Shown here: one piece after another, positions 1-64,000 of the stretch
How the letters are laid out: each line of letters opens with the position of its first letter
How positions within the stretch are numbered: the first letter of the stretch is position 1
Origin: Granulicella sp. S190
GTDB taxonomy: Bacteria; Acidobacteriota; Terriglobia; Terriglobales; Acidobacteriaceae
DNA: 64,000 nucleotides
NCBI RefSeq assembly: GCF_009766095.1
Contig: NZ_LMUD01000014.1
Location: 75,976 to 139,975, forward strand
Direction: 5' to 3'
The notes under the pieces: generated by a model
What the model saw: only the letters and a program-made list of their open reading frames with translations
What the model was told of the DNA's origin: nothing
Databases searched by the model: none
Made by a program: the position numbers and the translations under genes

Positions 1-117
1 AAACTTCAGGATGGCTTCAATCGAAAAGGTCTGCTTTCTGAGGATGGAAAAAAGAAACAGGCCTTCTATCTCTTCCAAAAGACTTACAAAGAACACTCTG
101 TAGGGAAGCCGGAGTAA
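1..117 (+). CDS. C-terminal end of a GH2-type glycoside hydrolase (partial)
   Basis: Frame 1 is open from the first base to a TAA at 115-117 and gives 38 residues. The piece NRKGLLSEDGKKKQAFY followed by a Tyr-Lys-Glu tail is typical of the last strand and helix of GH2 beta-glucuronidase/beta-galactosidase TIM barrels. Only the tail is in the window, so substrate, signal peptide and catalytic residues cannot be judged. The short overlap with the family is the only support. Confidence 0.6.
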   Translation, partial: KLQDGFNRKGLLSEDGKKKQAFYLFQKTYKEHSVGKPE

Positions 118-157
118 CCTTCGCGTCAGTTTCAGAAAAGATTATGATCTAAGGAGA

Positions 158-910
158 GTGAACTACAAGATTGCAGCTTTCTATCGATTTGTGCCCGTGT
201 CTGCGCCCAAGGCTCTGCGCGAGCAGCTCCGCGCCACATTCAGTGATACCGATCTCCGCGGCACACTGCTGATAGCAGGTGAGGGAATCAACGGCACCAT
301 GTCGGGGTCGCCCGCATCTATAGACCGTCTCGTAGACCTGCTGGCAGAGAAGGTCGGTCTGGAGAGGACAGAGGTAAAGTTCTCTTTCTCCGACGAGCCG
401 CCTTTCAAGAGGTTGAAGTTTCGAATTAAGTCCGAGATCATCGCGTTTCGCAAAGCCCAGGTAGATCCAACCCAGTCCGGAGAGTATGTCCAGCCCCAGG
501 AGTGGAATGCGCTCATCGCAGACCCTGAGGTCTTGCTTCTGGATACGCGAAATCGGTACGAGACGGACCTCGGCACCTTCACCGGAGCAACTGCTCCTGG
601 CATAGATACTTTCTCTGATTTCGTTACCTATGTTCAGGAGAATCTTGATCCTGCCAGGCACCGTAAGGTAGCGATGTTCTGTACCGGCGGCATACGCTGC
701 GAGAAGGCATCGGCGTTCATGCTGCAAGAAGGTTTCGACGAGATCTACCATCTGAAGGGTGGGATCCTGAAGTATCTCGAGGAAATCCCAGAGCAGAGCA
801 GTCAATGGCAGGGCGAATGCTATCTCTTCGATAATAGGACCTCGGTTGGGCATGCGGATTTGCAGAGGCACGTTCCTGAACCGGAGCGAAAACAACATGG
901 CCGCATCTAA
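158..910 (+). CDS. trhO: tRNA uridine(34) hydroxylase TrhO (YceA/rhodanese family)
   Basis: The product is a 250-residue cytoplasmic protein of the TrhO family, which hydroxylates wobble U34 of tRNA in an oxygen-dependent reaction on the way to (methoxy)carbonylmethoxy-uridine. An N-terminal acylphosphatase-like part (about 1-95) contains the family signature LLIAGEGINGT. A rhodanese domain follows (about 115-215) with the active-site loop CTGGIRCEKAS, Cys175 and Cys181. The GTG start at 158 is preceded by AAGGAGA, which fixes the start. The protein is shorter than the E. coli enzyme (about 350) and ends soon after the rhodanese domain, without the Cys-rich tail of longer members. selO begins 6 nt downstream, so the two genes are probably cotranscribed. 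Confidence 0.9.
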   Translation: MNYKIAAFYRFVPVSAPKALREQLRATFSDTDLRGTLLIAGEGINGTMSGSPASIDRLVDLLAEKVGLERTEVKFSFSDEPPFKRLKFRIKSEIIAFRKAQVDPTQSGEYVQPQEWNALIADPEVLLLDTRNRYETDLGTFTGATAPGIDTFSDFVTYVQENLDPARHRKVAMFCTGGIRCEKASAFMLQEGFDEIYHLKGGILKYLEEIPEQSSQWQGECYLFDNRTSVGHADLQRHVPEPERKQHGRI

Positions 911-916
911 TCGAGT

Positions 917-2458
917 ATGAGCACCTCCGATGTTTCCGTGATGGCGTCGGCCATCGCTGCCTCCGACGACCGATCCGTCCGTTTCCACTTCGAAAACACC
1001 TATGCGCGGTTGCCAGAACGTTTCTATGCCAGGCTTAATCCGAGGCAAGTAACAGCTCCACGCCTGGTAAAGGTGAATGTGGAGTTGGCACAGAGTCTCG
1101 GCCTGGCCCCGGACGAGTTGGCAAGCACGCGTGGTGTGGAGATTCTGGCAGGCAATCGAGTGGCCGAGGGAGCCGAACCTCTGGCGATCGCCTATGCAGG
1201 GCATCAGTTTGGGCACTTCGTCCCCCAACTTGGCGATGGTCGTGCCAACCTGCTGGGAGAGGTAGTGGGGCGTGACGGCGTACGCTACGACATACAGCTC
1301 AAAGGTTCTGGTCCGACGCCGTTCTCTCGTCGAGGAGATGGCAGAGCCGCGCTTGGCCCGGTCTTGCGCGAGTACATCGTGAGCGAGGCCATGGGCGCAC
1401 TGGGTGTGCCAACCACCCGAGCGCTTGCCGCTGTAACCACGGGAGAACTAGTCTTTCGTGAGACGGCGTTGCCGGGAGCAATACTGACGCGGGTCGCGGC
1501 GAGCCATCTTCGCGTGGGCACCTTCCAGTACTTTGCGGCGAAAGGTGACACAGAGGGGACGCGGATGTTGGCCGACTATGCCATCGCGCGGCACTATCCC
1601 GCAGTCGCGCACGAGAAACGGCTGTATCGCGTCTTTCTGGATAACGTGATCGCGCGTCATGCTCATCTGGTCGCGCAATGGATGCTCCTCGGCTTTATCC
1701 ATGGCGTGATGAACACCGACAACACTTCTATCTCGGGCGAGACGCTAGACTACGGCCCCTGCGCCTTCATGGAGGCTTACGATCCGGCCAAGGTATTCAG
1801 CTCAATCGACAGCCAGGGCCGCTACGCCTATAGCAATCAACCCCACGCCGCTCGGTGGAATTTGATGCGTCTCGCCGAGGCGTTACTGCCGCTTCTGCTT
1901 CAGGAAGAGGGAAGCGAGGAGGCCGCGCTGGCCTCTGCCAATGAGGCAATCGCAGCCTTCGAACCACAGTTCGAGGCGGCTCGCCTCGTCGGCCTGCGCC
2001 GCAAGCTTGGCCTCTTTACGGATCAGGAAGGTGATGCAACGTTAGCTCAGGATCTGCTCGACCGCATGGCCGCCAATCAGGCTGACTTTACCCTGACCTT
2101 CCGCCGTCTTTGCACAGCCGCAACCGGACGCGAGGGTGGCGCAGAGATGCGTACGCTGTTCGCTGAACCAGGCGCGTATGACACGTGGGCTGTAGCGTGG
2201 CGCAGAAGGTTGGAGCAGGAGCCTGTCCCGGCACAAGACCGCGCGGCTGCGATGCGGTTGGTCAATCCAGCATTCATCCCGCGCAATCACATGGTGGAGG
2301 CAGCGCTCGAGGCTGCTGTTGAGCAGGAGGACTTCCAGCCGTTCGAGGAGCTACTCGAAGTGGTGTCCCGTCCCTATGAAGACAGACCCGACATGGAGCG
2401 ATATACCGTGCCAGCCCGCCCGGAAGAGTGCGTCAGTCAGACCTTCTGCGGGACGTAA
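917..2458 (+). CDS. selO: Protein adenylyltransferase SelO (YdiU/UPF0061 family)
   Basis: This 513-residue protein belongs to the SelO pseudokinase family. Known members bind ATP upside down and transfer AMP to Ser/Thr/Tyr of substrate proteins, which has been linked to redox homeostasis. Family landmarks seen here are the early segment YAGHQFGHFVPQLGDGRA, the glycine-rich GSGPTPFSRRGDGRAAL, and the catalytic-loop-like region FIHGVMNTDNTSISGETLDYGP around residues 260-280. The C-terminus ends in a Cys-x5-Cys tail (CVSQTFCGT), the place where eukaryotic and many bacterial members carry their redox Cys or Sec. Length matches the family, and the gene directly follows trhO. Confidence 0.92.
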   Translation: MSTSDVSVMASAIAASDDRSVRFHFENTYARLPERFYARLNPRQVTAPRLVKVNVELAQSLGLAPDELASTRGVEILAGNRVAEGAEPLAIAYAGHQFGHFVPQLGDGRANLLGEVVGRDGVRYDIQLKGSGPTPFSRRGDGRAALGPVLREYIVSEAMGALGVPTTRALAAVTTGELVFRETALPGAILTRVAASHLRVGTFQYFAAKGDTEGTRMLADYAIARHYPAVAHEKRLYRVFLDNVIARHAHLVAQWMLLGFIHGVMNTDNTSISGETLDYGPCAFMEAYDPAKVFSSIDSQGRYAYSNQPHAARWNLMRLAEALLPLLLQEEGSEEAALASANEAIAAFEPQFEAARLVGLRRKLGLFTDQEGDATLAQDLLDRMAANQADFTLTFRRLCTAATGREGGAEMRTLFAEPGAYDTWAVAWRRRLEQEPVPAQDRAAAMRLVNPAFIPRNHMVEAALEAAVEQEDFQPFEELLEVVSRPYEDRPDMERYTVPARPEECVSQTFCGT

Positions 2459-2608
2459 GTGGAAGATCGTATGAGGTTGGTCGACGTCACTACGAAACAA
2501 AACTCAGAGGCCACAAATCAGAGACGACAATCTCCCAAGTCTGACATACTTCACCCAGCGCGAAGGTATAACTGATTCAACTCGTGGATCAAGACAAATA
2601 AAGGTGAT

Positions 2609-3697
2609 ATGAGCAAGGTTTCAAAGACGATCCGAACCGGCCTTATCGGATATGGGTATGCAGGAAAGACCTTTCACGCCCCCTTGATCCGCGCAACGCC
2701 GGGGCTTGCGTTATCTTTGGTAGGTTCGAGCCGACCTGAGGCCGTACTGGCGGAGTTTGGCGAGATAACAGTGTGTTCTGCCGCGGAGGCAGCGATACAT
2801 CCCGATGTCGATCTTGTCGTAATCGCAAGCCCTAATCACACCCACTATCCACTTGCTGCCTCGGCACTGCGCGCAGGAAAGGATGTCGTCGTCGATAAGC
2901 CCTTCACTGTTACGTTTGCGGAGGCGCGGTCTCTGGCAGAGATTGCGAAGGAGCACGGCAGGATGCTCTCAGTCTTTCACAACCGCCGATGGGAGAGTGA
3001 GGTGCAGGCCACGCGCGAAGTACTCTGGTCAGGCGTGCTGGGGGTGGTCTCGCACTACGAGTGTCACATGGATCGTTATCGGCCTCACGTTCGGCAGCGA
3101 TGGCGAGAGGATGAAGGACCAGGTGCAGGTCTATGGTTCGACCTGGGGCCTCATCTTCTTGATCAGGCGATGTATCTCTTTGGTCTGCCGCAGTCGATCA
3201 GCGCGAGTATGGCAACTCTGCGCAAGGGCGGAAAGACCGATGACTGGGCTCATGTTCAGCTGAACTATGAGAGCATGCGGGTCATCCTTCATGCGTCGTT
3301 ACTGGTCTCAGGAGGTGGCCCGCGGTCCATCGTTCATGGAACCCGGGCAAGTTGGGCGAAGTATGGCGCCGATGTTCAGGAGACGCAGTTGAAGGAAGGC
3401 ATGACGCCCGGCGGTCCTGGCTTCGGCTATGATCCGGACCCAGGAGTCCTGTACGACGGCGAAACGGGCGAGCGCACGGAGATTCCGGTGCCGGTGGGAA
3501 ACCAGCAGATGTACTACGCGCAGGTCAGGGACACGATATTGGGAGACCAGCAGTCTTCGATTCCGACCATCGATGCAATCGCAGTGATGGCAGCGCTGGA
3601 GACAACCTTCGATTCGGCGCAACAGGGGAGAGTGCTGCCGCTGCCGATGACCTCAAGCGAGGTTGCGCAGTGGCGTCGAGCCCATCCTGCTCTTTAG
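2609..3697 (+). CDS. Gfo/Idh/MocA-family NAD(P)-dependent oxidoreductase
   Basis: A 362-residue predicted cytoplasmic dehydrogenase. The N-terminal Rossmann fold shows GLIGYGYAGKTFHAPLI (residues about 11-27) and the family's second signature with the substrate-binding lysine, DVVVDKPFTVT (about 90-100). The C-terminal part has the beta-sheet dimerisation domain typical of Gfo/Idh/MocA proteins. The closest-looking group is YdgJ/YhhX/YvaA, whose members act on sugars or inositols, but the substrate cannot be read from sequence. ATG 2609 is preceded by AAAGGTGAT. An MFS carrier gene follows after 247 nt, so a link to sugar or sugar-acid uptake is possible but unproven. Confidence 0.85.
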   Translation: MSKVSKTIRTGLIGYGYAGKTFHAPLIRATPGLALSLVGSSRPEAVLAEFGEITVCSAAEAAIHPDVDLVVIASPNHTHYPLAASALRAGKDVVVDKPFTVTFAEARSLAEIAKEHGRMLSVFHNRRWESEVQATREVLWSGVLGVVSHYECHMDRYRPHVRQRWREDEGPGAGLWFDLGPHLLDQAMYLFGLPQSISASMATLRKGGKTDDWAHVQLNYESMRVILHASLLVSGGGPRSIVHGTRASWAKYGADVQETQLKEGMTPGGPGFGYDPDPGVLYDGETGERTEIPVPVGNQQMYYAQVRDTILGDQQSSIPTIDAIAVMAALETTFDSAQQGRVLPLPMTSSEVAQWRRAHPAL

Positions 3698-3944
3698 GTC
3701 ATTCACGCAGAGGTTGGGCAACTGCTCGTGCCAAACTGGATTTGATTAAATCTGCCGCCGGTTTCATCCTCGCAACTCTGCAATTTATATCGCCGCTCAC
3801 CCTCTGAACACCCCCGCAAACCATGTAGGTCATAAGTCCTAACGGCGAACGCTCAAAACATTGTTCAATAGGAGGTCAAGCATCTTGTCATAGTGAACTG
3901 CAAAGAGATCTGTCCCGGAACGTATCGCGGCAGGAGGAACACCG

Positions 3945-5240
3945 ATGTATCTCGAGCGCTACACCCGAGTCAGATTTCTACTGGCCTTTTGGCTCTTCGT
4001 TCTCAGTGGCGTCGCATTTCTCGATCGCACAAACATCTCGATCGCCGGGATACAGATCAGTAGAGAGTATGGACTTGGGAATCAGCGTCTGGGTTGGATC
4101 TTCAGCGCGTTTCTCATTGGCTACGCGGGTTTTCAGCTTCCAGCTGGTTGGCTTGCGGCTCGCTTTGGCCCTCGCCGGGTTCTTACCCTCGGAGTTTTAT
4201 GGTGGGGGATTGCGACAGCATTGACGGCGGTTCTGCCGTCAGGGATATCGCATGCCGTGGTTCTTTTGATCGCAATCCGCTTTGCACTCGGCGCGGGTGA
4301 AGCAGTGATCTATCCAGCGGCAAATCAATTCGTTGCCCGATGGGTTCCGGTTCACGAGCGAGGCTTCATCAACGGACTTATCTTTGCTGGTGTGGGCGCC
4401 GGCAGCGGCCTGACTCCGCCGCTACTGACGTGGCTCATCACCCATCACGGATGGCGTGCAGCCTTCTGGTTCAGTGCAATCGTGGGGTTGATCGCTGGAT
4501 CGATCTGGTGGTACTACTCACGCGACACTCCGGAAGAGCACGCCGATGTCGGTCCCTTGGAGTTGAGCGAGATTCACGCCGGAATCAACGGAACCGTACA
4601 GGAGCAACGAGCCCTCAGCTCCGAGACAGTGGAGATCTCGTGGCGCGCAATCCTGCATCGCCGCGATCTTCCAGCACTGATGGTCGGCTACTTCAGCTTT
4701 GGCTATGTCGCCTGGATCTTCTTCAGCTGGTTCTTTCTTTACATGGCGCAGGTGCGGGGATTTGATCTGAAGTCCAGTGCTCGCTATTCGATGCTTCCAT
4801 TCCTATCGATGACGATTTGTTGTTTGGCGGGTGGTGCAATCAGCGACAAACTGACGAATCTGTATGGGCTTCGTGTTGGTCGCGGTGTGCTGGCGGCAGT
4901 AGCTCTCTTTGCAACGGCCTGTTTTCTGGTGGTTGGATCGATGGTTCATAGCCCTCAGCTTGCAGGGGTTATCCTCGCAGGCGGGGCGGGAGCGCTCTAC
5001 CTGTCACAGAGTTCGTTCTGGTCTGTTTCCATCGACATCGCAGGACGCAGCTCTGGCGTGTTTTCTAGCATAGTGAACATGGGAGGCCAAGTTGGAGGAG
5101 CCGTAACAGCGTCGCTCACCCCATGGATAGCGCAGCGGTTTGGCTGGACGACCTCTTTTGCCGTTGCTGCCATCCTGGCAGTCATTGGGGGGCTCTGCTG
5201 GCTGACGGTGCACCCAGAGCGCCCACTCGAAGCCAGCTAG
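3945..5240 (+). CDS. MFS transporter, anion:cation symporter (ACS) type
   Basis: A 431-residue inner-membrane protein with about 12 hydrophobic helices and a central loop near residues 195-225. The N-terminal LDRTNIS motif after helix 1 and the loop 2-3 motif GWLAARFGPRRVLT are characteristic of the ACS branch of the major facilitator superfamily (hexuronate, galactonate, phthalate and tartrate carriers). It probably imports an organic or sugar acid together with protons; the substrate is not deducible. A strong ribosome-binding site (GGCAGGAGG) precedes ATG 3945. The neighbouring oxidoreductase and two-component system may belong to the same response. Confidence 0.85.
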   Translation: MYLERYTRVRFLLAFWLFVLSGVAFLDRTNISIAGIQISREYGLGNQRLGWIFSAFLIGYAGFQLPAGWLAARFGPRRVLTLGVLWWGIATALTAVLPSGISHAVVLLIAIRFALGAGEAVIYPAANQFVARWVPVHERGFINGLIFAGVGAGSGLTPPLLTWLITHHGWRAAFWFSAIVGLIAGSIWWYYSRDTPEEHADVGPLELSEIHAGINGTVQEQRALSSETVEISWRAILHRRDLPALMVGYFSFGYVAWIFFSWFFLYMAQVRGFDLKSSARYSMLPFLSMTICCLAGGAISDKLTNLYGLRVGRGVLAAVALFATACFLVVGSMVHSPQLAGVILAGGAGALYLSQSSFWSVSIDIAGRSSGVFSSIVNMGGQVGGAVTASLTPWIAQRFGWTTSFAVAAILAVIGGLCWLTVHPERPLEAS

Positions 5241-5304
5241 TCGGCGTAGAACGGATTCTCTTGCAACATGGAGAAATATGTGTTCGCCTTGAAGAATCTA
5301 GACA

Positions 5305-8300
5305 TTGATCAGGCGATTACATCCCGTTGGAGTGCAGCGTAATTCTTGCTCTGCCTCGGCAGCGTTGTCTCCATCCTCTGTAGCTGTGACTTCGTATGCC
5401 AGCGGGTTTCGTCGCGGCAGAAAACTGATTTTGCAGATTCTTCTTTGCCTCGCGGTATTCGCGAACGCTGCTTTGGCATCAGCTCCGTTCCGGCTCTCCG
5501 AGTATCAGAAGCAAGATTGGCAGATTGAAGACGGGCTGCCGGACAATAACGTTCGAATGATCGCGCAGCGGCCGGATGGTCTATTGTTGCTAGCGACTGG
5601 GTCAGGGCTCTCCACCTTTGACGGACAGCACTTTCACAATCTTCCAATCGTGGTTGGCGGCGTGGTTGATAACGAGGCCATCAATGCAGTGCTTCCAGAG
5701 GGCAATGACGATCTCTGGATCGGGACTGATGGCAGCGGGATACTGCACCGCACCGCATCCGGAACCGTTGCGATCAGCGAGCTCGCTGGCTTTCGCAACG
5801 AGCGCATCCGAACATTTCATCGGGACGCGCAAGGGGTACTGTGGATCGCGACTCAGAATGGGGTTGAGCGATATTTCAATAATCACCTCGAGGCGGTCTC
5901 AGGCGCTGGAATGATCTCGGGCGATATCACAACGCCCTTTGCCGAGGATGGTCACGGAGGCATGTTTTTCATTACCTCTTCAGGACTCTTCCATTGGCAC
6001 GGCGGTACGGTGAAGCGATATCCCGTCACCACATCTGCCTCTGATACTGAGGTCGCAGTCTATCGCGATGCGGCACAGCACCTCTGGGTGGGGACGATGA
6101 CCCATCTGGTGCAACTTGTTCCGCGCAAGTGTGCTTCATGCGACGCTGCTGAGTTCGATCCCGTCATACGTGCAACTCTTACGAGTCCAATCACAGACCT
6201 GCTCGGCGATGCTGCAGGAGATCTCTGGATGGGCACACGACACGATGGTGTGTGGCGATTCTCCGTTGATGGGCTCTCGCACTGGAACTCGCACAATGGA
6301 CTACCTGACGATGCCATTCGAACGCTGTTTCTAGATGACGAGCAGAACCTTTGGGTAGGAATGCTCTCAGGAGGGCTGAGCCGTTGGCACAAAGGAGCGC
6401 TGGCGCCCTTCGGCGAACCCGAAGGTTTTCATGCATCCTACGCGGCCAGCGTTTTTTCCGACAGCCGAGGCGATCTGTGGCTGGGTTCATGGGGAAATGG
6501 ACTGTTTCGTCGTCATAACGGACAGATCATTCCCGCAAATCCTCCAGGCATGCCAATCAGCGCTGCAATCCGTGCACTTGCCGAAGATAGAAAAGGACAA
6601 ATCTGGATAGGGACATGGTTCAACGGTATCTACAGCTACGATGGCCACTCGTATCGTCATTACCTTCTAGGCAATGAGTCGCCAGGCAACGCTGTCAGCT
6701 CCATTCTTGCTGACAGCCATGGCGGTCTCTGGGTAGGCACCTATACCGGCGTGTTGTACTTTCCGCAAGGGCGGCCAGATCAACAAAAGCGCCAACAGTT
6801 TGTCGAGACAAAACTCATCACCTGCTTGATCGAGGATCGCGACGGCTCAGTTCTCGTGGGGACCAGCAACGGCCTCTATCGTGTACTCGACGGCACAGTA
6901 TCGGAAGTTTCTGGCCTGCCCCATCCCTATGTGCTCTCGCTGGTGCTGGATAGCGGAGGATATCTCTGGGCAGGCACAAAGGCTGGCGGTATCGTCGCTA
7001 TTCGGCAGGATCGCGCGATTGCCTTACCCCCCAGCGCCAACGCGCCATCCCTGCCGGTAAACACAGCAACAGAGGATCAGGACGGCCATCTGTGGCTCGG
7101 CACCTATCGAGGAATTGTCCGCCTCACGGTAGCTGAGCTGCATGCCACTATCGACGGCCGACAGCATCAGCTATCGGTCGTGACCCTGGGAAAGGCCGAC
7201 GGAATGCGTTCGTCAGAGTGTGCCGGATCCTCAAAGCCTTCTTCCACACTGCAACCTGACGGAACCTTGTGGTTCGCAACGACGAAGAGCTTTGTGCATA
7301 CGACAAATATTGCTGAAAAGCTCGGTGCGATAAGTCCGGCCGCAACCATCACAGGTTGGACACTATCAAATGACCCCGACGCCGCTGACTCTACTGCGAG
7401 AGCGGGCGATTCGCGGATCGAACTCGAAGCCGGCCAGCCAGACATTCTGTTTTTCTTCAATGCAAAGATGCTCTCAAATCCGTCACATGTAGAGTACCGA
7501 TATCGGCTGTCAGGGTACGACGCAGAATGGACCAATACCGGCGCTCATGCTGCCCGCTATCGCCGCTTGCCACCAGGTTCATACCGATTTGAGGTGCAAG
7601 CCCGGGCTGGCGGAGAGGATTGGACCTCTGCGGTAAGTAGTATCGAAATAAAACAGAGACCGTACCTCTATCAAACGTGGTACTTTGCAGCCGGTCTGTC
7701 TCTCGCCGCCCTGGTTCTAGTGACACAATTGTTTCGCCGCAGGTTGCAGTTGATGAAGGGGAGGATGGGCATCGTGCTGGAAGAGAGGAACCGCATCTCG
7801 CGCGAGTGCCACGACACGCTGATGGCTGGGTTTGCTGCAATCTCATGGCAGTTGGAGGCGACCGCAAAGTTGTTTCGCGACAGCGATTCGAGTTCCACAC
7901 CCGCTGCGCAGTCGTGCGAACTGGCCCGAAACATGGTGTCGCACTGCCAGGCGGAGGCGAGAAGAATTATCTGGGACTTGCGCGATGCAGATGAGGTCAC
8001 CAATTTGCTGTCGCGAGCGTTTGGCCGCGTCCTCGAAGCAAATCCATTCGGGGAGACCATCAAGACCACTTTTGAAGTGGAGGGGGAGGAACAACCGCTT
8101 ACTCCTGGCTGTGTTCATCATCTTGTATGTATCGGCCAGGAGGCGGTATCAAATGCAATTCGTCACGCAAATCCGTCCCGAATTCTTATTCTCTTGAAGT
8201 ACGAAGCGGACTCACTAAGTCTGTCTATCTACGACGATGGTCGCGGTTTCCAGAACTCGGAGGCAAACGGTTCGCACCGTGGCCATTTTGGGATCCCAGT

Positions 8301-8451
8301 GATGGAAGAACGAGCTCGAAAGATCGGAGGAACCTTCCGATTGCAGACCTCAGCAGAGGCCGGCACAGAGGTCACAGTGAAAGTGTCCTTCAGTGCAGCT
8401 CGCCAGCCGCTAAGGCAGGAACAGCACGTTATAAGGTGGATAGGAATATGA
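5305..8451 (+). CDS. Sensor histidine kinase with Reg_prop beta-propellers, Y_Y_Y and HisKA_3
   Basis: A large inner-membrane sensor (1048 residues from the TTG at 5305; the in-frame GTG at 5386 is a plausible shorter start). After a hydrophobic export segment (about 43-62) come many two-component propeller repeats with the pattern D..GxLWxGT, forming a periplasmic pair of seven-bladed propellers. A Y_Y_Y domain follows (about 715-785, YRYRLSGYDAEW), then a TM helix (about 790-808). The cytoplasmic HisKA_3 dimerisation domain has the phospho-acceptor His836 in SRECHDTL, and the HATPase has the N box (AVSNAIRHA) and G box (DDGRGF). There is no receiver domain. The stop overlaps the regulator's start by 4 nt (ATGA), so the two are translationally coupled. 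The ligand is probably a glycan, by analogy with related sensors. Confidence 0.92.
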   Translation: MIRRLHPVGVQRNSCSASAALSPSSVAVTSYASGFRRGRKLILQILLCLAVFANAALASAPFRLSEYQKQDWQIEDGLPDNNVRMIAQRPDGLLLLATGSGLSTFDGQHFHNLPIVVGGVVDNEAINAVLPEGNDDLWIGTDGSGILHRTASGTVAISELAGFRNERIRTFHRDAQGVLWIATQNGVERYFNNHLEAVSGAGMISGDITTPFAEDGHGGMFFITSSGLFHWHGGTVKRYPVTTSASDTEVAVYRDAAQHLWVGTMTHLVQLVPRKCASCDAAEFDPVIRATLTSPITDLLGDAAGDLWMGTRHDGVWRFSVDGLSHWNSHNGLPDDAIRTLFLDDEQNLWVGMLSGGLSRWHKGALAPFGEPEGFHASYAASVFSDSRGDLWLGSWGNGLFRRHNGQIIPANPPGMPISAAIRALAEDRKGQIWIGTWFNGIYSYDGHSYRHYLLGNESPGNAVSSILADSHGGLWVGTYTGVLYFPQGRPDQQKRQQFVETKLITCLIEDRDGSVLVGTSNGLYRVLDGTVSEVSGLPHPYVLSLVLDSGGYLWAGTKAGGIVAIRQDRAIALPPSANAPSLPVNTATEDQDGHLWLGTYRGIVRLTVAELHATIDGRQHQLSVVTLGKADGMRSSECAGSSKPSSTLQPDGTLWFATTKSFVHTTNIAEKLGAISPAATITGWTLSNDPDAADSTARAGDSRIELEAGQPDILFFFNAKMLSNPSHVEYRYRLSGYDAEWTNTGAHAARYRRLPPGSYRFEVQARAGGEDWTSAVSSIEIKQRPYLYQTWYFAAGLSLAALVLVTQLFRRRLQLMKGRMGIVLEERNRISRECHDTLMAGFAAISWQLEATAKLFRDSDSSSTPAAQSCELARNMVSHCQAEARRIIWDLRDADEVTNLLSRAFGRVLEANPFGETIKTTFEVEGEEQPLTPGCVHHLVCIGQEAVSNAIRHANPSRILILLKYEADSLSLSIYDDGRGFQNSEANGSHRGHFGIPVMEERARKIGGTFRLQTSAEAGTEVTVKVSFSAARQPLRQEQHVIRWIGI

Positions 8452-9071
8452 AGCAGATCCGTGTGTTACTGATCGAAGATCATTTTCTCGCGCGTATGGC
8501 ATTACACTCAGTGCTCGCCGGACACTCGCAGATCCAAGTCATAGGTGAGGCGAGTGACGGGGAGACGGGCGTTGAGCTGTACCGTAGCCTGCGTCCGGAT
8601 GTAGTAGTGCTCGATCTACGGCTGCCACGACTGAGCGGCTTTGAGGTGATCGATCAGATTCGGAAGGAGTTTGCGTCCGCCCGAATTGTGGTGCTGTCGA
8701 ACTATCAGGGGAGCGAAGATATATACCGCGCGGTCCGAAGTGGCGCAATGGCCTATCTCAACAAAGACGCAAGCGGAGAGCAGCTTTTCAACGCAATTCA
8801 GAATGTAGACCGAGGATTGAGATATCTTCCTCATCTTGCACTTGATCGTCTCGCGGAGCGTACGCCTGTTCTCGAACTCACCCCTCGCGAGCGTGAAGTG
8901 TTGGCGGGTATTACACGTGGACTGAGTAACCGGGAGATTGCAGAAGATCTCCACATTGCTGAGAAGACGGTGCGAATCCACGTCAGCTCATTGCTCGATA
9001 AAATGGGCGCCCGTGACCGGACTCAAGCGACGATCTACGCCTTTCAGCGTGGACTTGTCCACTTGAATTAG
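8448..9071 (+). CDS. NarL/LuxR-family response regulator
   Basis: A 207-residue DNA-binding regulator that is the cognate partner of the upstream kinase. The receiver domain (1-120) has the acidic pair (Glu10-Asp11), phospho-acceptor Asp56 in VVVLDLRLP and the conserved Lys in YLNKDAS. The C-terminal LuxR-type HTH (about 143-205) shows LTPREREVLAGITRGLSNREIA. Start ATG 8448 was chosen because it overlaps the kinase stop (ATGA) and directly opens the receiver fold; a longer upstream reading frame exists but adds nothing family-like. The Oar-like receptor and exported enzymes just downstream are reasonable targets, but no binding site was identified. Confidence 0.93.
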   Translation: MKQIRVLLIEDHFLARMALHSVLAGHSQIQVIGEASDGETGVELYRSLRPDVVVLDLRLPRLSGFEVIDQIRKEFASARIVVLSNYQGSEDIYRAVRSGAMAYLNKDASGEQLFNAIQNVDRGLRYLPHLALDRLAERTPVLELTPREREVLAGITRGLSNREIAEDLHIAEKTVRIHVSSLLDKMGARDRTQATIYAFQRGLVHLN

Positions 9072-9076
9072 CTGGG

Positions 9077-9096
9077 GCTAGGGCATTTGTCCTAGC
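9077..9096 (+). terminator. Inverted repeat 6 nt after the response regulator
   Basis: GCTAGG and CCTAGC arms flank an 8-nt loop that can be closed further by G-T and C-G pairs. It sits directly after the regulator stop. No T-tract follows, so it could be a weak terminator, an mRNA 3' end or an operator. Confidence 0.35.
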
Positions 9097-9275
9097 TAAA
9101 GACATGGCAACAGCCTAATGACAACCAGATGACTCCGTAATCAAATCCCTGTTAATCCTCAGCCTGGATTTGAGCCGTTTCCCCTGTCATGAGCGGGGCG
9201 CGGGATGCCGTAATTGCTCAGTGGGCCATTGCGGATGAAGTGATCAACTAACGGACATCTTTCGGAGGTCGTGCT

Positions 9276-12200
9276 GTGAACAAAGTTCTTCTATGGATTT
9301 GTTTGATATGTCTTGTTGACATATCGGGGGCATCAGCGCAGATCGCTAACAACACTGCACTGGTCGGGACGATCGTCGATGCAAGCGGAAGCTCTGTCGC
9401 CGGCGCACAGGTCACGGCCGTTGAAGAGGCAACCAAGGTCAAGTACGCGGCCACAACCAACGCTGAGGGCTACTACTCAATTACCTTCATCAAAAGCGGC
9501 GTATACGATCTCTCCGTCGAGAAGGGGGGATTCAAGAAGGAGCAGACAGTCGGTGTGCCTGTATCGGTTGACCTCGCTGTGCGCACAGACTTCAACTTGC
9601 ACGTTGGATCTACTTCAGAGACCGTTACCATCACCGCCACGACCGCTCCGCTCTCTACGGACGACGCGAACCTTGGAGAGACATTTGCGACCAAACAGGT
9701 CGAGGATCTTCCCGTCCAGGGGCACAACGCGCTTGAGGTAGCCGCACTCGCTTCGAACGTGACGATCGGTTCGAAGACCAGCTACAGCGGAAACCCGCCC
9801 GGTGTCGATTTTATCGGGGCAGGTCAGCGTGAGACTCAAAACGATCTGACTCTCGATGGCGTCTCCATCATGAACAACCTTGGAAACGTCACACCTGCAC
9901 GGCCCGGGACCGACATGATCTCAGAGGTGCAGATGCAGAGTGGTAACTATCCTGCACAGTACGGTGCCTATCTCGGCGTGCACATTAACCTGGTAAGCAA
10001 AGTCGGCACGAATGACTTTCATGGCGTCGTCTACGACTACATCAAGAATACGGCGTTAGACGCGCACAACTTTCTTGACTCTCCCACTCAGCCGAAGGCA
10101 CCTTTGAACTACAACCAGTATGGATTCACACTTGGCGGCCCCGTCTGGATTCCAAAGCTCTACAACGGACGCAATAAGACTTTCTTTTTCGGCTCCTACG
10201 AGAAGCTTAATCAAAAAGCACAGAGCGCGGGCACCTCGACTGTAATGACGGCGGCGCAGGAGGCCGGAGACTTCTCGGCATTAGGCACTCTAAATTCTGA
10301 TGGCACTTGTACGGGGATCTGTCTCAAAGATCCGTATAACAACAATGCTTACTACAAGAACAATCAAATTCCAATCAGTGAACTGTCGACTCCAGCTGCG
10401 TTGATTGCCAAAAAGTATGAGGCGTATATTCCGCTCCCGAATGCAGCAGGCATCAACAACAACCTGAACAATGCCTACTTCCCGAATAACCTGTTTATCG
10501 CGCAGACGCTGGAGCGTGTCGATGAAAATATCGGAGAGAAGGTGCGGATCTTCGTGCGCTATCACTGGCAGAACCTGACTTACGCCAATGGAAACCAGGT
10601 GCCGGTGGCCGGTGGATATGGGCCTGGGAATAGTCGAAACCTCGCTGTCGGCTATTCGCACGTCATTACCCCTCGACTCGTCAATGACTTTCACTTCGGT
10701 ATCAACAAATTTCTCACAGACTCTCTCAACTACTGGTACGTGAATCACCTTCAGAGTGCAGGTACCGATCTTGGGATTCCTGGCTTCAACTTTGACACCC
10801 TAACGGGAAATCTTGGAGTTCCCAACGTTCAGCTAAGTAGTGCAAGCGGCATGAACATTGGCAACAATGGAACGAACTGGTTTCAGGACGATCGCACGCT
10901 CGATGGCTATGATCAGGTGAGCTACACTCGCGGCAGGCACAGCATCATGGCCGGTGTTGAGTTGCGCAAACTGACTCTTGGACGCGCAGCTACAAACGAA
11001 TCCCTCGGCCTGTTCACGTTCAATGGCACTCTGACGGGCGACAGCCGCGCAGACTTTGCGCTGGGTCTGGCTGCAAGTGATCAGACGCCTGTAAATACCA
11101 TCAAGGGTTCTGTCGCCGAGTGGCGTGACGGATTCTTTGTTCTCGATAACTGGCAAGCGACCTCCAAGTTGACCATCAACTATGGCCTGCGTTATGACTT
11201 GCCGACCGTCCCTTATAGTTTGAACGGCTATGCCCGGCTGTTGAACGCCAACGAGACCGCGTTGATTCCAGCCTCCACGGCACTCACCCCAAACACCTTC
11301 GTTCCAAATCCTGGATTTAAGCTTGCGAGCGCGACACACGACAACTGGGGCCCGCGTCTTGGAATCGCCTATCGGGCGACCGACAAGACGGTCATAAGGG
11401 GAGGGGCAGGGTTTTACTACAATGCCAATCAACTTAACAGCTTTACGTTGCTCAGCGGCAACTATCCACTGGGCGCCTTCGTCGGATACAGCACAACTGC
11501 CGCCAATCTTCTATCCTTCACAAATCCAACTCCTGGGGCGGGGAATGCTTCCCCGGTTGCCGGTACTCCCGGTACCTTTCAGAGTGCGGTTCAATACGAC
11601 CCAAATAACAAGACACAACGCAGCTACCAGTGGAATGTGAGCGTAGGCCAGGAGTTGTGGAATGGAGCTGCCTTCGAGCTTCAGTATCTCGGCTCTCATT
11701 CGCTGCATCTGGATATCAGCGACTATACAAACCTTCCCTCGAACCCGATGGGCTCAAGCGTTGCGTCCTATGCCGCCAAGCCGACCCTCAATTCTCTGCG
11801 TCCAAACCCGCTCTTTGGATCGATCCGCGACCTGAATAATATCGCGTACTCTCACTACAACGGGCTGACGACCATCCTCCGGCAGAGACTCTTTCACGGA
11901 ATTTCAGGGCAGGCAAGTTACACATGGTCTCACGATCTTGATATCGGTTCGGACTCGAACGGAGGCGGTACAGCCTCGCAACCATTCAATATCCGAGCCG
12001 ACTACGGCAATGCCAACTGGGATATCCGCCATCGATTTGTCGGGGTATTGACCTATGATCTACCAGCCTTCAAAGGCAGCAACCGATGGGTTCAGGGAAC
12101 TCTTGGAGGGTGGCAGTTGAACGACATCGTCAATCTGCAGACAGGCATGCCCTTCAACGTTGTACTCGGCTACAACAGCGCGGGCTTCGATCAAGGTACG

Positions 12201-12674
12201 ACGAGGCCGAGTTTCGTCCATCAGGCTAGTGCTCACTGCAGTTTGCACAACTACATCACAGGAAATAAAACTTCGTGCATCGATACAACAGCCTACACAC
12301 TTCCGGTAGCCCCGCAAACGCTGGGTGCCTCCGGAACTCCGGTTGCTTACAACTACGCCTTCGGAAATACCTCGAGAAATACTCTTCACGGACCCGGCTT
12401 CTCGTATGACAATCTGTCACTCTTCAAAGACTTTGGAATTCGGGAGCGTATGAAGATTCAGTTTCGTGCAGAGGCTATCAACGTGTTCAATCATCCTAGT
12501 GCAGCAAATCCAAACTCTTCGAACGGAGGCGGAAATCCAACTCTCAACGCGGCATCTCAGTCGAGTACTGCGGTGAGCTCCAGCGGATTTGGTCAGGTTA
12601 TCGGCGTCCAGACTCTTCCTGGCGAATTGAGTGGAGCTCGTTCGCTGCAACTCGCAGGCAAGTTCATCTTTTAG
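9276..12674 (+). CDS. Oar-like TonB-dependent outer-membrane receptor
   Basis: An 1132-residue outer-membrane protein of the type that is abundant in Acidobacteria. It has a signal peptide (about 1-22), a carboxypeptidase-regulatory/SpaA-like beta-sandwich (about 27-110: VGTIVDASGSSVAGAQVT), a plug domain (about 115-225: VEDLPVQGHNALEVAAL) and a long beta-barrel that ends in an aromatic-rich last strand, with the typical NVFNHPS segment near the C-terminus. It probably imports large carbohydrate fragments using TonB energy; the substrate is unknown. The GTG start is set by CGGAGG eight bases upstream. A strong hairpin terminator follows. It lies just upstream of four exported catabolic enzymes, which suggests a common substrate. 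Confidence 0.9.
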   Translation: MNKVLLWICLICLVDISGASAQIANNTALVGTIVDASGSSVAGAQVTAVEEATKVKYAATTNAEGYYSITFIKSGVYDLSVEKGGFKKEQTVGVPVSVDLAVRTDFNLHVGSTSETVTITATTAPLSTDDANLGETFATKQVEDLPVQGHNALEVAALASNVTIGSKTSYSGNPPGVDFIGAGQRETQNDLTLDGVSIMNNLGNVTPARPGTDMISEVQMQSGNYPAQYGAYLGVHINLVSKVGTNDFHGVVYDYIKNTALDAHNFLDSPTQPKAPLNYNQYGFTLGGPVWIPKLYNGRNKTFFFGSYEKLNQKAQSAGTSTVMTAAQEAGDFSALGTLNSDGTCTGICLKDPYNNNAYYKNNQIPISELSTPAALIAKKYEAYIPLPNAAGINNNLNNAYFPNNLFIAQTLERVDENIGEKVRIFVRYHWQNLTYANGNQVPVAGGYGPGNSRNLAVGYSHVITPRLVNDFHFGINKFLTDSLNYWYVNHLQSAGTDLGIPGFNFDTLTGNLGVPNVQLSSASGMNIGNNGTNWFQDDRTLDGYDQVSYTRGRHSIMAGVELRKLTLGRAATNESLGLFTFNGTLTGDSRADFALGLAASDQTPVNTIKGSVAEWRDGFFVLDNWQATSKLTINYGLRYDLPTVPYSLNGYARLLNANETALIPASTALTPNTFVPNPGFKLASATHDNWGPRLGIAYRATDKTVIRGGAGFYYNANQLNSFTLLSGNYPLGAFVGYSTTAANLLSFTNPTPGAGNASPVAGTPGTFQSAVQYDPNNKTQRSYQWNVSVGQELWNGAAFELQYLGSHSLHLDISDYTNLPSNPMGSSVASYAAKPTLNSLRPNPLFGSIRDLNNIAYSHYNGLTTILRQRLFHGISGQASYTWSHDLDIGSDSNGGGTASQPFNIRADYGNANWDIRHRFVGVLTYDLPAFKGSNRWVQGTLGGWQLNDIVNLQTGMPFNVVLGYNSAGFDQGTTRPSFVHQASAHCSLHNYITGNKTSCIDTTAYTLPVAPQTLGASGTPVAYNYAFGNTSRNTLHGPGFSYDNLSLFKDFGIRERMKIQFRAEAINVFNHPSAANPNSSNGGGNPTLNAASQSSTAVSSSGFGQVIGVQTLPGELSGARSLQLAGKFIF

Positions 12675-12691
12675 GAGCTTGTTCCATTCAA

Positions 12692-12719
12692 CAGCAGCCG
12701 GTATATCCACCGGCTGCTG
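12692..12719 (+). terminator. Hairpin terminator after the Oar-like receptor
   Basis: An 11-bp stem (CAGCAGCCGGT paired with ACCGGCTGCTG) around a 6-nt loop, 17 nt after the receptor stop. The following bases are pyrimidine-rich (CTCTTCTC) rather than a clean T-run. Confidence 0.65.
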
Positions 12720-12813
12720 CTCTTCTCACTTTGAAGGGAGTTTTAGACTTGGAAATAATGGATCACGCTTATCTTTCGAGGACCTATTATTTCGAAGAGG
12801 AGAACTATTGATC

Positions 12814-13596
12814 ATGACCTCAAAGGCTGTTAGCCGGATTCGCCCGACCGTTGGCGTTGTCGTTGCAATCGTTCTTTGTTGTGCAATGCTTACATTGGCG
12901 CAGAAAGTGAGCGCCAATACACCAACAACGGCAACGGAGTATTCCTCAGATCCGGCAGCCATGATCGAGGCGTATCGTCACGTTGAAGCCGCTTCTGTCT
13001 CGGATGCGATCGAACAAATTCTGCATGAAAAGCGGTATATGTCGCATCGTATGCAGTCGGTGTTTCCAACCAAGTTCGCCGGGACCGCTCTCACCGTCAA
13101 GCTGGTCAAGCAGGAAAACCACGATCCCGCGGCGTTGAATGGGATGCTTCAAGCCATCGACTCAGGTCAACCGGGCTCTGTTTATGTCATGCAGGTGGAA
13201 GATGGAGCCGACGTCGCCGGCATGGGTGGCCTTATGGGTACGGCGATGTTTGCCAGGGGGTTCGCGGGTGCGGTCATCGATGGTGGAGTTCGCGATCTGC
13301 CTCAGCTCAAGCGCATCGGCTTTCCAGTCTATTCGACAGGACCGGTACCCTCTACTTCGGTGAGCCACTATCGCTTCGCCGGAGCGAATATTCCCGTCGT
13401 CTGCGATGGGGTTGCAGTTGCTGCCAACGATATTATTGTCGCCGACCAGGATGGAGTGGTGGTGGTGCCGAGTGAACACGCTGCTGAAATTCTTGTTCTT
13501 GCGCAAAAACTGGATAACAGCGAACACTCCATGTATCCCTTTATTGAAAAGTTTCATTCCATCACAGAGGCTGTCCGGCAGTTTGGCAGGATCTGA
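12814..13596 (+). CDS. Exported RraA-like / HMG-aldolase-type protein
   Basis: A 260-residue protein whose mature part is a RraA/4-hydroxy-4-methyl-2-oxoglutarate aldolase fold (also annotated demethylmenaquinone-methyltransferase-like). Family marks are VSDAIEQ, the GGLMGTAMFARG loop, the metal/substrate signature GGVRD and the C-terminal ADQDGVVVVP. A clear Sec signal peptide (about 7-33, hydrophobic VGVVVAIVLCCAMLTLAQ) sends it to the periplasm, which is unusual for this family. ATG 12814 is used; an in-frame TTG at 12808 sits at better distance from AGAGGAG and may be the real start. It likely acts as an aldolase or decarboxylase on oxo-acids made by the neighbouring enzymes. RidA-, SelA- and amidohydrolase-like genes follow on the same strand. 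Confidence 0.8.
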   Translation: MTSKAVSRIRPTVGVVVAIVLCCAMLTLAQKVSANTPTTATEYSSDPAAMIEAYRHVEAASVSDAIEQILHEKRYMSHRMQSVFPTKFAGTALTVKLVKQENHDPAALNGMLQAIDSGQPGSVYVMQVEDGADVAGMGGLMGTAMFARGFAGAVIDGGVRDLPQLKRIGFPVYSTGPVPSTSVSHYRFAGANIPVVCDGVAVAANDIIVADQDGVVVVPSEHAAEILVLAQKLDNSEHSMYPFIEKFHSITEAVRQFGRI

Positions 13597-13658
13597 TCGC
13601 ACCCTAACGCCTCAACATTACGCAATGTTTTCAATCCGCTAAACGAAGGGAATCAGTC

Positions 13659-14132
13659 ATGGAAAATCAGTCCAGAAGAGGTCTTCTCAAGACTGCCGCG
13701 AAGGCGGCCGCCGTAGCAACTGGAGGCGCAGCGCTGGCAGGAACGGCGATGGCTCAGGCAACCGGCAAGCCCGAGAAAAAGTCTTATCCACCCAAACCAG
13801 CCTCAGACCCGGTTCCTCTGTTCTCGAGTGCTGTCTCCTATGGCAACCTTCTCTTTCTAGCGGGAGTCGGTGCCCACTTTCAAGGGACGATTGAAGAGCA
13901 CACGAAACATGTTCTCGATGAGCTCGAGAAGAATCTGATTGCAGCGGGCTCTTCCATGGAGAAAGTTCTCAAGGTCAATGTGTACTTAAACGACATCAAC
14001 GACTGGGCAAAGATGAATACCGTCTACGCCGGCCGCTGGGGGAAGATTCCCCCTGTACGCACTACGGTCGCTCCAGCTGGGGGCATCCCAGGAAATTCAC
14101 TCGTAGAGATAGATCTCATCGCCTACATCTGA
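13659..14132 (+). CDS. Tat-exported RidA (YjgF/Rid) family protein
   Basis: A 157-residue protein with a twin-arginine leader (SRRGLLKTA near residue 6, then an Ala-rich hydrophobic stretch ending AMA about residue 30) and a complete Rid domain (about 45-157). Rid proteins hydrolyse reactive enamine/imine intermediates released by PLP-dependent lyases, freeing ammonia. Family features seen are the segment AGVGAHFQGTIEEHTKHVLDEL near the middle, PPVRTTV with the substrate-binding Arg, and the terminal VEIDLIA strand. The next gene encodes a PLP enzyme that is also Tat-exported, an ideal partner. Good Shine-Dalgarno AAGGGAA before the ATG. Confidence 0.85.
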   Translation: MENQSRRGLLKTAAKAAAVATGGAALAGTAMAQATGKPEKKSYPPKPASDPVPLFSSAVSYGNLLFLAGVGAHFQGTIEEHTKHVLDELEKNLIAAGSSMEKVLKVNVYLNDINDWAKMNTVYAGRWGKIPPVRTTVAPAGGIPGNSLVEIDLIAYI

Positions 14133-14198
14133 ACGCCGGCCGGCCCGTCGACGCACCTCCACCTGCACGATTCACTTAAGAAAAGGAAATGAGCTCTA

Positions 14199-15806
14199 AT
14201 GTCTCTCTTTCGCACTGCACGATGGTCACGACGGGAAGTTCTCAAACAGTCAGGCATGCTCTCTGCTTTTAGCGCTGTGACTTCGATCTCACCCCTGGCT
14301 GCGTCGGCGCAGCAAAAAAGGTCTGCTTCACGGTCGATCGCCCACGAAGGTACGGAGACTGATAATCTCTTTACCCGAATTGGCGTTCGCCCCATCGTGA
14401 ACGGTCGCGGCACCTTTACTATCATCAGCGGCTCCCGGTCTTTGCCTCAAGTGAAACAGGCGATGTACGACGCATCGTTTTATTTCGTCAACCTCGACGA
14501 GCTTATGGATGCCGTCGGAAAAGAGCTCGGGACGCTGACGGGGGCAGAGTGGGGAGTTGCTACGACCGGCTGTGAGGCCGCAATCGCGCTCGCTACCGTC
14601 GCATGTATCGCAGGAACCAATCCGGAAAAATCTCAGGCACTCCCTTACATTAAGGCCCGGGACCAGGTCATCATTCCAAAGCACTCTCGAAATCCCTACG
14701 ACTTCGGCGTGCGCATGACGGGAGCAGAGATCGTCGAAGTCGACTCCGAAGAAGAACTGCGCAGCAAAATATCAGAGCGTACCGCAATGATCTACATTCT
14801 CTCCGGACCAGAGGCTGAGAAAGGCCCCTTGAGTATTCCCAATATCTGTTCGATCGCTAAGGAGAAAGCTATCCCGGTCTTCGTGGATGCTGCCGCCGAA
14901 GAGCCGCTCGTTCCTAACATTCACATTCAGCATGGAGCTTCGCTGGTCGGATACTCGGGCGGCAAGTGCATGCGCGGGCCGCAATCTTCCGGAATGCTGA
15001 TCGGACAGAAAGATCTCTGTCGTGCCGCTTATTTCCAGGCAGCGCCTCATCATAACTATGGTCGTGCATTCAAATGCAGTAAGGAAGAGATTATGGGCCT
15101 GCTGGCTGCGGTGCGCCAGTGGTACAAACGCGACCACTCCGCAGAGCAGCAGGAGTGGCTCTCCTGGCTCCAACATATCGAGAGCCGGGTGAAAGAACTG
15201 CCCTCGGTCAAGACTGAGTACCTGCAGCCGGAAGATCTCTCCAACCGCTCGCCGCGCCTCCGAATACACTGGGATGCAAACGCCTTGAAGATCACGGGTA
15301 CCGAACTTGTCGCGCGTCTTGATGCAGGCACGCCACGAATTCTTGTCGATAGTGGCAACGGCACTCGTCCTGCTCACATGGAGAGTTCCATCACCATCAT
15401 GCCGTACATGATGGATCAAGGCGAAGAGCGGATCATCGCGAACGCCATCTACGAGGGCCTCACTAAACCTGGTCACTATGAAGATCCTGTCATTCCAGCC
15501 GGTGCCCCCGCGCCTGTAAATGGAAGATGGGATGTTGAGATTAACTATTCGCGCGGAGTCGGAGAGCAGCACTTCATTCTGGAGCAGAGCGGTGGCGATC
15601 TCACAGGTCAACAACACGGCGAGCTCTACAAAGCTGAACTGAAAGGCACGATTCACGCCAACCAGCTCGAACTACACAGCAATATGGCTGTTAGCGGAAA
15701 CACAATTCCTTGGACCTTCAGCGGCTCAGTTGAGGGCAACACCATCGTCGGAACCGTCAACATGGGCGAGTATGGAGACGCAAGCTGGAAGGCCACGCGC
15801 GTCTGA
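14199..15806 (+). CDS. Tat-exported SelA-like PLP enzyme (DgaE-type ammonia-lyase) with C-terminal beta domain
   Basis: A 535-residue protein. The leader contains twin arginines (SRREVLKQSG), predicting Tat export after cofactor loading. The core (about 55-420) is a fold-type I PLP enzyme of the SelA/D-glucosaminate-6-phosphate ammonia-lyase group. The Schiff-base lysine is Lys256 in SGGKCMRGPQSSG and the cofactor Asp lies in PVFVDAAAEEP. The last ~95 residues form an extra Gly/Trp-rich beta domain (from RWDVEINYS to SWKATRV) not found in cytosolic relatives, perhaps lipocalin-like. It likely eliminates ammonia from an amino-acid or amino-sugar-acid; the preceding RidA would hydrolyse the imine. 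It is not a selenocysteine synthase, judged from export and context. Confidence 0.82.
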   Translation: MSLFRTARWSRREVLKQSGMLSAFSAVTSISPLAASAQQKRSASRSIAHEGTETDNLFTRIGVRPIVNGRGTFTIISGSRSLPQVKQAMYDASFYFVNLDELMDAVGKELGTLTGAEWGVATTGCEAAIALATVACIAGTNPEKSQALPYIKARDQVIIPKHSRNPYDFGVRMTGAEIVEVDSEEELRSKISERTAMIYILSGPEAEKGPLSIPNICSIAKEKAIPVFVDAAAEEPLVPNIHIQHGASLVGYSGGKCMRGPQSSGMLIGQKDLCRAAYFQAAPHHNYGRAFKCSKEEIMGLLAAVRQWYKRDHSAEQQEWLSWLQHIESRVKELPSVKTEYLQPEDLSNRSPRLRIHWDANALKITGTELVARLDAGTPRILVDSGNGTRPAHMESSITIMPYMMDQGEERIIANAIYEGLTKPGHYEDPVIPAGAPAPVNGRWDVEINYSRGVGEQHFILEQSGGDLTGQQHGELYKAELKGTIHANQLELHSNMAVSGNTIPWTFSGSVEGNTIVGTVNMGEYGDASWKATRV

Positions 15807-15912
15807 TCCAGACTGCTCCTGTCACTGATGATCCGTAGTATTCACACCGCCTAGACTAGCTAACTTCACGCATTCAAACTTTTCCGCGTCGTCACACACC
15901 GATTGAGGGGTC

Positions 15913-17265
15913 ATGAGTCTGTATTCCTGGAAACACGGTATAGCGCTTTCCTGTTTGGTAATTTTCCTGACAACAATCCCCAGCCGCTTATGGGCTCAGA
16001 ATACTTTGCCGGCATACGATCTGCTTCTGAGTAACGGCCACGTGCTCGATGATAAAAATCACATCGACGCCATCATGGATGTGGCTATCAAAGATGGCCA
16101 CGTTGCAAAGGTCGCCGCTCACATTCCTTCAACGGATGCCCTGAAGACCATCGATGTTAAAGGGTTGTATGTTACTCCCGGACTTATCGATCTTCATGTT
16201 CATGTCTACGCTGGAACAGGCGAACGTAACTCTTATGCCGGTGATAATAGTGTCCCGCCAGATGGCTTCACTTTCCGAGTCGGCGTAACGACTGTAGTTG
16301 ACGCGGGATGTTCCGGCTGGCGTAACTTCGAAGACTTCAAAGACCGCATCATCGATCGTTCGAAGACCAGGGTCTTTGCGATGCTCAACATCGTAGGCGC
16401 AGGCATGCGCGGAGGAAAGTACGAGCAGAACACCGCGGACATGGATGGCGTTGCAACTGCCGGGATGGCGCTCAAGTATCCCAACACAATCGTTGGGATC
16501 AAGACGGCACACTTTGAAGGTCCCGAGTGGATCCCGGTCGAGCAGGCCGTGATCGCTGGGACCCGTGCAAACATTCCCGTCATGGTCGACTTCGGCACCG
16601 ATCGTCCAACCCGGCCGATCTACGATCTAATGACACAGAAGCTTCGACCTGGCGATATATACACTCACATGTACTCGGGTCTCCGTCACGAGCAGGACCC
16701 TGTCACTCTCGGCCCAAGCAAAGCTCTCGTAGAGGGTCGCAAGCGCGGAATCTACTTTGACGTGGGCCAGGGAGGCGGCAGCTTTAAATGGTCGCTCGCA
16801 GTTCCAATGATCAAGGATGGATTTATCCCTGATTCCATCTCGACTGATCTTCACATCACCAGCATGAACGCGGCTATGAAAGACGAGTTGAACGTCGCCG
16901 ATAAGATCATGGCCGCGGGCGTGCCGCTCAAGGAAATTGTTGCAGAGATGACCTCTCATCCTGCCCGGGAGATACGTCACGAAGAGCTTGGAAATCTCTC
17001 TGAAGGATCGATTGCGGACGTCGCAGTGCTTCGCCTGGAAAAGGGCAAGTTTGGGTTTACCGACATGGTGAACTCGCGCCTGGATGGCAATCAGAAGCTC
17101 ATCTGCGAACTCACCATTAAAGACGGAAAGATCGTTTACGACCTAAACGGAATCAGTGCCAACCTGTGGACAGCCAAGCTCGACCCCAACGAAAAAGAAG
17201 CCTATCGATGGAGCACCTTCGCTCCTCGCCCCCACGCTGGAGCAGGTACAGATACTGAACACTAA
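15913..17265 (+). CDS. Exported amidohydrolase/deacetylase-family metallohydrolase (dihydroorotase-like)
   Basis: A 450-residue protein with a Sec signal peptide (about 1-29, ending RLWAQ) and an amidohydrolase-superfamily TIM barrel. Metal-binding His95 and His97 are in LIDLHVHVY and the probable bridging carboxylated lysine is Lys197 in VGIKTAHF. Later His/Asp ligands lie in YTHMYSG and STDLHITS. The EF_0837/AHA_3915-like subgroup is often encoded beside SelA/DgaE-like lyases, as here, and removes acyl groups from N-acyl amino or amino-sugar acids. I infer that it delivers the free amine to the lyase next door. It is the fourth exported enzyme in the row. Confidence 0.84.
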   Translation: MSLYSWKHGIALSCLVIFLTTIPSRLWAQNTLPAYDLLLSNGHVLDDKNHIDAIMDVAIKDGHVAKVAAHIPSTDALKTIDVKGLYVTPGLIDLHVHVYAGTGERNSYAGDNSVPPDGFTFRVGVTTVVDAGCSGWRNFEDFKDRIIDRSKTRVFAMLNIVGAGMRGGKYEQNTADMDGVATAGMALKYPNTIVGIKTAHFEGPEWIPVEQAVIAGTRANIPVMVDFGTDRPTRPIYDLMTQKLRPGDIYTHMYSGLRHEQDPVTLGPSKALVEGRKRGIYFDVGQGGGSFKWSLAVPMIKDGFIPDSISTDLHITSMNAAMKDELNVADKIMAAGVPLKEIVAEMTSHPAREIRHEELGNLSEGSIADVAVLRLEKGKFGFTDMVNSRLDGNQKLICELTIKDGKIVYDLNGISANLWTAKLDPNEKEAYRWSTFAPRPHAGAGTDTEH

Positions 17266-17269
17266 ATAT

Positions 17270-17783
17270 TTTGATGGTCGGATAGCTTTTCTGCATGTTC
17301 TGCCTAGAGGCATCCACGACGGTCACGTTTTGAGTCCCCCCATGGATTGCGCATGACGATGCTCTGCGTCGTTCCGGACTCGATTGCCACGGTGGTCAAC
17401 AGTCCACTTTCTATCTGCACATGAGCTTTGCTATTGCCGTGGATGTAGACCGTTCCAGAGACGTTCCAGTTGCTGGACGGCCATCCTGGGGCGATACGGA
17501 GCAGACCGTCATAATCCTGAACTAAGGCCTCTTGCAGGGCGTTAGCGACCATAGCATTGAACTCATCATAGAAGAGGCATTGGTTCTCCCAGCCACTACA
17601 TCTCCGAGGCCGGACGGAAAGCTTTGGAAGCTGGATAGACGCTGCTGGCGTCACAATCTGTTTGTAAAGTGTTTGAAGCTCATAATGCGATTGAGCGTCC
17701 ACAGCTTGAGTCGTATGGATAATCAGGGACGATTCTCGACTTTGTAGTGCTATCTCATCGCCACTTACCCTCATGTAATGCAA
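17270..17783 (-). pseudogene. Decayed C-terminal remnant of a GH95-like glycosidase
   Basis: The minus-strand frame from 17783 to 17304 contains DGLLRIAPGWPSSNWNVSG, then an HGNSKAHVQIESG stretch and MRNPW, which resemble the C-terminal beta-domain of GH95/GH65-like glycosidases. At the six-C run 17336-17341 the frame shifts: moving one base restores GTQNVTVVDAS, the expected continuation after NPW. The N-terminal catalytic part is absent. It opposes the flanking genes and is trimmed on both ends, so it is a relic of a lost glycan-utilisation gene. The family assignment is from memory of the motif only. Confidence 0.6.
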
Positions 17784-17808
17784 AACCTTTATAAGTTACC
17801 TTCTAATG

Positions 17809-17837
17809 ACTTAAGTTACGTATTCATAAACTTAAGT
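17809..17837. promoter_or_regulatory. Two ACTTAAGT palindromes 21 bp apart
   Basis: The self-complementary octamer ACTTAAGT occurs at 17809-17816 and 17830-17837, exactly 21 bp (two helical turns) apart, in the AT-rich leader of the beta-helix gene. This geometry suits a dimeric repressor or activator on one DNA face. No regulator was assigned. Confidence 0.4.
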
Positions 17838-17950
17838 GAAGTAGCTTTACTCGACTCTGCGTAATATCTAAAACATCACAAGCCAGCTCATCAGGACGCG
17901 AAAGTACAGATGCCCCTAAAGGCTGGCAAACCAAGGACCTGGAGAAATTA

Positions 17951-20743
17951 ATGAACACGATGAGTGACGCGGATGTCTCAACACTTGCGCTTCAGCGACG
18001 ACGTTTAATGCTCGCTTTTTCTGTTGCCGCCACCCTCGGAACCATTGGCCTTCCGCACGCGATGGTCGCACAACAATTCCCAACCACGACCTTCTTGCCG
18101 ATGCCTGCACCCGCCGTACTTCGAATGCATGCCGGCGGCGCTGCAAGTGGTCTCTGGGCTGCTGAAACAGGACTGAATGGATCTGGCTCGTCCCCGGTCT
18201 CAACGGGCAATGCCATCACCACGACTCTTGATCCATTTCCAGCGCCACAGACGATTTACCAAACCGCACGCAGCGGCGTATTTACATACACAATCTCTTC
18301 TCTGACCCCGGGTGCAACCTATCCGGTCAAGCTCCATTTTGCGGAGATTCAGGATACGGCCGCAGGACAGCGCGAATTCAATGTCGCTTTGAATGGGGTT
18401 CAGGTGCTCTCCAATTTCGACATCTTCGCAGCAGCAGGCGGTGAATTTATGGCGGTCGAGCGCGCATTCACAACCACGGCCTCGAGCGGCGGAACGATCG
18501 CCATACAATTCGGAAGTGGAGCCGCAGGATCGCCTTTGGTGAGCGGCGTTGAGATACTGCCTCCATTGAGCTCCGGTACCACGTTGAATACGGGAGTCTA
18601 TACGGTTATTTCGAAGGCAACGAGCCTCAGCCTGGATAACAACGACTCAGTGATCTCCGGGACGAACGTGATCCAGTACACCGGAAGCGTTGGCAACACT
18701 GGCCAGCAATGGCAGATCAACAAGCTTCCGGATGGAACCTATGACTTGGTGAATCTCTCCGGCGGCCTCGCACTGGACTCCAATAACGTCACGACTCCCG
18801 GTGCAGCCGCCGCTGAACTCACTTCTGCCCCGGCTGTTCCGACACTCAACCAGCACTGGCGAATTACACCTCAGACCGGTGGTGGATACACCGTCTCAGG
18901 TGCTGCTAATGGGCTCTATCTTGACAGCGGCTCAAGTGCGAGCAACGGTGCGCTCATCACGCAGAACAGCATCTCCCAAGTCACCTCTCAAATTTGGACA
19001 ATCGCTCCGGTGCAGATCGGTGCCTCCACTCCCTTTGTAACGTACGAAGGCGAATGGGGAACCTTGCAGAACGGTGCCACGGTTACCTCCCAGCTCGTTC
19101 CACAGGCTACTCAATTTGTCACCGAAGCGATCGAAGCTTCAGGGCGCGCCTATGCTCACCTGGCAGGTGCTTCTTCCTCGGTACAGTGGCAGAACCAGAC
19201 CGGCAAAGCAATCACTGCGGTCAACATTCGTTACTCCATTCCGGATGCTTCGACCGGCGGTGGTATCGATGCAACATTGAATCTGTACGTCAATGGTCAG
19301 TTGCGGCAGGCCGTACCGATGAACTCTCATCAGACGTGGACCTATGAAACAGCTTCGGACTACTTCGGCGCGATAGAAACACCAGCCGCAGGCGAATCTG
19401 CCTTCATGTACTGGGATGAAGTACACGTCTTTATCTCGGGCGCCGCGGTCCAGCCGGGAGACAGCATCGCACTTGAAGTCGATACACAGAAGAACACAGC
19501 CGCATATTACGACATTGACAGCATCGATCTGGAGGCCCCTCCGGCGCCTTTGTCGCAGCCGGCAAATTCCGTCTCTATCACCGACTACGGAGCCGTGGCG
19601 AATGACAGCACTCATGACTACAGCTCGCAGATCCAGAACGCAATCAACTATGCAAGCGCTAATGGACAGATTGTTTGGATCCCGCAGGGTACGTTCCACA
19701 TTGTCAACCAATTGCTCGTCAACAATGTGATCATGCAGGGTGCGGGCGCCTGGTACTCCGTTCTCTACTGGGATACCTTGGACTATCCTGACCTGCCCGG
19801 CGCGAGTGTACCCAGTACCGATCAAATTACGGGCGAGAGTTCAACGCTTGAAAACTTCGCCATGGACAGCAACTCCAATCGGGAGGTGCACAAATATGGC
19901 GTAAACCTGCACGGAGCAAACTGGAAGATCGATAGCCTCTGGGTGCAGCACGCCGGTCCAAGCCTCTGGCTCCAGGGCACGGGGGGCCTTGTGCAGAACA
20001 TGCGCATCAACAATTCCTTCGCTGACGGGATCAATCTCAATAATGGCAATGGTGATGCAGCACAGGGGACGAACGTCGGCAATAACCTGACAGCGCGTAA
20101 CAACTTCGTGCGTGGCACTGGGGATGACGGAGTTGCGATTAATTCCGTCGCAGTCGGTGGCACGGGTGCTTCCTTTGTTCAGATGCAAAACCCGACGGTC
20201 ATTCAGAACACCTCGGTTGCACCGTGGTGGGCGAATTGCTTCGGCGTATATGGAGCAGCAAATATCTACTTCGCGAACAACTTTGGCTCTGGCGGGTCAC
20301 GCCAGAACGGCATCGACGGCGGCCCCTTCTATTCCATCGGTCAGCCATTCCAAAGTGGCAAGATCCAAGGTAATATCCTGTTTCAGTCTGGAGGCAGACA
20401 CGGCAGCATTACACCGAACCCAGCTATCACCGGGGGAGCTGGCGGCAACTGGGGCTGGAACAAAACGCTGGTTACCAATCAGATCATTCGCGGCAATAGC
20501 ATTGTGAACGCGACCTTTGACGGGCTTCAGGTTGTCGCAATGGAGAACGGTCAGATCGACAACAATACAATCAACTCACCAGGCATGAATGGAATCAACA
20601 TCCAGTCAGGTGCTCAGGGTAATGCGGTTTTCAACAATAACCAGGTCTGGAACGTCCAGAGCGGCTATTCCCCGTTCATCGATTCGGCTTCGTCAACGTT
20701 CAACGCCACGGGAAGCGGCAACACCAACTTCACGCCACAATAG
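17951..20743 (+). CDS. Secreted malectin/ricin/CBM/beta-helix polysaccharide-degrading protein (GH87/GH55-like)
   Basis: A 930-residue exported protein. After an export segment (about 20-42) there is a malectin-like domain (about 55-200: YPVKLHFAEIQDTAAGQREF), a ricin-type lectin domain (about 205-350, two Q-x-W motifs: GQQWQINK and NQHWRITP), a carbohydrate-binding/discoidin-like beta-sandwich (about 360-530) and a pectate-lyase-type right-handed beta-helix (about 540-930) that opens SITDYGAVANDSTHDYSSQ. The helix carries paired Asp residues in GTGDDGVAIN. This architecture is typical of mycodextranase/alpha-1,3-glucanase (GH87) and GH55-type enzymes; the exact substrate is uncertain. The stop is followed by a strong terminator, so it may be a single-gene unit controlled by the palindromes in its leader. 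Confidence 0.75.
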   Translation: MNTMSDADVSTLALQRRRLMLAFSVAATLGTIGLPHAMVAQQFPTTTFLPMPAPAVLRMHAGGAASGLWAAETGLNGSGSSPVSTGNAITTTLDPFPAPQTIYQTARSGVFTYTISSLTPGATYPVKLHFAEIQDTAAGQREFNVALNGVQVLSNFDIFAAAGGEFMAVERAFTTTASSGGTIAIQFGSGAAGSPLVSGVEILPPLSSGTTLNTGVYTVISKATSLSLDNNDSVISGTNVIQYTGSVGNTGQQWQINKLPDGTYDLVNLSGGLALDSNNVTTPGAAAAELTSAPAVPTLNQHWRITPQTGGGYTVSGAANGLYLDSGSSASNGALITQNSISQVTSQIWTIAPVQIGASTPFVTYEGEWGTLQNGATVTSQLVPQATQFVTEAIEASGRAYAHLAGASSSVQWQNQTGKAITAVNIRYSIPDASTGGGIDATLNLYVNGQLRQAVPMNSHQTWTYETASDYFGAIETPAAGESAFMYWDEVHVFISGAAVQPGDSIALEVDTQKNTAAYYDIDSIDLEAPPAPLSQPANSVSITDYGAVANDSTHDYSSQIQNAINYASANGQIVWIPQGTFHIVNQLLVNNVIMQGAGAWYSVLYWDTLDYPDLPGASVPSTDQITGESSTLENFAMDSNSNREVHKYGVNLHGANWKIDSLWVQHAGPSLWLQGTGGLVQNMRINNSFADGINLNNGNGDAAQGTNVGNNLTARNNFVRGTGDDGVAINSVAVGGTGASFVQMQNPTVIQNTSVAPWWANCFGVYGAANIYFANNFGSGGSRQNGIDGGPFYSIGQPFQSGKIQGNILFQSGGRHGSITPNPAITGGAGGNWGWNKTLVTNQIIRGNSIVNATFDGLQVVAMENGQIDNNTINSPGMNGINIQSGAQGNAVFNNNQVWNVQSGYSPFIDSASSTFNATGSGNTNFTPQ

Positions 20744-20761
20744 AAGTTGTAGATTTGCAGA

Positions 20762-20791
20762 AATTGGGCGTCCCTTCGGGACGCCCCAATT
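20762..20791 (+). terminator. Strong hairpin terminator after the beta-helix gene
   Basis: A 13-bp GC-rich stem (AATTGGGCGTCCC against GGGACGCCCCAATT, one bulge) closed by a TTCG tetraloop. It marks the end of the metabolic region, before the injection locus. Confidence 0.85.
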
Positions 20792-20890
20792 CATATCAGG
20801 TGAGCACGTATGTGTTGCTTTCACTATCTCGGTCATATCCTTTTCATGCCAAATGTCGTACCTATAGTTTGAGGTACATATAATCTGCTC

Positions 20891-21058
20891 CTAGCCGCGC
20901 TTGAGTCTACGGAGAGTGCTGCTAGACGTGGCGAGTTGACGGAAGCGCAGGTTCTGCTGAAGCAGATGGTGCTCGACTCTGTCACGTTACCGAATACACG
21001 ACGGAGCTACGCCCTGACGCTGGATGAGCTGTTCACGTCTCTGCTGATCGGTCGTTGA
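20891..21058 (+). pseudogene. Truncated N-terminal fragment of a tyrosine integrase
   Basis: An open stretch of 55 codons without a good start reads LTEAQVLLKQMVLDSVTLPN, then TRRSYALTLDELFTSLL, then a stop. The motif LPNTRRSYALTLDE is the typical SAM-like core-binding domain start of tyrosine recombinases. The catalytic domain is missing. It lies between the metabolic genes and the injection locus and may mark an old insertion boundary. Confidence 0.55.
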
Positions 21059-21609
21059 CCCTTGGATTGCGACAGAAGTGGAAAGCCTCGATGGATGCGT
21101 TGGCACCCTCGACTATCATTCTGAAATCGGCCGCCGATGGTTTCCTTCCAGCAGGAAAGTGTGGAATTGCTTCTCGATAGAGTCGAGCGGCAGGGTCGGC
21201 TTCCGTCCAGGTCGCGTGGCGAAGCCGTCCAGGTAGTACAAGAACATCTCGTTCACCGTGCGTCATCGATGGCTATCGTTAGCCAAAGTTTTCCGACAGA
21301 TCCATCATCTCCGCAACAGTTTGATGTCGAGTTGAGCGTCATCGACCTGCCAAATGGCATTGGGCTTCAAAGCCTCGCGCCTATGCGCCAGATCGAATTG
21401 AGTAGTTCTGGACCAATAGTCGATAGTTTGGATAAGAGTAGCGAGCCGCATGCGGGTAGTGTTGGTGCTGACGGCAACCCCGTGATTCTTTTCTCCGCAG
21501 AAGAAGTTTTGCGAAAGCCCTTTGTCCTGTCAACGAGCAACACCCATTCGAACAACTTGCAAAAAAGATTTGCATCTGTCCTTGACATCCGCTCTTGTCT
21601 TTTACAAGC
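21059..21609. other. Intergenic stretch before the kinase, no recognised gene
   Basis: Reading frames exist on both strands (for example plus 21137-21643) but none has a convincing start, family motif or codon pattern. A minus-strand stretch at about 21121-21264 reads NEMFLYYLDGFATRPGRKPT between stops and may be a short unrecognised relic. A TTGACA occurs at about 21584, but no good -10 was found. Confidence 0.4.
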
Positions 21610-24600
21610 ATGGCAAAGAAAACAAAGAGCCGTTATGAGTTGAAGGAAAAGCTGGGCGAAGGTGGCATGGGCGTAGTGTGGAGAGCGTATGATTCTGCCC
21701 TCAACATTGATGTTGCGCTCAAGATGCTGCTGGATGTTCACGATGCTGCGGCTCTTGAGCTGTTCTACGAAGAATGCCGGAAGCAATCAGCGCTTGCACA
21801 CCCAAATATAGTAGAGATCCGTGATACCGGGAGCTTTGACGGGGACGGAGTCCGCAGTCCTTACCTCGTCATGCCGCTGTTGCACGGCAGAACTCTCTCT
21901 GCACTTATCCGGTCTTCAACCCAGCCATTGTCGAACGACCGGTGCATGGATATTATTGCGCAGGCTGGTCGAGGTCTGCAGGCGGCGCATGATGCCGGTC
22001 TTCTGCATCGTGATATCAAGCCTAGTAATCTGTTCGTGCTCGAAGACGATTCCGTCAAGCTTCTTGATTTCGGAGTCGCACTGCAAATGGATGTAAGTCG
22101 CACGGTCGGCCGCAAGGGGACATTGCTTTATATGTCCCCTGAGCAGCTTGCCATGAGGTCGCTTACGCGCTCCTCTGATGTATTCTCACTCGCCGTGGTT
22201 TGCTATGAGATGCTCACCCGTAAACAGCCCTTCATGGCGGCCTCTGAGGAAGGTGTTGTCGAAGCGATTCGAAAACACCATCCTCCTCTTGCCTCATCCC
22301 TCAACAGCAATGTAAGTGTCACGTTGAGCCAGGTGCTGTGCGTTGCGCTGGCGAAAGATCCTGCGCATCGTTTTTCCAGCGTGAAAGAGTTCAATGACGC
22401 TCTGCGGCGGGCACACTACGACCCCCTCTTCATGGTATTTGATCCGACGAAATTCAAGCCCCGGCTCGAGAAGGCCACTGCTGCTTATGAAGCTGGGAAT
22501 TTCGAATTCGCACAGGAGTTGCTTGGAGAGTTACAGTCGGAGGGCTTTCTGACTGAAGAGTTCACCGCCCTCGCAGAGAAGGTGCAGAGCGCGACGAAGA
22601 AGCGTGATATCGAGCGACTGCTCGCTAGCGCCCGCGCCCGCGTGCAGGATGGCGAAGACAGGTTGGCGTTACAGCGGGTCAGCGAGGCTCTGGACCTAGA
22701 TCCGCGACAGGAAGATGCCCTTGTCTTGCGGCATGATATCGAGGCGCGACGGGCTGAGGCAGATGTCGTGGACTGGTTGCGCATCGGTCATCAGCATCTG
22801 GAGAAGCTTTCGTTCGTCCATGCCCGTGAGGTCGCGCAGCGCATCCTCGAGGCGCATCCAGAGGAGGATCGCGCACTTCGTTTTATTTCGCTCGTGGAAC
22901 GACGCGAATCCGAAGTGCAGCGCATCCTCGAGCAGAAGAAGGAAGCCTACGCAGAGGCGCTCGATGCAGAAAAGCATAACGAGATTACTGCCGCGCTCAG
23001 CAAGATGAAGATGGTGTTAGCGCTTGAGCAGCAGGCCCCGGACGGCAACAAGCCTAAGCAACTCGCTGTCTTCCAGAGTTTCTATAACAAGCTGCTCTCT
23101 GAGCATGAAGCTATTGCTGCAAGCTATACCGAAGCAACGCAGTCAATGGAGCGCGGCGACTACGCGATCACTGCAGAACTCTGCGACCGCTTTCTCGAGC
23201 GGTTCCCGCAACACACCCTGTTTAAGGCGCTCAAGTTCGATGTCGACCAGCGCCGACGGCGTTCCATTTCGGCCAGACTCATTAAAATAGAAGAGGCAGT
23301 TGAGAACGAGCCAGATCTGGACAGGCGTGTGGCGATGCTTGAAGAGGTTGTGCGTGAGTCGCCAACCGTGCTCGAGTTCAGCCGGTTGCTCGAGGCAACG
23401 CAACAGAAGAGCTCGCTGGTAAATGGGATTGTAAGCCGAGCACGTGAACTCGAGGCTCGCCAACTCCATGGGGAAGCACTGGTGCAGTGGGAGACGCTGC
23501 AGACAATCTACCCCGAATTTCCGGGCCTTTCTATTGAAGTAGAGAACCAGAGACTTCGATGGCATCTGAGTGAGCGCCTGACGCGTAAGAACCAGTTGTT
23601 AAGCGAGATCAGAGAAGCACCGGAAAACTGCGAATTTGATAATGGACTGCGCTTACTGGCCACTGCTATGGAAGAGTTCCCGCAGGACGTTGAGTTTGTT
23701 GAACTACATGCGTACTTACAGCAGAAGCAGGAATTGGCTGCGCATTTAGAAAATCTGCTTCAAGATGGCAGACGCAGCCTGGATGATGGAGACGTGTTGT
23801 CCGGTCTTGAGAAGCTGCGTACCGCCTACAATTCCGGTACGAAGACAAGGCGAGCTAAGACCGAGCTGATAGAAGGATTACTACGTGCGGCCAGAGCGAG
23901 CCAGGGTGATGAGCGCCAGGCAAGAGCTTACCTCTTGGAGATTCTGAACCTCGACCCGGGTAATCATGCGGCTAAGGGGATGTTGCAGTTTCTGGAGGAT
24001 CAGTCGGAGTATCGCAGTGTGGATGAAGTACTCTCGCGGGCGTTACAGCTACGCAACGGCAACAATCTGAGGGGCTCTATCGGCTTACTTGAGAGTGCGT
24101 TGCGAGAATATCCTTGTAATACGCGCCTCCGCAAGGTCCTGAATGAGATGGATGCCGGCCCCGTGGAGATACGCACACGGGCTCTCGAGGCGGTCCGCAG
24201 AAAACGTCTGGAAGAAGATAGCCTGGTAAGCGCTCCTTCGATCCAAGAGCATGCGGCCTCCATCGAGCGCACTGCCGATCGTTATAAAGAAGACGAAGAG
24301 TTTCAAGTCGAATCGCGCATATTGAGGGCGCGATTACAAACTATTGCAACTACGGCGCCCGAGAACTCGGCTCCTTCCCGCGAGCAGCACTCCGTAGCCG
24401 TGCAACTTCCTAAAAAAGCAAACCGACGAAGCTCCACTCTTATCACCGGCTGCATTGCTGCAATGCTGCTTGCAGGAGTTGTACTGATCTGGCATAAGTC
24501 GCATAAAAGGGCACTGCCGGCTCAGCTTGCATCCGCCACTGTAAACCTCCGTACCGTGCCTGTGGGCGCGTCGATCTTCCTCGATGGTAAGGAACTTGGC

Positions 24601-26379
24601 AAAGCGTCCCCGCTTCTTGGCGTGCAATTGCCAGAAGGTAAAACCACCTTACAAGCGCAACTGCCCGGCTATGAGAGCGTGGAGCAGGTTGTGGATGTAG
24701 CCGCTGGTAAACAGAACGACTTCACATTGGCACTCGTTCCTGTCGCACAGCAATTACAAATTATCGGTGCCGGTCGACTGCGCATCGACGGCGGCAGGGG
24801 GGAGAGGGTACGCTCAGGTCAGATTACGGCCACGCTAAGCCCTGGTCCTCATACACTCTTGTGGAAGGGAGCAACCGGGTCTGTAACGGCTCTCCACGTT
24901 CAAGTAGAAGATGGGAAGCCTGCCTCGCTCTCCGCTCCTCTTGCCGCAGGCACAAGCGGTCCTGTGCTTGTAGTAAGTGTCGCTGGCGGGCAGGGTGCAA
25001 TTTATACGAACCCCGGAGCGCCGGTCCAACTCGATGGCACCGCGAAAGGCATAGCGCGTCGAGAGGCAATGGCGTTCGATCTCCCAAGCGGGTTTCATGT
25101 GGCCACATCCGGGAGAGAACCGGACACCTTGGACGCGAAGTTCCAGACCGGCCCAGGTCGCCTGCTTCTCGTCGTATTTGACAAGCTCACCCGTTTCGGG
25201 TCGCTGACAGTACTCTCTAATATGGACGGAGCCGACTTGAAGCTTTTGCATGGCGCAACCATTGTGCGAGAAGGCAAGACAGAGCAGGGGCGATTCGACA
25301 TACCCGATCTTCCTGCCGGCACTTACACACTCAAGGCCAGCATGTCCGGTGCAGATACTATCGCGCCGCAAAGCATAATCATCAAAAACGGTGACTCAGT
25401 AAGCGCCACGCTGCTGTTCAATAAGAACGCTATCACACATGCGCTCTGCATACACACAGTGCCTGATGTAGAGGTGTTGATGGATGGCCATACAGTGGGC
25501 AGAGCAGGATCGGACGGCACCCTGACGCTACCCGCTGTGGCAATCGGCACGCACCATCTTGAGGCTCGACACGGTGGAAAAGCTTCTGTGCAGGATGTAA
25601 CGCTCTCCGAAGCGGATGGTGTTTTGAAGGAAGTTTCGCTGAAGCTGGATGATGAACCGGGCGCCGTCACCCTGCAGCTTGCTCCTGCGGAAACGGTAGT
25701 CACGGCTTTTAACCCGGATGGAAAGCAAGTTCCGCTCCCCTCTGCTGCTGTTGGAGGCGCGATCCTTAACCTCCCTGAAGGTAGATACCGCTTCGTAGCC
25801 ACGGCTGATGGATATACGGATCGCACCGAAACTGTAGACGTGATTGCCGGGAAGAGCGCAACCGTAAATCTTACGCTTACACCTGTCGCTTTCATGGAAG
25901 CTGCTCCGACCATTGAAGGCTGGGATAAGGGCGAATGGAATTTAGATGCGAAGGCACACACGCTTACCCACAACGGGGGCGACATAGGTTTTTACTCCGT
26001 GCAACCGGAACGTGGCCGCTATACGTTTGGGGGCAGTCTCGGTCGCGGATTCTTGCTGAACAGGCCCCGGGTGGAATGGGTGGTCAACTATCGCGGGCCG
26101 GATGATTACCTGCTCTTCTCGCTGGATCACACCGGTCTGGAACTATTCTCGGTCGTAAAGGGAAAGAAGATCTCGCATGGAACGAAGATCGAGCTTAGCG
26201 TGCGTGGCCCGTACAAGATCATGGTTAACGTGGAGCCGCAGCGCATCAAGGTTTCGCTGCTCGAAAGCGGCGCATGGAAACTACTGCACGACTGGACAGA
26301 TCTTCCGGCAGACGATAACCAAGGCAAGTTTGGTTTCAAGGGAGCAGTCACTCTCAGTAACTTCAACTTCAGCAAGTAG
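21610..26379 (+). CDS. Trans-envelope Ser/Thr protein kinase with TPR, TM, PEGA and LamG-like domains
   Basis: A 1589-residue membrane kinase, functionally comparable to PpkA of type VI systems. The Hanks-type kinase domain (about 8-270) is complete: glycine loop GEGGMGVVW, Lys38, catalytic HRDIKPSN (133-140) and DFG (153-155). Residues about 285-900 are helical TPR-like repeats. One TM helix (about 942-962) leads to several PEGA beta-domains (about 977-1430: VNLRTVPVGASIFLDGKELG), probably periplasmic. The last ~150 residues form a LamG/DUF1080-like sandwich resembling domains of the FHA protein at 49410. ATG 21610 has no clear Shine-Dalgarno. VgrG begins 21 nt later. It likely phosphorylates FHA partners encoded downstream to gate assembly of the machine. 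Confidence 0.9.
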   Translation: MAKKTKSRYELKEKLGEGGMGVVWRAYDSALNIDVALKMLLDVHDAAALELFYEECRKQSALAHPNIVEIRDTGSFDGDGVRSPYLVMPLLHGRTLSALIRSSTQPLSNDRCMDIIAQAGRGLQAAHDAGLLHRDIKPSNLFVLEDDSVKLLDFGVALQMDVSRTVGRKGTLLYMSPEQLAMRSLTRSSDVFSLAVVCYEMLTRKQPFMAASEEGVVEAIRKHHPPLASSLNSNVSVTLSQVLCVALAKDPAHRFSSVKEFNDALRRAHYDPLFMVFDPTKFKPRLEKATAAYEAGNFEFAQELLGELQSEGFLTEEFTALAEKVQSATKKRDIERLLASARARVQDGEDRLALQRVSEALDLDPRQEDALVLRHDIEARRAEADVVDWLRIGHQHLEKLSFVHAREVAQRILEAHPEEDRALRFISLVERRESEVQRILEQKKEAYAEALDAEKHNEITAALSKMKMVLALEQQAPDGNKPKQLAVFQSFYNKLLSEHEAIAASYTEATQSMERGDYAITAELCDRFLERFPQHTLFKALKFDVDQRRRRSISARLIKIEEAVENEPDLDRRVAMLEEVVRESPTVLEFSRLLEATQQKSSLVNGIVSRARELEARQLHGEALVQWETLQTIYPEFPGLSIEVENQRLRWHLSERLTRKNQLLSEIREAPENCEFDNGLRLLATAMEEFPQDVEFVELHAYLQQKQELAAHLENLLQDGRRSLDDGDVLSGLEKLRTAYNSGTKTRRAKTELIEGLLRAARASQGDERQARAYLLEILNLDPGNHAAKGMLQFLEDQSEYRSVDEVLSRALQLRNGNNLRGSIGLLESALREYPCNTRLRKVLNEMDAGPVEIRTRALEAVRRKRLEEDSLVSAPSIQEHAASIERTADRYKEDEEFQVESRILRARLQTIATTAPENSAPSREQHSVAVQLPKKANRRSSTLITGCIAAMLLAGVVLIWHKSHKRALPAQLASATVNLRTVPVGASIFLDGKELGKASPLLGVQLPEGKTTLQAQLPGYESVEQVVDVAAGKQNDFTLALVPVAQQLQIIGAGRLRIDGGRGERVRSGQITATLSPGPHTLLWKGATGSVTALHVQVEDGKPASLSAPLAAGTSGPVLVVSVAGGQGAIYTNPGAPVQLDGTAKGIARREAMAFDLPSGFHVATSGREPDTLDAKFQTGPGRLLLVVFDKLTRFGSLTVLSNMDGADLKLLHGATIVREGKTEQGRFDIPDLPAGTYTLKASMSGADTIAPQSIIIKNGDSVSATLLFNKNAITHALCIHTVPDVEVLMDGHTVGRAGSDGTLTLPAVAIGTHHLEARHGGKASVQDVTLSEADGVLKEVSLKLDDEPGAVTLQLAPAETVVTAFNPDGKQVPLPSAAVGGAILNLPEGRYRFVATADGYTDRTETVDVIAGKSATVNLTLTPVAFMEAAPTIEGWDKGEWNLDAKAHTLTHNGGDIGFYSVQPERGRYTFGGSLGRGFLLNRPRVEWVVNYRGPDDYLLFSLDHTGLELFSVVKGKKISHGTKIELSVRGPYKIMVNVEPQRIKVSLLESGAWKLLHDWTDLPADDNQGKFGFKGAVTLSNFNFSK

Positions 26380-26400
26380 TGTTCAATAGAAGGAAATTAC

Positions 26401-27993
26401 ATGGCAGATATCGCACTTAGCATTCAGATAGACGGCGAAGAACTGGAGTCTGATTGGCTTGGCAGAAAGGGTATCGTTGGCCGTGTTGTCATCAAGAAGG
26501 CGCTGAACCAGCATTCTTGGTGCGAGATTGCACTCCGCCAAACCGCAGAGAATCGGCCTCTTATTGAAAAATGGATCGGGTGTGGGATCTCACTGCGGTC
26601 CACAGCCGGTACAAAGCTGTTTACAGGTTTTGTGCTTGATGTGCGCCTGAAGTATGAGAGTTCTGGAAGCTTTCAGGTCTTGATCAAATCAGTAGATGAA
26701 AGTTATAAGTTGGACCTCGCCCCCAGGCATTGCTATTACGGAGCCGTGTCGCTGAGCGAGGTGGCACAACAGATCGGAGCTCGAGCGGCGGTGACGGTCA
26801 CGGTCGCGCAAGGAGGTGACACTAAGGCACCCCTTGACCTCGTTCAGTGGGGCGAGACGGATTGGCATTTTCTCTGGAGACTCTGCGACGACTTAGGACT
26901 TTACGTCATCGCGGCAGATGATGGAATCCACATCGCGCAGGGCTTTACCCAGGATGGGCCAGAGCTACAGTGGCGAAGCGATCAGGATGCGGGCATCGTC
27001 GAGTTCAGCATAGGCGGCTCGATCGGCGTGCCATCCACTGATGGCAGCCACTACGATTTCTCGTTGTCTAAGAGTAAAGCATTCCAGCAGGTGAAGAAGG
27101 ATGCAGCGTTGAGCGGCGCCGCTCCGAGCTTCACCAGTGCGGTCGCGCGGCAGTCCAAGGCTACTCTGCAGGCGGGTTATAAGATGTGGCGCAACCGCAG
27201 TAAAACACTCGATGATTACAGGGCTTCGCTCGAGCAGGAATCGGAGTGGTCGTTGGGCAGCGGACTGTCCTGCGAAGGAGTAAGTCGCTGCGAGTCGTTG
27301 GCTCCAGGACAGAGTGTGCAGATCAACGGTATCGATGGCGGCTCTGGTAAATACAACATTACGGAAGTTGTGCACACCTGGGAGCCGGTCGGTTATACAA
27401 ATCATTTTTACTGCACGCCATGGATGGGCTGGCGTTCTAATCCACACCCCGCACGACCGCAGGTGACCGGAGTTTACTCCGCCCGTGTGATCAATATCGA
27501 TGATCCACACGGACAAGGCCAGGTGCAGGTGCAGTACTACTGGCAGGAACAGGGCCAGACTACATGGATACGCCATTTAACCCCCTATGCGGGCGCGGAT
27601 CGCGGGATCTTCTTTCGGCCTGAGGTAGGCGACGAAGTGATGGTAGCGTTTGAGGAAGGTGATCCGGAGAGGCCAGTTATTTTGGGTTCGGCATGGAACA
27701 TGTCGGATGTTATCCCGAATGAAGACTTCTGGGGCGGCGAGACTCACAACAACGATGTCAAACGTATAGTCACCAAAAGCGGACATCGCATCTCGCTCGT
27801 CGACAAAGAGGGTGCTGAGTCTATCGCGATCGCTACACCCACTCACGCAAAGCTGGTACTGCACGAGAGGTTCGACGAAACAGGTCGGCCCGCGATCATC
27901 ATGAATGTCGACCATGGTGACCTGATCTTCAACGCGCCTAATGGACGGATTCACTTTCACGCGAAGTACTGGTCGCGTGAGGTAGGAGAGTGA
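26401..27993 (+). CDS. vgrG: VgrG-type spike protein (gp27/gp5 OB fold, no needle)
   Basis: A 530-residue spike hub of the contractile machine. The N-terminal gp27-like part (about 1-350) includes GETDWHFLWRLCDDLGLYVI, a hallmark of VgrG/gpD proteins. It is followed by a gp5-type OB domain (about 360-450) with VYSARVINIDDPHGQGQVQV, FRPEVGDEVMVAFEEGDPER and PVILGSAWN. The protein stops shortly after, where conventional VgrGs continue into a beta-helix; that needle is encoded by the next gene, whose GTG overlaps this stop (GTGA). Good Shine-Dalgarno AGAAGGAA. No PAAR or effector domain is fused. Confidence 0.92.
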   Translation: MADIALSIQIDGEELESDWLGRKGIVGRVVIKKALNQHSWCEIALRQTAENRPLIEKWIGCGISLRSTAGTKLFTGFVLDVRLKYESSGSFQVLIKSVDESYKLDLAPRHCYYGAVSLSEVAQQIGARAAVTVTVAQGGDTKAPLDLVQWGETDWHFLWRLCDDLGLYVIAADDGIHIAQGFTQDGPELQWRSDQDAGIVEFSIGGSIGVPSTDGSHYDFSLSKSKAFQQVKKDAALSGAAPSFTSAVARQSKATLQAGYKMWRNRSKTLDDYRASLEQESEWSLGSGLSCEGVSRCESLAPGQSVQINGIDGGSGKYNITEVVHTWEPVGYTNHFYCTPWMGWRSNPHPARPQVTGVYSARVINIDDPHGQGQVQVQYYWQEQGQTTWIRHLTPYAGADRGIFFRPEVGDEVMVAFEEGDPERPVILGSAWNMSDVIPNEDFWGGETHNNDVKRIVTKSGHRISLVDKEGAESIAIATPTHAKLVLHERFDETGRPAIIMNVDHGDLIFNAPNGRIHFHAKYWSREVGE

Positions 27994-30722
27994 GAGGACT
28001 TATGCAGGTATTTGATGGAAGCATCAAGACGAAACGTCGCGTCGCGGATCCAAAGACCGACACACGCTCAAGTGCACTAGCAAGCATTGCGCTGTCTGCT
28101 ATTGATACGCCCGGGGCCATGCTGTATCCAGGCTCAGATGTCTCAGTCGTACATGGTCACCAGAACCTGTACGTGAGTCAAGACCGCAGCGTGCGGGTAG
28201 CGATGAACCATGATACCCAAATTGGCATGAGCGAAAATCATCTCGTAACGTTGAATCGGAGCGTCACAGTAATGGGAAGTTACACGCGCTCCGTACTGGC
28301 GAGTTCTCTCATAGGAGTGGCAGGAAATTACACCAAGACAGTCGCGTCAAACTACAGCAAGTCTGTGGTGGGTGTCTCCTCAAACGAGATTGGAGGGGAC
28401 TACTTCAAATCTGTCCGATCAAATTATTCCAAGTCTGTTCAGGGCAATTCTGAGAATGCCATAGCTGGCAATTACGGGAAACATGTCACGGGCAACTCCA
28501 ACCATCAGATTGCCGGAAATTATGACAAGCAGGTCGCGGCGAACTACACGAAACAGGTGACAGGTATCTCCACGAATCACATTACTGGAAATTACGTGAA
28601 GGCGGTGCAGTCAAACTACGTTAAGAGTGTGGCAGGCAACTCCGACAATCTCATTGTTGGCAACTACGGCAAGCAGGTTACGGGTAACGCCAGCCACGCT
28701 ATCACAGGGAACTACACTAAGCAGGTAGCATCAAATTACATCAAGGCCATTGCGGGTGTTTCCGCAAATCACATTCAGGGTGACTATCTGAAGATGGTGC
28801 GGTCGAACTATGTTAAGACCGTGACCGGTGATTCCGATAATGCAATCAGCGGGAACTATGCCAAGATCGTTACCGGAAATGCCAGCCACCACATCACGGC
28901 CAATTACTCCAAGCAAGTGATGTCGGACTATTCGAAGATGATCACGGGGGTTTCAACAAACAGCATCATCGGCGATTATCACAAAAATGTGCAATCGAAT
29001 TATACGAAGACCATTATTGGGAATTCGTCAAATGGCATCACTGGCAACTACGGGAAACAGGTGACCGGGAACGCAATTCACCAGATTACGGGAAACTACA
29101 GTAAACACGTCGCTTCGAATTACACCAAGGCCGTTACGGGCATCTCGGCCAATACAATCGGCGGGGACTACCTCAAGACGGTGCAGTCGAACTACGTCAA
29201 GACCGTAGTAGGGAACTCGAACAATGCCATCACGGGAAACTACGCGAAGCAGGTGACGAGCAATTACACGAAAGCTATTACGGGCGTCTCGACAAATACT
29301 ATTACCGGGGACTACCTGAAGACCGTCCTGTCGAACTACGTGAAGAGTATTACAGGAAATTCGGAGAATGCAATCACCGGAAACTATAGCAAACAGGTGA
29401 CCGGGAATGCGAACCATGCAATTACCGGGAACTACACCAAAATGGTCGCCTCGAACTACACCAAGGCAATTATCGGTGTCTCGACAAACAACATTACCGG
29501 AGACTACTTGAAGACTGTCCAGTCGAACTACGTGAAGAGTATTACAGGAAATTCGGAGAATGCAATCACCGGAAACTATGGCAAACAGGTGACCGGGAAT
29601 GCGAACCATGCGATCACCGGGAACTACACGAAGTTAGTCGCGTCGAATTACACCAAGGCAATTACCGGTATCTCGACGAACAACATTACCGGGGACTACC
29701 TGAAGACTATTCAGTCGAACTACGTGAAGAGTATTACTGGCAATTCGACTAATGCCATCAGTGGTAACTACGGCAAGCAGGTGACGGGCGACGCCAACCA
29801 CGCAATTACCGGAAACTACACGAAAAAAGTACAGTCAAAATACACCAAACAGGTGAGTGGAGACGCAGAGAACATCATTACAGGCAGCTACAAAAAAGCA
29901 GTTGCGGCAAACTATGTAAAAGCAATTACCGGCAGCGCAGCGAATACGATCACGGGTTCCTATTCAAAGAGAGTGCAGGCAAGTTACGAGAAGCAGGTTA
30001 CCGGGACGTATGGAAAGACAGTTTCGGGGGACTATCAGAAGACGCTGCTTGCGAATCATAATGAGTCGGTAGGCGGCGAGTCCGCTTCGACAGTAACAGG
30101 TCCCTCTACAAAGACCTACACCGGCGAGCAGATTCGCATCTATGAAGGTAATCTCACAACGACGGTCACCGGAAATCATACCAGCACCACAAACGGCAAT
30201 ACTATTAGTACACGGATTGGTCCTAAGGTCGTGACACAGGTAGGTGCCCATGCGCTTGTACACGCAGACATATCCACGCACACGTATCCAGAGTGGGTGA
30301 CGATCTCAAATCAGAAGGTTACTATACAAGGTTTTAAAAGTGACACCAGTGGTCTGGCCAACAGCATTGCTGGCTTGAGCGTGGGTATAAGCCTCAACAA
30401 TATTGCATTTGCCCTGACTAAGCAGGACTGCTATATCCGGAAGGATGACTTCGGGATATGGAAAGCAGATAACCTCGTTGTAAAAACTGTTACAGCTGCC
30501 AAGAAGACGACAGTAGCGGCAGTTGTTAATGACGTGGCCGTGACAAGTGTCGATACCGCGGCAACCACCGTTGCTGCTGCACCGGTAAGTACTGAGGTGC
30601 ATGAAGAAGTGTTGGATGTTGTTGCATGCGAGACCCTTATTGGCTTAGCGATGGCAGAGAATTTGGTGTCGATTACCCATGCGGGTGTCATTAACGAGGG
30701 ATTAGGGCATGCACTTCCGTAG
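27990..30722 (+). CDS. Stand-alone beta-helix needle of 82 octapeptide repeats
   Basis: A 910-residue protein with a short N-terminal region (1-95), an uninterrupted run of 82 octapeptides (about 96-751) and a C-terminal region of about 160 residues that includes hydrophobic and Ala/Val/Thr-rich stretches. Each octad follows [G/S/A]-[N/D]-x4-[V/I]-x, the VxGxxxxx periodicity of the triple-stranded beta-helix in phage T4 gp5 and VgrG C-termini. I infer a very long trimeric needle that sits on the truncated VgrG. The GTG start overlaps the VgrG stop by 4 nt; ATG 28002 is an alternative. The C-terminal part may be the tip or carry cargo; no enzymatic motif was seen. Confidence 0.85.
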   Translation: MRGLMQVFDGSIKTKRRVADPKTDTRSSALASIALSAIDTPGAMLYPGSDVSVVHGHQNLYVSQDRSVRVAMNHDTQIGMSENHLVTLNRSVTVMGSYTRSVLASSLIGVAGNYTKTVASNYSKSVVGVSSNEIGGDYFKSVRSNYSKSVQGNSENAIAGNYGKHVTGNSNHQIAGNYDKQVAANYTKQVTGISTNHITGNYVKAVQSNYVKSVAGNSDNLIVGNYGKQVTGNASHAITGNYTKQVASNYIKAIAGVSANHIQGDYLKMVRSNYVKTVTGDSDNAISGNYAKIVTGNASHHITANYSKQVMSDYSKMITGVSTNSIIGDYHKNVQSNYTKTIIGNSSNGITGNYGKQVTGNAIHQITGNYSKHVASNYTKAVTGISANTIGGDYLKTVQSNYVKTVVGNSNNAITGNYAKQVTSNYTKAITGVSTNTITGDYLKTVLSNYVKSITGNSENAITGNYSKQVTGNANHAITGNYTKMVASNYTKAIIGVSTNNITGDYLKTVQSNYVKSITGNSENAITGNYGKQVTGNANHAITGNYTKLVASNYTKAITGISTNNITGDYLKTIQSNYVKSITGNSTNAISGNYGKQVTGDANHAITGNYTKKVQSKYTKQVSGDAENIITGSYKKAVAANYVKAITGSAANTITGSYSKRVQASYEKQVTGTYGKTVSGDYQKTLLANHNESVGGESASTVTGPSTKTYTGEQIRIYEGNLTTTVTGNHTSTTNGNTISTRIGPKVVTQVGAHALVHADISTHTYPEWVTISNQKVTIQGFKSDTSGLANSIAGLSVGISLNNIAFALTKQDCYIRKDDFGIWKADNLVVKTVTAAKKTTVAAVVNDVAVTSVDTAATTVAAAPVSTEVHEEVLDVVACETLIGLAMAENLVSITHAGVINEGLGHALP
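28275..30242 (+). repeat. 82 tandem 24-bp octad units with a 192-bp higher-order repeat
   Basis: Read in frame, 1968 bp divide exactly into 82 units of 24 bp without insertion or gap. Eight octads form a 64-residue super-repeat in the order GNYTKxVA, SNYTKAIT, GVSTNxIT, GDYLKTVQ, SNYVKSIT, GNSENAIT, GNYGKQVT, GNANHAIT. Near-identical DNA recurs at 192-bp spacing (for example 29341 and 29533). One super-repeat near 29220-29290 lacks two octads. The 3' copies are the most alike, which points to recent duplication by unequal recombination. Confidence 0.93.
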
Positions 30723-30774
30723 GGGCGAGGTCGATATAGTGATCTCTTCGGATACTAGTTCAGAAGAGGATCGG

Positions 30775-31731
30775 ATGAGTCTCCTGCCGCTTCGAAGGGC
30801 GGAGTCTTTGCAGACATTTAGTCTGTTCTGGTTGCCTGCTCGCTTCTCAACAATGCCTGACGGACAGAAAGAGTGGCTCATTGTCTTTTTCAAACACCTT
30901 GATCAAAAGATCGCTGAGGACTTAGAACTGGCAAAGCTACTATTCCTCCACGAGCAAACGTTACGTGGAAACAACGAGCTGAAGGAGCACTTCTACAAAC
31001 GCCTCCATCGTTATGCTCCGGTTCCCGGTCCCAGTCGCTCACTTACTCAGCCCCCCAGGGCGAAAATGGGGCCGGGTGATATGAAGAAGTTTGCCAACAA
31101 CAGGAAGAATCCAAGTATTGATCCCTATATGACTGAAGTTGCATTTCGGTTCCTTCACGATGGAGCAGCAGATTTTACAAAGGTCTTCATGGGATATGGC
31201 GGTATGACGATAGTCTATTGTGGAGACGCCAGCGAAGAGATGATGCCTCCGATGCAAGTGCCAGCGATGCCGAAAGTTGCTGTCCCTAAGTTCCTACAGA
31301 AGCATACTTTGCTCAAGACGATGATCGAGGACTTCGAACCTGCTAGGCCATCGGCGATGCCTGGCTTTCTTCGGAATCATCCCGCCATGCAGGTGCTTTC
31401 GACGGGGCTCGGAGTTGATTTGAACTCAGGTAATTCGTCGATCCATCTGGACACCTTTGGGAAGAAGAGCAAAGATGTCTTCGGCAAGGCGATCGAGGAT
31501 TCTGCTGGGTTCGAGGGACTACCTTTTATCTTGCCTCGCCTCAGTTCTTCCGACTTTCTCGCTCAGGCTGAGGAGGAGGTGCGCACTTGGTTCGGGGTCT
31601 TCGATATCTATATTAGGGAGTGCCCCGAGGATGAAGGAATCGTCATTGCTTCAAAACATAACCTGAGGCAAATGTTCAAAGAAATCATCGCCTCCATGCG
31701 CGTAGATGGCTACCAGTATTGGGAAGGCTGA
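30775..31731 (+). CDS. Unrecognised injection-locus protein with a C-terminal YIRExPEDxG motif (A)
   Basis: A 318-residue protein of unknown function. No signal peptide or clear TM segment. ATG 30775 is preferred because CAGAAGAGGATCGG precedes it; ATG 30709 would add 22 low-complexity residues and overlap the needle gene by 14 nt. The C-terminus (FDIYIRECPEDEGIVIASK) matches the C-terminus of the next protein (ITLYIRESPEDGGVLIISS), so the two share a terminal domain and are probably distant paralogues. Position right after spike and needle suggests a chaperone/adaptor, effector or immunity role, but the sequence does not discriminate. Confidence 0.65.
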   Translation: MSLLPLRRAESLQTFSLFWLPARFSTMPDGQKEWLIVFFKHLDQKIAEDLELAKLLFLHEQTLRGNNELKEHFYKRLHRYAPVPGPSRSLTQPPRAKMGPGDMKKFANNRKNPSIDPYMTEVAFRFLHDGAADFTKVFMGYGGMTIVYCGDASEEMMPPMQVPAMPKVAVPKFLQKHTLLKTMIEDFEPARPSAMPGFLRNHPAMQVLSTGLGVDLNSGNSSIHLDTFGKKSKDVFGKAIEDSAGFEGLPFILPRLSSSDFLAQAEEEVRTWFGVFDIYIRECPEDEGIVIASKHNLRQMFKEIIASMRVDGYQYWEG

Positions 31732-31739
31732 TCACAGTA

Positions 31740-32528
31740 ATGACAACCAACACATCGACGCCACTTCGGGATGACATGCGGTTCTATATGCCCGTGAAGC
31801 AGCTTATTCTGCTCGGAAAGCCGGGTGGTCTCGAATATTGGATTGTGCCTTGCCCTCTGGGCGCGCGTCCCGACTCCTACGATGCACTCCGTCAGTTCTT
31901 GGAATCATTAGTCGCCTACATGAGTCGCGAACTCGGCTGTTCCCATGAGAGCTTTATAGCCCTCAGCCGGAAAGCTGATCCAAGCGCCAAGTTCCTCTTT
32001 GCTGAGAATGCCCGACACTGGAATCCAGAAACAGGACTAGGCGTCTTACCGCATCAGCCGCCTCCACGCATGATTCGTGCAGCCGACGTGTCGGACCTGG
32101 ACCCGGAGAACCTGCCCCAGGTAATGCACACGCTGTTTCGAGTAAAGAAGGCTGGCAACGTACGGCTGAATGCCATGACGACGATGCTCGGTACGGGCAG
32201 CGGCCTGCAGATCTTGTCGCGGCTCGATGGCACGAAGCTATTAAACGCCCTAAAAGATGAGCACCTCGAGTTAATAGAGGATCCGCTGTATCGCATCTTC
32301 CCGTGGTATGTTCCGCTGCTCGATAAGGCTGCGCTCGACGAGCCACTTATTCCGAGAACCATTGAAGTGACGCGTAGAATCACGTTGTATATTCGGGAAA
32401 GTCCGGAAGATGGGGGCGTGTTGATCATCTCCTCAGAACCGCTTACCGGGCTCGTGGAGCAGTTCGGCTGCAAGCAGCTCGACTATGGAAAAAATCCGCA
32501 ATGGACGCTTGAAGGAATTCCTAGTTGA
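31740..32528 (+). CDS. Unrecognised injection-locus protein with a C-terminal YIRExPEDxG motif (B)
   Basis: A 262-residue soluble protein of unknown function starting at ATG 31740, 8 nt after the previous stop; an upstream in-frame TTG at 31719 is less likely. The segment TLYIRESPEDGGVLIISSEP near residue 220 parallels the tail of the preceding protein. No catalytic motif recognised. The stop overlaps the TTG of the next small membrane protein (TTGA), so these genes are translationally coupled in the vgrG operon. Confidence 0.65.
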   Translation: MTTNTSTPLRDDMRFYMPVKQLILLGKPGGLEYWIVPCPLGARPDSYDALRQFLESLVAYMSRELGCSHESFIALSRKADPSAKFLFAENARHWNPETGLGVLPHQPPPRMIRAADVSDLDPENLPQVMHTLFRVKKAGNVRLNAMTTMLGTGSGLQILSRLDGTKLLNALKDEHLELIEDPLYRIFPWYVPLLDKAALDEPLIPRTIEVTRRITLYIRESPEDGGVLIISSEPLTGLVEQFGCKQLDYGKNPQWTLEGIPS

Positions 32529-33040
32529 CCACTCCTGTAACGCAGATCTTCGTAGCAAGTGAGCAAGTCAGCAGGCTAGTCGTCGTGGCTCCCCCCTACA
32601 CCTTATTGGCCGGCGTCTTCCTAGCGTGTGGTTTGTGTTGCGGGCTCGTCGGCTTAGTACTGGTAGTCGTGGGTTGCCTCGGAGCAATCCAAAGATCTCC
32701 AACTGCGACTGTCTCCGTCGGAGCTCTGCCTGTCCTGCTCTGTTTCGGAATCGGTATACCTTTTGTGGTCGTGGCGGTGCTAACCGGCTCGGCTACTCGG
32801 GTGACCGTATCGCCCGACCTGCTGAAGGTGCAGCGCACCTTCCTTACGTTTCCCGTCAAAACTCGCTCCTATACTCTGGATCAGGTGCGCTTTGTTCAGG
32901 TCGGTATGGGAAACACCTGTCTCTCGCTCCAGGCCGTCATGAACGATGGACGGGGCGAGACGCTGATTGGCTGCACCGACCTTACGGGCTACAACGAAGT
33001 TGCGGACGCGATCAACAGGTTTCTTATCGCTCACCGCTGA
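32525..33040 (+). CDS. Small two-TM membrane protein of unknown function
   Basis: A 171-residue protein. Two hydrophobic helices (about 24-52 and 65-88) are followed by a soluble C-terminal domain of about 80 residues with a PH-like/DUF pattern (VTVSPDLLKVQRTFLTFPV) ending GYNEVADAINRFL. The start is TTG overlapping the previous stop by 4 nt. A second, decayed copy of the C-terminus lies at 33463-33549, so the locus once had a duplicate. It could be an immunity protein or a membrane anchor; this is a guess from context. Confidence 0.65.
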   Translation: MTTPVTQIFVASEQVSRLVVVAPPYTLLAGVFLACGLCCGLVGLVLVVVGCLGAIQRSPTATVSVGALPVLLCFGIGIPFVVVAVLTGSATRVTVSPDLLKVQRTFLTFPVKTRSYTLDQVRFVQVGMGNTCLSLQAVMNDGRGETLIGCTDLTGYNEVADAINRFLIAHR

Positions 33041-33462
33041 CCATTGCGTTATTGGAGATGATCTCCACGGCTTCCTTCAGAGAAACTAGTACCCAAACGA
33101 TCACTCCCTGCAGTCCGATGCTCAGCCCCAACGCAACATTCATAGGCCATTGACCTATTCAGTGGAAGATCGTTTTACAGCCAAGACAGGCATCGGTCAC
33201 TACTGGTGCAGACACAAACCTGTAAAAACAAGGTCGCAGAATCTTCTGCAAGAAGTTCTATAGCGTCAGGGTTGGTGTCGTTCGGCTGCATCGTATCCAT
33301 CCTATTTTCTCGAGACTTCAGAGCTTGTCGTAATCTGCGTTATCGGGACATGGCGCTCCGCCGATAAGCGCCAACGCTTTGTCTATTGCGCTTCGCGCAG
33401 AAGCCAGCTCACTTTTACGTTTATGAGGACGAGTGAACACGCGTAAGCGTTTACCATGACCC
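33041..33462. other. Non-coding or decayed stretch between convergent genes
   Basis: No convincing gene. A 6-bp stem-loop (GGCGCT...AGCGCC, 33352-33372) could help end the minus-strand operon but lacks a T-tract. Its surroundings are probably the eroded body of the duplicate described at 33463-33549. Confidence 0.4.
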
Positions 33463-33549
33463 GCCGATTGTTACCGCACAGGCTACGGTGAAGCTGCGGA
33501 TGCAATCAATACATTCCTGTGCGCAAACCCAGCTCTCGAGAAGCAGTAA
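33463..33549 (+). pseudogene. Decayed C-terminal copy of the small membrane protein
   Basis: Read in frame, this gives CYRTGYGEAADAINTFLCA and a TAA at 33547-33549. It aligns with CTDLTGYNEVADAINRFLIA at the end of the intact gene (32525-33040). Only about 28 codons survive and no start is present. Confidence 0.6.
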
Positions 33550-33550
33550 G

Positions 33551-34291
33551 TCACTCCCCGGACGCGAGACGGAACGCGAGTTCTTTGGGCAGTTCCGCGG
33601 CCAGAATCTTATCTTGGACTGTTCGTATGTCATACTCGACGCGATGAAACTCGGCCACATATGAGGATGAATCGAAGATGCAGTAGGCTGCGCGCGGATC
33701 TCCATCGCGTGGCTGGCCTACAGCACCCGGGTTGAGCAGGTATCGCCGGTTCCAGTTCACCGCGAGCGTCACAGGCAGAGCATCAAGACGGCGGATGTCG
33801 AAACCCCTTCGGCAGGGCTCTGCGACAAAACAACCTTGCACGTGTGTGTGTCCGAAGAAGGTCACCTGCTCTCGAGCGTGATGCATGCCCGTGGCCGCTT
33901 CGTGCTCGTGAAACATATAACGATCCTCATCGTCAGGTGCGCCATGCACCAGGTCCAGATTTTCTACCTGCACCGGGCCGCGCGGCAGGTTACGCAACCA
34001 TTCTTTATTTTCGTCAGTAAGCGCACCGAGCGTCCAGTATGAGGAGTATTGTGCGGCTGTACCAAACGTTTCGCAGGAAGTGAGGCCGCAACAGGCCTTG
34101 TCGTGATTGCCACGCACCACTACGTCAGCATGTGTGCGCACCCATGTAGTTACTTCATTCGGGCTGGGACCGTAGCCAACCACATCGCCCAGGCACAGGA
34201 TTGCCTGATAATCGTGTCTTTTAGCGTCTCCGAGAACGGCGACGAGGGCTTCCCAGTTGGCGTGAAGATCACTCAGTATCAAGAATCGCAA
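33551..34291 (-). CDS. Calcineurin-like metallophosphoesterase
   Basis: A 246-residue cytoplasmic phosphoesterase, last gene of the minus-strand Ubl operon. All metal motifs are present: SDLHANWEA (Asp8, His10), GDVVGYGP, RGNHDKA, the LVHGAPDD His and FGHTHVQG. It resembles the small YfcE/PrpE-like group. Known activities in this fold include phosphoprotein phosphatase and phosphodiesterase. The start appears to be TTG 34291, 15 nt after the E2 stop, with only a weak ribosome site. The large kinase and two FHA proteins lie in the same locus, so it may remove the kinase's phosphates; a role in nucleotide hydrolysis is an alternative. Confidence 0.85.
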   Translation of the reverse strand: MRFLILSDLHANWEALVAVLGDAKRHDYQAILCLGDVVGYGPSPNEVTTWVRTHADVVVRGNHDKACCGLTSCETFGTAAQYSSYWTLGALTDENKEWLRNLPRGPVQVENLDLVHGAPDDEDRYMFHEHEAATGMHHAREQVTFFGHTHVQGCFVAEPCRRGFDIRRLDALPVTLAVNWNRRYLLNPGAVGQPRDGDPRAAYCIFDSSSYVAEFHRVEYDIRTVQDKILAAELPKELAFRLASGE

Positions 34292-34306
34292 GGCAAATCT
34301 CGGCTT

Positions 34307-34828
34307 TCATTCTTCCGGCAAAGTAGGGGTAATCCGAAGCCGGCGTCCGGATCGTGGTGCAGGCAGCGCGGGACTGCAGCAAGCGGGAATGATCATTGAA
34401 GGAATATCAAGCTCATATACAACGTAAGCCCCTGGCTGCATGCAGTGCGCAGGATCCTGATTGACGCACCTGTGCGCCATGATGGAACGTGTGATCTGTA
34501 CTGCATCAATAATCGTCAGGCCAGGACGGTATTCGTGCCATAAACAGGCGAACCCATTCTCTTGGTCGACATTCGGATGGAACACGGGCCTCATGAAGTA
34601 GGCGTCTAGCGGCAGTGTTGGATAATAGCGTGGAAACACGTAGCGAAGCACGTGCTCTGCTCTCACATGAGGCTCGCCTGTTTCACGTATCCACGCAGGC
34701 GAGTTTGCAAACGTAACGTGAAACTCGCCTGGCACTCTTTCTATAGCAACGAAGATGCCAGGATTGGCAGCGGCAAGCGTCTGCAATTGTTCCCATTCCC
34801 CCTCGATCCTCCGTTCGCGAAGGTTCAT
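34307..34828 (-). CDS. E2 ubiquitin-conjugating-enzyme-like protein
   Basis: A 173-residue protein with the UBC fold signature. After YPTLPLDAYF come HPNV (84-87), whose Asn forms the oxyanion hole in eukaryotic E2s, and the catalytic Cys95 in GFACLWHEYRPGLTI. The order HPN, x7-8, Cys, Leu-Trp, then Pro-x-x-T-I matches true E2 enzymes, not merely a degenerate RWD fold. The Cys would receive the ubiquitin-like protein from the E1 encoded upstream. ATG 34828 follows the Ubl stop by 9 nt with an AGAGAG ribosome site. The C-terminal 35 residues are Pro/Arg-rich and variable. Confidence 0.85.
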   Translation of the reverse strand: MNLRERRIEGEWEQLQTLAAANPGIFVAIERVPGEFHVTFANSPAWIRETGEPHVRAEHVLRYVFPRYYPTLPLDAYFMRPVFHPNVDQENGFACLWHEYRPGLTIIDAVQITRSIMAHRCVNQDPAHCMQPGAYVVYELDIPSMIIPACCSPALPAPRSGRRLRITPTLPEE

Positions 34829-34837
34829 CGGCTCTCT

Positions 34838-35098
34838 TCAACCATTGAGAACAATCGTGGATACGCGCAGGATGTCATTCGCCCTGACGCCTTGCTGCGT
34901 AAGCGAGAGGCTAAAGTCGAGCGATACACCATTCCAGACGACCTGGGGTTGACCTTCGCCCTTGAGGTAATCCCCTCGCTCGCGCAACTCGAAGAGAATT
35001 TCATCTAATGTTGCATCCAGTGTTTCCTGTTCATCAATGTCGACGTTGAACTTCTGTTCAGCGCGTACTGTGTCGAACAGCATCTGGTACTTGGGCAT
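34838..35098 (-). CDS. YukD/ubiquitin-like beta-grasp protein ending in Gly
   Basis: An 86-residue protein with the beta-grasp pattern: a beta-hairpin (KYQMLFDTVRAEQKFNVDI), a helix (TLDATLDEILFELRERGDY), then VVWNGVSLDFSLSLTQQGV and a last strand DILRVSTIVLNG. The NG-x-x-L...TL...GI..GD.L order mirrors ubiquitin and YukD/EsaB. The mature C-terminus is Asn-Gly, so the terminal glycine needed for adenylation is exposed without processing. Start ATG 35098 is set by AGAAGGAAGG five bases upstream; an earlier ATG at 35182 would add 28 residues with no Shine-Dalgarno. It is the predicted modifier of this operon. Confidence 0.82.
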   Translation of the reverse strand: MPKYQMLFDTVRAEQKFNVDIDEQETLDATLDEILFELRERGDYLKGEGQPQVVWNGVSLDFSLSLTQQGVRANDILRVSTIVLNG

Positions 35099-35103
35099 GC
35101 CAA

Positions 35104-35113
35104 CCTTCCTTCT
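35104..35113 (-). promoter_or_regulatory. Strong ribosome-binding site deciding the Ubl start
   Basis: AGAAGGAAGG on the minus strand, 5 nt before ATG 35098. This is the strongest Shine-Dalgarno of the operon, consistent with the modifier being made in excess over its enzymes. Confidence 0.75.
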
Positions 35114-35183
35114 ATAAGAGCAGTTGATTTTGATAAAGCGTTCTATTGAGGTCATCGGCGTTGTTCTGTGGCGCGTCATCATG

Positions 35184-35861
35184 TCAGCCGTATGGTAGCT
35201 CGGGGATAGTCCATCGACAACGACTGCACTGGCCGTTCAAGTCATCCCAGCAGGAGCGGCAGTGGCTGTGGCCACATGCACGGCAGGCCCATTGCGATAC
35301 GCGGCCATCGGCCAAGTGAAGACACAACAGACAGCGACCTCCTCTAACTTGAGGGCCGAGGCGCTCTTGCCACCATTCTCCCTCGATAGGCAGCAGGAGG
35401 ATCTGATTTGTCTCGCAGAGTCTGCACCTGTCCTTTTCGAACTCCCAGCAGTTCTCACAGGAGAGCATGTGGCAGCGCGGGCATGAAAAGGAGAGCAGAA
35501 GGCGTACAGACTTCCGGCAGATCTGACAGCGGTCACTGCGCACAGCTGCAAACAATGCCGGGCTCCCTGCAGGAAGGATTGCCAACACCGGTGCAAGCCA
35601 AACGACGTGCGGCAGAGCAGTCTCGCTTCCGGCTAGTCCGGATCCGAGACCAAGCAGGCTGGCGAAACCTGCGACGAGCGGCGAAAGCCCGATGCTAATT
35701 ACCTGAAGCGAAAGAATCCGCTCTCCCAGGTAAATGAGTGTTCCTGCAAGGAGTGCCCCGACAAAACATCCTTCCACATGCCAGCGGATAGCCACTAACT
35801 GTAATGCGGCAGCGAGCAACCCAAGAGATATAAGCAGAACGTGCTTCCGTAACTCTGTCAT
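35184..35861 (-). CDS. Membrane-anchored protein with two tandem RING-like 8-Cys fingers (E3 candidate)
   Basis: A 225-residue protein with about four hydrophobic helices in its first 110 residues and a Cys-rich cytoplasmic tail. Finger 1 has CQIC, SCPRC, CENC and CRLC; finger 2 has CLLC, CRACGHSHCRSCW and CSRC. Each has four CxxC pairs in the spacing of binuclear treble-clef/RING domains. RING fingers beside E1, E2 and YukD-like Ubl genes have been described in prokaryotes as candidate E3 ligases. The start is ATG 35861, overlapping the E1 stop by 4 nt (ATGA). Anchoring would place ligation at the inner membrane, where the injection machine docks. A purely structural zinc role is possible. 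Confidence 0.8.
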   Translation of the reverse strand: MTELRKHVLLISLGLLAAALQLVAIRWHVEGCFVGALLAGTLIYLGERILSLQVISIGLSPLVAGFASLLGLGSGLAGSETALPHVVWLAPVLAILPAGSPALFAAVRSDRCQICRKSVRLLLSFSCPRCHMLSCENCWEFEKDRCRLCETNQILLLPIEGEWWQERLGPQVRGGRCLLCLHLADGRVSQWACRACGHSHCRSCWDDLNGQCSRCRWTIPELPYG

Positions 35862-36745
35862 ACCGCGCTCTCCGCAAAATCGTGTCGACTCTCCTTGATT
35901 AGCAGCGAACCGGCGCCGCAGGCGGGACAACTTCCCCAGCGCCTGACCCACCCCACCCTTCGCTGTGGAAAGAACTGCGCCCCGCACGCTATGCACGCAG
36001 CGCGTGTGCAGACAGGGAATAATTCTCCCGATAACTCATCGTGTAACGGGCATACATCACTGCGGGAGTGGCGTATCTTCTCCGCGATCTCCTGGCGGTC
36101 TAAGTCAAGATGTATAGAGAAAGCATCACATTTGCTAGTGCTGGTTGAGACCGCCACGTCTATCTGCAAAGAGGATACGAGAGAAGTCATCCTGGCCGCG
36201 CTCGTCCAACTGCTTCGCTCCTCCGTTTCCTCAGACCAGCAGGCGTGTACATCCGATTCCCAGGCGCTCAATAAAGAAGCTCTTCGTCGGCTGCTAAGCA
36301 GGCACGCGAAGCAGGCTGCAGATCTCTCATGGGGAAACCAGGAGACCCTTCCCAGCTGTGTACTGGTACCGCCTACTCCAGCGTCACAGACTGGCAACAC
36401 GTAGTGGCCGGCTATAGCTGCAATCTCTGTGCGGGCCAGATCAGTATCCACGCAGCTGAAGAGAATGTCAGACTCCGCAAAGCGCACGGGATCCACATCT
36501 GCGATCTCGACCGACGCTCCTTCCCACCTCGTCGCGGGGAAGCGAGCACGAAGACAGGGGAGGGCCGTAATCACCTTTGGCATGCCAGGAACAGTATCGG
36601 ACCACAGTTCAGACCGGCAGATGTTCTTCTCTTCAAGTAAGTCTGCGTCAGCGATAAAAACCTGTTCACATCCCAGCAGACCAAGCTTGATCGCAAGCTC
36701 GGAACCGAGTGCGCCGATTCCCACAAGCATGACTCTTCGCATCAA
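35858..36745 (-). CDS. E1/ThiF-family Ubl-activating enzyme
   Basis: A 295-residue cytoplasmic protein, first gene of the minus-strand operon. The Rossmann ATP-binding fold has GIGALGSELA (9-18), the acidic IADAD (31-35), the NICRSELW arginine motif (41-48), GMPKV and the FSCVDTDLAR Asp loop (96-105). Cysteine pairs CFAC (145-148) and CIAC/CPAC (251-254, 273-276) are placed like the zinc site of MoeB/ThiF/E1 proteins. TSAARMTSLVSSLQ in the second half is also family-like. It should adenylate the C-terminal Gly of the Ubl and pass it to the E2. Start TTG 36745 has GGAG at good spacing; ATG 36742 is equally possible. Confidence 0.87.
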   Translation of the reverse strand: MMRRVMLVGIGALGSELAIKLGLLGCEQVFIADADLLEEKNICRSELWSDTVPGMPKVITALPCLRARFPATRWEGASVEIADVDPVRFAESDILFSCVDTDLARTEIAAIAGHYVLPVCDAGVGGTSTQLGRVSWFPHERSAACFACLLSSRRRASLLSAWESDVHACWSEETEERSSWTSAARMTSLVSSLQIDVAVSTSTSKCDAFSIHLDLDRQEIAEKIRHSRSDVCPLHDELSGELFPVCTRAACIACGAQFFPQRRVGWVRRWGSCPACGAGSLLIKESRHDFAESAV

Positions 36746-36892
36746 CAGGGATACTCCATGAACAACGAGACAGGCTCAGTATACAAAGTGTGCATCCTGC
36801 ATCTGCCCTCACGTGAAGCGGGTCGCCCGAATTAACCTGCGACATCGCCAGAGCTATAACTTTGCCCGCAGATTGGGTCAGTAATCAGAGAA
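36746..36892. promoter_or_regulatory. Divergent promoter region between the Ubl operon and the FHA/vWA operon
   Basis: The 147-bp gap separates head-to-head operons. On the minus strand a TATACT -10-like element occupies 36778-36783, about 33 nt upstream of the E1 start. On the plus strand a TATAAC lies at 36855-36860, about 33 nt before ATG 36893. The -35 elements are poor on both sides, suggesting activator dependence. Confidence 0.4.
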
Positions 36893-37924
36893 ATGGACAC
36901 ATCGTTTCCGCCGGAACCGGAAACAATCAATTCATGGCCGCATGCTGATACTGCTCTATCACAGCGCTTTCTGATGAATATCAATCAACTCCTATATTTC
37001 ATGTCGCTGGCGGGTGGATTAGCTGGGCTGTTCGCGTGGGCGAGCCAAGGGCTGATAGTCATGTTGCTCCCTGCGGGGATAGCTCCCTGGGCGTCTGTGG
37101 TGACTGCGGCTGCCTTACTCGGCGGTTCCATCGGCGGGTTCATCGTCGTCTTCGATGAGAAATGGGCCGGCAACCGCGTGCAGATTCGCTGGGTAGCGAT
37201 GGGCGCGCTGGTAGGTTTCTGTGCCGGCACTGTATCGGGTGCTTTGCATTTGCCGCTTCGTGCGGCTCTGCCAGCCGCGTTGCCGTTGGGCGTTGTGATG
37301 GGTTGGATGGTAAGTGGTGCATTGATCGGCGCAGGGCTCGGCGCACGCTGGCTAGCAGTGAATCGTGCACGCGTTGCGCACGGCATGATAGGCGGCATGT
37401 GCGGTGGCTTTCTGGGCGGAGTAACCTTTGCTACTTTGAGCCAATGGCTGCCTGATATTTCGCAGGCTCTGGCCTTCGTGCTTACAGGAGCCGGCATCAG
37501 TTTTGGTATTGCTTTCGCGCCCGTATTCCTTCGCAGTGCCGCGCTCAGGTTTATAAATAGTGGCGATGCGCGTGCCATCGGGAAACTGGGCAAGAAAGAA
37601 TGGACGGTCCAGGATGGCGACAGTTATATCGTCGGTAGCCAGAGCGCGGACCTCTCCAAGTCACGTTACGGACGCGAGGTAGATATCTACCTGCCTGATG
37701 CCTCGGTAGCTCCGCGGCATGCCCGTATCTACAGCAAAGATGGGCGGTTCTTCATCACGCGACATCCGGATGTGATGTCCGAGGCCGGCCTTCGACGCTT
37801 TGTGCTCAAGGTTCAAAATCGATCTATTACCACGCCACGTGAACTGCAGGATCAGAGTCTTATTGTGCTTGGGCGCACCACGCTGATGTTCCTCGCGAAG
37901 CAGAAGCCGGAGCGATCACAGTGA
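36893..37924 (+). CDS. Polytopic membrane protein with C-terminal FHA domain
   Basis: A 343-residue protein. About six Gly/Ala-rich TM helices (30-220) are followed by a cytoplasmic FHA-like domain (about 238-338) with SYIVGSQSADLSK, ASVAPRHARIYSKDG and a closing IVLGRTTLMF strand. The SxxH core of FHA is partly changed (AxxRH), so phosphothreonine binding needs testing. It begins the right-hand plus-strand operon. Its stop overlaps the vWA gene by 4 nt (GTGA). With no TssL/TssM seen, it may help form the membrane dock and respond to the kinase. Confidence 0.8.
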   Translation: MDTSFPPEPETINSWPHADTALSQRFLMNINQLLYFMSLAGGLAGLFAWASQGLIVMLLPAGIAPWASVVTAAALLGGSIGGFIVVFDEKWAGNRVQIRWVAMGALVGFCAGTVSGALHLPLRAALPAALPLGVVMGWMVSGALIGAGLGARWLAVNRARVAHGMIGGMCGGFLGGVTFATLSQWLPDISQALAFVLTGAGISFGIAFAPVFLRSAALRFINSGDARAIGKLGKKEWTVQDGDSYIVGSQSADLSKSRYGREVDIYLPDASVAPRHARIYSKDGRFFITRHPDVMSEAGLRRFVLKVQNRSITTPRELQDQSLIVLGRTTLMFLAKQKPERSQ

Positions 37925-39375
37925 AGAGAATGTGCCGGTCACTCGCACTTATAGCAGTCGCAGGTCTCTCGTCCCTCTTAGGGGCACAGGGTCCGGCTGT
38001 CTCGCTTGACTTTCTCGCCAAGCCAGCGCTGGTTGAATGCGAACCTGCGGGTGCAGAGCTCTGCTTCCGCTTGAACTTCGGTTTCCTTGACGCCGGTAAC
38101 AAGTCCTCTGCTGTGCCGCTTCCTCCTGCGCGGGAACTTGTGCAGAGGATTGAAGTTCAGGCCGATGGTCAATCCATTTATCCCTTCTATGCAGCGCCAA
38201 CTGCAGGCGGCGTGCAGGTCCCCGCGCGCCGACCGCAGACAGCCATACTGCTTCTTGATGTGAGTGGGAGCATGCTGACTAAGGATATCGACGGGCAGAC
38301 GCGCTTCGACGCGGCAAGAAGTGCGGCGGCCGCTTATCTGCAAGGATTTTCGGATGGTAAAGATCACGTAGCGGTTATTCCCTTCGCCAGTCGCAACCTG
38401 GAGGAGACTATCGCATCGGCCCATTTTGTGAGCACGCGCGCCGAAGCGCAGGCGCAACTGGATGCGTTGCCACGCCCGGAGCCGAACAACAATACTGCAT
38501 TGTATTCAGCAGTAGCAGCCGCTGTCGGCGCGCTGGCACAACAGCGGCATGGCGGCGACCAGGCCCGTCTGATCGTACTTACCGACGGCACAAACGATGT
38601 GCATCCTCAAATTGGCGACGACACCGGTTTATTGACAGGGGTTGATGGCTTGAATGCGGCTGCGATTGCGGTAGAAAAATCTGGTGTCGATGTGCTTCCC
38701 ATCGGGCTCGGGGACGAGCATTCTATCGACGAGGTGTCGATGGCCAGACTTGGCACGCAGCCGCCGTTGATCACCTTCGACATTAACTCGCTGCGCAAAG
38801 CTTTTCAACTGCCGCAGGCAGAGCAAGTAGGCGGAGTTACTGTCATGGTCAAGGCCCCGCGGTCGCTCGCTTCCCGTACCTTGCTTGCGGGTCGAGTGAT
38901 TCGCTTTCGCATAAAGATGACGCTGGCGGACGAAGTGATACTGGTCGAGAACCGGCCTGCTCTCTGGATCGCTCCTCCAGTTGCTACGCCATCGTTCGAC
39001 GGCGAGTCGACCGAGACTGAACAACGGGCGTATCTCGCGAGCGTCCATATAGGCGAAGATTCTGCGTGGCTCATTGCGCGACCCATTTTGGTCTTCTTAG
39101 GATTTGCCGCGCTACTGGCAGTCCTTTGGTTTGGTCTGCCGCGACTTATATGGCTGGATCGCTACGATCACCGCACGGCGAGGCCTTTGCGGCCAGAGTA
39201 TTGGCCAGGATCAGAAATGACGTTGCAGCAGGAGAGCCCGCTCGCTTATCGAGCAGCGCCGCCAGGCTTTGAACCTGGCGGCCGTGGTGTACGTGCGCCG
39301 GTACGCGACCCCAGGGAGAACACCATTGTGCAACCGATGGCAGATTTTGAATCTACTAAGACACGCCTGAGCTGA
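37921..39375 (+). CDS. Exported, membrane-anchored vWA domain protein
   Basis: A 484-residue protein with a signal peptide (about 1-22), a periplasmic region with a von Willebrand A domain (about 100-300) that has the MIDAS motif DVSGS in AILLLDVSGSM, and a C-terminal TM helix (about 385-408) with a ~75-residue cytoplasmic tail. vWA domains bind protein partners through a divalent metal. GTG 37921 overlaps the FHA gene stop; ATG 37930 is an alternative. TssB follows after 25 nt, so the protein belongs to the structural operon. It may be a periplasmic anchor or assembly factor. Confidence 0.85.
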   Translation: MKRMCRSLALIAVAGLSSLLGAQGPAVSLDFLAKPALVECEPAGAELCFRLNFGFLDAGNKSSAVPLPPARELVQRIEVQADGQSIYPFYAAPTAGGVQVPARRPQTAILLLDVSGSMLTKDIDGQTRFDAARSAAAAYLQGFSDGKDHVAVIPFASRNLEETIASAHFVSTRAEAQAQLDALPRPEPNNNTALYSAVAAAVGALAQQRHGGDQARLIVLTDGTNDVHPQIGDDTGLLTGVDGLNAAAIAVEKSGVDVLPIGLGDEHSIDEVSMARLGTQPPLITFDINSLRKAFQLPQAEQVGGVTVMVKAPRSLASRTLLAGRVIRFRIKMTLADEVILVENRPALWIAPPVATPSFDGESTETEQRAYLASVHIGEDSAWLIARPILVFLGFAALLAVLWFGLPRLIWLDRYDHRTARPLRPEYWPGSEMTLQQESPLAYRAAPPGFEPGGRGVRAPVRDPRENTIVQPMADFESTKTRLS

Positions 39376-39400
39376 GAACGAAACACGAGGAGATAGTTCT

Positions 39401-39901
39401 ATGCCGATCATTGAAGTGAAGCGCCAGAATGTACGCCCGGCTGTTCGAAAGGTGCCAACAAGCACTTGTGCTGTCACCATGCCGATGACACGCGAGCGCG
39501 TGAACCGGGAAGTGCATAGCGAAACTGAAGAGCCAACGATGGTGGAATCACTTCAGGATGCGTTTACGAAGTTCAAGCCGCAGATCAAATTCAGTGGAAG
39601 GACTGAAGCGGATGGCATTCAATTCGAAGCGGACTTGCGCTTCGACAGCATCAAGGATTTCGAGCCGTCGAACATCATGACCCGCCAGGAAGTCCGCGCG
39701 GAAGATGGTTCGGTCACCTATCTGCGCAATGATCTGGCAGACCTGAAGAACAACATTGATCTGATGTACCGGCTCAAGGATCGCTGGAAGCTACCCGCTG
39801 TTCGTCGGGCATGGGGCAGCGAAGAGGAGCGCAAGCAGATTATCGCCGCATTGGGGCAGCTGCGCAGTGAACTCGAAAAGGTTGTAGAGGGGGACAAGTA
39901 A
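39401..39901 (+). CDS. tssB: Type VI contractile sheath small subunit TssB (VipA)
   Basis: A 166-residue protein. The C-terminal two-thirds match TssB/VipA: the ADLRFDSIKDFEP segment (about 85-97), then a RYLRNDLADLKN-like region and a terminal helix (RKQIIAALGQLRSELEKV). The N-terminal 50 residues are divergent and rich in Arg/Val. It forms the contractile sheath with TssC, whose start codon overlaps this stop by one base (TAATG). GAGGAG precedes ATG 39401. Confidence 0.85.
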   Translation: MPIIEVKRQNVRPAVRKVPTSTCAVTMPMTRERVNREVHSETEEPTMVESLQDAFTKFKPQIKFSGRTEADGIQFEADLRFDSIKDFEPSNIMTRQEVRAEDGSVTYLRNDLADLKNNIDLMYRLKDRWKLPAVRRAWGSEEERKQIIAALGQLRSELEKVVEGDK

Positions 39902-41244
39902 TGGAAACGCTTACAAGAACCACCAGCGAAATTCTGGGTGAGTCACCGGCGCGCGACGTCATGCTCGAGATATTCGCAGACCTGCATCCCGGGCTTATCG
40001 ATGAGAGCCGCTCGATGGAGTCCATTTTTTCCCCGAAGAGCGCGAATGAGTTTCTTCTTCAGATTTCTGACATTACCGCTATGTTGAGCGAGCAGGACAG
40101 CTTCGAGGAGACGCTGAAGAAGCTGCAGGCGCAGATCGATCGGGCAGAGGGCATGCGCGATGAATTGCTCGAGCAAGTCTTTGAACAGGTGCGACCGATC
40201 GAAAGAAGTTATCGCGAGCTCCAAATCTTCTTTGAAAACACCAAGGTATATGACGGCAAGCAGAGAAAGCCTATTGAACTGTTTGTCTGGAATGCGGACC
40301 CGCGCGAAATCAAGGGTGTATTCAGCATGACGATTGCGGCAGTCGAAAACTTCTGTAAGAAGCGCAATGACAATTTCAACTTCCGGGATGATATCTGCAA
40401 CCTGGTCATACCGGGCATGATCAGTCAGACAGTACGCGAACGCCTCGAGAACATCGCGAATCAATGGGGCATACTGCTAATCACGGATATTGATGACGAG
40501 AAGTCTTTTCAGAATGTAGAACGCAACTTCCGGCCCGGCGGCAAGTACGAGTTTCTCAAGCGTCCAGAGGATCGTGCCGCTGCTGACGTAGTAGTGATGG
40601 GATATCTGCAGTTGAGACCCAAGTACTGGTTTGAGCGCACCCTTGACGGCGGAGACGATCTGTATGGTCCCCCCTCGCTTGCATTTGCCGGCGCAGTGGC
40701 GCGTACTGACGACAGTGCGGGCATGGCGCAGGGTCCCGTTGGTTCACGCTTCGGGCAGATTACAGGGTCTGAAAGGTCACGCATTGAACCGCTGATCAGC
40801 GAGATGGAACACATCAGCATGGAACGGCAGCTGATCCCGATTATCCGCGATGCAGATAACAAGCTGTGCTTCTTCGGCTGCAGAACTCTTGCCGACGATC
40901 CTTACGGCGTGTACAAGTTCTTTACTTCTTATCGCATCATCCGCTACATCGAGCGCTGCTGCAGGCATCATCTTTTGCAGGTTGCCGGTCAAGTGCTCAC
41001 ACGCGACTTTATCGATGAAGCTATCGAACGCCCGATTGCACGGATGCTGCAGGAGCAGGTGGATGCGGGTACACTCATTGATTTCAAACTGGAGATCGAT
41101 CGCGATGCCTCTAAGCGAATGCAGGGTATCTGTGATCTCAAGTTAGAGATTGTTCCTACGGGACCAGGTGAGACATTCCGTCTCAAGATTGACACACCTG
41201 ATTTCACTCCCGAGGGGGCAAAGCAGGAGAAGGAGATCGGGTAA
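39901..41244 (+). CDS. tssC: Type VI contractile sheath large subunit TssC (VipB)
   Basis: A 447-residue protein, slightly shorter than proteobacterial TssC (about 490). The family shows in the SRSMESIFSPKSANEFLLQISDI region and in the long C-terminal part with ITGSERSRIEPLIS and a late SKRMQGICDLKLEI strand. It assembles with TssB around the Hcp tube. Sequence drift relative to classical T6SS (type i) is evident. Start ATG overlaps the TssB stop. Confidence 0.8.
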   Translation: METLTRTTSEILGESPARDVMLEIFADLHPGLIDESRSMESIFSPKSANEFLLQISDITAMLSEQDSFEETLKKLQAQIDRAEGMRDELLEQVFEQVRPIERSYRELQIFFENTKVYDGKQRKPIELFVWNADPREIKGVFSMTIAAVENFCKKRNDNFNFRDDICNLVIPGMISQTVRERLENIANQWGILLITDIDDEKSFQNVERNFRPGGKYEFLKRPEDRAAADVVVMGYLQLRPKYWFERTLDGGDDLYGPPSLAFAGAVARTDDSAGMAQGPVGSRFGQITGSERSRIEPLISEMEHISMERQLIPIIRDADNKLCFFGCRTLADDPYGVYKFFTSYRIIRYIERCCRHHLLQVAGQVLTRDFIDEAIERPIARMLQEQVDAGTLIDFKLEIDRDASKRMQGICDLKLEIVPTGPGETFRLKIDTPDFTPEGAKQEKEIG

Positions 41245-41383
41245 TGTGCACGCAGGAGAGATCCGGAAATCTGACATGTGGCTCGATCGCATTCTCAGGT
41301 TCATCAGGCGCTCGCTGCAAAGGCGTACGAGCATTCAACTAAACGCACCACAGCGAAAGGAAATAAAAAGGAGAGCGGTTCAT

Positions 41384-41842
41384 ATGTCTAGTCCACTACG
41401 CAGCACGATCACGATCAACGGTAATAAGTTTGATGCTCTGGCGAGCAGCGTACGCTTTGCAACATTAAAGGATCGCGCGGGTATGCCTGAGATGGGTACG
41501 CTTTCAACCGCGATCAAGGTCTACGCCGACTTTCACGATGATGTAAATATTTCGAACGGCATACTCCAGCAGCTCTTTACGCTTGCGAACGTGGTGACAC
41601 GCGACAAAATCGTCGATATGAAGATTGAGTACTGGAAGGACGACGCCAAGAAGGACGCCCTTTGCAGCTATAAGTTCAAGGGTTGGATCAGCCGCTTTGA
41701 AACCGGCAATCCACTCCCCGCTTCGGCTCCGGATGGGAGTGTCGATTCGAGCCAGTATTCGACCGTGAACCATCTGCTGACGCTTGAACTTGAGCCGGCA
41801 ATGAACCAGCAGAACTTCAAAGAGATCACCATGGGTAATTAA
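41384..41842 (+). CDS. hcp: Hcp (TssD) tube protein
   Basis: A 152-residue protein beginning MSSPLRSTITINGNKF at ATG 41384, which has a strong AAAAGGAGAG ribosome site. The size, beta-rich sequence (SYKFKGWISRFETG) and place between TssC and TssE identify the Hcp tube subunit. A longer upstream frame overlaps TssC and was rejected. Separate leader and strong ribosome site fit the high copy number of tube subunits. No C-terminal effector extension. Confidence 0.8.
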   Translation: MSSPLRSTITINGNKFDALASSVRFATLKDRAGMPEMGTLSTAIKVYADFHDDVNISNGILQQLFTLANVVTRDKIVDMKIEYWKDDAKKDALCSYKFKGWISRFETGNPLPASAPDGSVDSSQYSTVNHLLTLELEPAMNQQNFKEITMGN

Positions 41843-41850
41843 TCTTTTCC

Positions 41851-41867
41851 GGACAAGCCCGGTGTCC
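41851..41867 (+). terminator. Short hairpin after hcp
   Basis: GGACA/TGTCC stem with a 7-nt loop, 8 nt after the hcp stop. It may partly end or stabilise the hcp transcript; too weak to be sure. Confidence 0.3.
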
Positions 41868-41957
41868 AAACCAGTGCGCCGGGCGTGTCGCTTTCTGTTC
41901 GTAAAGGCCCATTGTCGTGTCAGTGGAATCGTTCTTCGCAGGTAAGGAGCATTATCC

Positions 41958-42401
41958 TTGATTACAAAGCCATCTCCAGATCATCTCTACAGCCTGCCGA
42001 TTGCATTCCCTTTACGCCTGCAACAGGCACAATTGCAGAAGACAGATGCGCGAGAGTCATACCTTACGCTGCTCTGGATCATGGCGCGAACGCCATGTGG
42101 TTCCTGGCCTGGAGATCAACACTTCGGTTTCCGGGAGTTCTTTCACGATGTTCTCAAGGACGGACTGTCGGAAGAGCAGCGAACCCGCTTGATCGACACC
42201 ACTGTGAAGAATATTAATACCGTTATGGTGGGGCTCGACCTGAGGGATTACTGTGTCGATTCGCTTGCCCTTGAAGGGCCGCCGAAAGAGTTGCAAGGCT
42301 TCGAGCGTGCTCGCTGGCTGAATCAGAGCATGGAAGCTTATGGCGTGACGCTCACGGTGCGTGAAAGAAGCAGCGACCGCGCATACGGATACAGCCTATG
42401 A
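41958..42401 (+). CDS. tssE: TssE (gp25-like) baseplate protein
   Basis: A 147-residue protein starting at TTG 41958, set by GTAAGGAGC eight bases upstream. It shows the gp25-like short segment SWPGDQHFGFREFFHDVL and the following NTVMVGLDLRDYCVDSLALE strands. TssE/gp25 nucleates the sheath on the baseplate. The stop overlaps TssF by 4 nt (ATGA). Identification rests largely on size, order and the FGFREFF motif. Confidence 0.7.
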   Translation: MITKPSPDHLYSLPIAFPLRLQQAQLQKTDARESYLTLLWIMARTPCGSWPGDQHFGFREFFHDVLKDGLSEEQRTRLIDTTVKNINTVMVGLDLRDYCVDSLALEGPPKELQGFERARWLNQSMEAYGVTLTVRERSSDRAYGYSL

Positions 42402-44116
42402 ACTCGAGCGCTGCTGAAATCGATCTGAAACTCCGGGATGACTTTCGCCGCTATCTACGTGAGTACGGGATCGAGTCCACGCTGATAGATCCTGTACTCG
42501 CAGTCTTGTTCCGGACTCTCTCCTCGCAGATTCACGCGATGTCCTCTGATACTGACAAGCTCAGGACCGCGCTGCTGCACGAGCTTCTCGAAGGGCTTGG
42601 ATTCGATCGCCCCTACGCGCATCCTGCACAGGCTATCGTCCGCTACGCGTGCCTCGGCGAGCCTGCGTACATTGCAGCCGCCACGGAGCTTACCGGGGAG
42701 CCCGACAACGGCGGTCGTATGAGCTTTACAACGGACTACGGAATCTCTATTTCTTCCGCACGGGTTGCTGCCGTGTTTGTGTATGAGAGCGAGCAAGGGA
42801 ACGGGCAACGTGGACCCCGGAGGCAGGGTTCTCTGCGACTGCTCAGCGGCATGCACCTCCCCGAAGAAACCTTACGCGCCGAGCCGACCTATGACGCAGT
42901 CTCTGTAGATCTGGGAGTTTATCCGGCCATCTATATAGCGCTTGAGAATCTCGGCCCTGCTTATCTTTCCGGACATGGCATCTTTCTGCAGACCAGCTTC
43001 GAAGCTACGCTGCTGAATGCGCAGCTGGAGCGTGACAACTGGTGTCTGGCCTCGAACGAAGGCAGGTTCGGCGCATGTGGTGTGCTCCGACCTTCCGCAT
43101 CGCATGGCGGCCAGCAGAGCCTCAGGTGGTTGCAGGAAGCGGCCGATTTGATCACCGAGAAGGATTCGGAAGTTGAACGCCCCAGACTGGCTGGCGGCTT
43201 CTGGCGCGGCAAATGTTTTGTTCTCCCAAGTGTTCCTGCCGATCGCCGATTTCTATGTGAGTCTCCAGTAGGACTCGAGAAACCATTGCGCTCCATTTTT
43301 GAGCGGCCCGCACTTTTTATAAGGCCGCGCGCGTGGTTGCGTATACAGCTTGATGCGCGCGTCGAACCCCTTCACGCCGCACTCACCGCTGTGCACCTGC
43401 ACGCGCAGAGCGCTTCCAATGTAGGGTGTTTGAACCAGACAGTTCGATTTGCGGAACACGGTACCACGATCCCGGTCAGCGTTGAGACAGGCGGTCATTC
43501 TCTTCTCGTTGCTCCCCTTGCGATTACAGGGGAGAGTGGGATTTCCTATCTTCCAGAGTTTCATCCGTCCTTTACGCCTGGGCAAGGGCGCTATCGTTTG
43601 AACCAAGGTTACCTGACGCTTCTCCCCGGCAAGATGGCGAATGGCAGCGATGAAACAGTCGCTAATGTGCGCCTGTGGATGACCGCAGGCAGGGCTGGAA
43701 ACCAGATGAGTGCCACCCGTCTGCACAGCTTCGCGAAGGGAGCCCCAGCAAGGAATGTGACGGTTGAAAATATCACGACTGCAGCCGGTGGCTCAAATGG
43801 AGAGAGTGCAGATGCCGCCCAGCAGCGCTTCTCCGAGGCGCTCCTTTCTCGCCAGCGTCTTATTACACGCGCCGATCTTGAACTCGCGCTACGCTCTTTT
43901 GATCGCCGCATCACGGGCGTAGGTGTAGCGCCGACACTAGCTCGTGGTCCGCGCGGCCAGTTGCGCCGATTGCACCAGATTACCGTCACTGCATTGCGTG
44001 AACGCTTCGCCGATCCTGAAGAAGAGAAACGCATCCTGATCGTTGATCTGGAGAGCTATCTCGCTGACCGGGTGCCGTTGGACGTCGATGTACGGGTGGA
44101 GGTCGCATGGTCGTGA
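42398..44116 (+). CDS. tssF: TssF (ImpG/VasA) baseplate protein
   Basis: A 572-residue protein. The N-terminus (DDFRRYLREYGIES, later DTDKLRTALLHELLEGLGF) is typical of TssF/gp6-like baseplate wedge proteins, and the C-terminal ~130 residues (SRQRLITRADLELALRSFD) have the baseplate J/gp6 pattern. The length fits the family (about 600). Overlaps TssE by 4 nt and TssG by 10 nt. Confidence 0.82.
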   Translation: MNSSAAEIDLKLRDDFRRYLREYGIESTLIDPVLAVLFRTLSSQIHAMSSDTDKLRTALLHELLEGLGFDRPYAHPAQAIVRYACLGEPAYIAAATELTGEPDNGGRMSFTTDYGISISSARVAAVFVYESEQGNGQRGPRRQGSLRLLSGMHLPEETLRAEPTYDAVSVDLGVYPAIYIALENLGPAYLSGHGIFLQTSFEATLLNAQLERDNWCLASNEGRFGACGVLRPSASHGGQQSLRWLQEAADLITEKDSEVERPRLAGGFWRGKCFVLPSVPADRRFLCESPVGLEKPLRSIFERPALFIRPRAWLRIQLDARVEPLHAALTAVHLHAQSASNVGCLNQTVRFAEHGTTIPVSVETGGHSLLVAPLAITGESGISYLPEFHPSFTPGQGRYRLNQGYLTLLPGKMANGSDETVANVRLWMTAGRAGNQMSATRLHSFAKGAPARNVTVENITTAAGGSNGESADAAQQRFSEALLSRQRLITRADLELALRSFDRRITGVGVAPTLARGPRGQLRRLHQITVTALRERFADPEEEKRILIVDLESYLADRVPLDVDVRVEVAWS

Positions 44117-45054
44117 GCGAGGCGTCACCTACCCTGCAGACGATGAGCGAATCTGCTAAGGCACCCCTTATGCCGAACTTTGCGCAAAGCACCAGCACTT
44201 TCACGCACACTGTTGATTCGGCGATGCGCGTGCTTGATGCATTCGGCGTCTCGGAATCGCGCGTTACACTGCGAATGGCGGGTCTTGGACGGCCGAGTCT
44301 CGAGATTGTGAGTCAATCGCCACCGCCCGGCTCGCCGCTCATCTCGTCGGTGAGGATCGTTTTATTCATCGCCGGCTTTGGCTTCTTCTCCGCGTTGCCC
44401 CTGCCCATGCGTGAGTCGGGCGGTGAGGCCGAGATGGGCACACGCGAGATCTGCCAAGTCTTTGACGATCCCTTGCAGAAGGCGGCACAGTGGTTCCGTG
44501 CAGGTGCTCCTCTCTTCGCGATCGGGCCGGATAAGCCTGCAGCATGCCGCCGCTGGCTCTCGCTCTTTGGAATTGATCCAACATTGTGGCCCGAGGAACT
44601 GCTCTATCCCCTCGCGCTGCTTGCGCCAACGCTGGTCCGTTTTGCTGGGAGGCAAATCGGTGTAAAGCTCGCCTTTCTCATGCTCTTCGGTCTGCCTGTT
44701 TACGAAATATGCAACACCAGCAATTACAGATCCTTGCCAGCCAACCAGTGTTCGCTCTTTGGTGCGCAGGCGAGTCGGCTTGGTACCGATCTGCTGTTAG
44801 GCGATCGTCAAGCGGATGCGGATGCGATCACGGTCCGACTAGGGCCAGTCACACTTGTAACTTACGAGTCTTTTCAGACCCCTGACGGCAGGCGACTTTT
44901 AGAACTGGCAACCGATCTTTGCCTGAGTGCCTATCAACAACACCAGATTGGCTGGCTCGTCGAGAATGAGTCTGAAGTGCCTCGCCTTGGTGTCGCTGCC
45001 AGTAACAGCCGTATCGGTCTCAATTTTCACCTGGGCAGAGGAGCTTCAGTATGA
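44107..45054 (+). CDS. tssG: TssG (ImpH)-like baseplate protein
   Basis: A 315-residue protein between TssF and TssK, the usual TssG position. The middle has FGLPVYEICNTS and the C-terminal end resembles TssG proteins, which close with a PRLG-x-SRIGLNFHLGRG-like strand. The N-terminal 60 residues are poorly conserved and the start could be internal. The TssK ATG overlaps its stop (ATGA). Support is mostly positional. Confidence 0.65.
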   Translation: MVVSEASPTLQTMSESAKAPLMPNFAQSTSTFTHTVDSAMRVLDAFGVSESRVTLRMAGLGRPSLEIVSQSPPPGSPLISSVRIVLFIAGFGFFSALPLPMRESGGEAEMGTREICQVFDDPLQKAAQWFRAGAPLFAIGPDKPAACRRWLSLFGIDPTLWPEELLYPLALLAPTLVRFAGRQIGVKLAFLMLFGLPVYEICNTSNYRSLPANQCSLFGAQASRLGTDLLLGDRQADADAITVRLGPVTLVTYESFQTPDGRRLLELATDLCLSAYQQHQIGWLVENESEVPRLGVAASNSRIGLNFHLGRGASV

Positions 45055-46793
45055 ACCCGCAAGATGTTCGACATAATGCAGTTAATTGGGAATTCGGGAT
45101 GCTAGTCACTCCTGAACACTTCCTTCGGCAGGAGCGCTTCTACGATGCGACGATGCTGTGGATGCTGCGCTATGCACAGCATGATTTCGGGTTGATCGGC
45201 GGTGGCCCGCGGCTGTCGGAAAGTGAGTTCGGCGCGGTACGCCACGATCCGATAGTCACCCTCTTTGAAGATGAGCACACGCTTAGCATCACCATCACTC
45301 AATGCCGCGGGCTGACACAGGGTGGCACTCCAGTAGAGATCTCCCCCGACTTACCCCTCCACCGCAACTTCAAGAAGGCCGAATTGGAAGGTCTGCAGGA
45401 GGCGCGCATCTACGTGATAGCCGCGCCGCACCACTACACGGTGCTCGATGGTTCAGTGGATAAGCATAACCCTCAGATGCAGACAGAGCGTGTCCGCACC
45501 TGTCAGCTTAGCCTGCGGCCGTATGGAGAAGAGGCACAGCAGGCGATTGCAGTAGCCAAGCTGCGCCGGTCCCAGCGGGGCATCGCCTTCGAACTGGATC
45601 CTGCATTTATCCCGCCCTGTACCAATCTCACGGCCTTCAGCGAGCTGTCGGTGGCATGGCGTCGGATCGTCGAGCAACTCTCGTATCTGTCAGCACGCTT
45701 CGTTGAACTGCATCGCGCCATGCAGGAGTACATTGAACTCGCCCGCGAGCGTGGGATCGATGGTGCCATCGATCTAGACACGCTAGAGTTTGTCAAACGA
45801 GTCATCCCCGCGCTCGAGTCCTGCTTGTACGACTGCCTGAATCCTGTGCAGGTCCCGGCGCATTTCTTTGGTAGTATTCGCAAGTTTTTACAGGGGGCGG
45901 CTGTAAGTCTCGATCTGAATCCGCCGGTGCAGCAGTACTTTGATGCGCTGAAGAACGCGGGCGAGACGGAGTTTGTGCCGTTGGTCGAACAGCAGAAGCA
46001 GTTACTGAAAAGCTCGCGTCGCTGGAGAACTGAAGATGACCTCGGCGAAGAGGTACTCTTTATACAAAATTCGCTTCGCAGCCTGCAGACCCTTGAGCGC
46101 GCGCTGGAGGGCAAGTACATTGATTTTCGTGTTAGTTGCACGTTAGACACCATGAACTTTATCTTCGACCGCGGTGGGAGCGCCCTATACAAGCTCGCAG
46201 CGAAGCCGTCGCGCCTGCAGGGATTCGGCGACCAGATGACGTTCTACTTCGCCAACGTACGCCTTGAAGGTCGGGAGAAATACCGAATCATTCTCACCGC
46301 AGAGATGGAGCATGAGTATGCTGCGGACCTTCAAGTGCCCGTCGAGGTTCGTATCAATGAGGGCAGCGGCGCGCGACGGCCGCCGCTTCACGGGGTTGCA
46401 CAGGCGCACTTCGGCGGACAGAGAAATGTGGAGTTCGACTTCGACGCGCCGGACATCGCGACGGTGACGGATCTGCGTGTTACCGTACCTGCACACTTCA
46501 GCGTGCGCATGGTACTGCTGTTCATTCGGCATCGCTTTTACGCGCAGGACATGCAGCATGGAAGCGAATCGCACGATCCGGAACGTAGACCGGCGCAGGC
46601 ATCCGCTGCAGAGGAAATAGTCGAACCCGTGTCGACCGCGAAGGAGTCGGGTCAGCCAGCGTTCCGTCCTCCACTCCAGCCACAGGTCACGGGGCAACGC
46701 GGTTCATGGTCCTCGCGGCCGGACCACTCGACCCCGGAACCGAAGCAGGCGGATGAGCCTGTTGCTCCACCACGTAGAAGGCGTCTGGAATAA
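45051..46793 (+). CDS. tssK: TssK (ImpJ/VasE) baseplate-anchoring protein
   Basis: A 580-residue protein. The first 30 residues contain VNWEFGMLVTPEHFLRQERF, the signature of TssK. Later segments match too (KAELEGLQEARIYVIAAPHHY; FFGSIRKFL). TssK normally links the baseplate to the TssL/TssM membrane complex, none of which is encoded here. The protein is longer than usual (about 445) because of a Pro/Arg/Ser-rich, probably disordered tail (about 500-580), which could be the attachment for other partners. Confidence 0.87.
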   Translation: MNPQDVRHNAVNWEFGMLVTPEHFLRQERFYDATMLWMLRYAQHDFGLIGGGPRLSESEFGAVRHDPIVTLFEDEHTLSITITQCRGLTQGGTPVEISPDLPLHRNFKKAELEGLQEARIYVIAAPHHYTVLDGSVDKHNPQMQTERVRTCQLSLRPYGEEAQQAIAVAKLRRSQRGIAFELDPAFIPPCTNLTAFSELSVAWRRIVEQLSYLSARFVELHRAMQEYIELARERGIDGAIDLDTLEFVKRVIPALESCLYDCLNPVQVPAHFFGSIRKFLQGAAVSLDLNPPVQQYFDALKNAGETEFVPLVEQQKQLLKSSRRWRTEDDLGEEVLFIQNSLRSLQTLERALEGKYIDFRVSCTLDTMNFIFDRGGSALYKLAAKPSRLQGFGDQMTFYFANVRLEGREKYRIILTAEMEHEYAADLQVPVEVRINEGSGARRPPLHGVAQAHFGGQRNVEFDFDAPDIATVTDLRVTVPAHFSVRMVLLFIRHRFYAQDMQHGSESHDPERRPAQASAAEEIVEPVSTAKESGQPAFRPPLQPQVTGQRGSWSSRPDHSTPEPKQADEPVAPPRRRRLE

Positions 46794-46807
46794 AGGATCG
46801 AAGATAC

Positions 46808-49441
46808 ATGGCCATGCAACTCGACAAACTTTCACCGGATCTGGAAACCTCGATCGATCATGCTCGTCTGCTCGCAGAGGAGCGCAAGCAAGCGAGCATC
46901 TCGCCCGAGCATCTTCTCTTCGTGCTGCTCGACGGAGAGACAGCAGAGGCAGCATACCTGACCCGTACTGGTGCTGCGCTCAGCCCATTGCTTTCCATGT
47001 TGGTGGAGCGCATAAACCGGTTGCCGCGTACCGGATTCGAAACAGGTCGTAGACCTATTGCATCGAAGACGCTGCGGGAGCTCATCGAACATTCGTTTAC
47101 TGAGATGGAAGCACGCGGAGCGGAGACAGCAGAGCCGCTCGACTTCATGCAAGCTCTTGTTGCTCGCGGCGAGCGAGACTTGGTCGCCGGGCTGCGCATA
47201 GCGGGCATTACGCGTGAGACACTCGCCTCTTCGCAGGGGAGGGTTGAGGCAACACGCGGAGCTTTAGCCGACTGCGTATTAGACAGCTCCGCAAGCGCAA
47301 CTGCAGCAAAGCCAACTCCTGCTGGCAAGGTGCTGGCGCAGTATTCCCGGGATCTGACAGCGATGGCCCGCGCCGGCGAGTTAATGCCGGTGGTGGGTCG
47401 TGATGAGGAGATTCGCCGCGTGGTGCAGACGCTGCTCCGCAAGACCAAGAGTAATCCGGTATGCGTGGGCGATCCTGGCACCGGTAAGACTTCGATCGCC
47501 GAGGGTCTGGCATTACGCATTGCGGCAGGCGATGTTCCTGAGTCACTCAAAGCCTGTAGCGTTCTAGCGCTTGATCTGGCTGCGCTGATTGCGGGGTCCA
47601 AGTACCGGGGCGAGTTTGAGGAACGGCTCAAGGCTGTGATCGACGAGTGCCGCAGACGCCGCGGCGAAATCATTCTCTTTCTTGATGAACTGCACACCCT
47701 GGTTGGTGCGGGTGGGAATGAAGGGGGCATGGACGCCGCGAATATACTGAAGCCCGCCCTGGCACGCGGTGAGTTGCGCTGCATCGGTGCCACGACGTTC
47801 GATGAATACCGCGAACGCATTGAGAAAGATGGGGCGCTGGCCAGACGGTTCGACATTGTGGTCGTGAAGGAGCCGACAGATGAAGCCATGCTCGTCATCC
47901 TGCGCGGTGTCCGGCCGCGCTATGAGGCGTATCACGGCGTTCGAATAGCAGATGAAGCGCTGCACGCGGCGGTAAAGCTCTCAAGGCGGTACATGCCTTC
48001 ACGATTCCTGCCCGATAAAGCGATCGACATTATCGATGAAGCATCGGCAAGAATCCGTATGCAGAAAGAATCGAAACCGAAGCAGCTCGATAAACTGGAA
48101 CGAAGCCTTGTGGACAGAGCGTTGCTGCTTGAGAGCACACCACCCGCTGCGAAGCAGCGTCCGGCTTTAGCCGAAGAGGTTGCCGGTCTGCAAATGCAGG
48201 TCGCAGAACTAAACGCTACGTGGGCCTCACAGAGCCAAGCTTCTATACAGTTGCAGGCCACCCGGAAAGCGATCGACGAACAGACCGCAAGGCTGGCAGC
48301 TGCGCAGGGGGAAGGCGATATGGCGCGTGCTGCGGAGATTCGTTATGGCGTGCTGCAGCATCTTGAGACACAGCGTCTTGATCTGGAGCAGCAATTAGCC
48401 GAGGCCGCGCGCAACCATCCTTTGATCTCTGAGGAAGTGCTTGCTGAGCATATTGCTGAAGTCATCGCGGATCGGGTGGGCATACCGATTCATCGCCTCA
48501 TGGAAAGCGAACGTGAGCGCCTCATGCAATTAGAGGAGCGACTCTCAAGGCGCATCTTCGGTCAGCCCGAGGCGGTCCTCGCAGTAGCGGATGCAGTGCG
48601 TCGTATGCGCGCCGATCTACAGTCCAAGCGAAAGCCAAGCTCGTTTCTGTTTGTTGGACCGACCGGGACTGGCAAGACGGAGCTTGTCAAAGTACTCGCT
48701 GATGCTCTCTTCGATGACGAGACGGCGTTGATTCGCATTGACATGGGCGAGTACAAAGAGCGTGGCTCGGTAAGCGGGCTAATTGGTTCCCGCGCCGGGC
48801 TTATTGGCTCCGACGAAGGTGGCTATCTTACCGAGCGCGTGCGTCGCAGCCCATACTCCATCGTGCTCTTTGATGAAGTAGAGAAGGCACATCCCGAAGT
48901 GTTGGACCTGCTACTCAGCGTACTCGATGAAGGACGATTAACCGATGCGAAGGGCCGGTTGTGTGACTTCTCGAATTCGATCATTATCTTCACTTCCAAT
49001 CTCGGAGCACGTGAAGCGATGGCAGCTAGCGAAGATGCAGCAACACGTCGGACGGTAATTCTCGAGATGGTGCGCTCCGCGCTGCGGCCTGAGTTTCACA
49101 ACCGGATCTCGCAGGTAGTCCCGTTTGATGCGCTTAATGAGGCTGAGTTGAACCGTATCGTAGGTGAATCCTTCGAGAGGCTTGGCAAGAAGCTTGCCGA
49201 AGATCGCGAGATCGAACTGACTGTGAGCGATGAAGCGCTGCAGTATGTGTCCATTCTCTCGTTCGATCCCGAATATGGCGCCAGACCTGTAGAACGCACC
49301 ATGCAGCAGGTCGTTGTCTCTCCGCTCGCGGCAGCTTTAATCGCAGGAGATATTGAACAGGGACAGAAGCTGCTTATCCATTACACAGAAGAAGCAGGGC
49401 TCACGTTTGATGTCTCCCAAGTCGTTCTCGCAAGTCTGTAA
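46808..49441 (+). CDS. clpV: ClpV (TssH) AAA+ sheath-recycling ATPase
   Basis: An 877-residue double-ring AAA+ ATPase. It has a Clp-N domain (1-150), first Walker A GDPGTGKTS with Walker B IILFLDELHTLVG, a middle coiled-coil (about 430-560), second Walker A GPTGTGKTE with SIVLFDEVEKAHPEVLDLLL, and a C-terminal D2-small domain. It is ClpB-like overall, but its place after TssK indicates ClpV, which disassembles contracted sheaths. Good AAGGA before ATG 46808. Confidence 0.88.
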   Translation: MAMQLDKLSPDLETSIDHARLLAEERKQASISPEHLLFVLLDGETAEAAYLTRTGAALSPLLSMLVERINRLPRTGFETGRRPIASKTLRELIEHSFTEMEARGAETAEPLDFMQALVARGERDLVAGLRIAGITRETLASSQGRVEATRGALADCVLDSSASATAAKPTPAGKVLAQYSRDLTAMARAGELMPVVGRDEEIRRVVQTLLRKTKSNPVCVGDPGTGKTSIAEGLALRIAAGDVPESLKACSVLALDLAALIAGSKYRGEFEERLKAVIDECRRRRGEIILFLDELHTLVGAGGNEGGMDAANILKPALARGELRCIGATTFDEYRERIEKDGALARRFDIVVVKEPTDEAMLVILRGVRPRYEAYHGVRIADEALHAAVKLSRRYMPSRFLPDKAIDIIDEASARIRMQKESKPKQLDKLERSLVDRALLLESTPPAAKQRPALAEEVAGLQMQVAELNATWASQSQASIQLQATRKAIDEQTARLAAAQGEGDMARAAEIRYGVLQHLETQRLDLEQQLAEAARNHPLISEEVLAEHIAEVIADRVGIPIHRLMESERERLMQLEERLSRRIFGQPEAVLAVADAVRRMRADLQSKRKPSSFLFVGPTGTGKTELVKVLADALFDDETALIRIDMGEYKERGSVSGLIGSRAGLIGSDEGGYLTERVRRSPYSIVLFDEVEKAHPEVLDLLLSVLDEGRLTDAKGRLCDFSNSIIIFTSNLGAREAMAASEDAATRRTVILEMVRSALRPEFHNRISQVVPFDALNEAELNRIVGESFERLGKKLAEDREIELTVSDEALQYVSILSFDPEYGARPVERTMQQVVVSPLAAALIAGDIEQGQKLLIHYTEEAGLTFDVSQVVLASL

Positions 49442-51581
49442 ACGTTCATTGTGTGCTGCCGTGTCTCTCTCGTTGGCGGCAGCTTCCCTGTCATTTGCAT
49501 TCGGGGGGCCTTCTACTTCGAGCAATGCAAGTGAGGGATGGATCCAACTTTTTGACGGGAGCTCTCGTTTCGGCTGGACGCAAGAGGGAGGCAACTGGCA
49601 AATCGCAAATGGGGCGCTTATCTCAGATGCTGTACTGGATTCGCGCCTGCGCATGGATGCTGCTTTTTCTGATTTCGATCTCAAAATGGAAGCACGGGTG
49701 GTCGGAGGCCCGGCAACCCTGCTGCTACGAGCGGATCCACAAAGCGAGCCGTCCCAGCCCGGCTACGGCCTGTCACTCGCCGACGGCACACTTGATGGCG
49801 TGAATGGCGCCGGGGCAAGAGGCTCTGGTGCGAACCTAGCTGCCGGGGTGTGGCACACTTACGAGGTGCGCGCTGACGGAGCCCATCTCATCGCCAGCGT
49901 CGACGGAAATGTAACGGCTGACTGGACAAACAAGAAAAACCGCGTAGGCTACTTCGAACTTGACGCTCCGCATGGAACCCGTCTTGAGTTGCGCTCCGCT
50001 ACGCTTAAGCCGCTTGACCTCCACCGTGTGTACAACGGCAGCAATCTTGATGGCTGGCGTGCGGTCGCGCGCCCTGCCCCGGAAAGCAAGCCCAAACTCA
50101 AGCTTCCGATCCCGGGCCTATCAAGTAAGCCAAATCCTCCAAAGAGCGTGCTCTGGTCGGGAGAGAACTCCATCTCCGGAGCAGGGGGTGAGGGGCAGCT
50201 CGAATCTACGCAGACCTATGACGACTTCATCCTGCAGTTCGCCGCGAAGTCCTCACCTGGCAGTAAGGAAGAGCAGGCGGCAAGTGGTTTTTTCTTTCGA
50301 GGGGCAGCAGGGAAGACAGATTCCGGCTATATGGTCAGCACGGAAATGGCTAAAGGGAACGAGCCACAAGACGCAAAGCATTTCGGACTGGGCAGCCTGG
50401 TGCAGCTCGATAAGGCACGGCCTGTCGCGGTTGCAGACGGACAGTATTTCAATGGAACAATCGATGTCCGCAATCATCGTCTCTGTATCTGGATTAACGG
50501 TAAGTTAGTCACGGATTATTACGACTCGCGACCAGATGGCGTCTACCAGTCTGCGGCAGGTACATTCGGGTTCCGCATATTGAATGAACACGCCACGCTG
50601 AATGTGCGTGAAGTCGAGGCACTCGCTCTGCCCAAGGGGCCCGAGCCACCGCCGCCACTCACTCCAGTCCCTGCGCCCACTGCAGCGGCAACTACTGCAG
50701 CAACTTCCGCCATCGCACCAGTCCCCCCGATGGGGCCTCCTGCCATGCCCGGGCAATCGCCTGAGGAGAAGGCTCGAGAGATTCAGGTGCGGACGTTGAC
50801 GACAGAGGCGCTCAATACGTCAAGCCCTGAAGATTCGATTCGGATCAATAAACAGATTCTTGTCCTCGACCCTGCAGACATGCCCGCGCAGGAGCGCCTG
50901 GACAAGGCGCAAGCGGAGGTTGATACTTCAAACGCGCTCAAAGAGCACGGGATTGAATTGCGCCACGCTTCTGCAGCCAAGCTCGAGGAGAATGCGACCC
51001 GTCGCGATGCGCTGCTTCTCGAGACACAGGATGCGTTGCTACGTGGCAATACCAGCCGGGCACGAGACAAGCTCAACGATGCGCAGAGGCTGGGGGCTCG
51101 AGGGCAAGAGGTCGATCACCTGCAATCGATCATCGAGACTCGGACCCGGAATCGCATCATGCTCTGGGTCGGGCTGGGTGGAATCAGCGGTCTCTCAGTC
51201 ATCTTCGCCGGTATCTTCTTCTGGCGGCGAAGACGGCAAGTGATCGTTGCCTACCTTGTAGCGCTCGACGGACCGGAGAAGGGCAAACGCTATCTGTTGA
51301 ATCAGGAAATTACGCACCTCGGCGGTGTTGCCATGGATGGCAGCAAGAAGAACGAGGTAATCGTGCGCGACCCGGATCGACTTGTCTCACGCTTTCATTG
51401 TGAGGTGCATAAGCGTCGGAACGCGTGTTATGTCATTGACTTGGATAGTGCGAATGGAACGTTTCTGAAAAACCAGCGTCTCGCGCCTGGGGTTGCAGCG
51501 CGGTTGCGAGATGGCGACCGCCTAAGCCTGGCGCGTGCTGCTGCGTTCAAGTTACAGTTCGAACGAAGCAGCACGCGCTGA
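49410..51581 (+). CDS. Trans-envelope DUF1080-DUF1080-TM-FHA protein
   Basis: A 723-residue protein with a signal peptide (about 10-31), two LamG-like DUF1080 (3-keto-disaccharide-hydrolase type) domains (about 42-205 and 208-415: GWIQLFDGSSRFGWTQEG; RVYNGSNLDGWRAV), a Pro/Ala linker, a helical TPR-like stretch (about 465-585), one TM helix (about 590-610) and a classical FHA domain at the end (SRFHCEVHKR, DLDSANGTFLKN). N-out/C-in topology puts FHA in the cytoplasm and sugar-binding-type domains in the periplasm. ATG 49410 lies inside clpV (32-nt overlap). The FHA is predicted to bind phosphothreonine written by the kinase at 21610. Confidence 0.85.
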   Translation: MSPKSFSQVCKRSLCAAVSLSLAAASLSFAFGGPSTSSNASEGWIQLFDGSSRFGWTQEGGNWQIANGALISDAVLDSRLRMDAAFSDFDLKMEARVVGGPATLLLRADPQSEPSQPGYGLSLADGTLDGVNGAGARGSGANLAAGVWHTYEVRADGAHLIASVDGNVTADWTNKKNRVGYFELDAPHGTRLELRSATLKPLDLHRVYNGSNLDGWRAVARPAPESKPKLKLPIPGLSSKPNPPKSVLWSGENSISGAGGEGQLESTQTYDDFILQFAAKSSPGSKEEQAASGFFFRGAAGKTDSGYMVSTEMAKGNEPQDAKHFGLGSLVQLDKARPVAVADGQYFNGTIDVRNHRLCIWINGKLVTDYYDSRPDGVYQSAAGTFGFRILNEHATLNVREVEALALPKGPEPPPPLTPVPAPTAAATTAATSAIAPVPPMGPPAMPGQSPEEKAREIQVRTLTTEALNTSSPEDSIRINKQILVLDPADMPAQERLDKAQAEVDTSNALKEHGIELRHASAAKLEENATRRDALLLETQDALLRGNTSRARDKLNDAQRLGARGQEVDHLQSIIETRTRNRIMLWVGLGGISGLSVIFAGIFFWRRRRQVIVAYLVALDGPEKGKRYLLNQEITHLGGVAMDGSKKNEVIVRDPDRLVSRFHCEVHKRRNACYVIDLDSANGTFLKNQRLAPGVAARLRDGDRLSLARAAAFKLQFERSSTR

Positions 51582-51584
51582 GGA

Positions 51585-51613
51585 AGGACTCGCCCGGTTG
51601 ATGTGCGAGTCCT
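51585..51613. terminator. Bidirectional hairpin between convergent genes
   Basis: A perfect 9-bp stem, AGGACTCGC with GCGAGTCCT, and an 11-nt loop in the 43-bp gap between the FHA gene and the AraC gene. No T-tract on either strand, so efficiency is uncertain. Confidence 0.5.
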
Positions 51614-51624
51614 GTAATCTCCTT

Positions 51625-52617
51625 TCAGTGACGGGATCGGTATTCGCGCGGAGATACGCCGACGATTCGCCGGAAGATCCTGGAAAAATGCTGGTGCGTC
51701 CTGAAGCCGGACGAGAGCGCGACATCAAGAAGAGAGCGATTGGATCCGCCAAGCAGAGATTTTGCATGCGTGATACGTGACTCGAGCACAAAATAATGCG
51801 GGGTTCTGCCTGTTGACTTGCGGAAAAGGCTGCAGAAATGCGAGACGCTCAGGCCTACGCACTCAGCCAGATCCTTGAGGGTAATTGCACTGGTCAGGTT
51901 TGAAGACACGAAATCATTGACACGCTTCATCTGGTACGGTGTCATCCCACCTTTGTAGACCTGAACCCGGCGCCGCGCGATTCCCTCATAACTTACAACG
52001 ATGGCAGCCAATGCTTGTTCGATAGCATCGGTGAACAGCGGACCACTCGGATAACCACAGAGCCGCTCATTTTCGAGCGCATACAGCAATGACGAGAGCC
52101 TGCTATCTTTCGCTGCGTCACTCACTGGCACGGATTCTTCTACCGGATGTCCACCCTCAGCGACTGCGTCAATTACTGAGTCCGCCAGTTCCACGCTGAG
52201 TGTGGAGGCAGAGGAGGACCACCTGAATCTCTGTTGGCTGTCACGCTTCTCGATAGTAACTGTTCCTTGTTTCCGAACGATGCACTGAGACTTGCCACAC
52301 TCAAGCTCGCATTCCACCGTGCTGGTCTCTAATGAGAGAGTCATAACCTGGTGGGGGATCACGATGGTCTGCCACGATGTAGAAGGGAAGCTGTGACGCT
52401 CAATCAGCAGTGTGGGGGAAGGTGAAACTAAGCCCTCAGGGATTATGTCGTAAAGAGGCTTACTCTCTCCATCGCGCACCGCCATGATACGGACAGATGC
52501 TTCGGCTTGTGGGTAATGCGAGAGGTGAGTGCCCTGGCTCCCCTCGTTGGTTGTGTTACCAAAGTTACCAAGTCTTGAAGGGCTAGATTTAAATGTCAGC
52601 TGCGTAGATCCGGTCAT
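51625..52617 (-). CDS. AraC-family transcriptional regulator
   Basis: A 330-residue regulator with an unassigned N-terminal half and a C-terminal double HTH (about 232-330): LKDLAECVGLSVSHFCSLF, FRKSTGRTPHYFV, DVALSSGFRTHQHFSRIFRR and the closing VSPREYRSR. It is convergent with the injection locus, so it need not regulate it. Confidence 0.88.
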   Translation of the reverse strand: MTGSTQLTFKSSPSRLGNFGNTTNEGSQGTHLSHYPQAEASVRIMAVRDGESKPLYDIIPEGLVSPSPTLLIERHSFPSTSWQTIVIPHQVMTLSLETSTVECELECGKSQCIVRKQGTVTIEKRDSQQRFRWSSSASTLSVELADSVIDAVAEGGHPVEESVPVSDAAKDSRLSSLLYALENERLCGYPSGPLFTDAIEQALAAIVVSYEGIARRRVQVYKGGMTPYQMKRVNDFVSSNLTSAITLKDLAECVGLSVSHFCSLFRKSTGRTPHYFVLESRITHAKSLLGGSNRSLLDVALSSGFRTHQHFSRIFRRIVGVSPREYRSRH

Positions 52618-53067
52618 GTTTATGCCGTCTTTAATGTTCGCCTAGTGTGATTCATACACAGTGAAAGGACCTCCAGCGGTAAATAAAAGGCCCCAAGACA
52701 GATAAATCTGCAAACGAAAAGGCGCAGGTACACAGTCATTCTTCCAATACCGCGAGATTACAGGGGTTAGACCCATATGAGATCAACAAAGGGTGAATGG
52801 TTGGTAACCATTTAACTCCTCGACACTCAAGGTGGAAAGGTTACCTGCGGGGGGTGATGTAAAAGTGGCGCAAGCACGCCAACTCCAGAACGACGCGGGA
52901 TATTTACACCCGCGCTGTGTCACAACAGAAACGAGATGCCAATGCATAGGTCGTCTAGATGATGCTGCCGGAGAGCCAGAAAACGCCTCAGCACTTTTAG
53001 CACCTATCGTGACAGAGTCCGGCACAGAGGGCTGACAGTTAAACTATTGATATGGATGGGGGGTGTT
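52618..53067. other. Non-coding stretch upstream of the AraC gene
   Basis: No convincing gene. A plus-strand frame (52832-53035) lacks a ribosome site and any known motif. Confidence 0.5.
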
Positions 53068-53117
53068 TGGTGGACCTGATCGGGATCGAACCGATGACCT
53101 CTTCCATGCCATGGAAC
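53068..53117 (-). other. tRNA-Ala(GGC) 3' fragment, probable att site
   Basis: The minus strand carries the anticodon loop (ATGGCAT, anticodon GGC), variable loop AGGTC, a complete T-arm ATCGG-TTCGATC-CCGAT and the acceptor 3' strand CAGGTCC-ACCA. The matching 5' acceptor strand (expected GGACCTG) and a pairing D-arm are absent, so this is not a functional tRNA. Such 3' pieces are left where a tyrosine integrase inserts an island into a tRNA gene. The orientation implies that the island lies to the right (its 5' side). Confidence 0.7.
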
Positions 53118-53193
53118 TGCCGATAAGCTAAGTTATTGACGGATAATCAGTTATAAACCGGAAAAACCGGCAAAACCGGCCTTCTGGGCAGTC

Positions 53194-53215
53194 TTTGACA
53201 CCAATTTGACACCAA
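53194..53215. repeat. Tandem 11-bp direct repeat TTTGACACCAA
   Basis: Two perfect copies, 53194-53204 and 53205-53215, about 75 bp inside the att fragment. Three near copies of AAACCGG at 53155-53180 precede them. They could be integrase arm-type sites. Confidence 0.4.
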
Positions 53216-53397
53216 ATCTCCGGGCCGTTGAGCTGGGTCGTGGCGGGCCAGCTCAACACTGTTTCGACCACCTCGGCAATTGGGCAACGACCTGTTGCGC
53301 AATTACCGAGGGACGGGAGAGGAGGGCATGATGTCCTCCTGTAGACCTCCATTTCCAGGTAGGGCGCCTTCGATCAAGGTTTGCAATATAGCCTTTA

Positions 53398-53485
53398 TGT
53401 GCGTTCAAGGCGCACAATGATGGGATTTTATGAACTTGACATTGGGTTTATGTTTGTATGAATATGTGCGTCATGGACGCACATA
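53398..53485 (+). promoter_or_regulatory. abiE promoter with two inverted-repeat operators
   Basis: IR1 is TGTGCG-N7-CGCACA at 53398-53416. IR2 is a perfect 10-bp palindrome, TATGTGCGTC-ATG-GACGCACATA, at 53463-53485. Between them TTGACA (53436-53441) and, 17 bp on, TGAATA (53459-53464) form a sigma70-type promoter whose -10 overlaps IR2. The antitoxin AbiEi is known in other hosts to repress its own operon by binding two inverted repeats; this layout is the same. Confidence 0.65.
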
Positions 53486-54327
53486 GATCATCCCGGCTAA
53501 ACCGCATGCTCCAAAGCCTCCCGGAGGGCTTCTTGACGGATAGTGCCTGGCTCCAAGCCCAGGGGATCTCTCGTTCATCGATAAGAGACTATGTGGACCG
53601 GGGTTGGCTCGAAAGAATAGGTTCCCGCGTCTACCGGCGGCCAAGCCAACTCACCAAGGCCTCGCTGCGGTGGGATGTTGTCGTGCTCTCCCTCCAGCAG
53701 GTCTTGCACAAGCCACTTCACGTAGGCGGTCGGACGGCAGTCGAGCTGTCTGGCTATGCTCATTACGTTGAAGCCGGCGAAACTCCGCGAGTTTACTTGT
53801 ACGGGTCGGGCCTCCCATCCTGGATTGCCAAGCTGCCGATATCCGCTCAGTTTGAAGCCCGCTCATCGGGACTGTTTGCAAACTCCAATACCGGCGTTGA
53901 AGGGCGGCGTTACGATCTGCGTTCTGGTGAAGCATCAGGATCGATAAAGGATGCGGAATCCATGAGCCCCTGGGAATGGTCGTTGACCATGTCCGCTCCC
54001 GAACGAGCGATCCTGGAGATGATGGATGAACTCCCGCACCACGAAAGCTTTCATCAAGTCGATGTCGTCATGGAAGGTTTGGCCAATCTTCGTCCTCAGC
54101 TGCTGGCGAAGCTCCTGCGGGAATGCAAGAGTGTGAAGGTAAAGCGGCTCTTCCTCTGGTACGCGGACAGGCATGGACATGCCTGGTTCAAACATCTGGA
54201 TCAGTCTTCCGTCGATCTCGGGAAAGGAAAGCGACAATTGGTTCCCCAAGGCCATTTCGACTCGCGCTATCAGATCACGCTACCAACAGAACTTTTCACT
54301 GGTGGAGGTAGTAGCAATGCCCAGTGA
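53473..54327 (+). CDS. abiEi: AbiEi-type antitoxin/transcriptional regulator
   Basis: A 284-residue protein of the AbiEi family (type IV toxin-antitoxin/abortive infection). The N-terminal wHTH is seen in LTDSAWLQAQGISRSSIRDY and GWLERIGSRVYRRP; the rest is the AbiEi C-terminal domain. The ATG at 53473 is the centre of operator IR2 and only a few bases from the predicted transcription start, so a leaderless or very short-leader mRNA is likely. An upstream ATG at 53458 would lie before the predicted start. The toxin gene overlaps by 11 nt. Confidence 0.8.
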   Translation: MDAHRSSRLNRMLQSLPEGFLTDSAWLQAQGISRSSIRDYVDRGWLERIGSRVYRRPSQLTKASLRWDVVVLSLQQVLHKPLHVGGRTAVELSGYAHYVEAGETPRVYLYGSGLPSWIAKLPISAQFEARSSGLFANSNTGVEGRRYDLRSGEASGSIKDAESMSPWEWSLTMSAPERAILEMMDELPHHESFHQVDVVMEGLANLRPQLLAKLLRECKSVKVKRLFLWYADRHGHAWFKHLDQSSVDLGKGKRQLVPQGHFDSRYQITLPTELFTGGGSSNAQ

Positions 54328-55255
54328 AGTTTTCGAGTCTCAGGTAGCCCTTCTCGTCCGTGTATTGCCACATGTGGCGACCGAGACTTGCTTTGCTCTC
54401 AAGGGCGGAACAGCAATCAATCTTTTCGTTCGAGATCTGCCCCGCCTCTCAGTGGACATTGACCTGGTTTATCTGCCGATTGAGGATCGAGACACCTCGC
54501 TTATCGGGATACGATCTGCGCTGGGTCGTATTGCCCATAAGATTCGCAAAGCGATCCCTGATAGCGTCGTCACCGACAGCGCCAACGCGGACGGAACCCT
54601 CATCCTTGTTCGTCAGAGAAGCGCCCAGATCAAGATCGAAGTCACTCCGGTTCTTCGGGGTACAGTCCATCCTGTCGAGTTGAAAACTGTCCGTCCCATC
54701 GTGGAGGAACGATTCGGCTTTGCCGAAATCCAGGTCGTTTCGTTTGCCGATCTTTATGCGGGGAAATTGGTTGCCGCTCTCGACCGCCAGCATCCTCGGG
54801 ACCTATTCGACGTCCAATACCTGCTTGCGAACGAAGGGATCGACCAAACCCTCTTCCAAACATTCCTTATCTACATTCTCAGCCACAATCGTCCAGCGCA
54901 CGAACTCCTGCAACCCCACTTGAAGGACATACGGCAAGCCTTCGACAGAGAGTTTGTCGGCATGACGGTTGACGAAACCTCCTTGGACGCTCTCCTCTCA
55001 ACCCGACAACACTTGATCGCTAAGATTCGCTCCCACCTAGATGAAACTTCGGAGCTCTTTCTGCGCTCATTTCATGCACTCAAACCGGACTGGGATCTCA
55101 TCAGCTCACCGAACATTCGCAATCTCCCGGCGATCCGATGGAAGTTGATGAATCTGGAACGACTGCATACCGAGAACCCAGAGAAATATCAGGCATTACT
55201 TCAAAGTATCGATGCGACGCTGTCTGGCTCCGAACCTCGTACTGAAGCAAGATAA
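54317..55255 (+). CDS. abiEii: AbiEii-type nucleotidyltransferase toxin
   Basis: A 312-residue AbiEii/AbiGii family protein. The nucleotidyltransferase motif is intact: FALKGGTAINLFVRDL and SVDIDLVYLP (the DxD pair). FADLYAGKLVAALDR and HPRDLFDVQYL are also family-like. The family transfers nucleotides to target RNA and arrests growth, which protects the population from phage. ATG 54317 with GGTGGAGG upstream is inside abiEi, so expression is coupled. It lies near the edge of the island, where it would help stabilise it. Confidence 0.88.
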   Translation: MPSEVFESQVALLVRVLPHVATETCFALKGGTAINLFVRDLPRLSVDIDLVYLPIEDRDTSLIGIRSALGRIAHKIRKAIPDSVVTDSANADGTLILVRQRSAQIKIEVTPVLRGTVHPVELKTVRPIVEERFGFAEIQVVSFADLYAGKLVAALDRQHPRDLFDVQYLLANEGIDQTLFQTFLIYILSHNRPAHELLQPHLKDIRQAFDREFVGMTVDETSLDALLSTRQHLIAKIRSHLDETSELFLRSFHALKPDWDLISSPNIRNLPAIRWKLMNLERLHTENPEKYQALLQSIDATLSGSEPRTEAR

Positions 55256-55339
55256 CTTCCATCGGTAAGGGTCTAAATATCCATCTCTCCGGCAACACCC
55301 GTTGTGACGGCTCTGGGTGTTAGCGTATTCTTTTATGCA

Positions 55340-55711
55340 GTGAAGTCTTTCCGCCAGTTCGGAGCTGTCCTGCTGCTGTTCGTGTCCTTTGTGGCACCAG
55401 CGATGGCGTGCATGGCTCCTGACGCGGAGATGACGACGGAAGAGCGCGCCTGCTGCCGCATGATGAAGAACGATTGCGGGCAGATGGAGATGCCTGCTTC
55501 GCACGACTGCTGCAAGAAGACTCCGGGGACAGTACACGACAGTGCTCTGAGGTCGGATTCGGTATCCGTCCATCCACTGGTAGCCGTTCCAGTCTGGGTT
55601 TCGTCTCTTGATCTTTTCCCGCCTCAAGACATAACAAACGGTTGGTTTCAACGCCGGGAGCACTCTCCTCCAAAGCTTCTCCCTTCGATCATTTCTACTC
55701 TCAGAGTCTAG
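55340..55711 (+). CDS. Small exported Cys/His/Met-rich protein preceding cus genes
   Basis: A 123-residue protein. GTG 55340 opens a signal peptide (KSFRQFGAVLLLFVSFVAPAMA). The mature N-terminus has CCRMMKNDCGQMEMPASHD and a Cys-Cys pair, which suggests soft-metal binding (copper/silver) in the periplasm. It precedes the efflux operon. An upstream GTG at 55304 would add 12 residues. Function not established. Confidence 0.6.
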   Translation: MKSFRQFGAVLLLFVSFVAPAMACMAPDAEMTTEERACCRMMKNDCGQMEMPASHDCCKKTPGTVHDSALRSDSVSVHPLVAVPVWVSSLDLFPPQDITNGWFQRREHSPPKLLPSIISTLRV

Positions 55712-55793
55712 TTCGCTCCTCTCTCGCTGAAGATTCGAGTCGCGTACCTGTGCGCGCTCATGTCTGAACTGCAATCGAGACAGGAGTTTCCCT

Positions 55794-57053
55794 ATGAAGG
55801 TGGCCATATATTGGACCGCCGCATTGGTGATGGTTACGACCATCCCTGCGTATTCGCAGGAGATGACCGGGATGCCAACACCACTTGCTACGTTGATTTC
55901 AGAAGCACAGTCGAGCAACACCCAAATCTCGGCCGCAGACCACGCCTGGAAGGCGGCGACACACGTCGCTCAACAGGTAACGACTCTTCCCGACCCACAA
56001 TTCACGGTTCAGTCTTATAGCGTCGGCAGCCCCAAGCCCTTCGCGGGTTTCAGCAACAGTGACTTCGCGTACATCGGATTTGGGGCCTCGCAAGAACTTC
56101 CCTACGCCGGGAAGCTCCGCCTCAAGGGCGAAGTCGCCAGCCGCGAGGCCGATATGCAGCAGACGCAAGCAGACCTGCTGCGGTCGTCGGTTACGGATCA
56201 AGTCAAAGCCCTCTATCTGCGGCTTGCCTATCTTGATGCAACGCTCTCGATTCTCGGTCGGAACGATGCCGTTCTGAAACCGATGATTGAGACGGGCTTG
56301 TCCCGATACAGCCTCGGACAAGGCAGCCAGGCTGAGGTGCTGAAAGCGCAGATCGAGCATACGAAGATCCTGCGTGAAGTGACCATGCACCATCAGGAGA
56401 TGGGGCAGCTTCAGGCAAGTCTTAAACAACTACTGCACCGGTCGCAGTCTTCCCCCGACATCATGCCGGAATCACTTTCCCTGACTCTGCTGCAGCGGAC
56501 CGCCGAGGAATTGCAAAGCCTCGTTGTTGCTCATAACCCGGCTGTCTCGGTTGACACGGCTGGTGTCCACAAACAGGACGCCCAACTGAAGTCGGCGCAG
56601 CGCGAGGGCAAGCCGGACTTCAACGTCGGCTATATGTTTCAGCAGACGGGCGGTGGCTATCGCGATTACTACATGCTGACCGTCAGTATGCGGCTGCCTC
56701 GGCGCAAGCGGGTCGAAGCGGGTGTTGCGGAGGCCGCAGAGTCTCTGGAGCGGTCCAAGCAGGAGCTCGACTCGCAGGTGCAACAACAACTCGCAGAGGT
56801 GCAGAAGCAATACATCGCCGTGACGAACACTGCCGAGCTAATGGCGGAGTATCAGGACGGCCTTCTTCCCCAGGCGCGGGCCGCCTTTCAGGCCGAACAG
56901 ACGACCTATCAGGCCGGCAAACAAGCCTTCGCGCCGGTGCTGTCCTCTCTGCTCGATGTCCTGACCTTTGAGCATGACTATCAACAGGCGCTGCTCGATC
57001 ACGAGACAGCGCTCGCACGTCTTGAAACTCTGACGGGAGCGCAACTCCGATGA
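55794..57053 (+). CDS. TolC-family outer-membrane channel of a Cus-type efflux system
   Basis: A 419-residue protein with a signal peptide (about 1-22) and the long helical repeats of TolC/CusC outer-membrane factors (for example LPYAGKLRLKGEVASREAD and VKALYLRLAYLDATL). The MFP gene start overlaps its stop by 4 nt (ATGA). It would form the exit duct of the tripartite pump. Confidence 0.85.
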   Translation: MKVAIYWTAALVMVTTIPAYSQEMTGMPTPLATLISEAQSSNTQISAADHAWKAATHVAQQVTTLPDPQFTVQSYSVGSPKPFAGFSNSDFAYIGFGASQELPYAGKLRLKGEVASREADMQQTQADLLRSSVTDQVKALYLRLAYLDATLSILGRNDAVLKPMIETGLSRYSLGQGSQAEVLKAQIEHTKILREVTMHHQEMGQLQASLKQLLHRSQSSPDIMPESLSLTLLQRTAEELQSLVVAHNPAVSVDTAGVHKQDAQLKSAQREGKPDFNVGYMFQQTGGGYRDYYMLTVSMRLPRRKRVEAGVAEAAESLERSKQELDSQVQQQLAEVQKQYIAVTNTAELMAEYQDGLLPQARAAFQAEQTTYQAGKQAFAPVLSSLLDVLTFEHDYQQALLDHETALARLETLTGAQLR

Positions 57054-58636
57054 ACACAACTATTGTCCGTACATCCCTATTCTGGCTTGCCTTGTTCGCG
57101 GTTGTGGCAGGTTTCTATATCTACCGCACCAGGTTAATCGTCCATCCACCATCCGCTCCGACAGGCGTTCAGCCGATTGCGTCGGGACCAATGGCAGATA
57201 TGAGCAAAGGTGGGACAAAAGATGTCGCCATACCAGCCGCCAAGATGGAAGCGCCGCTGGTGCCCGTGCAACTGACCGATGAGCAGATGCACAGCATAGG
57301 CGTGAAAACCGGAACAGTTGAGTACAAGCAACTGAGCGATGAGATTCGAGCGACCGGAACTGTCGATGTGGACGAGCGGCTTCAGTCGTCCGTGCAGGTT
57401 CGCTTCTCCGGCTACATCCGCAAAGTGTTTGCGAACGCTACCTATCAATATGTCCGCAAGGGTGACCCACTCTTCACGATTTACAGCCCTGATCTGGTAG
57501 CGACGCAGGAAGAGTATCTACTCGCCCGTCGAAACCAGACGGCTCTCACGGGAAGCTCCATTGACGGAGTTGCTGCGGGAGCTTCATCGCTGACCACGGC
57601 GGCGGAGCAACGGCTACGCCAGTGGGACATACCCAACAGCGAGATAGCCAAACTCCAGGAAACAGGTAAAGCGGTGACGGAGCTATCCATCAACTCCCCT
57701 TCCTCCGGCTACATCATGGAGCGCATGGCCCTCCCCAATATGTATGTCGAGCCCGCGAAGAAGCTCTACACGTTGGCCGATCTCTCCCGCGTTTGGGTTA
57801 GCGCACAGGTCTTTCAGAATGACGTAGGCAGGCTGAAACGTGGCGATAGCTCGGCTATCACGGTCGATGCGTATCCGGGACGCACGTTTCAGGGCCGTAT
57901 CGAGGAGATACTGCCTCAAGTTGATATGACGACCCGCACCGTCAAGGTGCGGCTGGCGGTCAACAATCCCGGCGTCACCCTCAAGCCGGGGATGTTCGTA
58001 AACGTCGATCTCAAATCGGCTCTGGGGCGGCAGCTAGTTGTCCCGGCCTCAGCGGTCTTCCAGACGGGTCTACGCCAGCTCGTCTTTGTCGATCATGGAA
58101 GTGGCAGCATCGAGCCGAAGGATGTCAGCCTCGGGGCGAGAGTTGGAGATGACTTTATCGTTCTGAAGGGCCTGTCGGCTCATCAACAGATTGTGACCTC
58201 GGCGAATTTCCTGCTCGACTCAGAGAGCCAGTTACAGGCTGCGGCCGGTTCGTATACTCCCCCTGCCCCTGGAGCGGGGCAACAAACCACGACCCCATCA
58301 GCAGCGCCTCAGTCTGCGGTCGCGGTTGACTTCTCCACTGATCCCAACCCGGCGCACAAAGGATCGAACGTCTTCCACGTCAAGCTAACCGGAGCGAACG
58401 GACAGCCTATTGTCGGAGTGCAAGTGTCCGTCACTTTCTTCATGGCGGCGATGCCGACGATGGGCATGGGAGCGATGAACACGACTACACAGCTCATGGA
58501 GAAGAGTCCCGGCGTCTACGACGGTACAGGCGTGCTTGAGTCCGGGGGAACGTGGCAGGTCACGGTGACAGTGAAACAGAACGGCCAGACCATCGGCACA
58601 AAGCAGCTGCGCGTCAATGCCGAAGGGGGGATGTGA
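57050..58636 (+). CDS. cusB: CusB-type periplasmic adaptor with C-terminal FixH-like domain
   Basis: A 528-residue membrane-fusion protein: N-terminal TM (about 8-26), barrel-sandwich hybrid and helical hairpin (about 90-240: VRFSGYIRKVFANATYQYVRKG), beta-barrel (VWVSAQVFQNDVGRLKRG) and an extra C-terminal FixH/YtkA-like domain (about 425-525) with VSVTFFMAAMPTMGMGAM, Met-rich and likely metal-binding. CusB passes Cu(I)/Ag(I) to CusA. Confidence 0.88.
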   Translation: MNTTIVRTSLFWLALFAVVAGFYIYRTRLIVHPPSAPTGVQPIASGPMADMSKGGTKDVAIPAAKMEAPLVPVQLTDEQMHSIGVKTGTVEYKQLSDEIRATGTVDVDERLQSSVQVRFSGYIRKVFANATYQYVRKGDPLFTIYSPDLVATQEEYLLARRNQTALTGSSIDGVAAGASSLTTAAEQRLRQWDIPNSEIAKLQETGKAVTELSINSPSSGYIMERMALPNMYVEPAKKLYTLADLSRVWVSAQVFQNDVGRLKRGDSSAITVDAYPGRTFQGRIEEILPQVDMTTRTVKVRLAVNNPGVTLKPGMFVNVDLKSALGRQLVVPASAVFQTGLRQLVFVDHGSGSIEPKDVSLGARVGDDFIVLKGLSAHQQIVTSANFLLDSESQLQAAAGSYTPPAPGAGQQTTTPSAAPQSAVAVDFSTDPNPAHKGSNVFHVKLTGANGQPIVGVQVSVTFFMAAMPTMGMGAMNTTTQLMEKSPGVYDGTGVLESGGTWQVTVTVKQNGQTIGTKQLRVNAEGGM

Positions 58637-58637
58637 C

Positions 58638-61600
58638 ATGCTCTCCAGAATCATTGATCTCTGCGCTCGAAATCGTTTCCTCGTATTCGCGGGTGTCCTG
58701 TTTCTGACGCTCGCCGGGATCTGGTCGCTGCGTCATGTCCCGGTCGATGCACTCCCCGATATCTCCGACGTCCAGGTGATCGTGCATACGAGCTGGATGG
58801 GCCAGCCACCGGACATCATCGAAGATCAGGTCACATATCCCATCGTGACAAGCCTTCTGGCTGCGCCGCATGTGAAGGCCGTTCGCGCTCAGACCATGTT
58901 CGGTGACTCGTATGTATATGTCGTCTTTGAGGACGGCACAGACTTGTATTGGGCGCGTTCTCGCGTCGTCGAATACCTGCAACAAATCGGCGGGCGTCTC
59001 CCCGCCGAAGTTCATCCGGCTATCGGCCCAGATGCAACAGGCGCGGGCTGGGTCTTTGAATATGCCCTGGTCGATAAGAGCGGCAAGCATAGCCTTGCCG
59101 ATCTTCGTACCCTTCAGGACTGGCATCTGCGGTATGAGTTGGAGACAGTTCCCGGCGTCTCGGAAGTTGCGAGCATCGGTGGCTATGTGAAGCAGTATCA
59201 GATACGTCTAGACCCAAACAAGTTGCTGGCTTACAACATCCCTCTCTCGATGGTCATCGACCGGGTGAAGGCGAGCACCAACGAAGTCGGTGGCAGGGTG
59301 CTCGATCTGAGCGGAGCACAGTATATGATTCGCGGCCTCGGCTACCTGAAGTCCCTCAACGATCTTGAGTCGATTGCCGTGGGCAGCAAGAACGGAACTC
59401 CAGTTCTGCTTCGTGACCTTGGCAGTGTGGCCTTCGGCCCGGATATCCGCGAAGGCGTCGCCGAGTGGAATGGACAAGGAGAGACGGTCGGCGGCATCGT
59501 CGTCATGCGGCAAGGCATGAATGCATTAAAGGTGATCGAAGGCGTAAAGCAAAGGTTCCGCGAGATTGCGCCATCGCTGCCAGCCGGGGTACAGATTGTC
59601 GCGGGTTACGACCGTTCGGGCCTCATCAACGATTCGATAGCCACCCTCCAGCGAGACTTGGCGGAAGAGGCCATCATCGTCAGCCTAGTCATCGTCATCT
59701 TCCTATTCCACTTCCGCTCTGCTTTGATCGCCATTGTTGCCTTGCCTATCGCTGTCCTCGTCTCATTCATCCCCATCTATTTCCTCGGCGTGACCTCGAA
59801 CATCATGTCGCTCGGTGGCATCGCTCTGGCAGTTGGCGTTCTTGTCGATGCTGCGATTGTGATGGTGGAGAACGGCTACCGGCATCTCTCCGAGAGACAG
59901 GAGTCTGACCCAACTCCGGTCTCAGAAACAGAACGGCGGGAGATCCTCATCAACTCTGCGAAGCAGGTTGGTCCCGCGCTCTTCTTCTCTCTGCTCATCA
60001 TTGTTGTCTCGTTCTTGCCTGTCTTTCTCCTGGAAGCGCAGGAGGGCAGGATGTTCCGGCCTCTTGCCTGGACGAAGACGCTCGCGGTAGGTTCTTCCTC
60101 AATCATTGCCATCACACTTGTTCCGGTTCTGATGGTGATGCTCATCCGGGGACGGCTCAAACCGGAGAGCGCCAATCCGATCTCGCGCTTCACGCAAGCC
60201 ATCTATCTGCCAATCCTGCGGTTCTGCCTAAAGTATCGCAAGCTGACCATTGCAATCAACCTGCTCTTTTTGGCCGCAACGCTGCCCGTTGCGTTCAAGC
60301 TGGGGAGCCAGTTCATGCCTCCGCTCTTTGAAGGCTCCGTGCTGTATATGCCTACCTCGCTTCCCGGCATCGCAATCGAGCAAGCGAAGTCGCTGCTGCA
60401 AAAGCAGGATGCGATTCTCCGTACCATTCCCGAAGTTGAGAGCGTCTTTGGCACAGTGGGCCGCTCGGACAGTGCCACGGACAACGCGCCGCTCGATATG
60501 TACGATACGACCCTCATGCTGAAGCCGCGAGAGCAATGGCGGCCTGGGATGACGTACACCAAGCTCATTCAAGAGATGGATGAGAAAGTGCAGTTTCCGG
60601 GGCTGGCGAATACTTGGACGAGTCCAGTCGAAAACCGTCTGGACATGGAACTCACTGGGATCAAGACACCGCTTGGCCTCAAGGTGCAGGGGCCAAACGT
60701 AGACGGCATCGAGCAACTGGCAGCCAAGATGCAGGGCGTACTTTCATCTATGCCACAGGTAAGGTCGATCTTCGCTGAACGCATCTCGCAAGGCTTCTAC
60801 GTCAACGTGGAAGTGAACCGCACTGAGGCCGCACGCTATGGCCTCAGCGTCGCCGATGTACAGACAGCGGTTTCGTCCGGCATCGGCGGACAGAACATAG
60901 CCGAGAACATCGAAGGTCGCGAAAGGTATCCCATCAACGTGCGCTACTCGCAGGATTTCCGCGACAGTGTCGAGCGGATGCGAAACGTCTTGATCGCTAC
61001 ACCCTCGGGAGAGCAGATCCCGCTAGGGCAAGTCGCTCAAGTGTCGTTTTCTCATGGCCCGGCGATGATCCGGGATGAGGACGGACAACTCACCGGATAT
61101 GTCTACATCGATTTGAAAAGTACGAATTATGGCGGCTTCGTGGAGGAAGCCACTCGCAGACTGCAGAAGGAAGTCTCGATCCCAGCAAGCTATGGCTACA
61201 AGTGGTCGGGCGAGTACGAGTTTGAGTTGCGGGCGAAAGAGCGCCTCAAGATCATCCTGCCCATTGTCTTCTTCATGATCTTTCTGCTCCTCTATATGGT
61301 CTTCCATTCCGTGGCCGAAGCGGTGGTGCTCATAGTTCCAACCATCTATGCCATGACGGGTGGGCTGCTGCTGCAATGGCTGCTTGGCTATAACTTCAGC
61401 GTCGCCGTCTGGGTCGGCTACATCGCTCTGTTCGGGATTGCTGTGGAGACGGGCGTCGTGATGGTTGTCTATCTCCACGAATCCTTGGAACGTCGGTTAC
61501 AGCAGGGGGAGATTCACAACAACGCTGATATTGAAGAAGCAGCCATCGAAGGGGCGGTGAAACGCCTCCGGCCCAAACTGATGACGGTCGTCGCTGTCCT

Positions 61601-61793
61601 TGCAAGCCTCGCGCCGATCTTGTGGGAGTCCGGCATCGGCTCCGATGTCATGAAACCAATTGCCGCTCCCATTGTGGGCGGCATGATTACCTCAACCATT
61701 CATGTCCTGATTCTTGTACCTGTCTTCTTTGTCATGATGAAGGAACGGGCGCTCAGACTTAGAAAACTGCAGGCTAGTCCTGCAACCAACTAA
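58638..61793 (+). CDS. cusA: CusA-type HME-RND copper/silver efflux pump
   Basis: A 1051-residue inner-membrane RND protein with 12 TM helices and two periplasmic loops (start DALPDISDVQVIVHTSWMG; TM4 GIALAVGVLVDAAIVMVENG). Three methionines at 571, 621 and 670 have the same spacing as the Cu/Ag-site Met573, Met623 and Met672 of E. coli CusA, so monovalent copper/silver is the likely substrate. ATG 58638 follows the adaptor stop by one base, after GGGGGG. Confidence 0.92.
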   Translation: MLSRIIDLCARNRFLVFAGVLFLTLAGIWSLRHVPVDALPDISDVQVIVHTSWMGQPPDIIEDQVTYPIVTSLLAAPHVKAVRAQTMFGDSYVYVVFEDGTDLYWARSRVVEYLQQIGGRLPAEVHPAIGPDATGAGWVFEYALVDKSGKHSLADLRTLQDWHLRYELETVPGVSEVASIGGYVKQYQIRLDPNKLLAYNIPLSMVIDRVKASTNEVGGRVLDLSGAQYMIRGLGYLKSLNDLESIAVGSKNGTPVLLRDLGSVAFGPDIREGVAEWNGQGETVGGIVVMRQGMNALKVIEGVKQRFREIAPSLPAGVQIVAGYDRSGLINDSIATLQRDLAEEAIIVSLVIVIFLFHFRSALIAIVALPIAVLVSFIPIYFLGVTSNIMSLGGIALAVGVLVDAAIVMVENGYRHLSERQESDPTPVSETERREILINSAKQVGPALFFSLLIIVVSFLPVFLLEAQEGRMFRPLAWTKTLAVGSSSIIAITLVPVLMVMLIRGRLKPESANPISRFTQAIYLPILRFCLKYRKLTIAINLLFLAATLPVAFKLGSQFMPPLFEGSVLYMPTSLPGIAIEQAKSLLQKQDAILRTIPEVESVFGTVGRSDSATDNAPLDMYDTTLMLKPREQWRPGMTYTKLIQEMDEKVQFPGLANTWTSPVENRLDMELTGIKTPLGLKVQGPNVDGIEQLAAKMQGVLSSMPQVRSIFAERISQGFYVNVEVNRTEAARYGLSVADVQTAVSSGIGGQNIAENIEGRERYPINVRYSQDFRDSVERMRNVLIATPSGEQIPLGQVAQVSFSHGPAMIRDEDGQLTGYVYIDLKSTNYGGFVEEATRRLQKEVSIPASYGYKWSGEYEFELRAKERLKIILPIVFFMIFLLLYMVFHSVAEAVVLIVPTIYAMTGGLLLQWLLGYNFSVAVWVGYIALFGIAVETGVVMVVYLHESLERRLQQGEIHNNADIEEAAIEGAVKRLRPKLMTVVAVLASLAPILWESGIGSDVMKPIAAPIVGGMITSTIHVLILVPVFFVMMKERALRLRKLQASPATN

Positions 61794-61839
61794 ATGCATA
61801 TGCCGGTCGGAGAGGATTGACTTTCAATGAATATGATCG

Positions 61840-61857
61840 TTTCAACAAATGTTGAAA
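61840..61857. promoter_or_regulatory. 18-bp palindrome TTTCAAC-AAAT-GTTGAAA
   Basis: A perfect 7-bp inverted repeat with 4-nt spacer in the 65-bp gap between convergent cusA and the small membrane gene. It may be an ArsR-type operator or an RNA hairpin; a TTTTT run follows at 61865-61869. Confidence 0.45.
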
Positions 61858-61858
61858 A

Positions 61859-62278
61859 CTAGCATTTTTGTGAAACTGTGCGACAAGAAACCGACTTGCG
61901 GGGATTCATCTGGGACCGGAACATGGCGTAGACAATCAAGAGCATTGATGAGGCTGCCTCCGCACCAATTGTGAGCGTACATCGCGTCGGCATGCTGCTT
62001 GCCTGAGGCATGACATAGTGCGCCAGCCCACCAAACCCTAGTAAACCATAGGCAACGAGGGCTGTCCGGGTGTCTATCCAATACGCCAGGCAAGTCGAAA
62101 GGAGGAGGAATACCCATGCCGCCAACACGACATCGTGCGTGAGCCAGGCAGGTCCAGGGTAGAGATCAAGGCGAAACGCGTTATCGGCAAAATGGACAGC
62201 GGAGGTGATCAGCGTTAAACCGATCAGTATTACCTCTTTCGGGTGCCACATCGCCGCATAGGCTGCTTTTCTTCCCAT
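61859..62278 (-). CDS. Small four-TM membrane protein
   Basis: A 139-residue hydrophobic protein with about four TM helices (VILIGLTLITSAVHFADNAF; VVLAAWVFLLLSTCLAYWI). The ORF is open to 62422, but the upstream 48 residues look non-conserved; ATG 62278 (MGRKAAYAAMWHP) was chosen without a clear ribosome site. Similar small proteins are seen with metal-efflux loci; function unknown. Confidence 0.55.
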   Translation of the reverse strand: MGRKAAYAAMWHPKEVILIGLTLITSAVHFADNAFRLDLYPGPAWLTHDVVLAAWVFLLLSTCLAYWIDTRTALVAYGLLGFGGLAHYVMPQASSMPTRCTLTIGAEAASSMLLIVYAMFRSQMNPRKSVSCRTVSQKC

Positions 62279-62539
62279 TTGCACCAGACTAGGCCAGCCC
62301 GCTCGCCCTCTGTGTACTACTTCTGTCACAAGACAAGGCATTAGACACCGACAGCTGAGATGCTGGGCAGAATTCACTGAAATTTCCCAAGGCGAGACAG
62401 ACCATACGCAGGTTCGATCCATGGTTGATCAACGTAAGCCGACATGAACGAAGCCGCTGTGCGGCGGACGCATTCGCGTGCGCTGGGCGAGCGGTTGAGG
62501 TGATGATCTAGCGTTTGTCGCAGAGAAGGAGGATTCTCT

Positions 62540-63423
62540 GTGACCCATCTACGTCAGATCATGCTGGAAGAGTTGGAGCGCCGCAACTACGCTCCGTCCA
62601 CGATTCGCGCCTACATCCGCACCGTCGAGCACTTTGCTCGTCATTTCCATTGTGCGCCGGACCAGCTTGGCCCGGATCACATCCGCCAGTATCAGGCTGC
62701 GATGTTCCGCACCTGGAAGCTGGCTCCCAACACGGTCACGCAACGGTTGGCAGCGTTGCGTTTCCTCTACATCCAGGTGTTGAAGCGAGGATGGAGCGTT
62801 GCCGAGACACCGTATCCGAAGAAGGTGTTCCACCTTCCCGAGATCCTCAGCCAGCAGGAAGTAGCGCGACTGATCGATGCGACCGAGACGCCGTTCCAAC
62901 GCATCCTGCTTATGACGCTTTATGCCACGGGGCACGACGGGCAGAAGTGGCTCGGCTGAAGGTGACCGACATCGACAGCCAACGGATGGTGGTTCACATC
63001 CGCGGAGGCAAGGGACGCAAGGACCGGGATGTGATGCTGAGTCAGGCGCTGCTTGAAGCGCTGCGAACTTACTGGCGCGGGCTTCGGCACAAGCCCACCG
63101 AGTGGTTGTTTCCCGGCAACCGATGGCACACGTCGAGACGGCCGGTTACTACCAAGGTGCTGTGGACAGCCTGTCAGCAGGCCGCGCTCCGCGCCGGCCT
63201 GGAGCATAAGCACATCCATCCGCATACCCTGCGCCACTGCTTCGCGACGCATCTGCTTGAGGCAGGCGCCGACCTCCGCACGATCCAGATCCTGCTCGGC
63301 CATCGAGATCTTGAAGAGACCACGATCTATCTGCACCTCTCCAAGAAGCATCTGAGCGCAACAGCAAGTCCGCTCGACATGCTTCAGCTCGCGACATCGG
63401 GAGAAGCGATACGCAGCGTATAA
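62540..63423 (+). pseudogene. Frameshifted tyrosine recombinase (XerC/D-like)
   Basis: The GTG start at 62540 (AAGGAGG upstream) gives a normal core-binding domain (RRNYAPSTIRAYIRTVEHFA). At the GGGG run 62929-62932 one G is missing relative to the expected LYATGARRAEVARL; the frame then continues in +1 with the full catalytic domain: GARRAEVARL, HPHTLRHCFATHL, GHRDLEETTIYL. All R-H-R-H-Y residues are present. It is inactive unless the shift is recoded or is an assembly error. Confidence 0.8.
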
Positions 63424-63440
63424 GCCGGTCTCCGCTGGAG

Positions 63441-63635
63441 ATGGCCGACATCGTTCGCTACGCAGGGCAAGGTTTCATCGAACGCAGTCGCAAGTGGATC
63501 AACGGCCAGCATGAGAAGGTACTGCTGGCGATCAGTGCTCCAGTTGCGGTCATACCGCCATCTCCTATAACTCGTGCCGTAACCGACACTGCCCGAAGTG
63601 CCAGGGCAACGCCCGCATCCGCTGGCCAATTTCAA
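63441..63635 (+). pseudogene. Truncated IS91-family transposase, N-terminal zinc finger
   Basis: MADIVRYAGQGFIERSRKW, the N-terminal signature of IS91-type transposases, starts at 63441. After LLAI the frame shifts and about a dozen residues are missing; then CSSCGHTAISYNSC and RNRHCPKCQGNARIRW continue the zinc-binding region to about 63628. The rest of the enzyme is absent. Confidence 0.75.
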
Positions 63636-63750
63636 TGCATTGGCCTGTCATACCCAGTTGAAACTAGACGGGGTTTGACACCTGTTCTCGAAGAGTCTGG
63701 ATTCGCGATAAGGCCTGTTCACAACAGTTTTGGCTTGCTGACCAGCTCAT

Positions 63751-63787
63751 CAAAGCAAAACGAGCCGGCCATTTCCTGGCCGGCTCG
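63751..63787 (-). terminator. Terminator of the minus-strand Oar-like gene
   Basis: An 11-bp stem CGAGCCGGCCA/TGGCCGGCTCG at 63761-63787, followed on the minus strand by TTTTGCTTTG. Classical rho-independent form, 22 nt after the receptor stop. Confidence 0.8.
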
Positions 63788-63808
63788 CTGGGTTTACCTG
63801 AAAGCGCT

Positions 63809-64000
63809 TTAAAAAAGAATCTTCAGGGAGAGCTGCGTGTTGTATGGTTCACCCGAGCCGATGCCAGGTGCGCCGTACGAGAGGCCGATGGTGGAGGTGC
63901 TGTTACCGAACAGAGAACCGTCACCAAGGTTCGCAACCGGCTGTGCCAGATTGACACGGTTCAAGACGTTGAACATCTCTACGCGAAACTGGGCGCGGAC
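63809..64000 (-). CDS. C-terminus of an Oar-like TonB-dependent receptor (partial)
   Basis: The minus strand from the right edge reads VRAQFRVEMFNVLNRVNL, then a short linker, SLFGNSTSTIGLSYGAPG, and ends YNTQLSLKILF with a TAA at 63809-63811. MFNVLNRVN and a C-terminal Phe are the hallmark of Oar-like barrels. The gene continues out of the window. Confidence 0.8.
   Translation of the reverse strand, partial: VRAQFRVEMFNVLNRVNLAQPVANLGDGSLFGNSTSTIGLSYGAPGIGSGEPYNTQLSLKILF

Follow-up and report, generated by a model that had tools for sequence, protein, structure and literature searches.

Prokaryotic gene neighbourhoods that combine E1, E2, RING and ubiquitin-like (Ubl) proteins, in some cases with a JAB protein, were reportedly described by Iyer (2006) and by Burroughs (2011), the latter being the key earlier survey. 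To our knowledge, the characterised bacterial Ubl pathways serve defence or metabolism, and Bub has no settled role. The PpkA-Fha-PppA trio is the phospho-switch of the type VI secretion system (T6SS). The accessible part of Kaur (2020) presents an operon of JAB, E1, RING and a Ubl-E2 fusion (PMC7159879), and that of a second source does not demonstrate a defensive role for Bub (PMC13373217). In the accessible part of a third (PMC10781749), the T6SS type iii of Bacteroidota lacks tssJLM, TssR has a vWA-like domain, and TssN carries a ubiquitin-like domain for which a role in baseplate docking is proposed.

The window analysed here is a stretch of 64,000 nucleotides from Granulicella sp. S190. 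Direct reading and translation locate at 33551-36745, within a type VI-like locus, a cassette of five genes, all on the minus strand (Table 1). Like the E1-E2-RING-Ubl(-JAB) neighbourhoods, it is an operon with E1, E2, Ubl and a Prok-RING-related protein. Unlike them, it has no JAB, it encodes a two-finger membrane protein and a Ubl with a bare single Gly, and it is constantly accompanied by a contractile injection machine. With Bil and CBASS Cap2/Bub it shares the logic of Ubl conjugation and an E1 profile that matches the BubCD and Cap2 structures, but its E1 and E2 genes are separate, a RING is present, JAB is absent and the company is that of a T6SS. Membership of the Bil/CBASS Cap2/Bub group, judged by a JAB or a fused E1-E2, was rejected, there being no JAB among the five genes. 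The single JAB (PF01398) match of the genome is at C8:308944, beside another ThiF gene.

The surrounding machine resembles T6SS type i in its TssB, TssC, TssG, TssK, Clp ATPase and VgrG-like genes. It departs from type i in that neither TssL nor TssM has a match in its own genome, the spike is split over VgrG and gp5-type genes, and FHA and vWA membrane proteins adjoin the sheath genes. The match of the window sheath to PF17541 TssC is a likeness to type iii; here, however, the Ubl is encoded as a small protein of its own alongside E1, E2 and RING, and no Pfam match to TssN-O-P-Q-R was found among the 27 locus proteins scanned, although functional analogues may exist. The kinase, FHA and phosphatase genes recall PpkA-Fha-PppA, but they are coupled to E1-E2-RING-Ubl, and vWA and FHA belong to two distinct membrane proteins.

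Genes of the cassette and of the injection machine

Table 1. Features of the cassette and of the injection locus, with positions in the window
Feature	Position	Strand	Basis
Ser/Thr kinase, one TM segment, PEGA and CarboxypepD_reg repeats	21595..26379	+	Pkinase 4.1e-44
VgrG-like spike hub	26401..27993	+	Phage_base_V 3.6e-24
gp5-type needle protein	27990..30722	+	Gp5_trimer_C 2.3e-39, 10 stretches
Three ORFs, 340/269/171 aa, without Pfam match	30709..33040	+	conserved in clade A
Calcineurin-like phosphoesterase, lineage-specific fifth gene	33551..34291 (TTG start)	-	Metallophos_2 E=7.8e-20
E2-like ubiquitin-conjugating enzyme, HPNV, Cys95	34307..34828	-	Pfam UQ_con E=4e-6
Ubiquitin-like protein, 86 aa, C-terminus Asn-Gly	34838..35098	-	predicted fold, NG end
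Membrane protein (predicted E3), hydrophobic helices at N-terminus, two RING-type fingers (C8)	35184..35861	-	16 invariant Cys
E1-like ThiF-family adenylyltransferase	35858..36742 (ATG), or TTG at 36745	-	Pfam ThiF E=5.5e-20
Membrane protein, C-terminal FHA domain, divergent from E1	36893..37924	+	FHA 2.1e-6; hydrophobic segments
vWA protein, signal-like N-terminus, one TM, Thr-motif tail (TIVQ, KTRL)	37921..39375	+	VWA_2 2.1e-13
TssB-like sheath subunit	39401..39901	+	T6SS_VipA 7.4e-6
TssC-like sheath subunit	39901..41244	+	PF17541 TssC 4.7e-23
ORF at tube (Hcp) position	41264..41842	+	position; no Pfam/NCBIfam match
Small conserved ORF	41958..42401	+	without family match
Baseplate protein at TssF position	42398..44116	+	weak TIGR02243 / Baseplate_J
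TssG-like baseplate protein	44107..45054	+	T6SS_TssG 3.5e-7
TssK-like baseplate protein	45051..46793	+	T6SS_VasE 7.1e-10; TIGR03353 1.5e-15, below cut-off
ClpB/TssH-like AAA+ ATPase	46808..49441	+	ClpB 924 bits > TssH 711 bits, both below cut-off

In the direction of transcription the genes are E1, RING-type membrane protein, Ubl, E2 and phosphoesterase. The start codon of the RING gene overlaps the E1 stop as ATGA, and the following spacings are 85 bp (RING-Ubl), 9 bp (Ubl-E2) and 15 bp (E2-phosphoesterase). Direct translation revealed no frameshift or internal stop in any of the five genes. A first-pass annotation had described five coupled minus-strand genes with apparently intact E1, E2 and Ubl, and this was confirmed; its membrane-located RING-like two-finger protein, 86-residue Ubl ending in Gly and E2 with Cys95 also read as claimed. 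The layout that it saw, buried antisense in the locus, holds for the window and clade A, but in other relatives the cassette sits at the locus edge or runs in the same direction as FHA-vWA-TssB. Similarly, the phosphatase that it listed with the operon is present in the window but confined to clade A, and is thus a lineage detail; a kinase gene replaces it in 20 relative loci (Pfam-checked in three). No maturation protease was found in the locus.

The window E1 begins at the nucleotide loop, without an N-terminal helix. It contains the GxGxLG loop, Asp32, Asn40, Lys56, Asp99 and Cys pairs, and Cys168 is the predicted candidate for the catalytic Cys (numbering of A4). Invariant residues were scored across 19 sequences and again over 24 loci, where Lys56, Asp99 and Cys168 are kept in 24/24. 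An Arg or Lys follows Asn40 in 15 of the 24 E1s and is missing in the other nine; we take this site to be that of Arg73 of MoeB, the ATP-site arginine. Profile matches in the PDB are UBA7, MoeB, UBA5, BubCD and Cap2. The E2 scores 26.9 bits with UQ_con, marginally below the cut-off of 27, and its PDB profile matches are E2s (best E 0.0014) with the catalytic region aligned. Its Cys95 is invariant in six of six sequences, three of which have HPNV and the others HANV, HINV and HVNV. Two elements of a conjugation pathway were thus found, namely a ThiF-type E1 with nucleotide loop, ATP-site Asp/Lys and candidate Cys, and a UBC-family E2 with its Cys.

The RING-type protein (ATG at 35861, stop at 35184) has 225 aa, and the 16 Cys of both fingers are invariant in the 19 sequences aligned. 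Its profile matches the RINGs of NOT4, Arkadia and AMFR (E 0.002-0.007). At E<=0.1, Prok-RING_2 is matched by 18 and Prok-RING_1 by 15 of 41 members, the window member matching neither. The AF2 model has a pLDDT of 89.8, and no fold in the PDB matches it at E<=0.001.

The C-terminal NG of the Ubl is present in all 120 homologues listed. Calling this protein YukD-like was partly justified: fold comparison of its predicted structure finds ubiquitin, SUMO and the Ubl domain of EccD5 from ESX-5, but none of 39 members matches Pfam YukD at E<=1. Identity to two distant groups is 67-68% for the Ubl and 32-38% for E1, E2 and RING. The Ubl is therefore far more conserved than its enzymes, as is eukaryotic ubiquitin. 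A distant form, fused to E2, occurs in two loci (L055 and L082), which have no Tss gene within the stretch read. A beta-grasp Ubl with a free C-terminal Gly is found in the window form and not in these fusions.

The core of a type i T6SS (sheath, baseplate, Clp ATPase and spike genes) is present, the TssF and tube assignments being weak. The product at the tube position is read as Hcp from its position; relatives retain the ORF, of which clade B often has a tandem pair. TssM (PF06761) is absent in 10 of 12 genomes, and in the other two it was found elsewhere in the genome. The FHA membrane protein adjoins the sheath genes in 25 loci and is also present at the fusion locus L055. Among 27 relatives, the vWA tails carry T[IVQ]V in 23 and T[RK]L in 22. 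The last of the three ORFs after the needle gene (171 aa) has hydrophobic segments.

Company of cassette and machine across genomes

The class sample (399 genomes) was scored for Ubl and close TssC: both were found in 19, Ubl only in one (at a contig end), TssC only in none, and neither in 379. In the genus of the window (24 genomes listed), TssC and Ubl occur in the same four, which suggests that the pair is gained or lost jointly. In the family sample (n=299), E2 and close TssC occur together in 16; the one TssC without E2 is on a 4.3-kb contig ending at FHA (G256), and the four E2 without TssC all belong to genomes with another Ubl system. Genes for E1, RING, Ubl and E2 were read next to TssB, on the same contig, at 25 distinct loci from 24 Acidobacteriota genomes; G158 contributes two of these loci, each with its own cassette. 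This adjacency is retained across several gene arrangements. Distances of the cassette and of FHA/vWA/TssB are correlated (Mantel r 0.95, 0/5000 permutations, 24 loci), with nearest neighbours concordant in only 15 of the 24 loci. Linkage and parallel divergence can stem from co-inherited neighbours. The company of cassette and machine is not due to chance.

In two relatives a distinct E1-Ubl-E2-JAB operon lies beside a canonical T6SS, with a lipoprotein-like ORF, TssK, TssL and TssM following about 1 kb downstream. The tie to an injection machine put forward in the first-pass annotation is thus upheld by co-occurrence (n=399), adjacency in 25 loci, parallel divergence and this second T6SS with a Ubl operon. 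As to whether relatives lie mostly away from injection loci, the free Ubl form stays with the machine, whereas the fusion (two loci) and the JAB-operon kind lie away, the latter having T6SS company in 0/9 loci of the same family.

Alternative explanations

The cassette could be a Bil-like anti-phage system that lies in a T6SS island by chance. According to the accessible part of PMC11364771, Bil puts its Ubl on the phage central tail fibre, and the T6SS is tail-like; moreover, the E1 carries PADLOC 'E1-E2' domain matches. This is very unlikely, given that 19 of the 20 genomes with Ubl or close TssC have both and the others of the class sample (n=399) have neither, that the locus proteins scanned include no JAB, and that PADLOC has no match for RING, Ubl, E2 and phosphoesterase. 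It is highly improbable that the Ubl, or a protein tagged with it, is itself delivered into a neighbouring cell as a payload. Although the clade-A cassette sits between spike and sheath genes, with spike-type genes also on its far side in L080, the spike and spike-side genes of the window are unmatched on the far side in eight of nine clade-B loci (L038 has two) and in the second-family stretches. Furthermore, a membrane RING with conserved E1 and E2 fits a resident pathway, and the Ubl is unusually conserved. The resemblance of the E1 to ThiF and MoeB might suggest a ThiS/MoaD-type sulfur-transfer or cofactor pathway, yet such pathways contain neither E2 nor RING. Two other ThiF-family genes elsewhere in the genome score higher than the cassette E1, and the 27 neighbouring proteins scanned include no thiamine or molybdopterin gene, which makes this proposal scarcely credible.

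The Ubl might also stay unconjugated and form a subunit of the membrane base, with a structural or docking function and with E1, E2 and RING as partners of unclear use. The ubiquitin-like domain of EccD (type VII secretion) works in this way, and since that of TssN is proposed, in the accessible part of PMC10781749, to dock the baseplate of the Bacteroidota T6SS, the Ubl might be a scaffold. Conjugation is also weakened by the missing ATP-site Arg/Lys in 9/24 E1s, the absence of an N-terminal helix from the window E1, the lack of a fold match for the RING model, and the fused Ubl-E2 of two distant relatives, where the Ubl tail is not free. A scaffold, however, needs none of the NG end (120/120 listed), the E1 Cys, Lys and Asp (24/24) and the E2 Cys (6/6), all of which conjugation needs, and E1, E2 and RING accompany the Ubl in 25/25 loci. 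We consider an unconjugated Ubl rather unlikely.

Proposed function

On balance we favour conjugation: judging from the sequences, the Ubl is predicted to be covalently attached to a component of the machine, likely controlling its anchoring, assembly or firing. E1 would adenylate Gly86 of the Ubl, which would then move to the E1's own Cys, with Cys168 as best candidate, and from there to Cys95 of E2. Because the Ubl already ends in Gly, no maturation protease would be needed. The RING protein would bring the charged E2 to an inner-membrane target. The likeliest targets are membrane proteins encoded in the locus, with FHA or vWA as first candidates. Without a TssL or TssM match in the genome, another anchor for the baseplate is required, and the tag may serve the baseplate as a docking module, the role proposed in the accessible part of PMC10781749 for the ubiquitin-like domain that is built into TssN of the Bacteroidota T6SS. 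Phosphorylation may gate the tagging step, as in the PpkA-Fha-PppA switch, given the kinase or phosphatase gene, the FHA domain and the Thr-motif tail of the vWA protein.

More tentatively, a class of machines without TssL/TssM could possess, as a standing part, a eukaryote-like ubiquitin pathway (E1, E2, membrane RING E3 and a free-glycine modifier), which would install a Ubl domain on a membrane protein for baseplate docking under kinase/phosphatase control, while Bacteroidota hard-wire it in TssN. The E1-Ubl-E2-JAB operon at TssKLM-type loci suggests that T6SSs might have taken up Ubl conjugation on more than one occasion. Tagging tied to a secretion machine would give bacterial ubiquitin-like modifiers a new role, and would bring bacterial ubiquitination into machine building or firing with the E1-E2-RING set of eukaryotes. 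The pathway is open to testing, since close Ubl homologues are present in the named species Edaphobacter modestus, Granulicella mallensis and Silvibacterium acidisoli.

The locus in the window

The cassette (see table) lies in a genome of 5.05 Mb with a completeness of 99.8%. It is divergent from the gene of an FHA membrane protein, the gap being about 150 bp, or larger if the FHA start is located later, as the FHA relatives suggest. On one side of the cassette the plus strand encodes a kinase, a VgrG-like hub, a gp5-type needle and three unknown proteins, and on the other side FHA, vWA, TssB, TssC, a tube-position ORF, a small ORF, a TssF-position protein, TssG, TssK and a ClpB/TssH-like ATPase. 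No match with TssM or TssL was found anywhere in the whole genome. We lean slightly towards the prediction that the cassette constitutes a conjugation pathway dedicated to this injection machine. Other genes of the region are worth mentioning. The gp5-type repeat protein (27990-30722) has 910 residues, and the length of this ORF in relatives ranges from 396 to about 1090 residues. Where the T6SS-like locus ends (49353-51581), a protein is encoded that combines 3-keto-disaccharide hydrolase domains with an FHA domain. Further downstream (54173-55255) lies the gene of an AbiEii-family nucleotidyl transferase (type IV toxin-antitoxin).

Genes of the cassette, with positions in the window
Gene product	Position	Strand
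E1	35858-36742	minus
RING-type membrane protein	35184-35861	minus
Ubl	34838-35098	minus
E2	34307-34828	minus
Phosphoesterase	33551-34291	minus

Components of the putative pathway

The profile of the ThiF-domain E1 matches structures of UBA7, MoeB, UBA5, BubCD and Cap2. Lys56, Asp99 and Cys168 (numbering of alignment A4) are conserved in 24 of 24 loci, but at the third position after Asn40 these loci have Arg (7), Lys (8) or another residue (9); the window E1 begins at the nucleotide loop. The best PDB matches of the E2 profile are E2s (best E-value 0.0014), with Cys95 aligned to their catalytic Cys. The Ubl was modelled by AF2 with a pLDDT of 90.3, and ubiquitin and SUMO are among the best-matching folds. 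We found 226 Ubl homologues; among the 120 listed, all end in NG and 113 are exactly 86 residues long. The first-pass annotation described this protein as YukD-like. Membership of the YukD family is not supported, with no Pfam YukD match in 39 members, but a likeness persists in the predicted fold, which resembles the Ubl domain of EccD5. Searching PDB sequences with the Ubl profile gave nothing meaningful (best E-value 0.066), and a plasmid search with the Ubl gave no match.

The membrane protein has two similarly spaced fingers, C-x2-C-x11/12-C-x2-C-x4-C-x2-C-x7-C-x2-C. Its 16 Cys are invariant in alignment A3 (19 rows), and 15 are invariant in alignment A6 (41 rows), where Cys201 is nearly so. 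For the second finger, matches were obtained with the RINGs of NOT4, Arkadia and AMFR (E-values 0.002-0.007). At E≤0.1, the Pfam prokaryotic RING families 2 and 1 match 18 and 15 of the 41 members, respectively, and neither matches the window member. Foldseek with the structural model gave no match at E≤0.001, and the zinc-finger entries among its top rows are FYVE and PHD domains. The prediction that this protein is of RING type thus draws on its sequence.

Arrangement of the related loci

E1, RING, Ubl, E2 and TssB are found on one contig in 25 distinct loci from 24 genomes: eight of clade A (the window, L004-L008, L031, L032), nine of clade B (L033-L041), L080, and seven of a second family (L072-L077, L079). 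L029 and L030, whose contigs are as long as those of L004 and L006, are counted once with them. Four further loci (L042, L043, L078, L081) stop before Tss genes. The first-pass annotation had the cassette buried antisense in the injection locus, with a phosphatase. This describes clade A well, since there the cassette is buried between the spike-side genes and FHA, and only there is the fifth gene a phosphoesterase. It does not extend to the other loci. In the second family the cassette is co-directional with FHA-vWA-TssB, about 4 kb upstream of them in L073, and in 20 loci (L033-L043, L072-L080; Pfam-checked in L034, L039 and L073) the fifth-gene position shows a kinase match; in L081 no fifth-gene match was obtained. 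In clade B the cassette is likewise divergent from FHA, and the window's spike-side genes are unmatched beyond it in 8 of 9 loci. L038, the exception, has two spike-side matches there, and in L034, which was read gene by gene, the ORFs in that place are unrelated. The VgrG- and needle-like genes of L080 are oriented in the same way as its cassette, in which RING and E1 are separated by two other ORFs. One genome, G158, contains two T6SS-like loci (L032, L034), each with its own Ubl cassette, and a TssM gene elsewhere in the genome.

Cassette and machine distances are correlated (Mantel r 0.95, 24 loci), and the nearest neighbours agree for 15 of the 24. Of the 25 loci entered in this test 24 were used, L078 dropping out because its contig lacks TssB; L036 and edge-limited, duplicate and fusion loci were left out. 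The correlation is consistent with a tie between cassette and machine but does not prove it, because co-inherited neighbours would produce the same result.

Co-occurrence of the cassette and TssC

Scanning contigs with the E2 yielded five named loci, in each of which the complete cassette occupies the same place; all are from Acidobacteriota, and four of them are titled Acidobacteriaceae or Edaphobacter. In the family sample (299 genomes), E2 and a close TssC occur together in 16. TssC alone was found in G256, where the contig is 4.3 kb long and stops at FHA. Four genomes (G031, G079, G121, G134) carry an E2 without window-type TssC; they were discarded as counter-examples, as this E2 is of another kind and belongs to a different E1-Ubl-E2-JAB system. 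A survey of acidobacterial genomes, as suggested in the first-pass annotation, bears out the co-occurrence for Ubl and TssC: among 399 genomes of the class, Ubl and close TssC are found together in 19, Ubl alone in one, close TssC alone in none and neither in 379 (Fisher p 1.4e-31, kinship of genomes not corrected for). The genome with Ubl alone is G928, whose Ubl is at the edge of a contig, accompanied by FHA and vWA. G724 (TssC match 26%, E-value 5.7e-5) and G215 (27%, 6.3e-5) were classed as not window-type; counting G724 would change the table to 19, 1, 1, 378. In the phylum sample (396 genomes), a single Ubl sequence used as query matched in 6.

Possible function of the pathway

Conjugation would take place at the membrane via the RING protein. 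The likely target of the Ubl would be FHA or vWA, the likely effect would be on baseplate docking or its licensing, and the kinase or phosphatase could be the gate. Of 27 vWA tails of relatives (window vWA, 37921-39375), 23 contain T[IVQ]V and 22 contain T[RK]L. These Thr motifs are candidate FHA ligands, which could be phosphorylated and then read by the FHA domain. Bil is reported to tag the phage central tail fibre (PMC11364771), and by analogy it can be taken as a precedent for a Ubl pathway acting on a tail-like machine. Bacterial operons with E1, E2, Ubl and JAB have been described (PMC1779556), as have operons with RING besides E1, E2 and Ubl (PMC7159879). Among the titles and abstract openings listed in literature searches, none reports a Ubl pathway in a T6SS locus; an earlier mention, for example in the 2011 survey (Burroughs), is possible.

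The chief rival to conjugation is that the Ubl is a plain scaffold, a reading that we regard as rather unlikely. The Bacteroidota T6SS is reported to lack tssJLM; its TssR has a vWA-like domain, and its TssN, predicted to be EccD-like, is proposed to dock the baseplate via a ubiquitin-like domain (PMC10781749). The scaffold ranks first among the rivals because the window Ubl, like TssN, resembles EccD. Evidence against conjugation comes from two loci, in G515 (L055:1650-9041) and G691 (L082:4828-10696), in which E1 and RING accompany a fusion of Ubl to E2 and a PP2C gene is nearby; a Ubl fused to E2 is not free for transfer. L055 additionally has FHA and vWA. No Tss genes are present in the stretches read of L055 (16.5 kb) and L082 (12.2 kb); G515 has no TssC match, and the one of G691 is on a contig other than L082. 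Therefore the Ubl module, accompanied by FHA and vWA, may have preceded the tie to the machine. That the cassette is an anti-phage Ubl system is unlikely; PADLOC gives only E1-E2 domain matches, on the E1. That the Ubl, or a protein tagged with it, is an injected payload seems very improbable.

Ubl operons of the JAB type

An E1-Ubl-E2-JAB operon is found in L089:1264-3727 (G031) and L090:569-3045 (G134). About 1 kb downstream of it follow a lipoprotein-like ORF and TssK, TssL and TssM of a canonical T6SS, with an opposite-strand ORF between. The Ubl of this operon matches Pfam YukD (E-values 0.0075 and 1.4e-5) and ends in GG plus two residues; it would require trimming, which the JAB fits. 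In two MAG fragments (L046, L047), a JAMM motif is present besides E1, Ubl and E2 of the same kind. The T6SS company of this system was read from the two long stretches, the fragments (about 5 kb each) being too short to tell. We tentatively consider, at somewhat below even chances, the joint case that the TssL/TssM-less machine uses a kinase/phosphatase-gated Ubl pathway for baseplate docking and that T6SSs recruited Ubl conjugation more than once. Nine further E2 places (G029, G117, G128, G102, G050, G153, G106, G076, G123) are JAB-containing E1/E2 operons (L115-L123). In the stretches read, no T6SS gene matched beside them at E≤1e-3, bar one weak ClpV-like match in L117; a link to T6SS is thus no general feature of this family's Ubl operons. 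L115 and L119 encode a small Ubl ending in AGG-Q or AGA-R, and L115 and L118 a zinc-finger protein between JAB and E2. On a Crinalium epipsammum plasmid (L124, NC_019754.1), E1, two small ORFs, E2 and an MPN/JAB gene adjoin a type IV secretion conjugative transfer gene.
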